Positions 1 to 49,435 of a DNA stretch of 49,435 bases are shown here, one piece after another. The notes beneath the pieces are model-generated. The model ran no database searches and was not told the DNA's origin. It was given only the letters and a program-made list of their open reading frames with translations. The stretch comes from Opitutaceae bacterium UBA2377 (GTDB lineage Bacteria; Verrucomicrobiota; Verrucomicrobiia; Opitutales; Opitutaceae). Position 1 is the stretch's first letter. Each line of letters opens with the position of its first letter. Position numbers and translations under genes: made by a program. Where the stretch lies: the NCBI GenBank assembly GCA_002344205.1, contig DDSZ01000033.1, positions 88,472 through 137,906 on the forward strand, in the 5' to 3' direction.

Positions 1-81
1 GTCGGCTTCATCGCCTGCCTCGGCGTGTCCTTCGCCATCCTCGCCGGCTTCTGGCTCCTCCTGCGCGCAGCGGCCGGGTGA
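1..81 (+). CDS. C-terminal end of a membrane protein, probably a transporter (partial)
   Basis: An open frame enters from the left edge and ends at a TGA at 79-81. The 26 visible residues are almost all hydrophobic (Ile, Leu, Val, Phe, Trp, Ala, Gly) and close with a single Arg and a short Ala/Gly tail, as in a final transmembrane helix. Given the pectin-degradation genes beside it, a sugar transporter of the MFS type is a reasonable guess, but nothing in 26 residues proves it. It converges with the next gene with a 7-bp gap. Confidence 0.55.
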   Translation, partial: VGFIACLGVSFAILAGFWLLLRAAAG

Positions 82-88
82 GGCCACT

Positions 89-778
89 TCACTCCGTCGG
101 TCGCACCACCCGGAAATCCTGCACTTCCATCCGGCTGTGGACGGTGCGGAAGCCGAACCAGCCGCGGGTGAGCGGCTCGGGGTCGGTAAAGTCGAAAATT
201 AGCTCGCCGTCGCGCAGATACTGCACGCGGCCGTCCGCCGTGGCGATGAGCGTGATGCGGTAGGTGCGGTCGGGTTCCAGTAGGAATTCCGGCGCGCCAA
301 GGTCGTGCTCTGGGGCGAGGGGCCGCGCGCCGGTGCCATCGTAGCGGCGGAAGCGCGTCGTGGTGTTGGTGTTGCCGCCGTAGCCGACGTAGTAGGTGCG
401 CAGGGTGTCGTAGGTGGCAAACCGGCCGTTGCGGCCGTGGCCCTCGGCAAACAGGTCGTCGGGCCGGGCGGGGTCACTCGCCATCCAGAAGCAATTCAGA
501 TCAGACACCCGGCTGGCGGACGACATCGTGACGGTGTAGGTGATGACCACCGGCGCCTCCAGCCGGTGCCGGAACCACACGGTGCAACCGGCTGCATCGG
601 CGATGATGAGCTTGCCGTCCGCAACCGTGACCGTGCCGCCCGGCTGCTGTTCTACGGCCCAGTTATCCAAGCTGGTGAAATCCTCCGCATGCAGAACTTG
701 GCCCGGTGATGCGGCAGGTTCCGTTGCCTGCAGCCAGGGAACGAGTGCCAACAGCAGTATCCAGCGGGGCGCTTCCAT
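89..778 (-). CDS. Secreted DUF6250-like protein of the pectin locus
   Basis: A 229-residue protein. The chosen start (MEAPRWILLLALVPWLQA) gives a clean signal peptide; the frame stays open 28 codons further upstream, but that extension is hydrophilic and would bury the signal. The mature part is a beta-rich fold of the concanavalin/laminin-G type (residues about 40-225) with motifs such as LNCFWMASDPARPDDLFAEG and a C-terminal GWFGFRTVHSRMEVQDFRVVRP. This resembles DUF6250 and DUF1961 proteins, which occur in rhamnogalacturonan utilisation loci. The catalytic role of this family is not settled; it may bind or cut a pectic glycan outside the cell. It is transcribed away from the acetylesterase gene across a repeat-filled gap. 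Confidence 0.65.
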   Translation of the reverse strand: MEAPRWILLLALVPWLQATEPAASPGQVLHAEDFTSLDNWAVEQQPGGTVTVADGKLIIADAAGCTVWFRHRLEAPVVITYTVTMSSASRVSDLNCFWMASDPARPDDLFAEGHGRNGRFATYDTLRTYYVGYGGNTNTTTRFRRYDGTGARPLAPEHDLGAPEFLLEPDRTYRITLIATADGRVQYLRDGELIFDFTDPEPLTRGWFGFRTVHSRMEVQDFRVVRPTE

Positions 779-885
779 GGGGCCAGTCCAACGGTTTTCA
801 CGAGCGAGGCGACCGTGAAGATGCGCGGCAGAGTCGGATGGTCCGATGAGTGAAAGCAGCACGGTGTGGAAAGTGCAGAAGAAGG

Positions 886-1118
886 AACCGCTAATTTGCG
901 CTAATGGACGCTTATCCGATCAGGAGTTTCAATGGGTTGCGCTCTTGCGGAACACACCCCGCCCTGCCGGGCACCCCTCTCCAGAAGGGATTTTCGCATG
1001 CGTTGGTCCGGGTCCCCTCGCCGAGAGGGGTGACGCGCAAACGCCGGGGTGTGTCAGTCTTTTTCTCACCTCAATAAGAGCCGGCTTCATTGGCGCTCAT
1101 TAGCGTGTATTAGCGGTT
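886..1118. repeat. Mobile-repeat-like element with nested inverted repeats
   Basis: The gap 779-1186 has no convincing gene but holds a 233-bp element. Its outer arms (886-915 and 1089-1118, inverted) match at 23 of 30 positions and each is built from about 10-bp units centred on CGCTAAT. Inside lies a second inverted pair: ACACACCCCG at 952-961 against 1045-1054, and CACCCCTCTC at 972-981 against 1023-1032, both perfect. No transposase is encoded, so this is a non-autonomous, MITE-like or REP-like sequence. It lies between divergent genes, so the promoters for both sides must lie in or beside it. Confidence 0.75.
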
Positions 1119-1186
1119 AACAAACCGTCCGGACTGTCCCGCGGCTTTGGCTTTGTCACCGCCGGCCGGTGTGCTGAGGTAAAACC

Positions 1187-2779
1187 ATGCGCCTGCCCCT
1201 GCTGCTCTGTCTTGGTTTCCTGTCGGCGTCCGCCCAGACTCCGGCACCCGATCTGGTCATCAACCCGGTCGCGCAAACCGGCAGACTGGATTCCGCGCTG
1301 CCCACGCTCTTCATCGCGGGTGATTCCACTGCGGCACGGGGCAACGGGACCTATCAAGAGGGCTGGGGCGCGCCGTTTGCGGATTATTTTGATCCCGCCA
1401 AGCTCAACGTGGCCAACCACGCCCGCGGCGGCCGCAGCAGCCGCACTTTTATCACGGAGGGACACTGGGCCAAGCTCCTGGCCGAGGTGAAGGCGGGCGA
1501 TTTTGTCCTGATCCAGTTCGGTCACAACGACGGCGGCGCGATCAACGAGGAGCCGCCGGGTTCGGATCGGCCGCTGCGCGCCCGCGGTTCGCTGCCGGGT
1601 CTGGGCGACGATGCGCAAGCCATCGTCAACGCCCTCACGCAGCAGCCCGAGACGGTCCGCACTTTCGGCGCCTATCTGCGGCAGATGATCGCGGACGCGC
1701 AGGCGAAGGGCGCGACTCCGGTGTTGGTGTCGCCCACAGTCCGCAATTTGTGGACGGATGGCCGCGTCGAGCGCGGACCCGGCGCTTACCGGGCGTGGAA
1801 ACGCCTGCTCGCCGCCGAGCAGAGCGTTGCGTTTGTGGACCTCAGCCGGCTCGTGGCCGATCATTATCAGTCAATCGGGCCGGATCGTGTGCGAGAGCTG
1901 TTTGGCGGTGATCACACCCACACCAATGCTGCGGGTGCGGAACTCAACGCCACGCTCGTGGTGTCGGGGTTAAAAGGTCTGCGGCCCGCGCTGCTCACGG
2001 ATGTCTTTTCGCCGAGTGGTGCGGCGGTCGCCGCCGATACCATCGGCTGGCTCAATCTGCCCGAGCCGGCCGATCCTGCGCTGCCGTCGCTCTTTCTCAT
2101 CGGCGATTCCACCGTGCGCAACGGCCGCGGCGACGGGGCGGGCGGCGAATGGGGCTGGGGTGACCCGCTGGCGGACCATTTCGACGCGACGAAGCTCAAT
2201 ATCGTCAACCGCGCGATCGGCGGGCTGAGCAGCCGGACCTTCCGCACGCAGGGCCACTGGGCGCGGGCGCTCACCCTGCTGAAGCCGGGCGATTGGGTCA
2301 TCATGCAGTTTGGGCACAACGACGCCGGTCCGCTCAACGACGATTCCCGTGCCCGTGGCACCCTCAAGGGCACGGACGACGAAACCGAAGACATTGACAA
2401 CCTGCTCACCGGTCGGCCGGAAACCGTGCACACCTATGGCTGGTATCTGCGGCAATATATCCGCGAGGCCCGGGTGGCGGGCATCACGCCGATCGTGTGC
2501 TCGCCCGTCCCGCGCAAGACCTGGCGCGACGGCAAGATCGTCCGCAGCGATGGGGATGGCTACTCCGGTTGGGCGCGGATCGTGGCCGAGGAAGAGGGCG
2601 CAGCCTTTATCGATCTCAACGCACGGATCGCCGAGCGCTACGAGTCGCTCGGCGCGGAGGCGGTGGATGCGCTCTTCGCCGATGCGCACACCCACACGAG
2701 CCGGGCCGGCGCGGAACTCAACGCCGCGATTGTGGCGGAGGCGCTGCGCGGGTTGCCGCATGCGTCGTTCGCACGCTGA
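1187..2779 (+). CDS. Tandem-domain rhamnogalacturonan acetylesterase (CE12-type SGNH hydrolase)
   Basis: 530 residues with a signal peptide (about 1-16) and two consecutive SGNH domains of the rhamnogalacturonan acetylesterase type. Such enzymes remove O-acetyl groups from the galacturonate of pectin so that lyases can act. Domain 1 (about 40-265) has GDS (Ser47), GGRSSRTF, QFGHND and GGDHTHT, with Asp242 and His245 spaced as the family D-x-x-H. Domain 2 (about 298-525) has GDS (Ser308), GGLSSRTF and QFGHND, but reads FADAHTHT: the residue three before His503 is Ala500 and the only Asp (499) is shifted by one. Domain 2 may therefore be weak, altered or non-catalytic. A Shine-Dalgarno GAGGT lies 7 nt before the ATG. 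It converges with the LacI gene. Confidence 0.9.
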   Translation: MRLPLLLCLGFLSASAQTPAPDLVINPVAQTGRLDSALPTLFIAGDSTAARGNGTYQEGWGAPFADYFDPAKLNVANHARGGRSSRTFITEGHWAKLLAEVKAGDFVLIQFGHNDGGAINEEPPGSDRPLRARGSLPGLGDDAQAIVNALTQQPETVRTFGAYLRQMIADAQAKGATPVLVSPTVRNLWTDGRVERGPGAYRAWKRLLAAEQSVAFVDLSRLVADHYQSIGPDRVRELFGGDHTHTNAAGAELNATLVVSGLKGLRPALLTDVFSPSGAAVAADTIGWLNLPEPADPALPSLFLIGDSTVRNGRGDGAGGEWGWGDPLADHFDATKLNIVNRAIGGLSSRTFRTQGHWARALTLLKPGDWVIMQFGHNDAGPLNDDSRARGTLKGTDDETEDIDNLLTGRPETVHTYGWYLRQYIREARVAGITPIVCSPVPRKTWRDGKIVRSDGDGYSGWARIVAEEEGAAFIDLNARIAERYESLGAEAVDALFADAHTHTSRAGAELNAAIVAEALRGLPHASFAR

Positions 2780-2791
2780 CCGGATAAGTGG

Positions 2792-3856
2792 TCACACGGC
2801 CACGGTTTCAGCGGCGGGTTTTTTCTTTTTAGCCACGACGGGTGGCCGCAGCGTGGGGCCTTCGATCAACTGGCCCAGCATGGTGGTGAGCGAGGGTTGG
2901 CTGGGGACGCCGAATTCGTTGTGCAGGAGCTGGCCGATCACGAGTTCGCAGGCGCGGCCGCCGAGTTGCGGCACCTGAAAATCCACGGCGGCGCAGTCGC
3001 CCGTCGTGCGCAGGGAGTTGAGGCACACGAAGGCATGGGTCTTGGGCAGCTTGGCCCCGCAGGCCTTCATCCATTCCATCACCTCGGGAAAATGGCCGAG
3101 CACGACATCGGGATTGTAGCGGCGAAACCAAGCCTCGAAGGCGTCGCGCGAAAGCTCGCGCACCGGGAGCGCGGGCACCTGCGTGATGTCGGGCAGGTAT
3201 TTCTGGAGCGCGAGGAAGGCGCCTTCCCAGCGGTATTGCAGGCGCTCATCGAGCGAGATTTCCATGAACAGTCCGGGGCGGCGGTAGCCGCGCGTATGCA
3301 GCTCCTGCAGGAGCGCGATCATCGAGCGGTAGTGGTCGCAGCACACGCAGTGCAGCGGCGGGTGATCGATGAAGTAGTCGGCATAGACCGCGGTGTAGCG
3401 GCTCCAGCTCAGCGCGGACAAATCCGGGAAACCAACGGCCGGCAGCAGGATCAGCCCCTGGATGCCGCGGGTGTGCAAAATGGTATCAAGCCTTGGCAGC
3501 GAGAGCCCCTGCGGACCGACCACAAAACGCTCGACCTTGAAACCTAGGTCATCGGCACGCGCCGAGATGCCGCTCATCAATGCGTCGTTGTAGCGCACCG
3601 CGAGTGGCGAGTGTCCCTCGGCGATGATCTCGACGACGGCGAGCACGCCGCGGAACTGTTGGCCGCGCGAGCGGCGCAGTTGCGACATCACCGCGCCCGT
3701 GAGCGGGTTGCGTTCGTAGCCGGCGGCTTTGGCGGCGGCGCGCACGCGCTCGACCGTCTCGGCTTTGACGCGGGGGGAGCCGCGCAAAGCGTCGGACAAA
3801 GTCGTGCGGGACAGGCCGAGCTCGCGCGCCAGGGAGCGCAGGGTAGGGGCGGACAT
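2792..3856 (-). CDS. LacI-family transcriptional regulator
   Basis: 354 residues. The N-terminus (TLRSLARELGLSRTTLSDALRGSPRVKAETVERV) is a LacI helix-turn-helix with hinge (about 4-60), followed by a periplasmic-binding-protein-like effector domain to about residue 335. The last 15 or so residues are a Lys-rich tail (VVAKKKKPAAE). It is divergent from the rhamnose mutarotase gene across 156 bp, so it probably controls the rhaM to GH112 gene set and itself in response to rhamnose or a rhamnogalacturonan fragment. The ligand is inferred from context only. Confidence 0.9.
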   Translation of the reverse strand: MSAPTLRSLARELGLSRTTLSDALRGSPRVKAETVERVRAAAKAAGYERNPLTGAVMSQLRRSRGQQFRGVLAVVEIIAEGHSPLAVRYNDALMSGISARADDLGFKVERFVVGPQGLSLPRLDTILHTRGIQGLILLPAVGFPDLSALSWSRYTAVYADYFIDHPPLHCVCCDHYRSMIALLQELHTRGYRRPGLFMEISLDERLQYRWEGAFLALQKYLPDITQVPALPVRELSRDAFEAWFRRYNPDVVLGHFPEVMEWMKACGAKLPKTHAFVCLNSLRTTGDCAAVDFQVPQLGGRACELVIGQLLHNEFGVPSQPSLTTMLGQLIEGPTLRPPVVAKKKKPAAETVAV

Positions 3857-3907
3857 GGGCGAGTTTAGAAGCCAGCTTTGGCGCGCTGACTCAACGAAAA
3901 TCCCGGA

Positions 3908-3928
3908 CGGTCCGAATTCATTCGACCG
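3908..3928. promoter_or_regulatory. Candidate LacI operator
   Basis: In the 156-bp divergent region between the LacI gene and rhaM, a 21-bp imperfect palindrome has outer arms CGGTC/GACCG and inner arms GAAT/ATTC. Half-site spacing is off by one base, and LacI-family sites usually have a central CG, which this lacks. Candidate only. Confidence 0.35.
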
Positions 3929-4012
3929 GCATCCGGCGGTTTTCCGTGCATCGTTGCGGTGCGGCCCGAGGAGAGTTGCCCCTCCGCGGCCGAGTCCCGA
4001 AGCTACCCCGCC

Positions 4013-4327
4013 ATGATTCGCAAAGCCTTCCTCATGTCAGTGCATGCCGGCCAGGAGGCCGAGTATGAACGCCGCCACCAGCCCATCTGGCGCGAGCTCG
4101 AAACCGTCCTCAAGGCCCACGGGGTGCACAATTATTCCATTTTTCTCCACCCGGAGACGCGCCAGCTTTTCGGCTACGCCGAGATCGAGGACGAGGCGCG
4201 CTGGGCGGCCATCGCGCAGACGCCCGAGTGCCAGCGCTGGTGGAAATTCATGGGCGACATCATGCCGGCCAACCCGGACCACAGCCCCGTGGCGTCCAAT
4301 TTGAAGGAAGTCTTTCATCTCGACTGA
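4013..4327 (+). CDS. rhaM: L-rhamnose mutarotase
   Basis: 104 residues, the same length as Escherichia coli RhaM. It interconverts the alpha and beta anomers of L-rhamnose in the cytoplasm. The sequence is characteristic: [22 protein letters not shown] at the start, a central [22 protein letters not shown] and the WWKFMGDIM segment. The frame is open further upstream, but the ATG at 4013 gives the family's normal N-terminus. It is the first gene rightward after the LacI divergence and shows that the locus handles free rhamnose, as expected for rhamnogalacturonan-I breakdown. Confidence 0.92.
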
Positions 4328-4398
4328 AACGCGAACGCTCCGTCGCCCGAACTTTTCCTCCCGATCCGTGAAACTTACCCAATGCAGCTGACCGTAAG

Positions 4399-4443
4399 GT
4401 AGGGCCCGACCTCCGGGCGGGCCGCTCGGAGATCGGCCCCTAC
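4399..4443. repeat. REPIN: two overlapping inverted GTAG-REP units
   Basis: A 45-bp sequence between rhaM and the PL26 gene. Read rightward from 4399 it is GTAG, a 9-nt arm GGCCCGACC, loop TCC, arm GGGCGGGCC. Read leftward from 4443 it is GTAG, GGGCCGATC, TCC, GAGCGGCCC. The two units overlap by 5 bp. The GTAG foot plus palindrome is the hallmark of REP sequences mobilised by REP-associated tyrosine transposases (RAYT). The hairpins may also act as an intercistronic terminator or mRNA-stability element. Confidence 0.8.
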
Positions 4444-4536
4444 CCAGCTCACGTCTTTCGTCACATCGATGGGAAATCATCAATAGGATAACGATTAAGA
4501 GAACGAGAACGATTATAGCCCAGGCCCCCAATCCCA

Positions 4537-7290
4537 ATGACCCCGCTCACCCGCCGCGAATTCGTCCGCAAAACCACCCTCGCCACCGCCACGCCGCTGC
4601 TGGCCCGGCTCGCCGCCGCCGCGGAGAAACCCGCCGCGCCCGCCTGGCCGGCCGCGGCTCCGGGCGCCGCGCCCTTCCGCTGGATTGATGGTGCCGCGCC
4701 CCGTGCGCAACCCGGCGTCACTTGGGGCGTGAGCTGGCCGCGCGGTCAGCACGAAGCCGGCGCGACTTTCGCGCTGCGGGATGCGGCCGGAGGCGACGTG
4801 CCCGTGCAGTCCTGGCCGCTCGCGACCTGGCCCGACGGCTCGCTCAAATGGACCGCGCACGCGCTGCCGGCCGGGGTTTCGCCCGGCGACACTGGCGAGA
4901 TCCGGCCGGGAACGCCGGTTGCTCCGGACCGCCCCGTGCAGGTCAGCGAGACGGACGGGACCATCGTGGTGGACACCGGCGTCATCCGCTGCGTGCTCGC
5001 CCGCGGCGGCCGCACCCTCGTGCGTGAGATCACGCACGGCGGCAAGGTCGTCGCCCGCGACGGCGGGCTCGTATGTCTGCTGGAGCACCGCGCGGACGGC
5101 GCGAGGCGCGAGGAGGCGTTTGCCGGCGAAATCGGCGAGGTCGTGGTGGAACAGGCCGGCCCGGTGCGCGCGGTGGTGAAGTTTACCGGCAAACATGCGA
5201 CGACCGCCGGCGGCGAGCGGCGCTGGCTGCCGTTTGTGGTGAGGCTTTATTTTTACGCCGGCGGCGAGGCGATCCGCGGCCTGCACACCATTGTTTTCGA
5301 TGGCGACGAACAGCAGGATTTCATCAAAGGGCTCGGCGTGCGCCTGACGGTGCCGCTGCGCGGCGCGTTGCACGACCGGCACGTGCGCTTCGCCGGCGAA
5401 GAAGGCGGACTTTTTGGCGAGGCGGTGCGTCAGCTCACCGGCCTCCGCCGCGATCCCGGTCCCACGGTGCGCGCGGCCCAGCTCGCCGGCCAGGCCACAC
5501 CGCCGCTGGCGGAATGGAACCAAGCCGCCGCGACCCGGCTCGACTACATTCCCGCCTACGACGACTGGACGCTGCTGCAGGGCAACGCCGACGGCTTTGA
5601 CATCCGCAAACGCTTTGACTCCCGCCATGTCTGGCTCACCGCCGCGCAAGGCCGGCGGGCCGGCGGGCTGGTATATGTCGGCACGCCGGACGGCGGCGTG
5701 GCCGCGGGGTTGCGCAATTTTTGGGAAAGTTTTCCCGCCCAGCTCGATGTGCGCGGCGCGCGCGGCGATGCGGCCGAGGTCACGTTGTGGGTGTGGGCGC
5801 CGGACGGTCCGGTGATGGACCTGCGGCCGTATCACGACGGATTGGGCCAGGATACCTACGACAAGCAATACAACGGCGGGCTGGAAATCACCTACGAGGA
5901 TTACGAGCCCGGCTTTGACTCACCCGAGGGCGTGGCCCGCACCAGCGAGTTTTATCTGTGGACCTTGCCCGCCACGCCGGCGCGCGAACAGCTCGCAGAT
6001 TTGGCCGCGTTTGTGCGCCGGCCGCCGCAGCCCGCCACCACGCCCGCGCACCTCGCGGCCTGCGAGGTTTTTGGCGGCATGTGGTCGCCGGTTGACGTAT
6101 CAACGCCGGCCAAGGCGAAACTCGAGGAGCGGCTCGCCTGGCATTTTGATTTCTACCGCGACCAGCAGGAGCAGCGCCGTTGGTATGGATTTTGGAACTA
6201 CGGCGACGTCATGCACACCTACGATGCCGACCGCCATGAGTGGCGTTACGACGTGGGCGGCTATGCGTGGGACAACTCCGAGCTCTCGACCGACATCTGG
6301 CTGTGGCTTTATTTCCTGCGCACCGGCCGCGCCGATGTGTTTCGTTTTGCCGAGGCGATGACGCGGCACACCGGCGAGGTGGACGTGCACCATCTCGGCC
6401 GCTTCGCCCCGCTGGGTTCGCGGCACAACGTCCTGCACTGGGGCTGCAGCGCGAAGCAGCTCCGCATCAGCACCGCCATCAACCGCCGCTATTATTACTA
6501 CCTCACCGGCGATGAGCGCGTCGGCGATCTCATGCGCGCGCAGAACGAGGCCGGTCATGCGCTCCTGCGCATCCCGCCGGGGCGCAAGCTCGCCTCCGCC
6601 CGCGAGCGCGGCGACCTCGACCGGCCGGCCGGCACCGGCCCCGAGGCGGTGGGGCTCGGTTTCGGCACGGACTGGGGTTCGCTCGCCGGCGCCTGGCTCA
6701 CGGAGTGGGAGCGCACGGGCGATCCCGCGATGCTCGAACGTCTGCGCAATGGCATGCGCACCATCGGCGCGCAGCGACATGGGTTTTTCAGCACCGGTGC
6801 GACCTTCAACCTGCTCACCGGCGAATACAGTCTGCCGGAAAATCCCGGCCTCGGCATGTCGCACCTCAACGCCGCCTTCGGACTGCCCGAGGTGGCGGCC
6901 GAGCTCATCCAGCTCATCGACGAGCCCGGCTTCCGCCGGGCGTGGATCGACTACTGCACGCTCTACAACGCGCCGCGCGAAGAAAAGGTCGCGCGGCTCG
7001 ACGGCTGGTCGTTCGAGGGCAACCTCGGCCAGGGCCATTCGCGCCTCACGGCCTACGCCGCCCATCTCACCGGCGACCGGGCCCTCGCGCAGCGCGCCTG
7101 GCAGGAACTCTTGGCCGGTGCCGCCGGCTACGGGCCGCGCTTCACCCCCGCCCGCCGCACCGTCACCGGCCCCGCCGTGCCGCGACCGGTGGAGGAGGCG
7201 GCCCGCGTCTCCACCAACGCCACCGCCCAGTGGGGCCTCGCGGCGATGCAGTGTCTTGCCTTTGCGGCCGACGCGTTGCCGCAGGATTGA
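4537..7290 (+). CDS. Tat-exported exo-rhamnogalacturonan lyase-like protein (PL26 / YetA family)
   Basis: 917 residues. The N-terminus carries a twin-arginine signal (RREFVRK at residues 6-12, then an Ala/Leu-rich stretch to about 30), so it is exported folded. The rest matches the three-domain PcRGLX/YetA layout: an N-terminal beta domain (to about 110), a large beta-sandwich (about 130-450) and a C-terminal alpha-helical toroid (about 500-900) with RRWYGFWNYGDVMHTYD, YAWDNSELSTDIWLWLYFLRTG and HVHHLG-like segments. PL26 members release unsaturated disaccharides from the end of rhamnogalacturonan-I by beta-elimination. It begins the five-step set exolyase, TPR protein, solute-binding protein, GH112. 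Two copies of AACGATTA occur just upstream (about 4490-4520). Activity is inferred from family and context. Confidence 0.85.
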   Translation: MTPLTRREFVRKTTLATATPLLARLAAAAEKPAAPAWPAAAPGAAPFRWIDGAAPRAQPGVTWGVSWPRGQHEAGATFALRDAAGGDVPVQSWPLATWPDGSLKWTAHALPAGVSPGDTGEIRPGTPVAPDRPVQVSETDGTIVVDTGVIRCVLARGGRTLVREITHGGKVVARDGGLVCLLEHRADGARREEAFAGEIGEVVVEQAGPVRAVVKFTGKHATTAGGERRWLPFVVRLYFYAGGEAIRGLHTIVFDGDEQQDFIKGLGVRLTVPLRGALHDRHVRFAGEEGGLFGEAVRQLTGLRRDPGPTVRAAQLAGQATPPLAEWNQAAATRLDYIPAYDDWTLLQGNADGFDIRKRFDSRHVWLTAAQGRRAGGLVYVGTPDGGVAAGLRNFWESFPAQLDVRGARGDAAEVTLWVWAPDGPVMDLRPYHDGLGQDTYDKQYNGGLEITYEDYEPGFDSPEGVARTSEFYLWTLPATPAREQLADLAAFVRRPPQPATTPAHLAACEVFGGMWSPVDVSTPAKAKLEERLAWHFDFYRDQQEQRRWYGFWNYGDVMHTYDADRHEWRYDVGGYAWDNSELSTDIWLWLYFLRTGRADVFRFAEAMTRHTGEVDVHHLGRFAPLGSRHNVLHWGCSAKQLRISTAINRRYYYYLTGDERVGDLMRAQNEAGHALLRIPPGRKLASARERGDLDRPAGTGPEAVGLGFGTDWGSLAGAWLTEWERTGDPAMLERLRNGMRTIGAQRHGFFSTGATFNLLTGEYSLPENPGLGMSHLNAAFGLPEVAAELIQLIDEPGFRRAWIDYCTLYNAPREEKVARLDGWSFEGNLGQGHSRLTAYAAHLTGDRALAQRAWQELLAGAAGYGPRFTPARRTVTGPAVPRPVEEAARVSTNATAQWGLAAMQCLAFAADALPQD

Positions 7291-7345
7291 CGTCCCGCGG
7301 ATTCTATCCGACGCCTGCGTCCACTTCCTTCCCCGGCCATTTGCC

Positions 7346-8185
7346 ATGCCGTTTACCCCCGGCCCAATTTTTAACCGCGGCTTTCGTCGTTGGCTGCTGG
7401 TCATGGCGGCGGTGTTGTTGCCGGCCGCGCACAGTGCGGAGACGGACCCCTGGCAGGCGGCCCTCAACCTTGATTACAACACGGCGTCCGCCGAACTCGC
7501 GCGAAGGCACGCGCTCGATCCGGCTGATCTGCGAAACGCCACCGCCTATGCGGCCAGCCTGCTGGTCCGTCAGCCGCGCACCGCCGCCAACCTGAGCGAG
7601 GCCCGCGATCTGCTGGTCAGGGTGCGCCAGCGCGCGGGGCCGGCGGATGCCGATCACCGGGCGCTGGCGCTCTATCTCTTGGCACGGATTGAGCACGACC
7701 ATGAGTCAACCCCGCGACTGGAAGCGGCCCGCGCGCACTACGAGGAATTGCGCCGCGATCATCCGGGACATCCGCTGGCCGATCAGGCCGGCGTGCACCT
7801 GGCTCTGCTGGCCGGCTGGCAGTCGCCCGGCGTCACCCCGGAGCAGGCGGCCGCGCGGATCGCGGCCCTGCTGGATACGGTCACCGCGCCGGCGGCGCGC
7901 CGCGAACTGCACCACCTGCTCGGCTTCCTGCACTGGCACCGGCGGCAGGACGCCGCCGCCGCGTTGCCGCATTTCCTGGCCGGCCGGGCCATCGGTTACG
8001 AAACGCCCTACCGGAATGGCGAGGCGGACCTGACGATCGCCGGCCTCGCGACGGAGCTGGGCCGCGACCAGCTCGCCGCGCAACACTACCTGACCTTTGC
8101 GGAGGCCTATCCCCGCGACGCCCGCACGCAGACCGTGCGCCGGCTCGCCGCCGAGGCCCGGGCCCGCACCGCCGCCGCGCCATGA
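7346..8185 (+). CDS. Exported TPR-like protein of the rhamnogalacturonan operon
   Basis: 279 residues from the ATG at 7346; a second Met at 7403 would also leave part of a signal sequence. A hydrophobic stretch (about 15-30, RRWLLVMAAVLLPAAHSAE) looks like a signal peptide or anchor. The remainder is Ala/Leu/Arg-rich and helical with repeat spacing typical of tetratricopeptide repeats (for example ALALYLLARIEHDHESTPRLEAARAHYEELRRDHPGH). The stop overlaps the next start as ATGA at 8182-8185, so translation is probably coupled to the solute-binding protein. It may be an adaptor in the periplasm. No enzymatic motif is seen. Confidence 0.7.
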   Translation: MPFTPGPIFNRGFRRWLLVMAAVLLPAAHSAETDPWQAALNLDYNTASAELARRHALDPADLRNATAYAASLLVRQPRTAANLSEARDLLVRVRQRAGPADADHRALALYLLARIEHDHESTPRLEAARAHYEELRRDHPGHPLADQAGVHLALLAGWQSPGVTPEQAAARIAALLDTVTAPAARRELHHLLGFLHWHRRQDAAAALPHFLAGRAIGYETPYRNGEADLTIAGLATELGRDQLAAQHYLTFAEAYPRDARTQTVRRLAAEARARTAAAP

Positions 8186-9765
8186 AGACCCCGCCATGGC
8201 GCCGCTGGCTCGGCCTGCTGTTGTTCGCCGGCATTTTTCTCACGGCGGCCTGGCATGTGCATTCGCACCGCCGCGCGCCCGCCGGCGCCGAAACCGTTGA
8301 ACTCTACGTCGGTCACTGGCTGCTGCACGCCGGCATGCGCGAAGCCTTCGACGACGCCATCGCCGGCTACCAGCGGCTGCATCCCCATGTCGTCATCCGG
8401 CAGATTCCCGTGCCGGTGCGCTCCTACGAGGCCTGGGCGCGGACCCAGCTCATCGGCGGCACCGCGCCCGACATCACGGGCATGCTGCGATTGAACGAGG
8501 AGCTGATCAGCCGCCATTTCCTGCCGCTCACGCCGCACCTCGACCGGCCCAATCCTTACAATGCCGGCACGCCGCTGGCAAACGTGCCCTGGCGCGACAC
8601 GTTCGTGGACGGGCTCACGGCCATGCGCAACCTCACCCCGACCTCCGGCGAGATCCACGGCGTCAGCCTGCAGGTGAACACGCAGCGGCTCTATTACAAC
8701 CGGGAGCTGTTGCGGGCGATTACCGGCAGCGAGACACCTCCGGCCGATTTCGCCGGGCTGCTGGCATTTGGCCGGCAGGTGGCCGCCTACAACGAACGCA
8801 CCGGCGCCCAACTGGTGCCGATCGCCGGGTGCGGGCCCTATTCGCAGTTTTTGTTCGACCTGCTGCTGCCATCGCAGACGCAGCGGCTGGTGCTCTCGGC
8901 CAGTCCGAACCGCAACCTGCGCGTGCTGCCCGTCGAGCTCGCCGGCCTCATTCTGCAGGGGCGGGTGGACTACGATACGCCGGCGCTGCGGCGCAGCCTG
9001 GAGCTGCTGCACGACATGGCCGGGCTGCTCACGCCCGGCTACCCGCAGTTGCAGCGCGACGACGCCATCTTCACCTACCTGCAGCAAAATTCCGTGATGC
9101 TCTATGCCGGGAGCTGGGATTATGCGGTGCTCCTGCGCGACGGCGCCTTCACGACCGGCATTATGCCCATGCCCGCACCCGCGGCGGATGATCCGGTTTA
9201 CGGTCCGCTCACCCTCGGCCCGATATCCGAGGCGGCCGGCAATCCCGAGGCGATGCTGGGCGTGCTGCGCTCCAGCCGGCACCGCGAGGTCGCGCTGGAT
9301 TTTCTGCACTACCTCAGCAGCCGGCCCGCGACCGCGGAGTTTTCCCGCATCAGCCACCGGGTTTCATCGGTGATCGGCACGCCGCCGCCGCCCGACGGCA
9401 GCCTGCTGGTGCCGCGGCTGGAAGGCGAACTGCCGGGCTTCACCGTGGATTTCCGCTGGTTTGCGGCCGGCAGCGCTTCGAACTTCTTCCAGCGCCACGT
9501 GCACGGGGCGATCGGTCCGCGGGGTGATGTGGCCGCCTTTGCGGCGCGGCTGAATGCCGAGCTGCCCCGCTACCTCCGGCAGGATCTTGCGTGGCAGCTC
9601 CAGCAGCTCCGGCGCGATGTGCAGCGGCTCGACGCCATGGCGGCCCTGCAGCTCACGCTGGCGCCGGACGATGCCACGCGGGAGGGCTGGACGCGCCACG
9701 CCGAGATGCAGCACACCCGGCAGTTGGAAAATCTCCACTACCGGCCGCTGGCCGACGCACCATGA
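8182..9765 (+). CDS. Family 1 extracellular solute-binding protein (sugar type), membrane anchored
   Basis: 527 residues. A single N-terminal hydrophobic helix (about 9-27, WLGLLLFAGIFLTAAWHV) lacks a lipobox Cys, so it is either a signal anchor or an uncleaved leader. The body matches ABC-type sugar-binding proteins: VELYVGHWLLHAGMREAFDDAIAGYQRLHPHVVI, GGTAPDITGM, the VNTQRLYYNRELL segment and LYAGSWDYAVLL. The length is above the usual 400-450 because of a helical C-terminal extension after about 430. No permease or ATPase gene is adjacent. The likely ligand is a rhamnogalacturonan oligosaccharide or galactosyl-rhamnose, from context. It overlaps the TPR gene by 4 bp. Confidence 0.82.
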   Translation: MKTPPWRRWLGLLLFAGIFLTAAWHVHSHRRAPAGAETVELYVGHWLLHAGMREAFDDAIAGYQRLHPHVVIRQIPVPVRSYEAWARTQLIGGTAPDITGMLRLNEELISRHFLPLTPHLDRPNPYNAGTPLANVPWRDTFVDGLTAMRNLTPTSGEIHGVSLQVNTQRLYYNRELLRAITGSETPPADFAGLLAFGRQVAAYNERTGAQLVPIAGCGPYSQFLFDLLLPSQTQRLVLSASPNRNLRVLPVELAGLILQGRVDYDTPALRRSLELLHDMAGLLTPGYPQLQRDDAIFTYLQQNSVMLYAGSWDYAVLLRDGAFTTGIMPMPAPAADDPVYGPLTLGPISEAAGNPEAMLGVLRSSRHREVALDFLHYLSSRPATAEFSRISHRVSSVIGTPPPPDGSLLVPRLEGELPGFTVDFRWFAAGSASNFFQRHVHGAIGPRGDVAAFAARLNAELPRYLRQDLAWQLQQLRRDVQRLDAMAALQLTLAPDDATREGWTRHAEMQHTRQLENLHYRPLADAP

Positions 9766-9847
9766 AATCCGTCTGCCGGACGGTTCGAACGCAACCGGCT
9801 TCAGCCCGGCCGCGCCTGTGCCATCGTGCAGTTTCCCAACCTTGACC

Positions 9848-12037
9848 ATGAGTGCCCCCGATCTGTCCCACGGTGATTTCACGCTGCCCGGCGAAGCCGG
9901 CTACGAACAGCTCACGCTGCGCCTCGCCCAGAAATGGGGCGCCGACACCATCCGCGACTCCGACGGCACGCAGCTCTCGCCCGAGATCGTGCAGTCCGGC
10001 TACGCGATCTACTCGACGCTCTGCCTCGTGCGCTCGGTCCAGCCCTGGGCCCGCGTGAACCGCGGCAAGCTTCAGCAAAACTTTCTCATGAGTTTCCCGG
10101 TCGTCGCCGACAAAGCCGCGACCACCGTCACGCTGCTCGCCGGTTACTACACGGAGCAGTTCGCGGTGAACTTCGGCGACAGCCCCAAGAAATGGTGGCA
10201 GGTTTTCGACCGCACGACCGGCAAGGAAGTCGCGAAGACCAAGTGGTCGGTCAACCCGAAGAAGGGCACCGTCACCATCACCGGCACCGTGCCCGGCCAC
10301 CAATACACCGTGAACTTCCTCGCCTTCCGCCTCTGGGAGGAGATCTCGATGTATAACCACCTCACGAACAACTGGGGTGACCGCGAGCACCTCGCCGCCG
10401 TGGACCCGATGCAGCCGGAGACGCAGAAAGTGCTGCTCGCCTTCCTCGAAAAATGGCTGGCCGACCACCCGGCCACGAAGGTCGTGCGCTTCACCTCGAT
10501 GTTCTACAACTTCTCGTGGTTCTGGGGCGCCGACCACGCGAAGCTGCGCGACATCTATTCCGACTGGGGCGACTACGAGATGACCGTGAGCCCGCGCGCG
10601 CTCACGCTCTTCGAGAAGGAATACGGCTACCGGCTCACCTCGGAGGATTTCGTCAACGGCGGCCTCTACAACTCCACGCACAACGCCCCGTCGCGCCGCT
10701 ACCGCGACTACATGGATTTCATCCACGGCTTCGTGATCGAGTTCGGCCGCAAGTGCATCGATCTCGTCCACCGTCACCGCAAGCTCGCCTACGTTTTCTA
10801 CGACGACCACTGGATCGGCGTGGAGCCGAGCAGCCCGCGCTTCAAGGAGTTCGGCTTCGACGGACTCATCAAGTGCGTGTTCAACGCCTTCGAAGTGCGC
10901 CTCTGCGCGCACTCCACCGGCGCGAAGACCCGCGAGCTGCGCCTGCACCCGTATCTGTTCCCGACCGGACTCAAGGGCGAGCCGACCTTCAAGGCCGGCG
11001 GCAACCCCACGCTCGACGCGAAGAACTTCTGGATCGACGCCCGCCGCGGCCTCGTGCGCGCGCCCATCGACCGCATCGGCCTCGGCGGCTACCTCTCGCT
11101 CGTCGAGCCGTTCCCGGATTTCCAGGATTACATCGAGGGCCTCGCGCAGGAATTCCGCCTGCTGAAATCCTTCCACGCCGGCGGCCGGCCCTGGGTCGCG
11201 CCGTTCAAGGTCGCCGTGCTTACCGCGTGGGGCGACCTGCGCGCGTGGACCTGCTCGGGGCATTTCACGCCCGGCGTCGCGCTCTACGACGTGCTCGAGT
11301 CCCTTGCCGGCCTCGCGCTCGATGTGACTTTCATCAGCTTCGACGATCTCGTGAAAAACGGTGTGCCGCGCGGCGTGAAAGCCGTGATCAACTGCGGTCG
11401 CGCCGGCTCCGCATGGAGCGGCGGACATTACTGGGACGACCCGCGCGTCGAAGCCGTGCTCACCCAATTCGCCAAAAAGGGCGGCGGCGTGGTCGGCATC
11501 GGCGAGCCCAGCGCGCGCCCGCGCGCCGGCCAGTGCTTCAAGCTCGCGCAGGTGTTCGGCCTCGACCGCGACACCGGTGACCGCGTGGCCAACGGCAAAT
11601 ACAAGTATGCCGTCGCGCCGTCGCACTTCATCACGGCCGACGTCACCGCCCCGCTCGATCTCGGCAAGGATGTGGACGGCATCTACGTCCACGGTCCCGC
11701 CACGTCGGTCCTCGCCGACCGCGCCGGCTCGCCGCGGCTCGCGACGCACGCCTTCGGCCAGGGCCGCGCGGTTTACCTGAGCGGCTTCAAGTTCACCTTC
11801 GAGAACACGCGCCTGCTGCATCGCGCGCTGCATTGGGCCGCTTCGCAGGAAGCCGCTTGGGGCGCCTGGCAGTCCGCCAACGTGAAGACCGAGGCGACGT
11901 GTTTCCCGAAGGTCGGCAAGCTCGTCGTCATCAACAACGCCGGCACCGACGAGACCACCACCGTGACCCTCGGCGACCGGATGACCACCCGCACCGTCAC
12001 GCTCCCCGCCCATGGCATCCAGATTTTGGATGTGTGA
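9848..12037 (+). CDS. GH112 phosphorylase, probably D-galactosyl-beta-1,4-L-rhamnose phosphorylase
   Basis: 729 residues, normal for GH112. These cytoplasmic enzymes cleave a beta-galactoside with inorganic phosphate to give alpha-galactose 1-phosphate. Family segments include QSGYAIYSTLCLVRSVQPW, the repeated FTSMFYNFSWFWGADH and FYDDHWIGVEP regions in the TIM barrel, and a C-terminal glutaminase-like domain with GIGEPSARPR. Known specificities are galacto-N-biose, lacto-N-biose and Gal-beta-1,4-L-Rha. The company of rhamnose mutarotase, PL26 and CE12 favours the last, because galactan side chains of rhamnogalacturonan-I are joined to rhamnose O4. There is no signal peptide. The ATG at 9848 was chosen because the open frame upstream overlaps the previous gene. 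Codons are strongly C/G-ending with AAG for Lys, suggesting high expression. Confidence 0.88.
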   Translation: MSAPDLSHGDFTLPGEAGYEQLTLRLAQKWGADTIRDSDGTQLSPEIVQSGYAIYSTLCLVRSVQPWARVNRGKLQQNFLMSFPVVADKAATTVTLLAGYYTEQFAVNFGDSPKKWWQVFDRTTGKEVAKTKWSVNPKKGTVTITGTVPGHQYTVNFLAFRLWEEISMYNHLTNNWGDREHLAAVDPMQPETQKVLLAFLEKWLADHPATKVVRFTSMFYNFSWFWGADHAKLRDIYSDWGDYEMTVSPRALTLFEKEYGYRLTSEDFVNGGLYNSTHNAPSRRYRDYMDFIHGFVIEFGRKCIDLVHRHRKLAYVFYDDHWIGVEPSSPRFKEFGFDGLIKCVFNAFEVRLCAHSTGAKTRELRLHPYLFPTGLKGEPTFKAGGNPTLDAKNFWIDARRGLVRAPIDRIGLGGYLSLVEPFPDFQDYIEGLAQEFRLLKSFHAGGRPWVAPFKVAVLTAWGDLRAWTCSGHFTPGVALYDVLESLAGLALDVTFISFDDLVKNGVPRGVKAVINCGRAGSAWSGGHYWDDPRVEAVLTQFAKKGGGVVGIGEPSARPRAGQCFKLAQVFGLDRDTGDRVANGKYKYAVAPSHFITADVTAPLDLGKDVDGIYVHGPATSVLADRAGSPRLATHAFGQGRAVYLSGFKFTFENTRLLHRALHWAASQEAAWGAWQSANVKTEATCFPKVGKLVVINNAGTDETTTVTLGDRMTTRTVTLPAHGIQILDV

Positions 12038-12159
12038 GAGACGCCCGAGTTACGGCGGCTTTTAAATATCATAGACGAAACAGGTGTCGCTGACTCGCCA
12101 GAGGTGAGCAAACCACCTTGTGCGCTGCCGCGCCTGGGTGCGTTGGTCACAGTTTTGCT

Positions 12160-14553
12160 TTAACCGCTCTCATTTGAAAGCGTTCGCGCGAGGGTGGTGC
12201 GCAGCGTTTCCAAGGTGAATGGTTTCGTGAGGGCGGCCTTGAAGCCAAGGCGGGCAAAGTCGCGCAGCTCGGTCGCGTTGGCGTAGCCGCTCATCACCAC
12301 GGCCCGCACCGATGGATCCACGGCTTGCAGCGCCCTCAGGGTATCCAGCCCGCCCATGCCGCCCCGAACCGTCAGGTCGAGGATGACCGCATCAAAGCCG
12401 GCGCCGGCTTGCCGGGCCTCCTGGTAACGTGCGACGGCGGCGCCGCCTTCTTCGGCCAGTTCCAATTTGTAGCCCAATTTGTCGAGCGTCCGGCCCAGCG
12501 TGTCCCGGATATTGGCCTCGTCGTCCATCACCAGGATCCGGCCGGTGGCGGCGGGCCGCGTGCCGCCGGAGAAAGGCGAGCCGGAGTCCCGGGCTGTCGT
12601 GGCCAAGGCGGGCAGGTAAACCCGAAAAGTGGTGCCGCGCGGCGTGGAATCCACCGTGATTGTGCCTTGGTGCTGTTGGACGACCGAGTGACAAATCGTG
12701 AGCCCCAACCCCATGCCTTTTTGGACGCCCCGGTCCTTGGTGGAAAAATAGGGATCGAATATTTTTGGCAACGCCGCGGCGGGGATGCCGTGGCCCGTGT
12801 CGCTCACGCTCATCTGCACGTAGTCGCCTGGCGGCAGGCCGTGGGGATTGTCTTCTGGCAGACGCACATTTTCGGTCCGCACGGTCAGCTGGCCGCCCTC
12901 GGTCATGGACTCTCGGGCGTTGATCACGAGGTTGCGCACGACCTGACCGATCTGGCCGTCGTCGGCCTCCACGGCGCGCAGGTCGTTGGCCAGCCGGAGT
13001 TCGTGCCCCAGATGGGAGCCGCTGAGCGCGAGGTCCACCGATTCCTGCACCACGCGGTTCAGGTTGAGCGGACGGCGCAGGGCTGCGCCGCCGCGGGCGA
13101 AGGTGATGAGCTGCTGCGTGAGATGACGCGCGGCGAGCGAGGCTTTCTTGGCTTCCTGCAGGCGGGTCTTGATGGCGGCGGGATTGTCTCCGGTCATCTC
13201 GGCCAGATCCAGGTTGAGGAGGATCACCGCGAGGAGGTTGTTGAAATCGTGGGCGATGCCGCCGGCGAGGATGCCGGTGGACTCGAGTTTGCTGAGCACC
13301 AGCCGGTCCTCCTCGGCCTGCTTGCGGGTGGTGAGATCGGTGTGCGTGCCGATGACGCGCAGCGGCTGGCCCTTGGCATCGCGCTGCACGACCTTGCCGC
13401 GGTTGAGGATCCATTTCCAGGTGCCGTCCTTGCAACGCAGGCGGTGCTCGACGGAGAAATTGGGCGTGCGGCCCTCGTGGTGCGCCTGCTGTTGGCTGAT
13501 GACGATTGCAAGATCGTCGGGGTGGATCAGGTTGCGCCAGTCGTCCAAGCCGTCGCCGATGTCGGCCTCCGCGTAGCCCAGCATCTCCTTCCAGCGTCCG
13601 GAGCGCAGCACCTTGCCCGTGGCGGCATCCCAGTCCCAGACGCCGTCGCCGGAGCTTTCGATGGCAAATTTCAGGCGTTCTTCACTCAACCGCAGCGCTT
13701 CGGCCTGCCGGGCCACCCGGCGCAGGATATGCCGCTGCCACCAGATGATGAGCAGCACGATCGTCATACCGACTGCCGCGGGAAACAGATAGGGCCGGAT
13801 ATCGGCAAAACGCAGCGGGCGAGGCTCGATGGGACCAATCCACTTGGCAAAAAGCCGGTCGAAAGTGCCGTTGTGGCGGACGGTGGCGAGGGCCTCGTTC
13901 AACTGTGCCAGCAGCTCGGCTTCGCCCTTGCGGACGCCCATGTGATATTGGTGAAAGATATCCTCGATGAGTTCGACGCGCAGGTTTTGCGGATTGGCGA
14001 TCCGGCTGCTGACCGGACTGAGCATCAAGGTGGCGTCGATCTCCCCGCGCTCGGTGGCGTCGAGCGGAGCCTGCCAGGAGTTGTAGCCGACGATCTCCGC
14101 GCCCCAACCGCGGTTGGCCATGGCGTTGTGGTGGGCGATCGTGCCGTTGAGGGTGCCAATCTTTTTGCCGGCGAAGTCCGCGGTGCGGCGCAAGGGCGGC
14201 TGGTTGCGCGGCTGATACACGACTCCATGCACCTTGGCGTGCCCGATGGTGAAATCCATCACCGGGCGGCGTTCGGGCGTGATCACAACGTTGGCCAGCA
14301 CATCGATTTCACCGCTGCGGAAACCGTGCAGAAGCTGGGTCCAATAATGGGGCACGATTTCCAGCTCAAGGTTGCCTGCCTTGGCCATCTCCTGCAGCAG
14401 CTCGACGGTGAAACCGGTGTGCCGGCCGTCCTTGCCCGGGAACGACAAAGGGGCCGAGTCGATTTCCACTCCCACCCGGATGGGTTTGGCCGTGGCCAGC
14501 AGCAGGCCAAAGCTCAGAAAGCTGAGAGTGATCAGAAGGCGGGGATGTGACAT
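12160..14553 (-). CDS. Hybrid sensor histidine kinase with periplasmic binding-protein sensor
   Basis: 797 residues. Order of parts: signal sequence (1-22); a family 3 solute-binding domain as sensor (about 24-250, IRVGVEIDSAPLSFPGKDG); one membrane helix (about 260-280); a PAS domain with PAC (about 295-415); HisKA with phospho-acceptor His435 in GGIAHDFNNLL; HATPase with NARES (N box) and DTGHGIP, STKDRGVQKGMGLGLTI (G boxes); and a C-terminal receiver with Asp726 in VILDLTVRG. It would detect an amino-acid-like or other small ligand and relay phosphate to an unlinked output. No response regulator with an output domain is adjacent. The ATG at 14553 was chosen because further upstream the frame runs into a tRNA gene. 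Confidence 0.93.
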   Translation of the reverse strand: MSHPRLLITLSFLSFGLLLATAKPIRVGVEIDSAPLSFPGKDGRHTGFTVELLQEMAKAGNLELEIVPHYWTQLLHGFRSGEIDVLANVVITPERRPVMDFTIGHAKVHGVVYQPRNQPPLRRTADFAGKKIGTLNGTIAHHNAMANRGWGAEIVGYNSWQAPLDATERGEIDATLMLSPVSSRIANPQNLRVELIEDIFHQYHMGVRKGEAELLAQLNEALATVRHNGTFDRLFAKWIGPIEPRPLRFADIRPYLFPAAVGMTIVLLIIWWQRHILRRVARQAEALRLSEERLKFAIESSGDGVWDWDAATGKVLRSGRWKEMLGYAEADIGDGLDDWRNLIHPDDLAIVISQQQAHHEGRTPNFSVEHRLRCKDGTWKWILNRGKVVQRDAKGQPLRVIGTHTDLTTRKQAEEDRLVLSKLESTGILAGGIAHDFNNLLAVILLNLDLAEMTGDNPAAIKTRLQEAKKASLAARHLTQQLITFARGGAALRRPLNLNRVVQESVDLALSGSHLGHELRLANDLRAVEADDGQIGQVVRNLVINARESMTEGGQLTVRTENVRLPEDNPHGLPPGDYVQMSVSDTGHGIPAAALPKIFDPYFSTKDRGVQKGMGLGLTICHSVVQQHQGTITVDSTPRGTTFRVYLPALATTARDSGSPFSGGTRPAATGRILVMDDEANIRDTLGRTLDKLGYKLELAEEGGAAVARYQEARQAGAGFDAVILDLTVRGGMGGLDTLRALQAVDPSVRAVVMSGYANATELRDFARLGFKAALTKPFTLETLRTTLARTLSNESG

Positions 14554-14567
14554 GCGGGGGCGAGGTC

Positions 14568-14643
14568 TGGTGGGCCCACTGGGATTCGAACCCAGAACCA
14601 AAGGATTATGAGTCCTCTGCTCTGACCGTTGAGCTATAGGCCC
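14568..14643 (-). tRNA. tRNA with CAU anticodon, probably tRNA-Ile2 (lysidine type), else elongator tRNA-Met
   Basis: A complete 76-nt cloverleaf including an encoded CCA end. The acceptor stem is GGGCCTA/TGGGCCC, D stem GCTC/GAGC, anticodon stem GAGGA/TCCTT around loop CTCATAA, T stem CTGGG/CCCAG with loop TTCGAAT. It is not the initiator tRNA, since position 1-72 is paired and the three G-C pairs of the initiator anticodon stem are absent. The C4-G69 and C5-G68 pairs are those used by TilS to select tRNA-Ile2 in Escherichia coli, favouring isoleucine. The kinase gene begins 14 nt after its 3' end. Confidence 0.9.
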
Positions 14644-14686
14644 GGCCAGTTTGGGTATGGTGTGAACACCCTAGGGAGTGGGCGAG

Positions 14687-15880
14687 TCAATTTCTGACCG
14701 GTGGCCGCAGGGCGGTCAGTGCCACATGCTGGCGGAGCATCGGGGCGCCGGTGTCGGCCACCAACTCAAGGGTGAGCCGTGGGCCGCCGGCATGCTCCCA
14801 GTCGATCGTGAGCGTGCCATAATGGTTGTAACGCAGCACCGAGCCGATGCGGTGACGGTTGATCTCGTGCCGGTGGCTCACCGGGCTGGCCCAGCGGCCT
14901 TCCTGCTGCGCTGCGAAATTGGTCGGCCGCGATTGGGTGAGAGCAGAAGCGGTGAGGTCGTAGAGGGGGTAATCGGGCGCGGTGAAATCGGGATGGGGTT
15001 CGCGGGCAGGATCTAGGAGGCTGAGTTCGCCGCTGTGCCGGTCGCCGGAGAGGATCATCACGCCGTTGGCCCCGGTCTCGCGCAGCAGCCGGAACAGCCG
15101 GCGGCGCTCGGCCGGGAAAACGCCCCATTTTTCCCAGCGGTGGTCGTCGGCCACGACTTGGATCGAGCTGACCAGCAGGCGCAGATCGGCGGGCTCGCGG
15201 AGCACTTGTTCCAGCCATCGCCACTGGGCCTCGCCGAGCACGGTGGCGTTGGTATCGTCATTGATCTCGTAGCGGCCGGGCTGCCCCAGCAGCCAGTCGT
15301 GATCCTCAGATTCGTCCATACGGGTCAGAGGCGAACGAAAAAACCGGGTGTCGAGCAGGATGAGCTGCACGGTGCGACCGGGCGGACCGAAGCGGATGGC
15401 GCGGAAAGTGCCCGGCAGCTTGCGGCGAACACTGTCCGCCGGCTCGTCGTAGAAATCCCAGAAATGTTGCTGGGCTTCCTCGCGGCCGATCCAGTCGGCC
15501 CCGGCGTCGTTTTTGCCGTAATCGTGGTCATCCCAGACGCCGGCGATGAAGGCGCGTTCGCGCAGGGCGGCGTAGCCCGGCTCGGCCCGCTGCTGGCGGT
15601 AAAGCTCCGGCATCCGGTCGAGCACGATGCGGGCGCGTTCCTCCTCGCTGTCGGCCTGCGGGCGGGGTGAGTCGGCATAGACCGTGTCACCGAGCCAGAG
15701 CCACACGTCGGGTGCATAAGCGTTCACGTGCTCCCAGAATGGTTGGGGCCGGTCCTGCATCACGCAGGAGCCGAAGGCCAGACGGGTGACGGTGTGGTCG
15801 GGATGCGCTTCATTGCGGGCCGGATCCGCCCAGACTGCTGTTATCAGGCCAAAGACCGACAAGAGGCTGCGGCACTTCAT
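14687..15880 (-). CDS. PhoD-like alkaline phosphatase / phosphodiesterase
   Basis: 397 residues with an N-terminal signal peptide (about 1-19). Metallophosphatase motifs are in order: RLAFGSCVMQD, WLWLGDTVYAD (metal-binding Asp), GVWDDHDYGKND (the DDHDYG signature), LLDTRFFR, and LSGDRHSGELS towards the C-terminus. PhoD-family enzymes release phosphate from mono- or diesters outside the cytoplasm. It lies 48 bp downstream of the eight-gene leftward operon and could be its last gene or have its own promoter. Its stop codon is 43 bp upstream of the tRNA. Confidence 0.9.
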   Translation of the reverse strand: MKCRSLLSVFGLITAVWADPARNEAHPDHTVTRLAFGSCVMQDRPQPFWEHVNAYAPDVWLWLGDTVYADSPRPQADSEEERARIVLDRMPELYRQQRAEPGYAALRERAFIAGVWDDHDYGKNDAGADWIGREEAQQHFWDFYDEPADSVRRKLPGTFRAIRFGPPGRTVQLILLDTRFFRSPLTRMDESEDHDWLLGQPGRYEINDDTNATVLGEAQWRWLEQVLREPADLRLLVSSIQVVADDHRWEKWGVFPAERRRLFRLLRETGANGVMILSGDRHSGELSLLDPAREPHPDFTAPDYPLYDLTASALTQSRPTNFAAQQEGRWASPVSHRHEINRHRIGSVLRYNHYGTLTIDWEHAGGPRLTLELVADTGAPMLRQHVALTALRPPVRN

Positions 15881-15928
15881 GGACGGACAGCGTCGGCGCC
15901 GCCCGGACTCGCGGCAAGAGAAAGCGCT

Positions 15929-16702
15929 TCACCAAGCCGTCCAGCCGCCGTCCACGACGAGGCTGTGGCCGGTGACGTAGGAGGACGCGTCCGACAGCAG
16001 GAAAAGGGCGGGGCCGGCGATCTCGTCTTTGCGGCCGATGCGGTTGAGGGCCGTTTTCTTCGCCAGTTCGCCCACGAAGCCGGGGTGGGCGGATTGCACG
16101 GCGGGATTGGGAAACGGGCCCGGCGTGAGGCAGTTGAACCGCACGCCATGCGGGCCGTAGTGCACCGCCAGGTAGCGCATGAGCTGCAGGATGGCCGCCT
16201 TGCTGGCGCCGTAGTCGATCGGGTTGGGCGTGAGCGGCGCGGCGTAAAGGCGCGGGTCGGGCGCGACGACGCCATACATGCTGGCGAAGAGCACGATGCT
16301 GCCGGCGGCGCGGACCTTCATCTGTTCCGCGAGGTGACGGCACAGGACAAACGTGGGCGTGAGCGCGCGTTCGAAGGTTTTTTGAAACTCGGTGGCCGGG
16401 AGGTTCTCCAGCCGGTATCCGCTGGAGGAGGCGAAGGCGAGGTGGGCGACGCCGTCGGGCAGGCCGTGCGCGGCGACCAGACCGTCGAGGGCGGCGGGCA
16501 GGGCCGCGGCGTCGTTGACGTCCAGCGTCACGGGCACGGTGGACTGCAATCCGTGCTCACGCACGAGGGCCTCGGCCCGGCCGGGCAGGTCGAGGCAGAG
16601 CACCTTCGCGCCCTCGGCGTCCAGCGCGCGGGTGATGGCGGAGCCGAGGTAGCCGGCCCCGCCGGTGATCCAGATCGATTTGCCTGCAAACGTCGCGCTC
16701 AC
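15929..16702 (-). CDS. SDR-family oxidoreductase (first of the pair)
   Basis: 257 residues, classical SDR length. It shows the nucleotide-binding GGAGYLGSAI (about 14-23), DLPGRAE-type acidic end of beta-2, and the active-site Tyr-x-x-x-Lys in IDYGASKAAILQL. The C-terminal VVDGGWTAW is the usual SDR ending. It is an NAD(P)-dependent dehydrogenase, substrate unknown. Its start overlaps the stop of the next SDR gene by 4 bp, so it belongs to the IclR-linked operon and is last before phoD. Confidence 0.88.
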   Translation of the reverse strand: MSATFAGKSIWITGGAGYLGSAITRALDAEGAKVLCLDLPGRAEALVREHGLQSTVPVTLDVNDAAALPAALDGLVAAHGLPDGVAHLAFASSSGYRLENLPATEFQKTFERALTPTFVLCRHLAEQMKVRAAGSIVLFASMYGVVAPDPRLYAAPLTPNPIDYGASKAAILQLMRYLAVHYGPHGVRFNCLTPGPFPNPAVQSAHPGFVGELAKKTALNRIGRKDEIAGPALFLLSDASSYVTGHSLVVDGGWTAW

Positions 16703-17487
16703 TTGGCCGTGTAGCCGCCGTCCACGGGGAGGTTGACGCCGGTGATGTAGCTGGCGGCGTCGCTGAGCAGGAAGACGACGGCCCCGCCGATCTCGCGGGC
16801 TTCCGCCATGCGGCCGAGCATGGTCATCTGGCCGTAACGCCCGAGGAAGGGCTCCGGCTGGGGCTTGTCGGGATTGTAGATGCCGCCGGGCGAGACCACG
16901 TTCACCCGCACCTTTTTCGGGCCGTAGAGCGAGGCGTAGTGGCGGGTGAGGTTGAGCATGCCGCCCTTGTGGAAGAAATAATCCGGCACGGTGCCCATCG
17001 CGGTGCCCTCGTAGAGGAAGGGATTGGCGCCGACCATGCCCTGGATGGAGGCGATGTTCACGAGGCTGCCGCCGGCGGGCTGCGCGGCCATGGCATCGGC
17101 GAAGGTGCGCAGCGTGATGAAAAGGCCGGTGGCGTTCACCTTTATGGATTCTTCCCAGGCGGCGACGGAGTCCCGTTCGTTGCGCATGGGGCGGCTGACG
17201 GCGTTGAAGACGAGCCCGTCAATCCGGCCGTGCGCGGCGAGCACGCGGTCGCGGAGGCCGGCGACAGAGCCCTCGGCGGTTATGTCCACCTGCTCGGCGT
17301 GCAGCGACCGCCCGGCCGCGCGGCCGGTTGCGATTCCTTTCTCGATGGTCGCTTGGTCGCGCGAGGCGACGACCAAGGTCGCGCCGGCGGCGCCGAGCGC
17401 GTCAACCAAGGCTCGGCCGAGCAGACCGGTGCCGCCAAATTGCACGACGACTTTGCCGGCGAGGGAAAAAGGCGACGACTCAGGCAT
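16699..17487 (-). CDS. SDR-family oxidoreductase (second of the pair)
   Basis: 262 residues. GGTGLLGRAL near residue 14 binds the cofactor; the catalytic Tyr and Lys are in PDYFFHKGGMLNL. It ends with LPVDGGYTAK. It is clearly a paralogue type of the neighbouring SDR but with a different substrate loop. The gene overlaps the aldolase gene by 8 bp and the other SDR by 4 bp, so the three are translationally packed. A hydroxy-acid or sugar-acid dehydrogenase feeding or drawing from the aldolase is plausible, but not shown. Confidence 0.88.
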   Translation of the reverse strand: MPESSPFSLAGKVVVQFGGTGLLGRALVDALGAAGATLVVASRDQATIEKGIATGRAAGRSLHAEQVDITAEGSVAGLRDRVLAAHGRIDGLVFNAVSRPMRNERDSVAAWEESIKVNATGLFITLRTFADAMAAQPAGGSLVNIASIQGMVGANPFLYEGTAMGTVPDYFFHKGGMLNLTRHYASLYGPKKVRVNVVSPGGIYNPDKPQPEPFLGRYGQMTMLGRMAEAREIGGAVVFLLSDAASYITGVNLPVDGGYTAK

Positions 17488-18301
17488 AGGGAGATTGATT
17501 CTTGGGGGCGGCTCCCGGCGGCAAGGTTTTGACCTGTCCCGCGAGCAGTTCGAGCCGTTGCTGGAACCACGTGTTCAGTCCGCCGACATCGGAGCCGAGG
17601 TTGAAGACGGTGTGTCCCTCGGCGACCAGCTGCTCGAACGGCACGTAAAGCCCCGAGGTCATCATGAACTTGCCGTGGACGCGGGCGGCGCGGCCGACCC
17701 GCTGGCGGGCGGCAGCCACGGCCTCGTGGGTGAGGTTGCCAGCCTGCCCGATGCGGTGGCTGAAATCGCCGGGACCAAAAAGAAAACCGTCGAAGCCGGG
17801 GACGGCGGCGATGGCCTCGACCTGCTCGAGCGCCTCGGGCGACTCGATCTGGAACACGATGACTTTCTCGGTGTTGCTGTTGTGGATGTAATCCTCGACC
17901 GGAACGACGCAGTAGGCGCCGTCGGTGTTGCCGCCGTCGAGCGCGCGTTTGCCCATCGGATGGAAGCGGGTCCACTCAACGATCTTGCGCGCCTCGGCCG
18001 CGCTCTCAATGTGCGGCACGATGAGGCCGGTGGCGCCGGCCTCCAGCGGACGAATGTAATCGCTGTAGCTGCCCTTGGCGACGCGCACCAGCGTGTCCAT
18101 GTCGTGCAGCCGGGCGGCGCGGATGGTGTGTTCGAGGGTCGTCCAGTCGCCCGGCACATGCTCCTGGCAGAGCCACAGGGCGTCAAAGCCCGCGATGCCC
18201 GCCATCTCGGCCACCCGCGGGTCGGTGAGGTTGAGCTTCATCGTGGCGGCGAAGCGGTTTTCGCGGAGCAGGCGGAGGACGCGGCTGGAACGGAGTTTCA
18301 T
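17480..18301 (-). CDS. HpcH/HpaI-family aldolase
   Basis: 273 residues. The family forms and breaks carbon-carbon bonds between pyruvate (or a related 2-oxo acid) and an aldehyde with a divalent metal. Visible site residues: the CQEH segment (about 49-52), the Arg in LVRVAKG, the metal ligand Glu in VFQIESPEA and Asp in LFGPGDFS. Family relatives include 2-keto-3-deoxy-L-rhamnonate aldolase and 5-keto-4-deoxyglucarate aldolase. In this operon with dehydrogenases it would cleave a 2-keto-3-deoxy acid. Overlaps of 4 and 8 bp link it to both neighbours. Confidence 0.88.
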   Translation of the reverse strand: MKLRSSRVLRLLRENRFAATMKLNLTDPRVAEMAGIAGFDALWLCQEHVPGDWTTLEHTIRAARLHDMDTLVRVAKGSYSDYIRPLEAGATGLIVPHIESAAEARKIVEWTRFHPMGKRALDGGNTDGAYCVVPVEDYIHNSNTEKVIVFQIESPEALEQVEAIAAVPGFDGFLFGPGDFSHRIGQAGNLTHEAVAAARQRVGRAARVHGKFMMTSGLYVPFEQLVAEGHTVFNLGSDVGGLNTWFQQRLELLAGQVKTLPPGAAPKNQSPYA

Positions 18302-19254
18302 GGGGAGAGGGCGGAGAGGATTTCGGCGGTTTCGACCCGACGCGAGCCCTCAGCGCGGCTGCGCAGGCCGCCGATGATGACGGCCATCAGCTCGACGGTG
18401 TCGCTGAACGGATAGGCGGAGCGGCCCGTGCGGAGAAAATCGATGAAGGCGACCAACTGGCGGCGGAAGGTGGTGTAGGTGTCGGTGCAGCGAATGGTGA
18501 CCTGGCCGGCGGTGCCGCAGAGGTGGATCGTCCCGAAGGTGGCGCCGCCGTCGGCGATGACGGGCAGGGTGACCTGCGCACCGGAGCGATGGACGAGGTG
18601 GGCGACTTCGAGGCCGGGCGCAGTTTCCAGGCGGACGGAAGTGAAGCCGGGGCCGAGCAGCCGGAAGACGGGCTCCAGCGCGTGGATACCGTAGTTTTCC
18701 CAAGCCTTCGCCGTGGTGCTGGAAGCCCAGCGCAGTTCACCGAGTCCGCCCGCGCCATTGAGATACGGGTCGAGTTCGGGTGCGTAGCGCATGCCGCTGG
18801 AGGAGAGCAACCGCGCGCCGGCCTTTTCCCAGGCGATGAACGTGCGCAGATCCCCGACACTGGTCGCGAGGGGTTTGTCCACAAAGACCGGCAGACCGGC
18901 CTCAATGAAGGGCCGGGCGCGGCGGACGTGGTCAAAGCCGTCGTCGGTCGAAATGAAAACGGCGTCCACGTGGCCGATGACGTCCTCGGGGTTCTGCACG
19001 ATGTGGGGGATTTTTGCCGTGGCGGCGACGAGCGGCGCCTCGGCGGGGTTGTCCGTCCAGACGTGGGTAACCTGCGCACCGGGGATGCCGACGGTCTCCG
19101 GCGCGTGGGCGCCCATGTATTTCGTGATGCCGGGATACGGGCACTGCGCGAGCGCCGCCGGATCGTAGCTGTTGATGATCGAAGACCAGGAAAACGGGTG
19201 GCCGTTGCCCGGGATCATCCCGAGCATGGCAAGGCGCAGCGGTCGGTCAGGCAT
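18298..19254 (-). CDS. Gfo/Idh/MocA-family oxidoreductase
   Basis: 318 residues from the ATG at 19254; the frame is open 128 codons further upstream, but that stretch is low-complexity and lies over the neighbouring gene. The N-terminus has an unusual LGMIPGNGHPFSW in place of the plain GxGxxG Rossmann loop, a pattern I associate with a Planctomycetes/Verrucomicrobia subgroup. VFVDKPLATSVGDL is the conserved EKP-type motif (here DKP). It is a probable NAD(P)-dependent sugar or cyclitol dehydrogenase. It overlaps the upstream oxidoreductase by 8 bp and the aldolase by 4 bp. Confidence 0.85.
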   Translation of the reverse strand: MPDRPLRLAMLGMIPGNGHPFSWSSIINSYDPAALAQCPYPGITKYMGAHAPETVGIPGAQVTHVWTDNPAEAPLVAATAKIPHIVQNPEDVIGHVDAVFISTDDGFDHVRRARPFIEAGLPVFVDKPLATSVGDLRTFIAWEKAGARLLSSSGMRYAPELDPYLNGAGGLGELRWASSTTAKAWENYGIHALEPVFRLLGPGFTSVRLETAPGLEVAHLVHRSGAQVTLPVIADGGATFGTIHLCGTAGQVTIRCTDTYTTFRRQLVAFIDFLRTGRSAYPFSDTVELMAVIIGGLRSRAEGSRRVETAEILSALSP

Positions 19255-20260
19255 GGAGATCGGCGCAACGCACGCGTGCGCCGCCGGTGTCGGCGGAGGC
19301 AAGGGCGGCGAGGTTGAAGCGCAGGGTTTGCGCTGCGGCGGCGAGGGAGCAGAGCCGGGCGGGCCGGCCCTCGATCTGGTCGAGGAAGGCGTTGGCCTGC
19401 GCAATGAAATGGGCGTCGCGCTCGGGCACCGGGCAGTCGTGCCAGGTCCAGTCCGCTTCGCCGAGCCGGCAGACGCCCCAGCGCTGGCGGTGCAGCTCGA
19501 TGCGCACGCTGCCGGCGACGGCGTTGAACTGGATGAAGTTTTCGTTGGGCGCCTGGAACTGGTTGAGCGTGTAGTTGACGAGGATGTCGCCGTGGCGGGC
19601 GCTGAGGTTGACGGTGTCCTCGACCGTGACGTCGGCAAGCACCTGGTGGGCGCAGTCGCAAATGAGGCTGTCGGTTGGGCCGATCACGCTTTCGACCCAG
19701 TTGGCGACATGGGTGAGCGCGTCCTGGATGGCGCCGCCGCCGGTCCTCCGGTCGCGGTAATACGTCTGCGCGTAGGGCACGGCATGCGCGGGGCGGCAGG
19801 TGGGAAAATGCTGGCCGCTGCCCAACACGACGTGTTTGACCGCACCGAGTTCGCCGCGGCCCAGGAAATCACGGGCCTGCACCAGGACGGGAAAGACCTG
19901 GTAAACGTAGGCGACCGCGGCCTGCCGGCCCGAGGCGGCGTGGGCCTGCAGGAGGGTGTCCACGTTCGCCAGCGACTGCGACAGCGGCTTCTCGATGAGC
20001 ACGTGTTTCCCGGCGGCCAGCGCCTGAAGCGCGAACGGCACGTGCAGGTGGGCGGGGGTGCAGATGACCACGGCCTCGCCGGGCCCGCGCAGCGCCGCGG
20101 CGTAGTCGGCATGGACGGTCACGTTGTAGCGGGCGGCAATCGTCTCCCGCAGGGCAGGCGCGCTTTCACAGGCGGTTACCTGCGCCCGCCCGGTTTTCTG
20201 AAAACACCGCAAATGGCGCTCCCCAATACTGCCGCAGCCGACGATAATAACTTGATGCAT
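19247..20260 (-). CDS. Gfo/Idh/MocA-family oxidoreductase
   Basis: 337 residues. The N-terminal Rossmann fold reads VIIVGCGSIGERHLRCFQ (about 4-21) and the family signature is VLIEKPLSQSL around residue 92. The C-terminal alpha/beta substrate domain follows. It is an NAD(P)-dependent dehydrogenase or reductase on a sugar-like substrate, specificity not readable. It lies 5 bp after the DSD1-type gene and overlaps the next oxidoreductase by 8 bp. Two unlike members of one family side by side suggest sequential oxidations of one substrate. Confidence 0.88.
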   Translation of the reverse strand: MHQVIIVGCGSIGERHLRCFQKTGRAQVTACESAPALRETIAARYNVTVHADYAAALRGPGEAVVICTPAHLHVPFALQALAAGKHVLIEKPLSQSLANVDTLLQAHAASGRQAAVAYVYQVFPVLVQARDFLGRGELGAVKHVVLGSGQHFPTCRPAHAVPYAQTYYRDRRTGGGAIQDALTHVANWVESVIGPTDSLICDCAHQVLADVTVEDTVNLSARHGDILVNYTLNQFQAPNENFIQFNAVAGSVRIELHRQRWGVCRLGEADWTWHDCPVPERDAHFIAQANAFLDQIEGRPARLCSLAAAAQTLRFNLAALASADTGGARVRCADLHA

Positions 20261-20265
20261 GGAAT

Positions 20266-21354
20266 TCAGCGGGTTTTGCCCCGGGCCACGACGCGCCAGG
20301 TGGCGATGATGCGGTCGCCGTTGCTGACGGTGACCTCATCGGTGAGATTGATGACGGGGCAGATGTGGGCGGGGATGAAGGCGACGCGTTCGCCGAGCTG
20401 GAGGGAGTCGGCGGCAGAGCCGCGGACGTAGCCGTGCTCCTCGTTGACACGCACGACGGCGAGGTCGCGTCCGTCGGCGGCCCGGGCGTGGATGTTGTCG
20501 GCGGTGCGGTCGGAGGCAAAAGTCTTCGAACCGGCGTCGATCAGCGCGAGGCCGGACTCGGGTTTGTCCACGACCGTGGCGAGCACCTGGACGGCGACAT
20601 CCTCGGGGCGCATCACGCCGGTGACCTCCGTCAGGTAAAGATCGCCGAACATGTAGGCGCCGGGCCGCACGGCCTGCACGCGGCCGGCGGATTGTTCCGC
20701 GATGAGACGTGCACTCACGCTGCACCCGGGCCAAACGGGCAGGGCGGGGTCGATGACGTCGCGCAGGGCGCAGATCCGGTCTATAAGGGCGCGCGCCATG
20801 GGAACCTGCTGCTCGCGGGGTATGCCGTAGAAGTGGCCTTCGTGGGTGTAAAAGCCGCGGAGCTCGAGATGCGCGCTCCGGGCGAGCCGAGCGGCAACAC
20901 GCTGGGCGGTGGCGAGGTCGCGCACGCCTTCGCGGCCCAGGCCGGTGTCCACGGCCAGCATGACGGCCAGTTTGAGGCCGGCCGCCGCCGCGACTTTTTC
21001 GAGGGCGGCGGCATGCAGTTCGCTCGTGACGGCGACGCGCAGGTCGGGAATCTGCTCCGCGAGGGCGGCGAGCCGCGGGGCTTGGGCGGGATCCACCAGC
21101 GAATGCGCGACAAACAGGCTGCGCACCCCGGAGGGCAGCATGGCTTCCGCTTCGCCGAGTTTGGCGCAGGTAAGTCCCGCGGCGCCGGCGGCGAGCTGCC
21201 GGCGGGCGACCTCGACCAGCTTGTGCGTCTTGATGTGAGGCCGCAGCTCGACGCCGTGCGCGGTGCAAACTTCCTGCATGGCGCCGATGTTGGCTTCAAG
21301 TTTGCCGCGATCGATCAGGATGGCGGGAGTCGGCAGGCTGGCGAAGGCCGTCAT
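20266..21354 (-). CDS. DSD1 / D-threonine-aldolase-like PLP enzyme
   Basis: 362 residues, fold type III PLP enzyme (alanine-racemase-like barrel then beta domain). The motif RPHIKTHK at residues 38-45 contains the PLP lysine. A late HICPVINL supplies the His/Cys metal ligands typical of metal-dependent D-serine dehydratases and D-threonine aldolases. The family acts on D-beta-hydroxy-amino acids, giving glycine plus an aldehyde or pyruvate plus ammonia. It is 5 bp from both neighbours in the eight-gene operon. Together with the aminotransferase and the M81 peptidase across the divergent promoter it indicates an amino-containing substrate. Confidence 0.88.
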   Translation of the reverse strand: MTAFASLPTPAILIDRGKLEANIGAMQEVCTAHGVELRPHIKTHKLVEVARRQLAAGAAGLTCAKLGEAEAMLPSGVRSLFVAHSLVDPAQAPRLAALAEQIPDLRVAVTSELHAAALEKVAAAAGLKLAVMLAVDTGLGREGVRDLATAQRVAARLARSAHLELRGFYTHEGHFYGIPREQQVPMARALIDRICALRDVIDPALPVWPGCSVSARLIAEQSAGRVQAVRPGAYMFGDLYLTEVTGVMRPEDVAVQVLATVVDKPESGLALIDAGSKTFASDRTADNIHARAADGRDLAVVRVNEEHGYVRGSAADSLQLGERVAFIPAHICPVINLTDEVTVSNGDRIIATWRVVARGKTR

Positions 21355-21359
21355 GCTTC

Positions 21360-22109
21360 TTACATCCGCCCGATCTGGCTCACGGTCAATCCGCCATCCA
21401 CGACCACGACCTGGCCGACGATGTAGGCCGAGGCCGGGGAGAGCAGGAACACCGCGGTGCCCGCACAGTCCTCGGGTTCCCCGAGCCGTTTCAGCAGGAT
21501 TTTCTTCTCGTAGTGCTTCGCCTTGTCCCCGGAGCCCAGGGCCGCGGTCAAAGGTGTGCGGATGAGGCCGGGGGCGAGGCCGTTTACGCGGATGCCATGC
21601 CCGATGAGGGCCTGCGCGAGGCTGCGGGTCATCATGACGAGGGCGCCTTTGGAGCTGTCGTAGGCGGTGGAGTCCTCCTCGGATTGAAATCCGTTGGTCG
21701 AGGAAACGATCACGATGGCTCCGGGGCGATTCCGGGCGATGAGTTCCTTGGCGAAAGCTTGGCAGAGAAAATAGGTGGCCCGCACGTTGAGATTCATCGT
21801 TTTGTCCCAGGTCGCGGCGTCCATTTCCAGGAACGGTCGGTCGAAGAAGCTGCCCGCGTTGGCGACGAGCAGGTCGAGCCGGGGTTGGACGGCGAAGGCC
21901 GCGGCCACAAGTTTGGCGGGTGCATCGGGCGCGAGCAGGTCGCCATCAACGAAGGTGCAGCCCGGCGGGATGGCGGCGGGCCTTGCGGTGTTGCCGTGAT
22001 AGACGACGGCGGCCCCGGCTTCGTGCAGACCGTCGGCGATGGCCTGCCCGATGCCCTTGGAGGAGCCGGTGACGAGCGCGGCGCTATTCGCGAGCGAGAA
22101 TTTTTTCAT
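21360..22109 (-). CDS. SDR-family oxidoreductase (3-oxoacyl reductase-like)
   Basis: 249 residues. TGSSKGIGQAIA (about 15-26), NAG (about 85-87), SSTNG and the catalytic AYDSSKGALVM are all present, and the C-terminus VVVDGGLTVSQIGRM is typical. It is a classical NAD(P)-dependent SDR; substrate unknown. The ATG lies inside the end of the upstream amidohydrolase (26-bp overlap), consistent with coupling in the IclR-linked operon. Confidence 0.9.
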   Translation of the reverse strand: MKKFSLANSAALVTGSSKGIGQAIADGLHEAGAAVVYHGNTARPAAIPPGCTFVDGDLLAPDAPAKLVAAAFAVQPRLDLLVANAGSFFDRPFLEMDAATWDKTMNLNVRATYFLCQAFAKELIARNRPGAIVIVSSTNGFQSEEDSTAYDSSKGALVMMTRSLAQALIGHGIRVNGLAPGLIRTPLTAALGSGDKAKHYEKKILLKRLGEPEDCAGTAVFLLSPASAYIVGQVVVVDGGLTVSQIGRM

Positions 22110-23046
22110 CTTTCAATCGCAGCAGGGCTAGCAGGTTGTCCTGGCCGACCGCGGCACGCAACGTCGTCGGCAGCGCCTGCACGCAGGCGATCTCCTCCGC
22201 ATAGGTGCTGCGCAGCGCGAGGTCCTTGTCCACGTAGCTCTGGAACGGCGTGTCCGAGCCCCAGATGAGCTTTTGGGGGTAGGCCTCGGCCATGGCCTGC
22301 AACACGGCCGCGGGGTCGCGGTAGTCGGCGGGAAAGCGGCGGTCCTCCGGGGCGACGAAGCCCAGGCCGCGCACGACCCCCTCGCAGTGGATCCGGTGCG
22401 CGGAGCAGTCGAACCAGGTGTTCGGCAATTCCGCGACCCGGTCGAGGCAGGCGTGGTCGAAGCGGCACGAGTGGGCGAGGCAGAAGCGCACGTGCGGCGC
22501 GGCCTCGGCCACCGCGAGGATGTCCCGCGCCTGCGACCAGACATCGGCCGGCGCGACGCTGGAGTGGATGATGAAGGGCAGGTCGAACTCCGCGGCGAAA
22601 TCCAGAAAGCCGCGGCCGGCGCCGAGCAGCGCCTTCACGTCGGACTGGATGATGGTCGCCTGGATCTTCAGGCCGTAAAAAGGGAACCGGGCGTGCAGGT
22701 CGCGGAGCTGGGCGAGTTGGGCCACCGGTTCGCGCAGCGGATCAAGGATGGCGAAGGGCAGGGTGTGCCGGCCGAGATCGGGATACAGCTCGTAGATCTC
22801 CCGCAGCATGCGCTCGTTCTCGAACACGTAGGGGACATTTTCCAAACCGCCGGGCTGGATCCGGCCGGACCGCATCGCGGCGACATCGAAGGCGAGGTTG
22901 GAGACGAAGGGGAAGACCACCCAGCGGTCCACGCCGTGGTGCCGGCCCTCGGTCACCAGCGCCGGCAGGTCCTGCGCGTAGGGGTGGTAGCCGTTGAGGT
23001 AGAAGAACAGGTCGACGCCGAGGTGGTTGTGACAGTCGATGAGCAC
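22084..23046 (-). CDS. Amidohydrolase (COG2159-type metal-dependent hydrolase)
   Basis: 320 residues, a TIM-barrel amidohydrolase. The metal-binding H-x-H is in MLIDCHNHLGVD at the N-terminus; FCLAHSCRFDH and the late WGSDTPFQSY give further ligands (His, Asp). Relatives decarboxylate or hydrolyse ring and lactone compounds; a lactonase or decarboxylase step would fit the oxidoreductases downstream. It is the first gene of the leftward eight-gene operon, 63 bp from the divergent IclR gene with a palindrome between them. Confidence 0.85.
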   Translation of the reverse strand: MLIDCHNHLGVDLFFYLNGYHPYAQDLPALVTEGRHHGVDRWVVFPFVSNLAFDVAAMRSGRIQPGGLENVPYVFENERMLREIYELYPDLGRHTLPFAILDPLREPVAQLAQLRDLHARFPFYGLKIQATIIQSDVKALLGAGRGFLDFAAEFDLPFIIHSSVAPADVWSQARDILAVAEAAPHVRFCLAHSCRFDHACLDRVAELPNTWFDCSAHRIHCEGVVRGLGFVAPEDRRFPADYRDPAAVLQAMAEAYPQKLIWGSDTPFQSYVDKDLALRSTYAEEIACVQALPTTLRAAVGQDNLLALLRLKDEKILARE

Positions 23047-23074
23047 GGGGATATTTTGTTTGACGAAATGGATG

Positions 23075-23089
23075 TTTCACATTGTGGAA
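23075..23089. promoter_or_regulatory. Candidate IclR operator in the divergent promoter
   Basis: TTTCACATTGTGGAA is a 15-bp palindrome with one mismatched pair (arms TT-CACA and TGTG-AA). It lies in the middle of the only 63 bp separating the amidohydrolase and IclR start codons and stands out as AT-rich in a GC-rich region. Position and symmetry suit an autoregulated IclR site controlling both directions. Confidence 0.6.
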
Positions 23090-23109
23090 TGATTGGAAAG
23101 CAAAAAACG

Positions 23110-23829
23110 ATGAGCATCGCCGTCCTCGACAAAGCCTTCTCGATCCTCGAGGTGCTGGCCCGCACCGGGCGGCATCTCACGCTCGCGGAGCTGGCGGAGG
23201 AAAGCCGGCTGCCCAAGCCGACGGTGCACCGCATTCTCCGCAGCCTGCGGGATCTCGGCTACGTGGCCCAGTCGGACGAGCGCGGCGCCTACCGGCTCGC
23301 CGAGCGGCTCGGTTCGCTGCGCACGCACGGGCGGGACGAGTCGCTGCGGCTCAAGGCGCGTCCCGTCATGGAGCGGCTGCAGGCCCGCTTCGACGAAACG
23401 GTGAACCTCGGCGTCCTCGAGGGACTGTTCGTGCGCTATGTGGATGTGCTGGAGACCAGCCAGCCGCTGCGCTGGATCGTGAAACCGGGCGCGCGGGACC
23501 CCTTCCACACCACGGCGCTCGGCCGGGCCATTGTCGCGGGGCTGCCGGACGAGCAGCAGCGCCGGCTGGTGCACAAGGCGGCGGCCCGCGGCCCGCGGCG
23601 CACAAAGCTGGTGCAGGAACTGGCCGACACGCGCCAACGCGGCTACGCCCTCGAGGAGGAGGAGACGGTGACGGGCGTGGCCTGCGTGGCGGTCCCGCTC
23701 GACTGGCTGGGCGAACCGCTGGCCGCGATCAGCGTGGCCGTGCCCGTGCACCGTTACCCGCCGCGCCAGCGCGCCGCCCTCGTCGCCGCCCTGCTTGATG
23801 TGCGGGAGCAGGCTCCCGCCAGCGCCTGA
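23110..23829 (+). CDS. IclR-family transcriptional regulator
   Basis: 239 residues. An N-terminal winged helix (about 3-65, LTLAELAEESRLPKPTVHRILRSLRDLGYV) is followed by the IclR effector domain (about 80-235, with NLGVLEGLFVRYVDVLET and DPFHTTALGRAIVAGL). The ATG at 23110 is the family's normal start; the open frame upstream overlaps the divergent gene. It should sense a small organic acid or sugar intermediate and regulate both the leftward operon and the aminotransferase-M81 pair that follows 7 bp and 11 bp apart. Confidence 0.93.
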   Translation: MSIAVLDKAFSILEVLARTGRHLTLAELAEESRLPKPTVHRILRSLRDLGYVAQSDERGAYRLAERLGSLRTHGRDESLRLKARPVMERLQARFDETVNLGVLEGLFVRYVDVLETSQPLRWIVKPGARDPFHTTALGRAIVAGLPDEQQRRLVHKAAARGPRRTKLVQELADTRQRGYALEEEETVTGVACVAVPLDWLGEPLAAISVAVPVHRYPPRQRAALVAALLDVREQAPASA

Positions 23830-23836
23830 TTTTCCC

Positions 23837-25180
23837 ATGCCCTACACCTTCACAAAATCCCAGGCCCTGTTCGAGCGCGCCCAGCGCAGCATCGCGGGCG
23901 GCGTCAACAGCGGCATCCGCAAGCTGGAGACGCCGGTGCCCCTCTACTTCACGCATGGCCGCGGCGCGCGCCTGTGGGACGTGGACGGCAACGAATACAT
24001 CGATTTCAAGCTCGGCCAGGGCGCGCTGCTTTACGGCCATGCCCCCGCCGGCATGGCGGAGGCCATCGCGGCGCAGGCGGCGCGCGGCACCCACTGGGCG
24101 GGCCAATGCGAACTGGAGCTGGAGGTGGCGGAGCGTATCCAGCAGATGATCCCCTCGGCGGAGCTGGTGCGCTTCAACAACTCGGCGACCGAGGTCGTGA
24201 CCGCCGCCTTCCGGCTGGCGCGGGCGCACACCGGGCGGCCGCTCATCCTGCGCTTCGAGGGCCATTACCACGGCTGGGCCGACGAGGGGCTGGTGGGTTT
24301 CGCCAACCCGGCGGACAAATGGGGCGACGACGAGCATCCAGCCCAATTGCACCCGAGCCAGGGCGTCATCCCGGAGGTGCTCGGCAAATTCGTGGTCGCG
24401 CGGTGGAACGACATCGCGCACCTGCGCCGGCGCGTGGACGAGCACCGCGGGCAGATTGCCGCGATCGTCTTCGAGCCCGCGCTGTGCAACACCTGCTGCA
24501 TCGAGCCGGTGGCGGGACTCATGGCGGCCATCCGCGAGCTGTGCGACCGCGACGGCATGCTGATGATTTCCGACGAGACCATCACCGGTTTCCGCTTCGG
24601 CGCCGGTTGTGCGCAGGGCTACTACGGCTACCGGCCCGACCTCACTATCTTGGGCAAAGCCGTGGGCGGCGGGCTGCCCTTTGCCGCGCTGGCGGGCACC
24701 AAGGCGGCGATGGCGAAGATCCTTTCGGGCGAGGTTGTCCATGCCGGCACGTTGAACGGCAATCCGCTCTGTCTCGCGGCGAGCCAATGGTGCCTCGACC
24801 AGGTGCTGGCGCTGGGCGGCACGCACCCGCAGGGTATCCAGGCGTTGGGCAAAAAACTTATGGCCGGTCTGGCCGCCCTCGCGGCCCAACACGGCGTCCC
24901 GCTGCACCCGCAGGGGCCCGGGTTGATTTTCCATACCGTGATGCTCAAACCGGGTGCCGCTCCCGGACCGGTAAACGATTACCGCGACTACGTGCGGCGG
25001 CATGATGCGCCGCGCTGGGCGCACCTGCGCCGCTGCCTGCTGGAGGAAGGCGTGAGCGCCATCGAGCGCGGTTTGTGGTCCATCAGCCTGGTGCACACGG
25101 AAAAGGACATTGATGAGGCGCTGCAACGGGCGGCGGCCGCCTTCGCCCGGCATGCGGCCACCTGGAAGCCGACGGCCTAG
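23837..25180 (+). CDS. Class III PLP aminotransferase (glutamate-1-semialdehyde aminomutase-like)
   Basis: 447 residues from the ATG at 23837. The body resembles glutamate-1-semialdehyde 2,1-aminomutase: RSIAGGVNSGIR, LWDVDGNEYIDF, FNNSATEVVTAAFRLAR, HYHGW, the Asp of MISDETITGFRFG and PLP lysine Lys274 in ILGKAVGGGLPFAAL. It is a catabolic rather than haem-pathway member by context, because no other tetrapyrrole genes are near and the IclR gene is 7 bp upstream. It would transfer or shift an amino group on an amino acid or amino sugar derivative. Confidence 0.9.
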   Translation: MPYTFTKSQALFERAQRSIAGGVNSGIRKLETPVPLYFTHGRGARLWDVDGNEYIDFKLGQGALLYGHAPAGMAEAIAAQAARGTHWAGQCELELEVAERIQQMIPSAELVRFNNSATEVVTAAFRLARAHTGRPLILRFEGHYHGWADEGLVGFANPADKWGDDEHPAQLHPSQGVIPEVLGKFVVARWNDIAHLRRRVDEHRGQIAAIVFEPALCNTCCIEPVAGLMAAIRELCDRDGMLMISDETITGFRFGAGCAQGYYGYRPDLTILGKAVGGGLPFAALAGTKAAMAKILSGEVVHAGTLNGNPLCLAASQWCLDQVLALGGTHPQGIQALGKKLMAGLAALAAQHGVPLHPQGPGLIFHTVMLKPGAAPGPVNDYRDYVRRHDAPRWAHLRRCLLEEGVSAIERGLWSISLVHTEKDIDEALQRAAAAFARHAATWKPTA

Positions 25181-25191
25181 TCACTCCCATC

Positions 25192-26700
25192 ATGTCGCGC
25201 CGCATCCTTCTCGCCGGATTGTTTCATGAGACGCATACCTTCCTCGAGGGCCGGACGACGCTGGCGGACTTTGCCGTAACCCGGGGGGCGGGTATCCTGG
25301 CCAAGGCCGGCGATGGTTCGCCCACCGCGGGTTTTCTGGAAGTGGCGGAAGCGGCGGGCTGGGAGGTGGTGCCCACGATTGATCTCCGCGGCACGCCGAG
25401 CGCGATGGTGGCAGACGCGGTGCTGGATCATTTTTGGACGGAGTTCGCGGCCGCGGCGGAGCGCGAGGCCGCCCGCGGTCTGGATGCGGTTTTCTTGATC
25501 CTGCACGGCGCGATGGCGACGGAGTCCCACCCGGATGTGGAAGGCGAGGTGCTGGCCCGGCTGCGGCAACTGCCGGGTTTGGCGACCCTGCCGGTCTTTG
25601 CCGTGCTCGACCTGCACGCCAACGTGACCGCGCGCATGGCGGCGCACGCCAACGCGCTCATTGCCTACCGCGAAAACCCGCACACCGATGCGCAGGCCAC
25701 GGCGGTGCGCGCGGCCCGGCTGCTGCAGCGCTGCCTCGACACCGGCACCGTGCCGCACACCCACTGGCGGCGCGCGCCGATCATCTGGGCGCCGCCGGGC
25801 ACCGGCACGGCGCAGGACCCGATGCGCGGGCTGAACGCAATGGCGCGGGCGCTGGAGGCCGAGGATGCGTGGATCTGGGAAATGAACGTTACGCCGGGCT
25901 TCTCCTTTGCCGACACACCCGAGACCGGATTGTCGTTCAGCCTGGTTTCGCCCGCGCCGGCGGAACAAGTGCAGCCGCATCTGGAGCGGTTTTGCCGCGA
26001 GGCTTGGCGCTGGCGCGAGGCCGGTGTGGTCACCTATCCCGGCGTGGAAGTGGTGCTGCAAAAGATCCTGCCCGTGCAGGCGGGACCGGTGCTGCTGGTC
26101 GAACCGGCCGACAACATCGGCGGCGGCGCGCCGGGCGACGGCACGGGCGTGCTGCGCGGGGTGCTCAAGTTCGATGTGTCTGACTCCGCCGTGATCATCA
26201 ACGATCCGGCTGCGGTAAGCGCGGCGACGCAAGCCGGCCTCGGGGCGCAGTTGACGCTGGCCATCGGCGGGCGGGGCTCGCCCCTCGACCCGGGTCCGGT
26301 CGAGCTGACCGTGGTGGTGGTCTCCACGAGCGACGGCAAATTCGAGCTGGAGGACATTCACAGCCATCTGGCCTCGATGCGCGGCCGGCACATCGACATG
26401 GGGCCGTGCGCGGTGGTGCGGCACCGTGGAATCACGATTTTGCTAACGAGTCGGAAGACGCCGCCCTTCGACCTCGGCCAGTGGCGGAGCCAGGGCATCG
26501 ACCCGGAGAAGCTGAAGGTAATCGGCGTGAAGGCGGCGGTGGCCCACCGGCAGGCCTACGACCCGATCATGACCGCTTCGTATTTCGTGGACACGCCCGG
26601 ACCGTGCTCGAGCAACGTGGAGGTTTTCACCTTCCGCCATCTGCGGCGACCGGTGTGGCCGCTGGATGCGACATTCGAGTGCGCAGCCGGACGCGTTTAG
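25192..26700 (+). CDS. M81-family metallopeptidase (MlrC-like)
   Basis: 502 residues. The family includes MlrC, which cleaves linearised microcystin. Conserved parts are at the N-terminus LLAGLFHETHTFLEG, LHGAMATESHPD, the zinc-binding VLDLHANVTARM and AYRENPHTDAQ, and the C-terminal DNIGGGAPGDGTGVLR. It is full length and has no signal peptide, so it acts in the cytoplasm. It is 11 bp behind the aminotransferase. Most M81 proteins have no known substrate; here it should hydrolyse an amide in the compound that this IclR regulon consumes. Confidence 0.9.
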   Translation: MSRRILLAGLFHETHTFLEGRTTLADFAVTRGAGILAKAGDGSPTAGFLEVAEAAGWEVVPTIDLRGTPSAMVADAVLDHFWTEFAAAAEREAARGLDAVFLILHGAMATESHPDVEGEVLARLRQLPGLATLPVFAVLDLHANVTARMAAHANALIAYRENPHTDAQATAVRAARLLQRCLDTGTVPHTHWRRAPIIWAPPGTGTAQDPMRGLNAMARALEAEDAWIWEMNVTPGFSFADTPETGLSFSLVSPAPAEQVQPHLERFCREAWRWREAGVVTYPGVEVVLQKILPVQAGPVLLVEPADNIGGGAPGDGTGVLRGVLKFDVSDSAVIINDPAAVSAATQAGLGAQLTLAIGGRGSPLDPGPVELTVVVVSTSDGKFELEDIHSHLASMRGRHIDMGPCAVVRHRGITILLTSRKTPPFDLGQWRSQGIDPEKLKVIGVKAAVAHRQAYDPIMTASYFVDTPGPCSSNVEVFTFRHLRRPVWPLDATFECAAGRV

Positions 26701-26750
26701 GGCGGTTACAAGCAAACTAAGGCCGTTGCACTGCGGCGCGGTAGCGCCGG

Positions 26751-26823
26751 GTAGGGTCCGCTCTCCGAGCGGACCGCAGGAAATGTCACGCCAAACCGGG
26801 CGGTTAAGGATAACCGCCCCTAC
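26751..26823. repeat. REPIN: two facing GTAG-REP units
   Basis: Lies in the 173-bp gap between two convergent genes. Rightward from 26751: GTAG, arm GGTCCGCTC, loop TCC, arm GAGCGGACC. Leftward from 26823: GTAG, arm GGGCGGTTA, loop TCCT, arm TAACCGCCC. The two units face each other over about 22 bp. The stems differ completely in sequence while the GTAG foot and TCC stay constant, which points to maintained structure. It may also terminate both converging transcripts. Confidence 0.85.
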
Positions 26824-26873
26824 CTTTGCCTGTCGCAGTTGCTCGGTGGTATGAGTTGAGCACCACAGTGGAA

Positions 26874-27926
26874 CTACAGTGTCACCGGCCTGCTGTGCTC
26901 GGCGGATTCATAGAGCGCGCAGACGAGCGCCACGGCCTTGCGGGCTTCGGCTCCGTCAATCGCCAGCGGACTGCCGTCGCGCAGGTGGGCGACGAGGTTT
27001 TGAATCTGGCGCAGGTGGCCTTCGTGGCTGATGGCATTGGGCGCGCTGGCGCCGGAGCCGAGGGCGTTGGTCGAACCTGTGAGGACTGCATCGTCACCGG
27101 TTTGCTTTTCCCGAAATTCCCAGCGGGTGATCCGGTCGTCCTCCAGCACGAGGGAACCGTGCTCACCGCAAAGCTCGATGCGGCGCGACCATCCCGGCCA
27201 GAGGGCGGTGCTGGCCTCAATCGTGCCGAGGGTGCCATCCGCATAGCGCAGCGCGGCCACGGCGGTGTCCTCGGCCTCGATGCCGGTGTGCACGCGCCGG
27301 GTGGTCCACGCAAAAATCTCGGCCGGCATCCCGGCGAACCACTGCAACAGGTCGAGGCCGTGGATGGCCTGGTTCATCACGGCGCCGCCGCCGTCGAGCG
27401 TAAGCGAACCCTTCCAAGGCTGGGCGGCGTAGTAGTCCGCGGTGCGGTGCCATTTCACATAGGCGCTGGCGAGCACCCGCCGGCCGAGCCGGCCGGACGT
27501 GATCGCGGCTTTTACCCGCTGTGCGCCCGCGCCGAAACGTGATTGGAAAATCGGCGCGACGACCACACCGGCCTGGGCTGCGGCCTGCAGCAGCGCATCG
27601 GTGCGCCCGACCGTGATTTCGAGCGGTTTTTCCACCACGACGTGCTTGCCGGCGCGGATCGCGGCCAGCGCGGGTTCGAGGTGAGCGCCGCTTGGTGTGG
27701 TGATGCAGACCACCTGAACATCGGGTCGCTGCACCAGGGCCTCAAGGTCGGTGGTGGCAACCGGAGCGCCATGCTCCTGGGCGAGCGCCCGGGCTTTTTC
27801 CTCGCGGCGACCCCAGAAGCCGACGAGCCGGGCCCCGGGTATCTCGCGGATGGCCCGGGCATGAAAACCGGCGATCATCCCGGTGCCGAGGATGGCGAAG
27901 CCAAACGGCGGAGCGGAGGCGTTCAT
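26874..27926 (-). CDS. Gfo/Idh/MocA-family oxidoreductase
   Basis: 350 residues. GFAILGTGMIAGFHARAI (about 8-25) is the Rossmann loop, VVVEKPLEI (about 96-104) the EKP signature, and DGGGAVMNQAIHGLDLLQWFAG carries the conserved C-terminal His of the substrate domain. It is a standard NAD(P)-dependent sugar dehydrogenase candidate. The ATG at 27926 was chosen over an upstream Met because that extension lies in the divergent promoter. It is divergent from another family member with a 76-bp gap. Confidence 0.9.
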   Translation of the reverse strand: MNASAPPFGFAILGTGMIAGFHARAIREIPGARLVGFWGRREEKARALAQEHGAPVATTDLEALVQRPDVQVVCITTPSGAHLEPALAAIRAGKHVVVEKPLEITVGRTDALLQAAAQAGVVVAPIFQSRFGAGAQRVKAAITSGRLGRRVLASAYVKWHRTADYYAAQPWKGSLTLDGGGAVMNQAIHGLDLLQWFAGMPAEIFAWTTRRVHTGIEAEDTAVAALRYADGTLGTIEASTALWPGWSRRIELCGEHGSLVLEDDRITRWEFREKQTGDDAVLTGSTNALGSGASAPNAISHEGHLRQIQNLVAHLRDGSPLAIDGAEARKAVALVCALYESAEHSRPVTL

Positions 27927-28002
27927 ATAGTCAGTTTGAGGGACCAGTTCCGGGCCGGGCAAAGCAATTGACGGGCCGGCCGGAGAGCGGCGTGATGGCC
28001 GC

Positions 28003-29088
28003 ATGGCCCAAAAATCCGACGGCATGAACTACGCCCCGCAGGGCAAGCCCCGGCCGGTGGTGCAGCCCGGCGAGTTCGTCTATGCGGCGGCGCATCTCGA
28101 CCACGGGCACATTTACGGCATGAGCAACGGGCTCAACGAGGCCGGGGCGACGCCAAAGTGGGTTTACGATCCGGATCCAGCCAAGGTGGAGGCGTTTCGC
28201 AAAGTGTATCCGCAAGTTAAGGTGGCGCGCAGCCTCGACGAGATTCTCGACGATGCCGCGGTGAAGCTGGTGGCCGCGGCGGCGGTGCCGTGCGACCGCG
28301 GACCCTTGGGCTGCCGCGTGATGCAGGCGGGGAAGGATTATTTCACCGACAAGACACCGTTCACAGCGCTCGACCAGCTCGCCGAGGCGCGCCGCGTGGC
28401 CGCTGCGACCGGCCGCAAGTATGCGGTGTATTACAGCGAGCGGCTGCACTCCGAGGCCGGCATGCACGCCGGTGACCTCGTGCACGGCGGTGCGATCGGC
28501 CGGGTCGTGCAGGTGCTCGGGCTTGGGCCGCACCGGCTGGCCAAGGCCTCCCGGCCGGCGTGGTTTTTTGAGAAGGCGAAATATGGCGGCATCCTGTGCG
28601 ACATCGGCAGCCATCAGTGCGAGCAGTTCCTTTTCTACAGCGGTGCGACCGACGCCACCGTCACGCATGCGGCCGTGGGCAACTACGCAAACCCCGACAC
28701 GCCGGAGCTGGAGGATTTCGGCGAGGCCACGCTCACCGGTGACAACGGCGCGGCGAATTACTTCCGCGTGGACTGGTTCACGCCGAATGGGCTCAGCACA
28801 TGGGGCGACGGCCGCACAATGATTCTGGGCACGAAGGGCTACATCGAGCTGCGCAAATACCTCGACGTCGGCCACAGCGCGACGGGCGACAACCTCATCC
28901 TCGTGGATGACAAGGGCGAGCAACGCTTCAGCGTGGCGGGACAGGTGGGCTTCCGCTTTTTCGGCGAACTCATCCTCGATTGCCTTAACCGCACGGAAAA
29001 GGCGATGACGCAGGCGCACACCTTCAAGGCCGCCGAGCTCTGCCTCAAGGCCCAGGCCGCGGCGAAGACACTGACGGCAGGGAAGTGA
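28003..29088 (+). CDS. Gfo/Idh/MocA-family oxidoreductase (divergent N-terminus)
   Basis: 361 residues; a second Met at residue 8 is an alternative start. The N-terminal nucleotide-binding part is degenerate (VYAAAHLDHGHIYGMSNGLNEAGA) and the EKP motif reads FTDKTPFTA, while the C-terminal domain (GGILCDIGSHQCEQFLFYSGA) keeps the pattern of the family. It may use its cofactor differently or have a changed reaction. It is separated from the divergent oxidoreductase by only 76 bp and followed by a repeat element. Confidence 0.8.
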   Translation: MAQKSDGMNYAPQGKPRPVVQPGEFVYAAAHLDHGHIYGMSNGLNEAGATPKWVYDPDPAKVEAFRKVYPQVKVARSLDEILDDAAVKLVAAAAVPCDRGPLGCRVMQAGKDYFTDKTPFTALDQLAEARRVAAATGRKYAVYYSERLHSEAGMHAGDLVHGGAIGRVVQVLGLGPHRLAKASRPAWFFEKAKYGGILCDIGSHQCEQFLFYSGATDATVTHAAVGNYANPDTPELEDFGEATLTGDNGAANYFRVDWFTPNGLSTWGDGRTMILGTKGYIELRKYLDVGHSATGDNLILVDDKGEQRFSVAGQVGFRFFGELILDCLNRTEKAMTQAHTFKAAELCLKAQAAAKTLTAGK

Positions 29089-29103
29089 ACAGGCCGGAGA
29101 TTT

Positions 29104-29214
29104 TGGCCGCAAAAAGGCGCAAAAGAGACAGTTTAGTTAAGGGCCTCGCCCGCGCGCCTATAGGCGCCTCGTGAGCCACAAATGCGGGCTGACTTTTGCG
29201 CCTCTTTGCGGCCA
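29104..29214. repeat. 111-bp inverted-repeat element
   Basis: Two 22-bp arms, 29104-29125 and 29193-29214 in inverted orientation, match at 21 of 22 positions; each contains CCGCAAA and GGCGCAAAAG. The centre holds a perfect palindrome GCGCCTATAGGCGC (29154-29167). No coding capacity. It sits between the ends of two convergent genes and looks like a MITE-type dispersed repeat distinct from the REP family. Confidence 0.8.
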
Positions 29215-29240
29215 GTCCGGTTTGAGAGACCTTGCGCGGG

Positions 29241-30071
29241 TCAACTTGCGATGGGCCACATGACCGGAAACTGCGGGCCGCGGAACTTTTCGCCCGCGGC
29301 GGGGTGATCGGGCTGCTTTTGCATCACGAACTCGTTCATGTGCTCCTGCATCGGCCGGTAGGTGCACTCGGTGGACATGACGTGCGAGACGAAGGCGCGG
29401 CGGCGGAACGCGGAGAAGTTGCGGTCGCTGCCGTGCAGTGTCAGGCCGTGATGAAAGGAGACGCTGCCCTTGGGGATGATGACCGGCACCTCGCGGCCGT
29501 TGAAGTCGGCGGGCACCGCGGGCTTCTGGACATCGTCACCGGTGATGCCGGTGGGGAGTTTCCAGATGCCGAGCTTATGCGAGCCTTCGAGGAAAACCAT
29601 CGGGCCGGAGTCGGGCCGCACGTCGTCGAGGGCGATCCAGCAGGTGACGGTCCGGCACTCGGCGATCATCTGCCAGTAGGCCCAGTCCTGGTGCCAGGTG
29701 ATGACACGACCGCCGTGCGCGGGTTTGTCGAGCAACTGGTCGTGCCACATCCGGATGCCGGGGGCCCCGATGAGCTGGGCGGCGATATGGCCGAGGCGCG
29801 GGCTCAGGGCGGCGTCGGCCAGCGTGGCGTCGGCTTTCCAGGCGTTGTCGATTTTGATGACCGCGAGCGGGTCGCCATCTCGGCCGGTGAAGCCGTCGGG
29901 CGGCGCACCTTTTTCAAAATCCCTGGCGATGACACGGTCGGCGGCGGCGTTGAGCTGCGCCACTTCCGCGGTGGAGAAAACACCGGGCTGAATGTGGTAG
30001 CCACGTTCATTGAACGCGGCGATGGCCGCGGCGGGGAGAGTGGTGCGGGCGGGGTCGGCGGGGAAGCGCAT
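29241..30071 (-). CDS. Phytanoyl-CoA dioxygenase (PhyH) family protein
   Basis: 276 residues from the ATG at 30071; an open extension of 72 codons upstream would overlap the divergent peroxiredoxin and is not used. Fe(II)/2-oxoglutarate dioxygenase ligands are visible: His127 and Asp129 in TWHQDWAYW and His213 in GLTLHGSDRN, with the 2-oxoglutarate-binding Arg cluster RRR following. Bacterial PhyH proteins hydroxylate varied small molecules; the substrate is unknown. It converges with the oxidoreductase gene and diverges from the peroxiredoxin gene. Confidence 0.88.
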   Translation of the reverse strand: MRFPADPARTTLPAAAIAAFNERGYHIQPGVFSTAEVAQLNAAADRVIARDFEKGAPPDGFTGRDGDPLAVIKIDNAWKADATLADAALSPRLGHIAAQLIGAPGIRMWHDQLLDKPAHGGRVITWHQDWAYWQMIAECRTVTCWIALDDVRPDSGPMVFLEGSHKLGIWKLPTGITGDDVQKPAVPADFNGREVPVIIPKGSVSFHHGLTLHGSDRNFSAFRRRAFVSHVMSTECTYRPMQEHMNEFVMQKQPDHPAAGEKFRGPQFPVMWPIAS

Positions 30072-30177
30072 GGAATGGGGTAACGGCACCCTAGAACGGG
30101 CCAGATTGGCCGCCAGCCGGAAATGGTCCGGTCCGGCCGCTTGCGAAATCGCCGCCCCGTGATACTGGTGAACCTGC

Positions 30178-30687
30178 ATGAAACTTCGTTTCCTCACCGC
30201 CTCGGCCGTTTTTCTCACCATGTCGCTCTTCTCCTCCGCCCAACCGCTCGCCGTCGGGGCCGCCGCTCCGCTCGTCACCGCCCCCACCGAAACCGGCGCG
30301 CCGCTGGCGCTCGGCGAGGTTTACGCCGCCAACACCTACACGCTGGTCTATTTCTACCCCAAGGCCGACACACCGGGCTGCACGGCGCAGGGCTGTTCGC
30401 TACGCGATGCCTATGCGGAGTTGCTGGAAAAAGGCGTGGCGGTTATCGGCGTGAGCACCGACAAGCCGGAAGCGCAGGCGAAGTTTAAGGCGAAATACAA
30501 CCTGCCCTTCACGTTGCTCGCCGATCACGACAAAAAAGTGGTCGAGGCCTTTGGCGTGCCGACCACGATGGGCTTTGCGAAGCGTCAGGCTTATCTGATC
30601 AAGGACGGGAAAATCATCTGGGCGGATCACAGTGCCTCCACCGGCCAGCAGGCCGCCGATGTGCTGAAAGTCCTCGCGGCAGAGTAA
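30178..30687 (+). CDS. Exported peroxiredoxin (BCP/PrxQ type)
   Basis: 169 residues with an N-terminal signal sequence (about 1-21). The peroxidatic Cys68 and resolving Cys73 sit in FYPKADTPGCTAQGCSLRDAY, the five-residue spacing of BCP/PrxQ enzymes, followed by VIGVSTDKPEAQAKFKAKYNLPFTLLAD. It reduces hydrogen peroxide and organic peroxides. The signal peptide is notable, since BCP is usually cytoplasmic; periplasmic location is inferred. Confidence 0.92.
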   Translation: MKLRFLTASAVFLTMSLFSSAQPLAVGAAAPLVTAPTETGAPLALGEVYAANTYTLVYFYPKADTPGCTAQGCSLRDAYAELLEKGVAVIGVSTDKPEAQAKFKAKYNLPFTLLADHDKKVVEAFGVPTTMGFAKRQAYLIKDGKIIWADHSASTGQQAADVLKVLAAE

Positions 30688-30701
30688 GCCGCGACCGGCC
30701 T

Positions 30702-31634
30702 TTACAGGTCCTCGTCCAGCGCCCCGGGCAGGGCGGAGGCGCCCGGATCGAGTTGCACGCGATCCAGCCAGCCGGCCAGCAGCGGTTCGGCCGCGACCAG
30801 ATCGCGCGGCAGGGGCGCGGCCAACAGGTCGATGGCGCGGTGGCGGCCGTCGGCCGCGCGCACGAGGTTTTTGGCGTGCAGGTCGGCGACGAGCCAGGGG
30901 CGGCCATCCCGGAAAAACAGGCGCGGATGATCCCGGTGGGCCCGCAGGAAGCGGGCGGGCAGGGGAATGAGCGCGGGCGGTTGCAGGCGTGAGGTGTCGG
31001 CGTTTTCGGGCAGGCGTTCGCCCAGGGTCTGTTTGGTGATGAGGATACCTTCGCGGCGGGTCACGCCGAGCACTTCCGTCGGCATGCCGTCGAGCCGGAG
31101 GATGAGATCAAATTTCTCCAGCATGGCGCGGTAGGTGCCGTCGCTGGCCACGGCCAGCAGGGCCGTCTCTTCCCCGCGGTGAAACGCGAACGTGCCGCCG
31201 ATGCGGCCGTCTTCGCGCGGCATGAAAAACTTGTAGATGGAGTGGTCCGCCGCCTCGAAGGCGGTGGCCTCCACGCCGCTGCTGATGGGGCGCAGGTGCG
31301 GCCCGGCCTCACCCAGCAGATCCTCCACATCCGGGGGAAAACCAAAGTCTTCCAAGGCCAGCAGCGGCAGGGTGGCGCGGAAGGCCCGCGCGGCCGCGTC
31401 CAGCTCCTGCCACAGCGGGTCCGCCGCGGCCAGCAAGCCTACTTCGTCGGGTTCCCAGTGGACGATGTCATCGTCCGGATCCGTGCCGATGCCGACGCGC
31501 GCCGCTGCCGCGACGAAACGATCGAGCGCTTCCAGTCTTCGGCGGTGATCGTCGTGAAGCGCGCTTCGCTCGGCGTCCGCGGGGAGGCGCCCGCCTTGGA
31601 TGCAGGTCGGTTGTCCGGTGAAGGGGTCTTGCAT
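30702..31634 (-). CDS. Protein-kinase-like fold protein of unknown function
   Basis: 310 residues, not assigned to a named family with confidence. From about residue 110 it follows a kinase-like order: an ISSGVEATAFEAADHSIYKFF segment with a candidate ATP Lys, EKFDLILRLDG, a catalytic-loop-like WLVADLHAKNLVR and a metal-binding-like AIDLLAAPLP. This is reminiscent of polyvalent or toxin-antitoxin-associated kinase domains. The N-terminal 100 residues (starting MQDPFTGQPTCIQGG) are helical and contain many acidic residues. It lies 96 bp downstream of the CNNM gene on the same strand. Function unknown. Confidence 0.6.
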   Translation of the reverse strand: MQDPFTGQPTCIQGGRLPADAERSALHDDHRRRLEALDRFVAAAARVGIGTDPDDDIVHWEPDEVGLLAAADPLWQELDAAARAFRATLPLLALEDFGFPPDVEDLLGEAGPHLRPISSGVEATAFEAADHSIYKFFMPREDGRIGGTFAFHRGEETALLAVASDGTYRAMLEKFDLILRLDGMPTEVLGVTRREGILITKQTLGERLPENADTSRLQPPALIPLPARFLRAHRDHPRLFFRDGRPWLVADLHAKNLVRAADGRHRAIDLLAAPLPRDLVAAEPLLAGWLDRVQLDPGASALPGALDEDL

Positions 31635-31730
31635 GGCTCGCTCATGACTGGGAGCGGAAAGGTCGCGCCGGCCCGGGGCCGTGGCAACGGGTTTTTGCCG
31701 ACAAGTTGTTCGCAGCCGGCGTGAAGCCGC

Positions 31731-33059
31731 TCAGGCCGAGGCCTTCTGGACGGCGGCGTCCGGAGCGCGGGACACCAGCATCTTGTCGATGCGATGCCGG
31801 TCCATGTCCATGACCTCGAAGCGCCAGCCGTTCCAGGTGAAATGGTCGCCGGCGGCGGGGATGCGGCCGAAGTGTGTCATCACAAAACCGCCCAAGGTCT
31901 GGAAATCCGCGGTGTCCTCGTGCGGGAGGTCGCCGGTCACGCGCAGCAGCTCCTTCAGCTCGTCGATGGCGAGGGTGGCGTCGATGAGCCACGAGCCGTC
32001 CTCGCGCTGCTTCACGGCCGCCTGGCTGCGCTGGCCCGGCTCCGGCAGCGCACCGACGATGGCCTCGAGCACGTCCTTCAACGTGACGAGACCCTGCACG
32101 GTCCCGAACTCGTCGTTCACGAGGGCGAGGTGCTTGCCGGATTTCTTGAACTGCTCCAGCAGGTGCATCGCGTTCATCGTCTCGGGGACGAAAAAGGCGG
32201 GCACGAGCAGGTTCTTGAGCGCGGTGGGCAGGCCGATGGCGGAGTGCGCCCAGAGCGCCTTGACGGCGACGAGGCCCACGACCTGGTCGCGGCTGGTTTG
32301 GTAAACCGGGAAATAGGAATGGCCGCTGGCGACGACCTTGCGCCAGTTGACCTCGTCGGAGTCATCCAAGTTGAGAAAGACGATCTTCGGCCGCGGCGTC
32401 ATGAGCGCGGTCACCGGCAGTTGATCGAGGGCGAGCACGCCCTCGACCATCTGCTCCTCCGCCTGGTGGAAGGTGCCGGCGTGGATGCCCTTGCGGATGA
32501 GGCTGCGCACCTCGTCTTCGGTGATGGGGGCGTCCTCCGGCTGGCCGATGCCGAAGAGCCGCAGGACGCGGTCGGTCACGAAGGCGAGGGCATTCGCCAC
32601 CGGCGCCACGATGCGGGCGAACACGCCGATGGGGCCGGTGAGCGCCATGGCCACGCGTTCCGGGCTGTGTAGGGCGAGGCGTTTCGGGATGAGTTCGCCC
32701 ACGATGACCGAGGCCAGCGTGATGGCCGAGACAATGAAGGCGATGCCCAAGGCATCAGCATAGGGGGACAGGAACTCCACCTGTGCGATCATGGCGCTGG
32801 CATTGTCGGCGAGCCGGGCACCGCCGAAGACGCCGGCCAGAATGCCGATCAGCGTGATGCCGATCTGGATCGTGGAGAGGAAGCGGGTGGGTTGCTCCGC
32901 GATGCCGAGTGCGAGGCGCGCGCGCGGGTCGCCCCGGTCGGCGAGGACTTGCAACCGGGCCTTGCGGGCGGACACGACGGCAATTTCCGCCATGGCCAGG
33001 AGGCCGTTGACGAGCAGCAGGCAGCAGATGACGAAGAGCTCGGTCGAGGCGGCTGGCAT
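31731..33059 (-). CDS. CNNM/CorC-type (hemolysin-like) membrane protein
   Basis: 442 residues. An N-terminal CNNM (DUF21) domain with three or four membrane helices (about 5-160, VICCLLLVNGLLAMAEIAVVSARKARL), a CBS pair (about 215-330, with the phase PVTALMTPRP and EFGTVQGLVTLKDVLEAIVG) and a C-terminal CorC/HlyC domain (about 345-430). The family is linked to magnesium or cobalt export and cell-envelope ion balance. It diverges from the DeoR gene. Confidence 0.93.
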   Translation of the reverse strand: MPAASTELFVICCLLLVNGLLAMAEIAVVSARKARLQVLADRGDPRARLALGIAEQPTRFLSTIQIGITLIGILAGVFGGARLADNASAMIAQVEFLSPYADALGIAFIVSAITLASVIVGELIPKRLALHSPERVAMALTGPIGVFARIVAPVANALAFVTDRVLRLFGIGQPEDAPITEDEVRSLIRKGIHAGTFHQAEEQMVEGVLALDQLPVTALMTPRPKIVFLNLDDSDEVNWRKVVASGHSYFPVYQTSRDQVVGLVAVKALWAHSAIGLPTALKNLLVPAFFVPETMNAMHLLEQFKKSGKHLALVNDEFGTVQGLVTLKDVLEAIVGALPEPGQRSQAAVKQREDGSWLIDATLAIDELKELLRVTGDLPHEDTADFQTLGGFVMTHFGRIPAAGDHFTWNGWRFEVMDMDRHRIDKMLVSRAPDAAVQKASA

Positions 33060-33132
33060 GTTGGGAGGGCGGAACGTGGGCCAGGGGCCGGGCTAAAGCA
33101 ACTTTCGACGGTGAATGTTAATGAGCGATATG

Positions 33133-33147
33133 AGCGTATCTGACGCT
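33133..33147. promoter_or_regulatory. Candidate operator upstream of the DeoR operon
   Basis: AGCGTATCTGACGCT has perfect 5-bp inverted arms (AGCGT/ACGCT) around 5 bp and lies about 43 bp before the DeoR start codon. A further direct repeat ATGAGCG occurs just upstream. DeoR proteins commonly repress their own operon, so this is a reasonable but unproven site. Confidence 0.35.
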
Positions 33148-33189
33148 TTGGCTTGGCAAAAGCTGACTTTGGCGCTGTGTTAAGGACTC

Positions 33190-33945
33190 ATGATGGCCCC
33201 GGAAAGACACCGTGCGATCCTGTCGCTACTGGCTGATGCCGGGAGTCTGGAAACCAACGACTTGCAAAATCGTTTGCAGGTGTCTGCGGCTACCTTGCGG
33301 CGCGATATCTCAAGCTTGGCCAATCGCGGGTTGCTGAAACGCACGCATGGCGGGGTCTTGCCCTGTGAATTTTCGCTCCGGGAGCCCCCGTTTGAGCAAA
33401 AAGCGGCCCGCGCGGCCGGGGCCAAGGGCCGGCTCGGGCAAAAAGCCGCGGCCCTGCTCCCGATGCACGGGGTGGTTTTTATTGATGGCGGCACCACCTG
33501 TCTGGAAGTGGGCCGGGCGTTGCTGGACCGGCCGAAACTGCAGATTTTCACCAACTCCGTGCCGTTGCTCGCTTTGGCGGGCGAGGCCCGCGCGACCTTG
33601 GTGGGTATCGGCGGCACGGTGCGGCCGGTCAGCCTCGCCCTGACCGGGGCGCTGGCGCAGAGCTGGCTGGAACACCTGAGTTTCGATGTGGCGGTGGTCG
33701 GTTGCTCGGGCATCCAGACCGACCGCGGGCCGGCGACCGCCGAGTTGAGCGATGCCGCGCTCAAGGCCGAGGTGCTCCGGCGCGCCCGGCAACGCATCCT
33801 GGTGGCGCATGCCGGCAAATGGGGCCAGTCTTCGACCTTGGTTTATGCGCCGTGGAAGACATTCACCTCTGTTGTCACGGACCATATCCTGACTATTGAT
33901 CAAAAATCCCAACTGGCTGCCGCCGGAGTCGGCCTGCCGAAATAA
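33190..33945 (+). CDS. DeoR/GlpR-family transcriptional regulator
   Basis: 251 residues. The N-terminal helix-turn-helix (about 1-57, RHRAILSLLADAGSLETNDLQNRLQVSAATLRRDISSL) with the LKRTHGGV hinge precedes the sugar-phosphate-binding DeoRC domain (about 75-235), including VVFIDGGTTCLEVGRAL and ADGIQT-like VVGCSGIQTDRG. The family usually responds to a phosphorylated sugar. It is the first gene of a five-gene rightward operon, 8 bp before the aldolase. Confidence 0.93.
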   Translation: MMAPERHRAILSLLADAGSLETNDLQNRLQVSAATLRRDISSLANRGLLKRTHGGVLPCEFSLREPPFEQKAARAAGAKGRLGQKAAALLPMHGVVFIDGGTTCLEVGRALLDRPKLQIFTNSVPLLALAGEARATLVGIGGTVRPVSLALTGALAQSWLEHLSFDVAVVGCSGIQTDRGPATAELSDAALKAEVLRRARQRILVAHAGKWGQSSTLVYAPWKTFTSVVTDHILTIDQKSQLAAAGVGLPK

Positions 33946-33953
33946 ACTCTCCC

Positions 33954-34784
33954 ATGAAAATCGCCCGCCTTTACCGGCTCTTCAATCCCAAGACCAACCG
34001 CTGCTTCGATGTGGCGCTGGACCACGGCTTCTTCAACGAAGCGGCTTTCCTCAGCGGCATTGAGAACATCCAGCAAGCCGTCGAAGCCCTGGTCGCCGCC
34101 GCGCCCGATGCCATCCAGCTCACGATCGGCCAAGCCCCGCAGTTGCAGCGCATCCCGCTGCGGCCGAAGCCGGCGCTCGTGCTCCGCACCGACGTCGCCA
34201 ACGTCTATGGCAGCCAGCTCCCGCGCACGCTTTACTCGCGCATGATCGAGGATCCGGTCCTGCAGGCGGTGCGTCTCGATGCCTCCTGCGTGGTGGTGAA
34301 CCTGTTCCGCATCCCCGACCAGCCCGAGCTCGCCGACCAATGCATCCAGAACATCCTGCGCCTGAAGCCGCAGTGCGAACAATACGGCATGCCGCTCATG
34401 ATCGAACCGCTGGTCTTCCAGCCCAACGCCAAGGCGGGCGGCTACATGGTGGACGGCGACATCAACAAGATCCTGCCCCTCGTGCGCCAGGCCGTCGAGC
34501 TCGGCGCGGACATCATCAAGGCCGACCCGTCCGACGACGTGCTGCAATATCACCGCGTGATTGAGATCGCCGGCAGCATCCCCGTGCTGGTCCGCGGCGG
34601 CAGCAAGGCACCCGAGGCGGAGATCCTCGTGCGCACCGAGGAACTGCTGAAGCAGGGCGCGGCCGGCATTGTTTACGGCCGCAACATCATCCAGCATCCG
34701 AAGCCCGCCGCCATCACCAAGGCCCTCATGGCCGTGGTGCATGACGGACTCACCGCCCCGCAGGCGATGCGTTTCCTCCGCTGA
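33954..34784 (+). CDS. Class I aldolase (DhnA/LsrF-type)
   Basis: 276 residues, a TIM-barrel of the DeoC/LacD/DhnA group. The Schiff-base lysine is probably Lys189 in ELGADIIKADPSDD; FDVALDHGFF at the N-terminus and VLVRGGSKAP, GAAGIVYGRNI at the C-terminus (phosphate binding) fit LsrF and archaeal-type fructose-bisphosphate aldolases. It should cleave a phosphorylated ketose or dione. With the isomerase and PfkB kinase downstream it forms a plausible isomerase-kinase-aldolase route. The next gene starts 5 bp after it. Confidence 0.85.
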   Translation: MKIARLYRLFNPKTNRCFDVALDHGFFNEAAFLSGIENIQQAVEALVAAAPDAIQLTIGQAPQLQRIPLRPKPALVLRTDVANVYGSQLPRTLYSRMIEDPVLQAVRLDASCVVVNLFRIPDQPELADQCIQNILRLKPQCEQYGMPLMIEPLVFQPNAKAGGYMVDGDINKILPLVRQAVELGADIIKADPSDDVLQYHRVIEIAGSIPVLVRGGSKAPEAEILVRTEELLKQGAAGIVYGRNIIQHPKPAAITKALMAVVHDGLTAPQAMRFLR

Positions 34785-34789
34785 TCCCG

Positions 34790-35923
34790 ATGTCCGCCAC
34801 CTCTGCCACTGTCCGCGTCGGCATCATCGGCGGCGGCCTCATGGGCCGCGAAGCCGCCAGCGCGCTCGCCCGCTGGTTTGCGCTGGTCGATTTTCCCGTG
34901 CGCGCCGAACTCACCGGCGTCTGCGACCTGCAGCCCGCGCTGCTCGACTGGTTCCGGCAGGTGCCGACCGTGAAGCATTTCGCCACCAATCACCGCGACC
35001 TGCTCGCGCGCGAAGACATCGATGTGATCTACGCCGCCGTGCCGCATCACCTGCACGAGGAGATCTACCTGGACGTGCTGCGCGCCGGGAAGGACCTGTT
35101 TGCGGAAAAACCCTTTGGCATCGATCTGGCCGCGGCGCGCCGCATCCGCGACGAAGCCAGGCGGCTCGGGCGCTTCGTGCGCGTATCCTCGGAGTTCCCC
35201 TTCCTGCCCGGCGTGCACCGCGCCTGGCAACTGGCGGCCGGCGGCGCGCTCGGCCGCGTGCTGGAGGCGAAATGCGCCTTCCTGCATTCGAGCGACCTTG
35301 ATCCGCTCAAGCCCATCAACTGGAAGCGGCAGGCGAAGTTCTGCGGCGAGATCGGCGTGATGGGCGACCTCGGGATGCACGTGGCGCATGTGCCGCTGCG
35401 CCTCGGCTGGAAACCCGCGGCCGTTTACGCGCAGTTGCAGAAAATCTATCCCGAGCGGCCCGACGGCAAGGGCGGCATGGCCGCCTGCGACACCTGGGAC
35501 AACGCCACGCTGCACTGCACCGCGCCGATCGCCGGCCACGCTACGCCGCTGACGTTGGAAATGAAACGCCTCGCGCCCACAGAGACGAATACCTGGATCT
35601 TCGAGGTGCTCGGCACCGAGCGCGGCGTGCGGTTTTCGACCAAGGAACCGAAAACCTTCTGGAGCTACCGGCGCGACAAGGAGCAGTGGTGGGAGAAGAC
35701 CGACCTAGGCTTCGGCACGCCCTTCAGGACCATCACCGGCGGCATCTTCGAGCCGGGCTTCCCCGACATTCTCCAGCAGATGTGGGCGGCCTTCATTGCC
35801 GAGCGCGCCGGTTTGCTGGGCGACAAGTTCGGCTGTGCCACGCCGGACGAAGCGGTGGCCCATCACGAGATCTGGGCCGCGGCGCTGGCCTCGCACCGCG
35901 AACAACGGGTCGTGCCGTTGTGA
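34790..35923 (+). CDS. Gfo/Idh/MocA-family oxidoreductase
   Basis: 377 residues. RVGIIGGGLMGREAASAL (about 9-26) binds the nucleotide, LFAEKPFGIDL (about 103-113) is the family signature, and EIGVMGDLGMHVAHVPLRLG carries the conserved substrate-domain His. It is cytoplasmic, NAD(P)-dependent, sugar-type substrate. Within the DeoR operon it may oxidise or epimerise the sugar before isomerisation. It sits 5 bp after the aldolase and 31 bp before the isomerase gene. Confidence 0.9.
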   Translation: MSATSATVRVGIIGGGLMGREAASALARWFALVDFPVRAELTGVCDLQPALLDWFRQVPTVKHFATNHRDLLAREDIDVIYAAVPHHLHEEIYLDVLRAGKDLFAEKPFGIDLAAARRIRDEARRLGRFVRVSSEFPFLPGVHRAWQLAAGGALGRVLEAKCAFLHSSDLDPLKPINWKRQAKFCGEIGVMGDLGMHVAHVPLRLGWKPAAVYAQLQKIYPERPDGKGGMAACDTWDNATLHCTAPIAGHATPLTLEMKRLAPTETNTWIFEVLGTERGVRFSTKEPKTFWSYRRDKEQWWEKTDLGFGTPFRTITGGIFEPGFPDILQQMWAAFIAERAGLLGDKFGCATPDEAVAHHEIWAAALASHREQRVVPL

Positions 35924-35954
35924 CCGGTCCGCACCCCGCCATCGACCTCACCCC

Positions 35955-36530
35955 ATGAAACGCTCCGAGCTCAACACCGCTTACCAAGCCGCCCGCGCCT
36001 TTTTCGCCCGCCATCACTGGACGCTGCCGCCCGCGCCCCGTTGGGATATCACGGATTTTGGCCTGCGCGATTTTCCGCGCTTCGGCCTTACGCTCATCAA
36101 CCTCGCGACCGAGCCGGAGTATTGCGAGAAGCTCATGTATGCGCGCCGCGGGCAGACCACGCCGTGCCACACGCACGCGAAAAAGAAAGAGGACATCATC
36201 TGCCGCGTGGGGGAACTCACGCTGAAGCTGTGGCCGAAGCGGCCCGACCGCGGGAGCAGCCTGCCGCCGACCTTGGTCGTGCCGGTCAACGGCGAGCCCG
36301 CCACCGTGCGGACCGGCGAGCCGTTCGCCTTGCCCGCCGGTTCGCGCATCACGCTCGTGCCCGGCATCTGGCATGAATTTTATCCGACGAGCGCCGAGTG
36401 CATCATCGGCGAGGTTTCCACCGCCAACGACGACCTGCATGACAATTTCTTCCTCAATCCGGACGTCGGCCGGTTCCCCGGCATCGAGGAAGACGAGCCC
36501 GCGCAGATCCGGCTCATCTCGGACCGTTGA
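35955..36530 (+). CDS. D-lyxose/D-mannose isomerase-like cupin
   Basis: 191 residues from the ATG at 35955. A single cupin barrel with metal ligands in CHTHAKKKEDII (His72, His74, Glu79) and GIWHEFYP (His140); the following IIGEVSTANDDLHDNFF matches the D-lyxose ketol-isomerase family (Escherichia coli Z5688, Bacillus YdaE). These enzymes interconvert D-lyxose with D-xylulose and D-mannose with D-fructose. The exact sugar here is not readable. The frame upstream of this ATG overlaps the oxidoreductase gene and lacks family residues. Confidence 0.85.
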   Translation: MKRSELNTAYQAARAFFARHHWTLPPAPRWDITDFGLRDFPRFGLTLINLATEPEYCEKLMYARRGQTTPCHTHAKKKEDIICRVGELTLKLWPKRPDRGSSLPPTLVVPVNGEPATVRTGEPFALPAGSRITLVPGIWHEFYPTSAECIIGEVSTANDDLHDNFFLNPDVGRFPGIEEDEPAQIRLISDR

Positions 36531-36535
36531 ATCCC

Positions 36536-37540
36536 ATGCGCTCCGGAATTCTTGCCGCCGGCAACTGGCTGATCGACCATGTGAAGCTCATCGACGGCTG
36601 GCCGCCGCAGGACGGCCTCGCCAACATCACGGGGCAGTCGGCCCACAACGGCGGCGGCCCTTACAATGTGCTCAAGGACCTGGCGAAGCTGCGCGCGCCG
36701 TTCCCTCTCGCCGGACTTGGGCTCGTGGGCGACGATGAAAACGGCCGCACCATCCTCGCCGACTGCGCGGCTCACGGCATCGACACCGTGCGGCTACGGG
36801 TGCGTCCCGGCGCGGCGACGGGCTACACCGATGTAATGACGGTGCGCGGCACCGGCCGGCGGACTTTTTTCCACAACCGCGGCGCCAATGCGCAGTTGGG
36901 TCCGGCGGATTTTAATTTCACCGGTGTCAGCGCGCGGCACCTGCACCTCGCCTACCTGCTGTTGCTCGATGACCTGGATGCCCCCGGCGCGGATGGCCGG
37001 CCGCGCGCAGCGGAAGTGCTGGCGCGGGCGCGGGCGGCGGGATTGCGGACCTCGCTCGACTGCGTGAGCGAGAACAGCGACCGGTTTCAATCGGTCGTGC
37101 TGCCGGTGTTGCCGGAGGTGGACGTGCTGTTTACCAACGACTACGAGGCGGAAAAACTCACCGGCCTCACGCTGGGCCGCGGCGACTCGCTTGATCGGGC
37201 GCAGGTCGAGGCCGCCGGCCGCCGGCTGGTCGCGGCCGGGGTGCGCGAATGGGTCATCCTGCATTACCCCGAAGGGGCCTGCGCGGTCGGTCGCTCCGGG
37301 GAGGTGCATTTTCAGGGCGCGGTGCGCCTGCCGTCGGCCGAGATCGCCGGCACCGTCGGCGCGGGCGATGCCTTTGCGGCCGGCGTGCTATACGGTCTGC
37401 ACGAAAGGTGGCCGATGGAGCGTTGTCTGGAACTTGGCGTCGGCGTCGCCGCGGCCTCGCTGCGGCATCCGTCGTGTTCGGAAGCCGTGCTGCCGGCGGA
37501 CGAATGCCTCGCGCTGGGCCGGCACCACGGGCACCGGTAA
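36536..37540 (+). CDS. PfkB-family carbohydrate kinase
   Basis: 334 residues from the ATG at 36536; a TTG at 36527, overlapping the isomerase stop, is a possible alternative. It has the PfkB substrate region GGGPYNVLKDLAKL, the NDYEAEKLTG segment and the C-terminal signature EIAGTVGAGDAFAAGV with the catalytic Asp and anion hole. It would phosphorylate the ketose made by the preceding isomerase. Last gene of the DeoR operon; it ends 9 bp before a REP hairpin. Confidence 0.9.
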   Translation: MRSGILAAGNWLIDHVKLIDGWPPQDGLANITGQSAHNGGGPYNVLKDLAKLRAPFPLAGLGLVGDDENGRTILADCAAHGIDTVRLRVRPGAATGYTDVMTVRGTGRRTFFHNRGANAQLGPADFNFTGVSARHLHLAYLLLLDDLDAPGADGRPRAAEVLARARAAGLRTSLDCVSENSDRFQSVVLPVLPEVDVLFTNDYEAEKLTGLTLGRGDSLDRAQVEAAGRRLVAAGVREWVILHYPEGACAVGRSGEVHFQGAVRLPSAEIAGTVGAGDAFAAGVLYGLHERWPMERCLELGVGVAAASLRHPSCSEAVLPADECLALGRHHGHR

Positions 37541-37549
37541 GCAGGCCGC

Positions 37550-37574
37550 GGTCCGCTCGGAGAGCGGACCCTAC
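37550..37574 (-). repeat. Single GTAG-REP unit between convergent genes
   Basis: Read leftward from 37574: GTAG, arm GGTCCGCTC, loop TCC, arm GAGCGGACC, a perfect 9-bp stem identical in sequence to the left unit at 26751. It fills most of the 30-bp gap between the PfkB and PIG-L genes, and its TAG is the stop codon of the PIG-L gene. It is well placed to end transcription from both sides. Confidence 0.85.
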
Positions 37575-38419
37575 CTCATTTTTGCCAGCCGGCCTGCGAC
37601 GTCGGCGCGGAAGCGGTCGATGTGGCCGAGCGTGAAGGCTTCGACGGAAAGGGAATCGTTCCGCACGAGCGGCGTGAGATCTAGGGCCCACGCGACTTCG
37701 GAAAATTTGTCGGTGGCGTGCGAGGTGTGGAAGGTGGCGTTGGCCTGGCGGCGCCCGAGGGCGGCGGTGTCGTAGCGTTTGCCGCCGGCGATCTGTGACT
37801 TGAAGACTTGGATGAGCGGCAGCGCGAGTTCCGGGTGCGCGCCGCAATCCAGCGCGATCTTTTCGTCGTCCAACAGCCAGTCGAGTCCGCGCCAGGCTTC
37901 GATGCCGAGCACGCGGGCGGGGCGCTGGGTGGCCGGCAGCGACCGGATCGCTTCCAAACAGCGCAGCAACACGGCCACATGCGTGTCGTGCTTGTCGAGC
38001 GGTTGGTGCAGATAAACCTCCTGCGGTCGGCAGGCGGAAAAGATGGCGGTGAGATCCGCCCGCACGCCGGGATGGCCGGATTTTTTCACATCGGCGCTCG
38101 GGTGTCCGAGCTGGAGCTGCAGGTGGTAGCGGCCGAGGCGGGCGGCCTCGCGCTGCTCCTCAATCCGCACCTGTTTCATCTGCTCGTCGGTGTGGTGGGC
38201 AAAAAGACCGCTGCGCGGAGAGCCGGCGCCGTTGGTCACGACCACGCCGGTGAAGAAACGGTCGGGGTGGCCATAGCATTCGGCGACGGCCGGCCAGGCG
38301 TTGATCTCAATGTCATCCTGGTGGGCGATGACACAGAGATGGGTCGTGCGCGCGAGGGCCGCGGCGGGATCGCCGCCGGCGGGCGCGAAAACGTCGGCTT
38401 CGGGGCGGGAGAATTTCAT
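37571..38419 (-). CDS. PIG-L-family deacetylase
   Basis: 282 residues. The zinc site is in LCVIAHQDDIEINAW (His33, Asp35/Asp36) with the third ligand in DKHDTHVAV near residue 149. PIG-L enzymes remove N-acetyl groups from GlcNAc-type sugars and related conjugates. No signal peptide, so cytoplasmic. It is the last gene of a leftward operon, overlapping the NahK-like gene by 4 bp. The stop codon TAG lies in the GTAG foot of a REP unit. Confidence 0.9.
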   Translation of the reverse strand: MKFSRPEADVFAPAGGDPAAALARTTHLCVIAHQDDIEINAWPAVAECYGHPDRFFTGVVVTNGAGSPRSGLFAHHTDEQMKQVRIEEQREAARLGRYHLQLQLGHPSADVKKSGHPGVRADLTAIFSACRPQEVYLHQPLDKHDTHVAVLLRCLEAIRSLPATQRPARVLGIEAWRGLDWLLDDEKIALDCGAHPELALPLIQVFKSQIAGGKRYDTAALGRRQANATFHTSHATDKFSEVAWALDLTPLVRNDSLSVEAFTLGHIDRFRADVAGRLAKMR

Positions 38420-39525
38420 GGGCGGGAAACCTGCTCGAGGATGCGGTGCATTTCATCCTGACGGGCCTCGATGTCGCGCACGAGGGCGAACTGCGTGCGG
38501 CAGCGGTCGAGGTTGTGGTGCGGATGGGCGATTTTGTAATAGGTGTCGCCCTGCAGGTAATCGGTGAGAAAGCGCAGGCCGTTCTCGTAGGTCATGAGCT
38601 TGCCGGCGAAACCGAGGTGGGCACGCTCGGTGGCGTTGAGCACGCCACCGACGGCGGAGGCGAGATAGCCCTCCACCAGCACGCGGAAATAAGGCAGCAC
38701 GAGCCGCATGTTCGCCGGGTTGGGATCATCCTCGGCGGCGGAGCTGGCCGAGGTGCGCATCATCTCGCCGAAATCGTAGAGCGGCAGCCCGGGCATGACG
38801 GTGTCGAGGTCGATGACGGCCACGGCGCGATGGGTAACGTCGTCCAGCATGACGTTGTTGATCTTCGTGTCGTTGTGCGTGACCCGCTCGGAGACCTCGC
38901 CCTTGGCCAGCAGGTTCAGCAGCACGTCCGCATCGCTCTCCCGCGAAAACGCGAAGTCGATTTCCGCCCGCACGGTCGCGGCCCGGCCGGCTTGGTCTGC
39001 CGTCACGGCGCGGCGAAAGTTTTCGAAGCGGCTGCGGGTGTGGTGAAAATTCGGGATCGTTTCCTGCAGCCTGCCGCCGGGCAGGTCGGCGAGCTTGGCT
39101 TGAAAGTCGCCGAAGGCCGTGGCGGCCTCGCGGGCCTCGGCTTCGTTGGTCACGCGGTCCACGGTATGCGCACCCTCGATGAAATGATAAACCCGCCACC
39201 AGCTGCCGGCTTCGTCGCGGATGACCGGCCGGCCGTCGTGTGCGGCCACGAGCGAGAGAGCGCGGGAGCCGGGGCCGTCTTTGGCCGCGAGGTGGGCGGT
39301 CACACGCTGCACGTTCTCCATCAAGGCCGGGACGTTTTTGAAAATATGATGGTTGATGCGCTGAACGACATAGCGCTTCGGTGTGCCTCCGCCGGTTTCG
39401 TAGTGAACAATAAAGGTGTCGTTGATGTGGCCGCTGCCGTAGGGCGCCGTGGCGAGGCAGCGACCGGCCAGCGGAAACTGGCGCAGAACATCGGCAAAGT
39501 AGTCCGGAACGGGGGTGCGGCTCAT
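38416..39525 (-). CDS. NahK-like N-acetylhexosamine 1-kinase (APH-fold phosphotransferase)
   Basis: 369 residues, the length of Bifidobacterium NahK (about 359). The pattern matches closely by eye: ATAPYGSGHINDTFIV, RYVVQRINHHIF, NVQRVTAHL, WWRVYHFIEG, FGDFQAKL, catalytic RVTHNDTKINNVMLDD (Asp near 219) and AVIDLDTVMPG. NahK phosphorylates GlcNAc or GalNAc at C1 with ATP. It overlaps the GH116 gene by 4 bp and the PIG-L gene by 4 bp. The nucleotidyltransferase two genes upstream could convert the sugar 1-phosphate to a nucleotide sugar. Confidence 0.85.
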   Translation of the reverse strand: MSRTPVPDYFADVLRQFPLAGRCLATAPYGSGHINDTFIVHYETGGGTPKRYVVQRINHHIFKNVPALMENVQRVTAHLAAKDGPGSRALSLVAAHDGRPVIRDEAGSWWRVYHFIEGAHTVDRVTNEAEAREAATAFGDFQAKLADLPGGRLQETIPNFHHTRSRFENFRRAVTADQAGRAATVRAEIDFAFSRESDADVLLNLLAKGEVSERVTHNDTKINNVMLDDVTHRAVAVIDLDTVMPGLPLYDFGEMMRTSASSAAEDDPNPANMRLVLPYFRVLVEGYLASAVGGVLNATERAHLGFAGKLMTYENGLRFLTDYLQGDTYYKIAHPHHNLDRCRTQFALVRDIEARQDEMHRILEQVSRP

Positions 39526-42068
39526 GCGGGAGACGAAAGGTGAAAGGCGACCGCCTGCCCGCTGGCGATGGTTTTTTGGCGGGGCAACCCGAGCGCGGCC
39601 CGGCCGATCTCAAGCCGCCGCAGCGCCAGCCGCCCGCCGATTACCCGCACGGTTGCGTGCAGGCCGGTGCGCCGCGGCTCGATGGTCACCGCACCCCAGG
39701 CGGACCCGGCGCTCCAAGGCCAGGTGACGCGACGCTTGGCGGCGGCAAACCGCAGCGTGCGCGTGAGGGCGGAGTAATGAAAGCCGGTGAACGCGGGGAT
39801 GAGGCCCCAACTGGCGAGGGCGCGGGCGTAGTGGTGGCCGCATTCGGCTTCGTCGAAGGGATTGCGTTTGCGGCCGTCGTAGCGGGCGCGGATGTCGCGC
39901 ACGATGTTCAGTCCTTCCCGCACCATGCCTTCCTGCAGGAGGTGGACGGCCGCGCAGTATTCGAAGCCGGTCATGACCTCGGTGTAGTAAGGGAAGGGCC
40001 GCGCCGGCCGGTGGCCCCGCGGATAAGAGGCCATCAGCAGCGCGGTTTCGTCGCCGAGCACGTAGCTGCGCATATGGTTGAAATGTCCGTCGAAACCGCG
40101 CCGCCGGTTGTGCGTGAGCACGGCGCGGAGCGCCTCGCGCTCATGCGCGGGGTCGAGCACATGGCCGAGGTCCTCGAAGTGGGCGTTCACCTGGCCGGCG
40201 AGCTGGTCGATCAGGCAGCCGGCTCCGAGCTGGAAATCCGGCGAGGCCGGATCTTTCGTGCCCATGCCGACGGCCAGGCCGGGGCGGACGTCGTCCCAAC
40301 TCTTCGCCGGCCGGATATGGTGCTCGTAGTAGTCGCCGTTGAACAGGTTTGCATCCACCCAAGCCCGGCCGCGGGCGAACAAATCGTCGCACTTGGCGGC
40401 GAAGTCCGGTTCGTCCACGGCCCGCGCCATCACCGCCGCGGCGCACAGCGCGCCGAGATACCACGAGGCCATCTGCGGGTTGGGGCCGAAATACTCCACG
40501 TCCATCGTGTTGTGCTGGCAGCCTTCCATGACGCCGTCCTGGTCGGCATCCCAGCTGCCGGGCAGCCAGGCAAATTCCAACGCCCGCCGGGCGTGCGGCC
40601 AGAGCGCGCGCAGCCACGCCGTGTCGCCGGAGAGACGCCATTCGCGGTGCAGCTTGAGCAGACAGCCCATCTGGCCGTCGGCGGCGGCGAGCCGGTGGCT
40701 GGCGCCCGGCTTGAGCGGCAGGCCGGCGCGAAAGCCCATGAGGCCGTCATCAAACATTGAATACTCCGAGAATTCCGTCTCCCGCATCGAGCGGGCGAGA
40801 TCGGGAAAGAGATGCGCCGTGGCGTGCTCGTAATTCCACACGTGCGTGCAACTGCCGTGGCAACTGCCCTTGCGGTCGAAGCAACCTTCCCAGCCGAAGA
40901 AGCGTCCGTCGGCGGTGCGGAAACAGGTCTGTGAGCGCAGCGTCGAAAGATTGAAGAGCGCGGCCTCGCGCACCTCGGGCGGCAGGTCCGAGGCCGCCAC
41001 GCTCTGGACGAAGGCGGCGGTGTCGCGTTCCAGCGCCGGCCAATGCCGGGCGGCGTGGGCGGCGACGGCCCACGCATCCGCGAATTGCGTCGTGTAATAA
41101 TTACCGACGATGGCGGGTTTTTCCCCGGCAGGTGTGCCCCAAGCCTCGCGATTGGGAAAATGCCACGCGAGCACGAACTCGATCACGCGTTCGCCGGCCG
41201 GCGGCACCTCCACGCTGACGGCGAGCGAGGCGGTCGGGGTGTCGGTGGTGGCGGTGCGCGGTTCGAGTTTCCCGTCGGCGGAAAAGTCGTCCCAGAAATC
41301 CAGCAGGGCGTCGCTCCAGCCGTATTCGGCCCAAGCGGTGCGGTGCGTGACTCCGCGCCTGGCGGTGGTGGCGAGCGCGAGGGTGCCCCGGGCAGGATGA
41401 TCGGCCGCGACGCCATCGGAGCTGAGCACAATGCCCTCCAGGCCGGCGGCGCGGCGGTGGGTGTTTGCGTTGGCCTTCGCGCCGGTGGGGTCGAGCTTGC
41501 CGCGAAATTCATCGGGCTGGAGCGCGAAGCCGTCCATGCCGACAAAATTCGGCAGCACGGCGGCGACGGCGGCGCGCACCGGCACGCGTGAAGGGTTGCG
41601 CAACACCACGCGCACGAGTGCCACCGGTAGACCGCTGCGCGCACTGTCACCCGGGATAAGCGGATTGAAAACCTGCATCGTCGCGCGGAGCGGCACGGCG
41701 TCATCGGCCAGCTCCAGTTGGCCGAAAGGATAGGCGGCGTGAAATTTCGCCCGGCGAAACCGGGGGAGACCGGCATTGGGCATCGGCGCCCCCTCGGCGC
41801 CCTCCCATTCGCCGACGGGCAGCGGACCTTCCAGCAGGCGGGTCACGGCCGGTGCGCCGCGCTTGGCGGCGCGGACGGCGAAGAACGGCGCGGCGCGACC
41901 CTGTCCGGTGGGGGTGAAACCCTTGGCGGGCCGGTTGGCGACCTCCCAGTGCCGCCAGGCGCCCCAACCGCAGAACGACACGGTGCCGGTGCCGATGCCG
42001 CCGACCGGCAGCGCGATGCGGGCGAGTTTTTCCCCGGCGTAGGTTTTGAGGACAGGCCAGTCGGTCAT
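39522..42068 (-). CDS. GH116 glycosidase (GBA2-like)
   Basis: 848 residues, no signal peptide. An N-terminal beta domain (about 5-320, ALPVGGIGTGTVSFCGWGAWRHWEV) and a C-terminal (alpha/alpha)6 barrel (about 370-800). Likely nucleophile Glu414 in THVWNYEHATAHLFPDL and acid/base Asp523 in HNTMDVEYFGPN; the 109-residue spacing is close to that in the Sulfolobus SSO1353 enzyme. GH116 members act on beta-glucosides, beta-xylosides or beta-N-acetylglucosaminides. In an operon with NahK and PIG-L homologues, an N-acetylglucosaminide substrate is worth testing. It lies 88 bp behind the nucleotidyltransferase gene. Confidence 0.9.
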   Translation of the reverse strand: MTDWPVLKTYAGEKLARIALPVGGIGTGTVSFCGWGAWRHWEVANRPAKGFTPTGQGRAAPFFAVRAAKRGAPAVTRLLEGPLPVGEWEGAEGAPMPNAGLPRFRRAKFHAAYPFGQLELADDAVPLRATMQVFNPLIPGDSARSGLPVALVRVVLRNPSRVPVRAAVAAVLPNFVGMDGFALQPDEFRGKLDPTGAKANANTHRRAAGLEGIVLSSDGVAADHPARGTLALATTARRGVTHRTAWAEYGWSDALLDFWDDFSADGKLEPRTATTDTPTASLAVSVEVPPAGERVIEFVLAWHFPNREAWGTPAGEKPAIVGNYYTTQFADAWAVAAHAARHWPALERDTAAFVQSVAASDLPPEVREAALFNLSTLRSQTCFRTADGRFFGWEGCFDRKGSCHGSCTHVWNYEHATAHLFPDLARSMRETEFSEYSMFDDGLMGFRAGLPLKPGASHRLAAADGQMGCLLKLHREWRLSGDTAWLRALWPHARRALEFAWLPGSWDADQDGVMEGCQHNTMDVEYFGPNPQMASWYLGALCAAAVMARAVDEPDFAAKCDDLFARGRAWVDANLFNGDYYEHHIRPAKSWDDVRPGLAVGMGTKDPASPDFQLGAGCLIDQLAGQVNAHFEDLGHVLDPAHEREALRAVLTHNRRRGFDGHFNHMRSYVLGDETALLMASYPRGHRPARPFPYYTEVMTGFEYCAAVHLLQEGMVREGLNIVRDIRARYDGRKRNPFDEAECGHHYARALASWGLIPAFTGFHYSALTRTLRFAAAKRRVTWPWSAGSAWGAVTIEPRRTGLHATVRVIGGRLALRRLEIGRAALGLPRQKTIASGQAVAFHLSSPA

Positions 42069-42156
42069 GGGGATTTTTCAGCCATGGATTGCGGCGGTTG
42101 GCACGGATGAAATCCAAGCCATGCCGATTTTATATATGTGGCGCGGCCGGCCGGGC

Positions 42157-43083
42157 TCAAAACAGCTTGGACGGATAGTGCCCGGCCTCCACCAGCTCCG
42201 CGAGCTCAGCGACGGTGCGCGGCCGGTCCTCCCGGTAGGTGACACCGAACCAAGTGGCGGACGTGGGCAGGACCTTCACGGCGGCGGTGCCGAAGCCAAT
42301 CATCGTGGAGACGGCCGCCGGCAGGTAGAATTCGCTTTTGGCCTCCCGGCCGCGCTCGGCAAGAAAGGTGCGCAACTGCGCATCGAGCCCGGCAAACAAC
42401 GCGGGCGTGAAGCCCCAGCAGTTCATGGACACGATCTCTTCGCCGGAATATTTCTTTCCGGCACCGACCGCCGCGGGCGTGATCCCCGTCTGCTCGACAA
42501 TGGCCTGCAGCCGGCCTTCTGCATCCGTGGTGCAGACACCGCGGGAAACGGCGCCGTGTTCGGACAGGGTGTTGGCCAGACGAAAACCCACCATGGCAAA
42601 CTGGGCCGCGACGGTGCGCGGTGTGCGGTGCCCCGACATGGGATCGAATCCGCGCGGAGCGGCCGCCGGACTGGTCAGAAAATAGCCGAGCTGGCGGAAG
42701 GAGTCAGCCCCGTAGAAATCGTCGGCATTGATGACGGCGAAAGGCTCGCGCACTGCCTCCCGGGCACACCAGACCGCGTGGCCGGTGCCCCAGGGTTTTT
42801 CCCGGTCGGGCGGCGGCGTGAAGCCGGCCGGCAGCGCGTCCAACGACTGGAACACATAGTCCACCTGGATGCGGCCGGCGTATTTGGCGCCGATCTGCGT
42901 GCGGAAGACCTCCTCGAAATCGCGCCGGATGATGAAAACCACCCGGCCGAACCCGGCGCGCAGGGCGTCGAACACCGCGTAGTCGAGGACGGTTTCACCG
43001 GAGGGGCCGACGGGATCGAGCTGCTTCAGCCCGCCGTAGCGGGACCCCATGCCGGCGGCGAGGACGAGGAGGGTGGGGGACAT
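42157..43083 (-). CDS. Sugar-1-phosphate nucleotidyltransferase family protein
   Basis: 308 residues from the ATG at 43083; the frame is open 27 codons upstream but the family N-terminus begins at SPTLLVLAAGMGSRYGGLKQ, the nucleotide-binding loop. WGTGHAVWCAREAV and FAVINADDFYGADSF (metal-binding Asp) follow. These enzymes join a sugar 1-phosphate to a nucleoside triphosphate. First gene of the leftward operon; its likely substrate is the product of the NahK-like kinase. It diverges from the sigma-factor gene with an 82-bp gap. Confidence 0.88.
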   Translation of the reverse strand: MSPTLLVLAAGMGSRYGGLKQLDPVGPSGETVLDYAVFDALRAGFGRVVFIIRRDFEEVFRTQIGAKYAGRIQVDYVFQSLDALPAGFTPPPDREKPWGTGHAVWCAREAVREPFAVINADDFYGADSFRQLGYFLTSPAAAPRGFDPMSGHRTPRTVAAQFAMVGFRLANTLSEHGAVSRGVCTTDAEGRLQAIVEQTGITPAAVGAGKKYSGEEIVSMNCWGFTPALFAGLDAQLRTFLAERGREAKSEFYLPAAVSTMIGFGTAAVKVLPTSATWFGVTYREDRPRTVAELAELVEAGHYPSKLF

Positions 43084-43165
43084 CGGCCGACAACAGAGAA
43101 CGATTTTCGCCGGGCGGCAACCCAAGCTTGCCTGCCCGGAGCCATGGCGATGGACTTTCACCAAG

Positions 43166-43705
43166 TTGGCAGAAGACCCCGCACTCTCCCCATCATCCCG
43201 CTGGCTGACGGATGAAGTTCTGCCGCACGAAGGTGCGCTGCGCGCCTATTTGCGGGGCCAGTTTCCCACCCTGCGGGATATTGATGACATTGTGCAGGAG
43301 AGCTATCTGCGGCTGTTGGAAACCAAACGGCACCATGAGATTGTCTCGCCCCGCGCCTATCTTTTTACCACGGCACGGAATGCGGCTCTCGCCCAACTGC
43401 GCCGCCCGCGAATTTTTTCCGATGAGCCGGTAACTGAATTGACCGGCCCGGGCATCGTGGAGAAGGGGCCGGACACCGCCGAGACCCTCAACCTGAAACT
43501 CGAAATCGCACTGCTCATGGAAGCCATCGACACCCTGCCGGCCCGCTGCCGCGAGATCTTCATCCTGCGCAAGCTGGAGGGACTCCCGCAGAAGCAGATC
43601 GCGGCCCGGCTCGGGCTCTCCGAGCAAACCGTGCAGGTGCAGCTTGGGCGTGGCATTGCCAAGTGCGCCGCCTATTTCCGCGAGCGCGGCATTGTGCGCT
43701 GCTGA
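43166..43705 (+). CDS. ECF RNA polymerase sigma factor (FecI-like)
   Basis: 179 residues if it begins at the TTG at 43166. Region 2 is ALRAYLRGQFPTLRDIDDIVQESYLRLL and region 4 is LPARCREIFILRKLEGLPQKQIAARLGLSEQTV. No in-frame ATG exists except at 43049, which would add 39 residues unlike the family and overlap the divergent gene. An ATG with a good Shine-Dalgarno at 43144 is out of frame. It is followed 13 bp later by a FecR-like gene, so it is probably held by that anti-sigma factor and released by an envelope signal. The start is uncertain. Confidence 0.85.
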   Translation: MAEDPALSPSSRWLTDEVLPHEGALRAYLRGQFPTLRDIDDIVQESYLRLLETKRHHEIVSPRAYLFTTARNAALAQLRRPRIFSDEPVTELTGPGIVEKGPDTAETLNLKLEIALLMEAIDTLPARCREIFILRKLEGLPQKQIAARLGLSEQTVQVQLGRGIAKCAAYFRERGIVRC

Positions 43706-43718
43706 AACCAGTGCCAGC

Positions 43719-44792
43719 ATGAAACCGACGTCTTCCGATTCCGTCTTCGACACCGCCGCCAACTGGCTGGCGCGCAACGATGCCGGCCTGAATCCTGCCG
43801 AGCAGGCAGAGCTGCGGGCGTGGCTGGAGGCGGACCCGGCGCATGCCGCCGCGTGGGCGGAAGTGCAGACACCGTGGGATCGGCTTGACCGGGTGCGGTC
43901 AGCCGGGTTGGCGGAGGCCATGATTGATGGGTTGGCGGCCAGGCAACGCCGGCGCCGCCGGTTCAGGCGGCAGTGGGGTTGGGGGTTGGCGGCTGCGGCC
44001 GTGGTGACCATCGGACTGGCGGTCATGCATTTTTCCGGCCCCATTGAGGCTCCCCAACTGGCCGCGAGCGAAACCGACCGACCGGCCGCACCGCCCGGTG
44101 AATTTGTGCTGCGTGATCCTGTGCCGCCGCCGGCGGGACCGGCGGCGATTGTGATCCACCGCCCGGCGCAGCGGTTGTTGGCCGATGGCTCCGTGGTGGA
44201 GTATGATGACCAAACCCTGATCGAAGTGGCATATTCGGAGGGGCGGCGCGAAATTCGGCTTACCCAAGGCGTGGCGCATTTCACGGTCCAGCCGGATGCC
44301 ACCCGGCCCTTTGTCGTGCACGTGGGGCCGGTGGAAGTCCGGGCCGTGGGCACGGCTTTTGTGGTGGACCGTGCCGATCATGCCGCGGAGGTGTTGGTGA
44401 CGGAGGGCCGGGTGGAGGTGATTCACCAAGCCGCTAGCGCGACGCCCCGGCCGCTGCCGATTCCGGTGCGGGGGCGGGTCGTGATGCCTTACGCTGCCGT
44501 TGAGGATGTGCCGCCGGTGGAAATCCTCAGCGAGGAAACCATGGCGCAACGGTTGCAATGGCGGGCGCCCCGGCTGCAACTGCGGGCGGCCCCGCTGGGC
44601 GAGATTGTCGCGGTATTGGGCGAGTTGAACGATCAGCGATTTATCATCGAGGATCAGACGCTGGCCGCGCTTACGCTCAGCGGCCGGTTTCGGGCGGACA
44701 ACATCGAGGGTTTTGTCCGCATGTTGGAAAGCAATTATGGGGTGACGGCTGAAAGGACCGCAACCGATGTCGTATTATTGCGCCGTCCCTAA
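43719..44792 (+). CDS. FecR-like anti-sigma factor
   Basis: 357 residues from the ATG at 43719. An N-terminal cytoplasmic DUF4880-type helix bundle (about 8-50, ANWLARNDAGLNPAEQAELRAWLEADPAHAAAWAEV) is followed by an Arg-rich stretch, one membrane helix (about 86-106), the FecR beta domain (about 150-245, including VEVRAVGTAFVVDRADHAAEVLVTEG-type residues) and a C-terminal STN-like domain (about 285-357, LPLGEIVAVLGELNDQRFIIED). It should hold the ECF sigma factor at the membrane. It overlaps the next gene by 26 bp. Confidence 0.9.
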   Translation: MKPTSSDSVFDTAANWLARNDAGLNPAEQAELRAWLEADPAHAAAWAEVQTPWDRLDRVRSAGLAEAMIDGLAARQRRRRRFRRQWGWGLAAAAVVTIGLAVMHFSGPIEAPQLAASETDRPAAPPGEFVLRDPVPPPAGPAAIVIHRPAQRLLADGSVVEYDDQTLIEVAYSEGRREIRLTQGVAHFTVQPDATRPFVVHVGPVEVRAVGTAFVVDRADHAAEVLVTEGRVEVIHQAASATPRPLPIPVRGRVVMPYAAVEDVPPVEILSEETMAQRLQWRAPRLQLRAAPLGEIVAVLGELNDQRFIIEDQTLAALTLSGRFRADNIEGFVRMLESNYGVTAERTATDVVLLRRP

Positions 44793-46824
44793 GCCCGCGC
44801 GATCGGTGGCTTTTCGTCTGGCGTGCCTGTTTGGCCTGGTCTTGGCCGCGGAGCCGGCGAGCCGCGCAGCGGGCTTGGATTTCGCCCGGCCGGCAGGGAC
44901 GCTGAGTATCGGAGATTTTGACCTGCCCGGCGGTTCGGCAGAGCGCACACTGGACCGCTTTGCCCAGCAGAGCGGCATTCAGCTGATCTATCCGACGGAA
45001 GAGGTTAGGCATGTGCGGACCAACCCGGTGCAAGGCCGGTTTACTCCCCGGGAGGCGCTGGAGCGGTTGCTGGCCGGCACACCGTTGGTGGCCCAGTTTG
45101 ATGGTTTCAACGGCTTGGCCGCAATTGCCCTGGCCCGCGGCAGCGGCAGCAATGAGATCGTCGCCCTGCCGCCCTATGTCGTGGATGCCCGGCCCCTGTC
45201 CTGGCACTATGCGCAGGTGGGCAAGTTTGAAGTCCTTTCGGCTGGCACGGAGGAGGCCACCAAGCGGGCCATCGAGCAAATCCACCGGCTGCACGAAGCG
45301 CTGGCGTTGTTGCTGCCGGAGGAGCTGCAGGGCGCCCCGGCGGTGCCTGAACTGTATGTGCTGCACTCTGACCGCAGCCAGGTGGTGGTTTCGGAGGAAC
45401 TCATGGCCGAGTTCCGGCGCTTGGAGGGGCTGGGGATGGGGCGGGATGGCGCTTCGTCCACCGGTTGGTTGAAGCACAACCACGGTTTCTGGGACTACGA
45501 TGGCTACGTTGTTTACCTCAAAATCGACGAGGAGGGATTTTTCTCCGGCAAGTTGGGCTTATCCCCGGATTATGTGCGCCATGTGTTGGAGCGACGCATG
45601 GTCGGAATGCCGCCTTGGCTGGTCGAAGGGATGTTGGAACTTTATCGGTCGGCGGAGTTGGATCCCTATGGCGTGAGGGTCACGGCTTTCAGTGCCAATC
45701 CCCAGGCGCTCCGGCGGCCGGGCGGGGTGGTCCGGCTGGAGTCAACGCAGGGATTGATCTCGGCGCTGGGCGGAGAAGGCAGCGGGCGGCGGTTTAACGT
45801 CGAGCTCTTGCCACTGGCAGAGGTTTTTGAAGCAGATCCGCCGCCGCCCGGCGATCCACGCCGGGCGCGGTGGCAGGCTCAGTCCGCGCTGTTTCTGCGC
45901 TGGGCGCTGGATGGCGGCTCCCGGTCTTCGCGTTGGCCGTTGCTGTGGGAGCTCGTGCAGCAAGCCGGTGAGAGGCCGGTCACCGAGGCCGGTTTCCGCA
46001 AGATTTTCCGGCTCGGCTACGCCCAAACGGAAACCGAAATGCGCCGTTATCTGGTCCGGAGCCAGCGGCAGGCGGTGGAAGTGCGGCCGGCGCGGTTTGA
46101 GTTGCTTCCGCGTTATGAGCTGCGCCGGGCCGGAGATCTGGAGGTGGGTTGGGTCAAGGGGGATCTGGACCGCCTCAAGATGCGCTATGTGCGGCAGCAC
46201 TTTCCCACGCTGACCGCGCATTACATGGCCCAGACCCGCGATGCCTTGGAGCAGGCCCGGTTGCAGGCGCCGGATGATGCCCGGGTGCTGGGGTTGCTCG
46301 GCCTGTTTGCGTGTGATGCCGGGGACGATGATGAGGCCGCGCCGTTGCTGGCTGCGGCGGTGGCGGGCGGTCTGGCACGGCCGCGGGTTTATTGGGAGCT
46401 GGCCCGTATCCGGATTCAAGAACTCAAGTTCCGGCCTGATGCAGGTCCGGCGGAAACGGCGAAACTGGCGGAAATTGTCGGATTGCTCGATTCCGTGCGG
46501 GCCCTCGCTCCCGCCCAGCCGATGGGCTATGAGTTGCTTGCGGAGGTCTGGCAGTGGCATGCCATCACTCTGAGCCGCAGCCAGCTGGCCGTGCTGCAGG
46601 AAGGTTTACGCTACTTTCCGCGTCGGCTTAGTTTGATCGCTGCGGTGGCCCGGCTCCATGCGCGGCACGGTTATCAGGCCGAGGCACAGGCGATCTTGGC
46701 CCACGCGTTGCGGATGGCTACCGACGAGGCCAGTCGCGAGCAACTGTTGAGCCTGCGCGATGAAATCCACCTTTACGCCGGACGGATGGATCGCGCGCGG
46801 CTGGCTTACGGCGCGGCACCGTAG
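44767..46824 (+). CDS. STN-domain protein with degenerate peptidase-MA-like and TPR-like regions
   Basis: 685 residues with a signal sequence (about 12-35). An STN domain (about 44-123, DLPGGSAERTLDRFAQQSGIQLIY) and a receptor-like linker ALPPYVVDA are as in the N-terminus of a TonB-dependent receptor. No plug or barrel follows. Instead the next 250 residues resemble a gluzincin peptidase (WLVEGMLELY at 284-293), but the zinc motif is broken: HVLER at 272-276 stands where HExxH is expected. The last 200 residues are TPR-like helices. It lies third in the sigma/anti-sigma operon, where a receptor is usual. Leu codons are often TTG, unlike the GH112 region. Role unknown; it may receive or relay an envelope signal. 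Confidence 0.75.
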   Translation: MSYYCAVPKPARSVAFRLACLFGLVLAAEPASRAAGLDFARPAGTLSIGDFDLPGGSAERTLDRFAQQSGIQLIYPTEEVRHVRTNPVQGRFTPREALERLLAGTPLVAQFDGFNGLAAIALARGSGSNEIVALPPYVVDARPLSWHYAQVGKFEVLSAGTEEATKRAIEQIHRLHEALALLLPEELQGAPAVPELYVLHSDRSQVVVSEELMAEFRRLEGLGMGRDGASSTGWLKHNHGFWDYDGYVVYLKIDEEGFFSGKLGLSPDYVRHVLERRMVGMPPWLVEGMLELYRSAELDPYGVRVTAFSANPQALRRPGGVVRLESTQGLISALGGEGSGRRFNVELLPLAEVFEADPPPPGDPRRARWQAQSALFLRWALDGGSRSSRWPLLWELVQQAGERPVTEAGFRKIFRLGYAQTETEMRRYLVRSQRQAVEVRPARFELLPRYELRRAGDLEVGWVKGDLDRLKMRYVRQHFPTLTAHYMAQTRDALEQARLQAPDDARVLGLLGLFACDAGDDDEAAPLLAAAVAGGLARPRVYWELARIRIQELKFRPDAGPAETAKLAEIVGLLDSVRALAPAQPMGYELLAEVWQWHAITLSRSQLAVLQEGLRYFPRRLSLIAAVARLHARHGYQAEAQAILAHALRMATDEASREQLLSLRDEIHLYAGRMDRARLAYGAAP

Positions 46825-46848
46825 ATCGGGGCGCCCAGTTGCAGCCAT

Positions 46849-46864
46849 CCGGCCCTCCGGCCGG
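46849..46864. terminator. GC hairpin between convergent stop codons
   Basis: CCGGCC-CTCC-GGCCGG forms a 6-bp stem with a 4-nt loop inside the 45-bp gap between the STN-protein gene and the tonB gene. No T-run follows on either strand, so it may only weakly terminate. Confidence 0.4.
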
Positions 46865-46869
46865 TTGGA

Positions 46870-47739
46870 TCAGCGCGGCAGAAAATCCCGCATCCGCGCT
46901 GGGACGCCTGAGTCGCCGGGCGAAGCCAAGGGCGCATCTTTTTCATTCTGCCACCACAGATTGTTCTCCGGTTTTTTGGCGGTGGAGAAGTCGACGGTGA
47001 CGGTGGTGCGCACATAGGCGGACCGATTGGCCAGTTCCGGGGGATGGAAGCGAATCGCGGCCGCCGACAGCAGGGCGGGCCCGGCCAATTCCGCGGTTTT
47101 GGGCAGCTCCTCCAGCTCGGGATTGATGACCGAGCCGTCGGGCGCGACCAAGCAGCGCACCGTGATCACATCATCGAACTCCCGATCCCGCAGGGAGCGG
47201 GGCAGGACGGGCGGCACATGGCGGATGGTGCTCAGCTGGCCCATGGTCGCCTGCGTCAGCGCCACGCCCGGCTTGAGCATGCCGGAGTGGTCTTGGCGCA
47301 GTTTCCGCTTCAGTTGCGCTTCATCGATGATTTCCGTGTCCGGCGGCAGGTGCTGGAATACCTTGCGGCCGATCATCGCGTTGAACTGCTGGTCCAGCGG
47401 TGCGCGAAATTGGAAGGGCAGGACGACCTTTCGGGCAATGGGCTCGCCGTCGCGGCGGGCGGGCTCGAAACGCCATTGTTCCAGAACTGCGAGGGCGGCG
47501 TGGCCGAATGCGGGATGATCCGCCGACTCCACCCGGGCCTGATCCACCTGTCCTTCCGCGGTGATCGTCATTTCGATCACGGCTTGGCCGCTTTGGCCGG
47601 TGTCTTCGAGTTCTTGAGGATAGGCGGGGGCGGGAGTTTCCACCGGTCGCGGCGGGGTCACCTTCGCCGTGGCGACGAGGGTGGTGCCGGCCAGGGCGAG
47701 GATCATTGCCTTAAATTGATGCGAGATTTTCATGGTCAT
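46870..47739 (-). CDS. TonB-family protein with two TonB_C domains
   Basis: 289 residues. A signal-like N-terminus (about 8-26, FKAMILALAGTTLVATAKV) leads into a short Pro stretch and a first TonB_C domain (about 30-112, YPQELEDTGQSGQAVIEMTITAEGQ). A second TonB_C domain follows at about 172-252 (LPRSLRDREFDDVITVRCLVAPDG). The long periplasm-spanning Pro/Lys region of a true TonB is absent, and the Lys-Val junction after the hydrophobic stretch may be cleaved. It could be a periplasmic accessory rather than the energy transducer itself. It lies downstream of the receptor gene on the same strand, after a terminator. Confidence 0.82.
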   Translation of the reverse strand: MTMKISHQFKAMILALAGTTLVATAKVTPPRPVETPAPAYPQELEDTGQSGQAVIEMTITAEGQVDQARVESADHPAFGHAALAVLEQWRFEPARRDGEPIARKVVLPFQFRAPLDQQFNAMIGRKVFQHLPPDTEIIDEAQLKRKLRQDHSGMLKPGVALTQATMGQLSTIRHVPPVLPRSLRDREFDDVITVRCLVAPDGSVINPELEELPKTAELAGPALLSAAAIRFHPPELANRSAYVRTTVTVDFSTAKKPENNLWWQNEKDAPLASPGDSGVPARMRDFLPR

Positions 47740-48124
47740 GCAGGATTACCGGCAGGAAACCGGAATGGATGGGGTTGGGTGTGGGATATAAGCTTGCAAG
47801 CAACACGGGGTTCGAAACGCATGGTGCCTCAGGTTTGAAACCTCTGAGGCGCGGATTTCCATTGGGTGAGCCGGCCAGGTTTGTCTAAACCCGCAGGCAT
47901 GGACAGACATCTTGGAGGGAAGTGACATGGGAAAATCCTGTGGTTCCAACCCATGCGATGCGCGAAGCGGCTGAATTCGTTACACCACCGGCTACCCAAA
48001 TTTGGGTAGTTTGAGCGGCTCGCTGCGGCTTGTCTCCATCACCCTCATAATCCGGACATTGGCCCGGCGCTGCGGTGCCAACGCCTGAAAGGCGCGGGTG
48101 GTGGGAGGGGGTGAGACGCGGGCA
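47740..48124. other. Long intergenic region upstream of tonB
   Basis: About 460 bp separate the tonB start from the receptor stop. No convincing gene. It holds a perfect 18-bp palindrome (47992-48009), a GCCTCAG/CTGAGGC hairpin (about 47825-47850), the palindrome GCTTGCAAGC near 47795, and on the plus strand a 15-codon frame (47927-47974, MGKSCGSNPCDARSG) with GGAGGG 7 nt upstream. The tonB promoter must lie here. Confidence 0.5.
47992..48009. promoter_or_regulatory. Perfect 18-bp palindrome, candidate operator
   Basis: CTACCCAAATTTGGGTAG is fully symmetrical, AT-centred and stands alone in a GC-rich region 253 bp upstream of the tonB start codon. The length and symmetry fit a dimeric regulator site rather than a transcription terminator, because no T-run follows. 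Confidence 0.5.
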
Positions 48125-48160
48125 CAAAAAAGCGGAGGTGGGGGATGCCCACCTCCGCTG
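48125..48160 (-). terminator. Rho-independent terminator of the TonB-dependent receptor gene
   Basis: On the minus strand a perfect 12-bp stem (AGCGGAGGTGGG/CCCACCTCCGCT, at 48159-48148 and 48142-48131) with a 5-nt loop is followed directly by TTTTTT. It begins 40 bp after the receptor stop codon. Confidence 0.92.
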
Positions 48161-48199
48161 CAATTTTGTCGGACTAGGCGACAGTCTTCAGGCGATGGC

Positions 48200-49435
48200 T
48201 TAGAAGCTTACGCGGGTCGTGAGCGCGATCTCACGGCCGGCGTTGTAGTTCCAGCCGCCCTCGCTGTAGAACTTGTCGGTCAAGTTCGTGACATTGAGGT
48301 TGAAGGCCGTGCGGATGCCCCAGATCTCGGTGTTGTAGCCGAGGAGGAGGTCAAACACGGTGTAGTCGCCCGCGGTGGCGCCACCGTAACGGGGATCCCA
48401 GTCCCGCGACTGGGAGATGATGATTTCCGAGCGGTGGCGGAGACCGCCGCCCACGGAGAAACCGGCCAGCGGACCATCCGAGAACGTATATTTGTTCCAG
48501 AGGTTGACCGAGGTCTTCGGGGCGTTGGCGAGACGGAGGTCGAAGATCGACGAGCGATCCACGCTCTCCGGCGCGACCGCCGGGTTGGAAACCACTTTGG
48601 CCGTCCACATGTTGGCATAGGAGAACACGGCCTGGTAGTTGCGGTTCGGCGACCAGATGACCTCGAGTTCGAGGCCTTCGGTGCGCTGCAGCGCGTCCGC
48701 CGAAAACCAGCGGACTTGAGCGGTGGTGGGGGTGCCGCTGGCGTCGTAGTTCAGCGGTTCGTCACGCTGGGCCTGGACGTCGTCCACGCGCAGGTTGGTG
48801 CGCTCAGCGCGGAAGAGGGCGACCGTGGCGACAAGTTTGTTGTCCCACAGCGTGGTCTTCACGCCGATTTCCTCGTTCACGCCTTCCTCGTTGGAGAGGA
48901 AGCTGTCCGAGCCTTGGGCGCGGATGCGGGCCATTTCGGTGTCGGGGTTGCGGCCGAGATCAATGGCACGCTGGCGCACCGTGGTCTCGTTGTAGATGGC
49001 CTTGAAGCCACCGTTCGGGAGGTAGGAAGTGCTGCGACCGGCGTAGATGTTGATGTCGGGCGTGATCGCGAAGGTCGCGCCATACTGCATCGAGTCACCC
49101 TCAAGCACACCGAGCAGGCCGCGGTTGTAGGACTCGCTGACGTCATACTTCGGCAAGTTCGCCGCCAAGCCGCCCGGCAGAGACTCGAAGTATTCCAACT
49201 GGTTGCCGCTGTCGGCGCCCGGCACGGTGTCATACCACGGCGGGTTGGAACGCAGCTGCTGCTGGCGGTTGTAGGTCTTCTCCTCGCGGTAACCGGCCAT
49301 CACGTTGAGGCGGTCGTTGAAGAACGCGCCCTGATAGCTGAGGTAAACCTCGGAGTTCCGGGGACGGTAGCGGTCGATCACGGGGCGCTCGCGCTCGGTG
49401 ATACGGGCCAGGTCGGGGAACACATGGAGGGTGGG
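48200..49435 (-). CDS. TonB-dependent receptor, C-terminal part (runs off the right edge)
   Basis: 412 codons are visible and the 5' part is outside the window. The sequence is an outer-membrane beta-barrel: alternating strands such as VYLSYQGAFFNDRLNVMAGYREEKTY, FAITPDINIYAGRSTSYLP, EIGVKTTLWDNKLVATVALFRAERTNL and VFDLLLGYNTEIWGIRTAFNLNVTNLTDKFY, ending GREIALTTRVSF with the terminal Phe used for barrel insertion. It imports a large or scarce ligand, perhaps a glycan or iron complex, in a TonB-dependent way. The substrate cannot be read from this part. A strong terminator follows. Confidence 0.92.
   Translation of the reverse strand, partial: PTLHVFPDLARITERERPVIDRYRPRNSEVYLSYQGAFFNDRLNVMAGYREEKTYNRQQQLRSNPPWYDTVPGADSGNQLEYFESLPGGLAANLPKYDVSESYNRGLLGVLEGDSMQYGATFAITPDINIYAGRSTSYLPNGGFKAIYNETTVRQRAIDLGRNPDTEMARIRAQGSDSFLSNEEGVNEEIGVKTTLWDNKLVATVALFRAERTNLRVDDVQAQRDEPLNYDASGTPTTAQVRWFSADALQRTEGLELEVIWSPNRNYQAVFSYANMWTAKVVSNPAVAPESVDRSSIFDLRLANAPKTSVNLWNKYTFSDGPLAGFSVGGGLRHRSEIIISQSRDWDPRYGGATAGDYTVFDLLLGYNTEIWGIRTAFNLNVTNLTDKFYSEGGWNYNAGREIALTTRVSF

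Follow-up and report, generated by a model that had tools for sequence, protein, structure and literature searches.

Closest described systems

The ong cluster of Pseudoalteromonas encodes an oxidative chitin (GlcNAc1A) pathway. There, GlcN1A is turned into KDG by a fold III PLP deaminase, the RidA and KdgK genes are required, import is by a sodium symporter and repression is by a MurR/RpiR protein (PMC9537276). A haloarchaeal paper proposes a different glucosaminate route, with an IclR protein, and a structure paper sets the His/Cys pair of D-serine dehydratase against the His/Asp pair of D-threonine aldolase; the literature used included PMC12017989, PMC12343721, PMC12474180 and PMC4401734. 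M81 proteins are widespread, and the sole characterised member found in the literature searched is the microcystin-degrading MlrC. L-fucose-type oxidative pathways, which combine an SDR with a COG3618 lactonase and an FAH protein or aldolase, resemble the SDR beside Amidohydro_2 in the DNA analysed here. They differ from it in that it also has PLP enzymes and an M81 protein, with no enolase-type dehydratase among its eleven genes.

An eleven-gene divergent locus in an Opitutaceae genome

The window, a stretch of 49,435 nucleotides from an Opitutaceae (Verrucomicrobiota) genome, contains a tightly packed set of eleven genes (15929-26700; Table 1). All eleven reading frames are open and each has its named domains. 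An earlier note on this DNA had described eight leftward genes, joined by overlaps or 5-bp gaps, facing IclR, a GSAM-like aminotransferase and an M81 protein. The reading frames, domains and spacing bear this out, the leftward junctions comprising overlaps of 26, 8, 4, 8 and 4 bp and two gaps of 5 bp. The divergent IclR-AmdH gap measures 63 bp (23047-23109) with the ATG at 23110 chosen as the IclR start; further in-frame ATGs lie at 23068 and 23089. GfoB starts at the ATG at 19254. Module 1 consists of M81, the class-III aminotransferase and IclR facing AmdH, SDR1 and the DSD1-like PLP enzyme; module 2 consists of GfoA-GfoB-HpaI-SDR2-SDR3, a separate operon of its own in many relatives. A divergent Gfo pair, GfoC/GfoD (26874-29088), lies outside the eleven-gene coordinates.

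Table 1. Features of the locus, with positions in the window, family matches and occurrence in related loci.
Feature	Description	Position	Strand	Matches and occurrence
SDR3	Short-chain dehydrogenase, module 2	15929..16702	-	PF13561 6.7e-43; in 13/80 loci
SDR2	Short-chain dehydrogenase, module 2	16699..17487	-	PF13561 2.5e-40
HpaI	HpcH/HpaI-family aldolase, module 2, proposed retro-aldolase	17480..18301	-	PF03328 3.8e-28
GfoB	Gfo/Idh/MocA dehydrogenase, GNGHP motif, module 2	18298..19254	-	PF01408; 27/80 loci
GfoA	Gfo/Idh/MocA dehydrogenase, module 2	19247..20260	-	PF01408 2.4e-20; 24/80 loci
DTA	DSD1/D-TA-like fold III PLP enzyme, module 1, proposed 2-amino-2-deoxyaldonate deaminase	20266..21354	-	PF01168 + PF14031
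SDR1	Glucose-1-dehydrogenase-like SDR, module 1, proposed C1 oxidation	21360..22109	-	NF005559; 67/80 loci
AmdH	Amidohydro_2, module 1, proposed lactonase	22084..23046	-	PF04909
Palindrome	TTTCACAnTGTGRAA, 15 bp, proposed IclR operator	23075..23089	.	IclR-AmdH gap
IclR	IclR-family regulator	23110..23829	+	PF01614 7e-31, PF09339 5.7e-18
AT3	GSAM-like class-III aminotransferase, module 1	23837..25180	+	PF00202 6.1e-49
M81	M81 metallopeptidase, module 1, proposed N-deacylase	25192..26700	+	PF07364 1.5e-77, PF07171
GfoC	Gfo/Idh/MocA dehydrogenase linked to locus	26874..27926	-	PF22725 + PF01408; beside AmdH loci 8/80
GfoD	Gfo/Idh/MocA dehydrogenase, divergent partner of GfoC	28003..29088	+	PF22725; beside AmdH loci 7/80

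With the ong cluster (PMC9537276) the locus has in common a fold III PLP enzyme and a regulator of its own and also, as proposals for the window, an amide hydrolase, a deaminase role for the PLP enzyme and the conversion of a 2-amino-sugar acid to a 2-keto-3-deoxy acid. The ong RidA has a counterpart in the cluster's relatives only (37 of 80, with none among the window's eleven genes). Where ong has a D-aminoacylase, a MurR/RpiR regulator and a KDG kinase, the window has M81 and Amidohydro_2 proteins, IclR and an HpaI-family aldolase; it also has extra SDR, Gfo and class-III aminotransferase genes and no GH20 gene among the eleven. No OngB-type D-aminoacylase occurs among the eleven genes, whose only hydrolases are those with PF04909 and PF07364, and neither does a KDG kinase or a MurR/RpiR repressor, IclR and HpaI being present. 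A PfkB kinase at 36527-37540 reached 30 bits against the KDG kinase model, where 400 are called for. The literature searched yielded no described pathway with this gene set, in agreement with the earlier note, which had known of none. The locus looks like an undescribed variant of a route from an oxidised amino sugar (for example a piece of chitin) to pyruvate, drawn from two gene sets that are apart in many relatives.

Proposed reactions and conserved residues

Our tentative reading, to which we give a little less than an even chance, is that the locus, under the control of IclR, encodes a non-phosphorylative and oxidative route for an amino sugar with an N-acyl group, or for the acid that C1 oxidation makes of it (of the N-acetylhexosamine or N-acetylhexosaminate type). 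SDR1 would oxidise C1 to give a lactone, AmdH would open the lactone and M81 would remove the N-acyl group. DTA would then convert the 2-amino-2-deoxyaldonate to a 2-keto-3-deoxyaldonate by elimination of water and ammonia, GfoA, GfoB, SDR2 and SDR3 may adjust hydroxyl groups, and cleavage of the product by HpaI would yield pyruvate plus a hydroxy-aldehyde. AT3 may handle an amino group that the simplest substrate leaves unexplained. We infer the substrate, the reactions and the role of AT3 in the pathway. That this would be a complete route in Verrucomicrobiota, with the M81 'peptidase' as an N-deacylase, the HpcH/HpaI aldolase in place of KDG kinase and KDPG aldolase, and IclR acting at a single genomic operator, is possible but doubtful.

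The catalytic residues of the cluster enzymes are kept across relatives. DTA has the PF01168 and PF14031 domains and the PHxKxxK lysines of its superfamily, and in all 39 sequences its metal-binding residues are H330-x-C332, a pair of the dehydratase type and not the His-x-Asp of the aldolases. Among solved enzymes whose printed alignment covers the site, the aldolases 4v15 and 6qkb have H-x-D and the dehydratase 3wqc has H-x-C. Comparison thus gives DTA a dehydratase-type residue pattern, for which deamination would be the predicted reaction. The pattern supports the suggestion of the earlier note that the genes serve to break down a sugar acid carrying an amino or amide group, a retro-aldol step included. 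A glycine-forming aldolase role for DTA was dropped because its metal pair is His-x-Cys and not His-x-Asp.

DTA shares its superfamily with BhcC, the 3-hydroxy-D-aspartate aldolase, which is also its best NCBIfam match (NF045642; 143.7 bits, cut-off 690), and the nearest NCBIfam model for the window's IclR is BhcR. These matches would fit a pathway in which a BhcC-like D-hydroxy amino acid aldolase yields glycine. We judge such a pathway extremely improbable, since the scores of 144 of 690 and 145 of 350 bits are far under the BhcC and BhcR cut-offs, the metal pair is His-Cys rather than His-Asp in all 39 sequences, and the BhcB and BhcD families are missing from the eleven genes.

M81 contains both PF07364 and PF07171, and its zinc residues D140, H142 and H164, present in 37 of 37 sequences, match the spacing of D184/H186/H208 in MlrC, two further MlrC zinc-site residues lying outside the alignment. 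Family and spacing are common to the two proteins, whereas their gene company differs, and M81 scored 83.7 bits against the MlrC model NF041767 (cut-off 999). COG3618 structures were the best match of the AmdH model; when PDB sequences were searched by AmdH profile, none matched. Horticoccus sp. 23ND18S-11 has an AmdH protein with 75% identity to that of the window. SDR1 scored 189 bits against NF005559 (cut-off 215). The best NCBIfam match of AT3 was glutamate-1-semialdehyde aminomutase (336 bits, cut-off 398); against GSAM (HemL) TIGR00713 it scored 310.8 bits, below the cut-off of 527, and its Lys274 is kept in 39 of 39 sequences.

HpaI belongs to the HpcH/HpaI aldolases by PF03328 and by its metal, Arg and His residues, whose positions we take to be those known from HpaI; H48, R73, E153 and D179 are invariant in 21 of 21 sequences. 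The Ser/Tyr/Lys residues of SDR2 are invariant in 23 of 23. In a Halorussus nonulosonic-acid cluster, SDR2 has a homologue of 43% identity (an oxidoreductase) and GfoB one of 30%, and these adjoin acylneuraminate cytidylyltransferase, neuB and neuC. This company would suit a biosynthetic locus for a nonulosonic acid or another 3-deoxy acid, with HpaI working in the aldol direction, but the eleven genes include no cytidylyltransferase, and in relatives the regulators are of the IclR or GntR type and the transporters MFS or sodium symporters. We consider biosynthesis very improbable.

Two modules across relatives

The comparison covered 80 named loci together with 120 genomes from the family. 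AmdH served to pick the loci, of which 87 were confirmed and the best 80 used; many lie on short contigs, so absences among them are weak; three titles carry no Verrucomicrobiota name (Bosea, Pirellula and 'bacterium'). The genome survey covered AmdH, HpaI and DTA at E 1e-50 and AT3 at 1e-100. The full eleven-gene layout was found only in the window and, within the limits set by two contig ends, in a genus-mate (G003). In the window's genus, module 2 comes directly after the DTA gene; in loci L052 and L056 it follows RidA, on the other divergon arm and ~95 bp apart; in Verrucomicrobiaceae-type loci it is a few genes from AmdH-SDR1. Judged by sequence comparison, the locus is made of two conserved modules, joined two ways in different loci, with a conserved palindrome in the IclR-AmdH gap. 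In keeping with the amino-sugar-acid reading, 13 of the 80 loci have SMP-30 (gluconolactonase family) genes as neighbours, 12 have SSF symporters (cluster c16) and 10 have NanM-like kelch genes.

A fixed eleven-gene unit, as the earlier note had it, was dropped because the modules are found apart: AmdH, AT3 and DTA are missing from 12 of the 33 HpaI-positive genomes, and among 20 additional stretches that were opened, 12 had module 2 without module 1, with GntR adjoining 6 of these 12. The independent scattering that the note had named as its refutation therefore occurs between the modules, and much less within them.

The same separations would be expected of two joined pathways, module 1 for an amino or amide compound and module 2 for an independent sugar-acid or nonulosonic-type-acid route, with the transcript alone in common. 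Such an arrangement is also suggested by a second module 2 in the same genome, on contig C19 with a GntR gene alongside, by the absence of the palindrome (at least 13 of 14 matches) at separate module 2 operons among the 80 loci, and by the Halorussus likeness of SDR2 and GfoB. We nevertheless regard it as rather unlikely. The presence of HpaI and AmdH is correlated in the family (19 genomes with both, 7 with AmdH only, 14 with HpaI only and 80 with neither; p 3e-8, the genomes being related and not independent), G004 scoring AmdH-negative because its AmdH gene is cut by a contig end. Module 2 is joined to either divergon arm in different loci and stays within a few genes of AmdH-SDR1 in Verrucomicrobiaceae-type loci, and the proposed DTA product is the type of acid that HpaI-family enzymes cleave.

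Regulator and putative operator

Both PF09339 and PF01614 are present in the IclR protein. Of the 35 divergent gaps, 31 contain the palindrome with at least 11 of 14 positions matching, compared with 4 of 700 shuffles, the pattern having been derived from the same gaps as were counted and the shuffles preserving base composition only. At one mismatch or fewer, the window's site is the sole one in its own genome, and the chance expectation in the window is 0.01. This single occurrence in the genome makes it probable that IclR is a local regulator dedicated to the cluster, with the palindrome as its putative operator.

M81 and D-TA loci in other bacteria

Seven alphaproteobacterial D-TA loci were opened, picked among the matches listed (20 of 529 and 30 of 532 records) and partly for having annotation. 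The H-x-C pair is present in all seven enzymes. Four of the loci (Nitratireductor, Phyllobacterium, R. leguminosarum and Phaeobacter) carry M81, RidA and MurR/RpiR, three of them with an SDR; their transporters are carbohydrate ABC (two), MFS with carbohydrate ABC ~2 kb beyond (one) and TRAP (one). The Phaeobacter locus includes a PfkB kinase with KDG/KDGal kinase as best match (170 of 400 bits). These four loci (L138, L139, L153 and L155) thus have M81, a His-x-Cys D-TA and an adjoining transporter as common features. Comparison with two of them, L138 and L139, gave identities to the window's proteins of ~27% for M81 and ~35% for D-TA, and no match for AmdH, AT3, GfoB or HpaI. M81 loci of Caballeronia, Agrobacterium and S. 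meliloti pSymA had no annotated D-TA in the stretches fetched, and at AT3 loci of Streptomyces and Phaeobacter porticola neither M81 nor D-TA was annotated alongside.

The loci with M81, RidA, D-TA and MurR/RpiR are annotated but apparently undescribed in the literature searched. By analogy, these four loci resemble the GlcNAc1A (ong) pathway, with M81 possibly replacing the deacetylase. Their occurrence at four of seven D-TA loci, with carbohydrate ABC genes inside the set in two and a KDG-kinase-like gene in one, lends further support to amino-sugar-acid catabolism.

Catabolism of a peptide-like or amide conjugate, in which M81 would cut an amide, AT3 transaminate and the DSD1-like enzyme deaminate a D-hydroxy amino acid, is unlikely in our view. 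It would agree with the microcystin-degrading activity of MlrC, with oligopeptide-type ABC transporters at the M81 loci of Microvirga, Rhizobium CB3060 and S. fredii, and with amino-acid ABC transporters, IclR and RidA at the D-TA loci of S. meliloti and Chelatococcus. Against it, the four loci with M81 and D-TA have carbohydrate transporters in three cases, a KDG-kinase-like gene in one and MurR/RpiR in all four; the window has sugar-type dehydrogenases and an aldolase, and SMP-30 neighbours stand at 13 of the 80 loci. The modified D-amino-acid conjugate that the earlier note had offered as an alternative substrate is weakened as a reading.

From the amino-sugar-acid reading follow specific enzyme predictions that are easy to assay, as well as a short operator for a regulator assay. 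If M81 proteins did act as amino-sugar-acid deacylases in partnership with D-TA deaminases, many genes now annotated 'peptidase' or 'D-threonine aldolase' would need another interpretation, and Verrucomicrobiota would gain a route for oxidised chitin or other amino-sugar acids.

Among 72,556 plasmid records, 493 matched M81. On plasmids AmdH had no match, and the matches of IclR and HpaI were all below 60% identity, the annotated ones for HpaI among the matches listed being GarL, HpaI, aldolase/citrate lyase and the like. GfoB had 7 weak plasmid matches, of which 4 were opened; in support of the amino-sugar reading, GH20, NagA or D-aminoacylase genes lay nearby in 3 of these 4, at 25-32% identity.

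Two modules within the divergon

The eleven-gene set is conserved and real. All eleven genes, which an earlier note had proposed as a single IclR divergon possibly encoding an undescribed catabolic pathway, were found at 15929..26700 with the claimed domains. The described close packing was also borne out: five junctions among the eight leftward genes are overlaps (26, 8, 4, 8 and 4 bp) and the other two are gaps of 5 bp; the rightward arm has three genes. The genome that contains the window is 3.46 Mb in size, and the window is part of its contig C51. Most relatives of the amidohydrolase AmdH bear the label Opitutaceae or that of another Verrucomicrobiota group. The idea that the eleven genes form one unit was not upheld: comparison resolves two modules, and module 2 (GfoA-GfoB-HpaI-SDR2-SDR3) is separate in many relatives from module 1 (M81, AT3 and IclR facing AmdH, SDR1 and DTA).

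Named genomes were scanned with AmdH, and the best 80 of 87 confirmed loci were retained, 77 of them with a Verrucomicrobiota group in the title. Counts over these loci are lower bounds because many contigs stop close to AmdH: SDR1 was nearby in 67, AT3 in 41, M81 in 40, DTA in 39, IclR and RidA in 37 each, GfoB in 27, GfoA in 24, SDR2 in 23, HpaI in 22 and SDR3 in 13. At least two of DTA/AT3/M81/IclR were present in 46 loci and at least two of GfoA/GfoB/HpaI/SDR2 in 28, with both groups in 14 and neither in 20. Thirteen of the 80 loci contained a gene clustering with an Amidohydro_2 and Aminotran_3 fusion; its position upstream of AmdH-SDR1 in seven Verrucomicrobiaceae-type loci ties the two activities together.

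In 120 genomes drawn from the family, AmdH was found in 26, AT3 and DTA in 22 each and HpaI in 33. AmdH co-occurred with DTA in 21 genomes (Fisher p 1e-17), with AT3 in 20 (2e-15) and with HpaI in 19 (3e-8), the genomes being related and not independent. HpaI occurred without AmdH, AT3 and DTA in 12 of its 33 genomes, and was missing from four of the 19 genomes with all three (G008, G069, G099 and G112), though G112 has GfoA, GfoB and SDR2 nearby (L132). A main rival explanation, that two pathways have been merged, is possible but rather unlikely. In the window's genus, module 2 lies downstream of DTA on the same strand. The two are joined directly in the window, in G004 after about 100 bp and in G001 after about 490 bp; 3.4 kb intervene in G002, and in G003 module 2 can be traced to the contig end. 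The survey gave no AT3 match for G001, whose locus also showed no M81, IclR or SDR1; G003 has a second set, with HpaI, SDR2, RidA, SDR1 and DTA on a single contig (L133). In L052 and L056, module 2 is on the other arm, ~95 bp after RidA of IclR-AT3-M81-RidA, on the same strand. Elsewhere, transporter or regulator genes intervene or module 2 is convergent.

At least two module 2 genes stood without AmdH, AT3, DTA, M81 and IclR in 12 of 20 further stretches opened, six of them with a GntR gene (L118, L122, L125, L126, L127, L137). TonB receptors flank the copies in L118, L119, L125 and L127, and a GMC-type oxidoreductase flanks that in L118. The L118 copy (G000:C19:1-12000), with PhyH, another SDR and GntR, belongs to the window's own genome and is 88% (SDR2), 92% (GfoB), 91% (GfoA) but only 68% (HpaI) identical to the window. 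The low HpaI identity suggests that the aldolase may have been replaced or that gene conversion may have been uneven. ORFs resembling the 412-aa protein of L125 (Table) were recognised by eye in L119, L127 and L137.

A palindrome linked to IclR

A palindrome with the consensus TTTCACAATGTGAAA matched at no fewer than 11 of its 14 positions in 31 of 35 IclR-AmdH gaps, including the window's. Only 4 of 700 shuffles that preserved base composition did so, but the consensus was derived from the same gaps; it was missing from L104, L107, L111 and L113. The 80 loci, 1.32 Mb in all, contain 24 sites with 13 or more matches, of which 22 were between IclR and AmdH. The other two lie between AT3 and AmdH in L069, where IclR sits elsewhere in the locus, and between AT3 and IclR in L053. 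No site with 13 or more matches was found at separate module 2 operons in the 80 loci. Since the palindrome is concentrated in IclR-AmdH gaps and occurs once (at most one mismatch) in the window's 95% complete genome, IclR is predicted to be, most likely, a dedicated local regulator.

Predicted function

No described pathway with the same gene set was found in the open-licence papers covered. PMC9537276 describes the ong pathway of Pseudoalteromonas: OngB deacetylates GlcNAc1A, the fold III PLP enzyme OngC deaminates GlcN1A to KDG, the RidA (OngD) and KdgK genes are required, import is via a sodium symporter and a MurR/RpiR protein represses. Seven alphaproteobacterial D-TA loci, picked among the matches listed, were opened. 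Four carry M81, RidA and MurR/RpiR (three also an SDR), with M81 in place of ong's OngB. Their transporters are carbohydrate ABC inside the set (two), TRAP (one), and MFS with carbohydrate ABC beyond (one). The PfkB kinase of the TRAP locus, from Phaeobacter, best matches KDG/KDGal kinase (170 of 400 bits); D-aminoacylase was not annotated within the stretch shown. The other three loci have RidA, with M81 not in the stretch, and two of them have amino-acid ABC transporters and IclR. The window's set would work likewise but is not an ong member. Our leading, still tentative, reading is that an N-acylated amino sugar, or its acid, is broken down oxidatively by a non-phosphorylative route.

On plasmids, the nearest relative of the window's M81 comes from Microvirga and lies with RidA (70%), AT3 (38%), IclR and a DSD1-like gene. 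Its family-5 and family-3 solute-binding transporters point to a peptide- or amino-acid-like substrate, and a peptide-like substrate is the other main rival, rather unlikely in our estimate. Four of the seven plasmid hits of GfoB, at 25-32% identity, were opened: in Natrononativus, Natronococcus and Spirosoma the GfoB-like gene was near GH20, NagA or D-aminoacylase genes, and in Halorussus it adjoined neuB and neuC.

Table. Features in the window and in compared loci
Feature	Position	Remarks
Palindrome, window site	23075-23089	
GfoC, GfoD	26874-29088	divergent Gfo/Idh/MocA pair; adjoins M81
PhyH dioxygenase	29241-30287	near eleven-gene locus
DeoR regulator, Gfo/Idh/MocA, D-lyxose isomerase family, PfkB kinase	33190-37540	separate sugar operon
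PIG-L deacetylase gene	37571-38419	after the sugar operon
Amidohydro_2 + class-III aminotransferase fusion, 794 aa	L087:7605-9986	domains checked on one member
412-aa protein	L125:5575-6810	between GfoA and GfoB; weak DUF455 similarity, below cut-off
Phaeobacter cluster: M81, D-TA, KDG-kinase-like, RidA, TRAP transporter, MurR/RpiR	L155:2489-10665	ong-like

Neighbouring genes

GfoC was beside AmdH loci in 8 of 80 and GfoD in 7 of 80; a pair of this type also adjoins the module 2 copy in L124. PhyH matches were also seen near some module 2 copies, for example in L118, L036 and L050.
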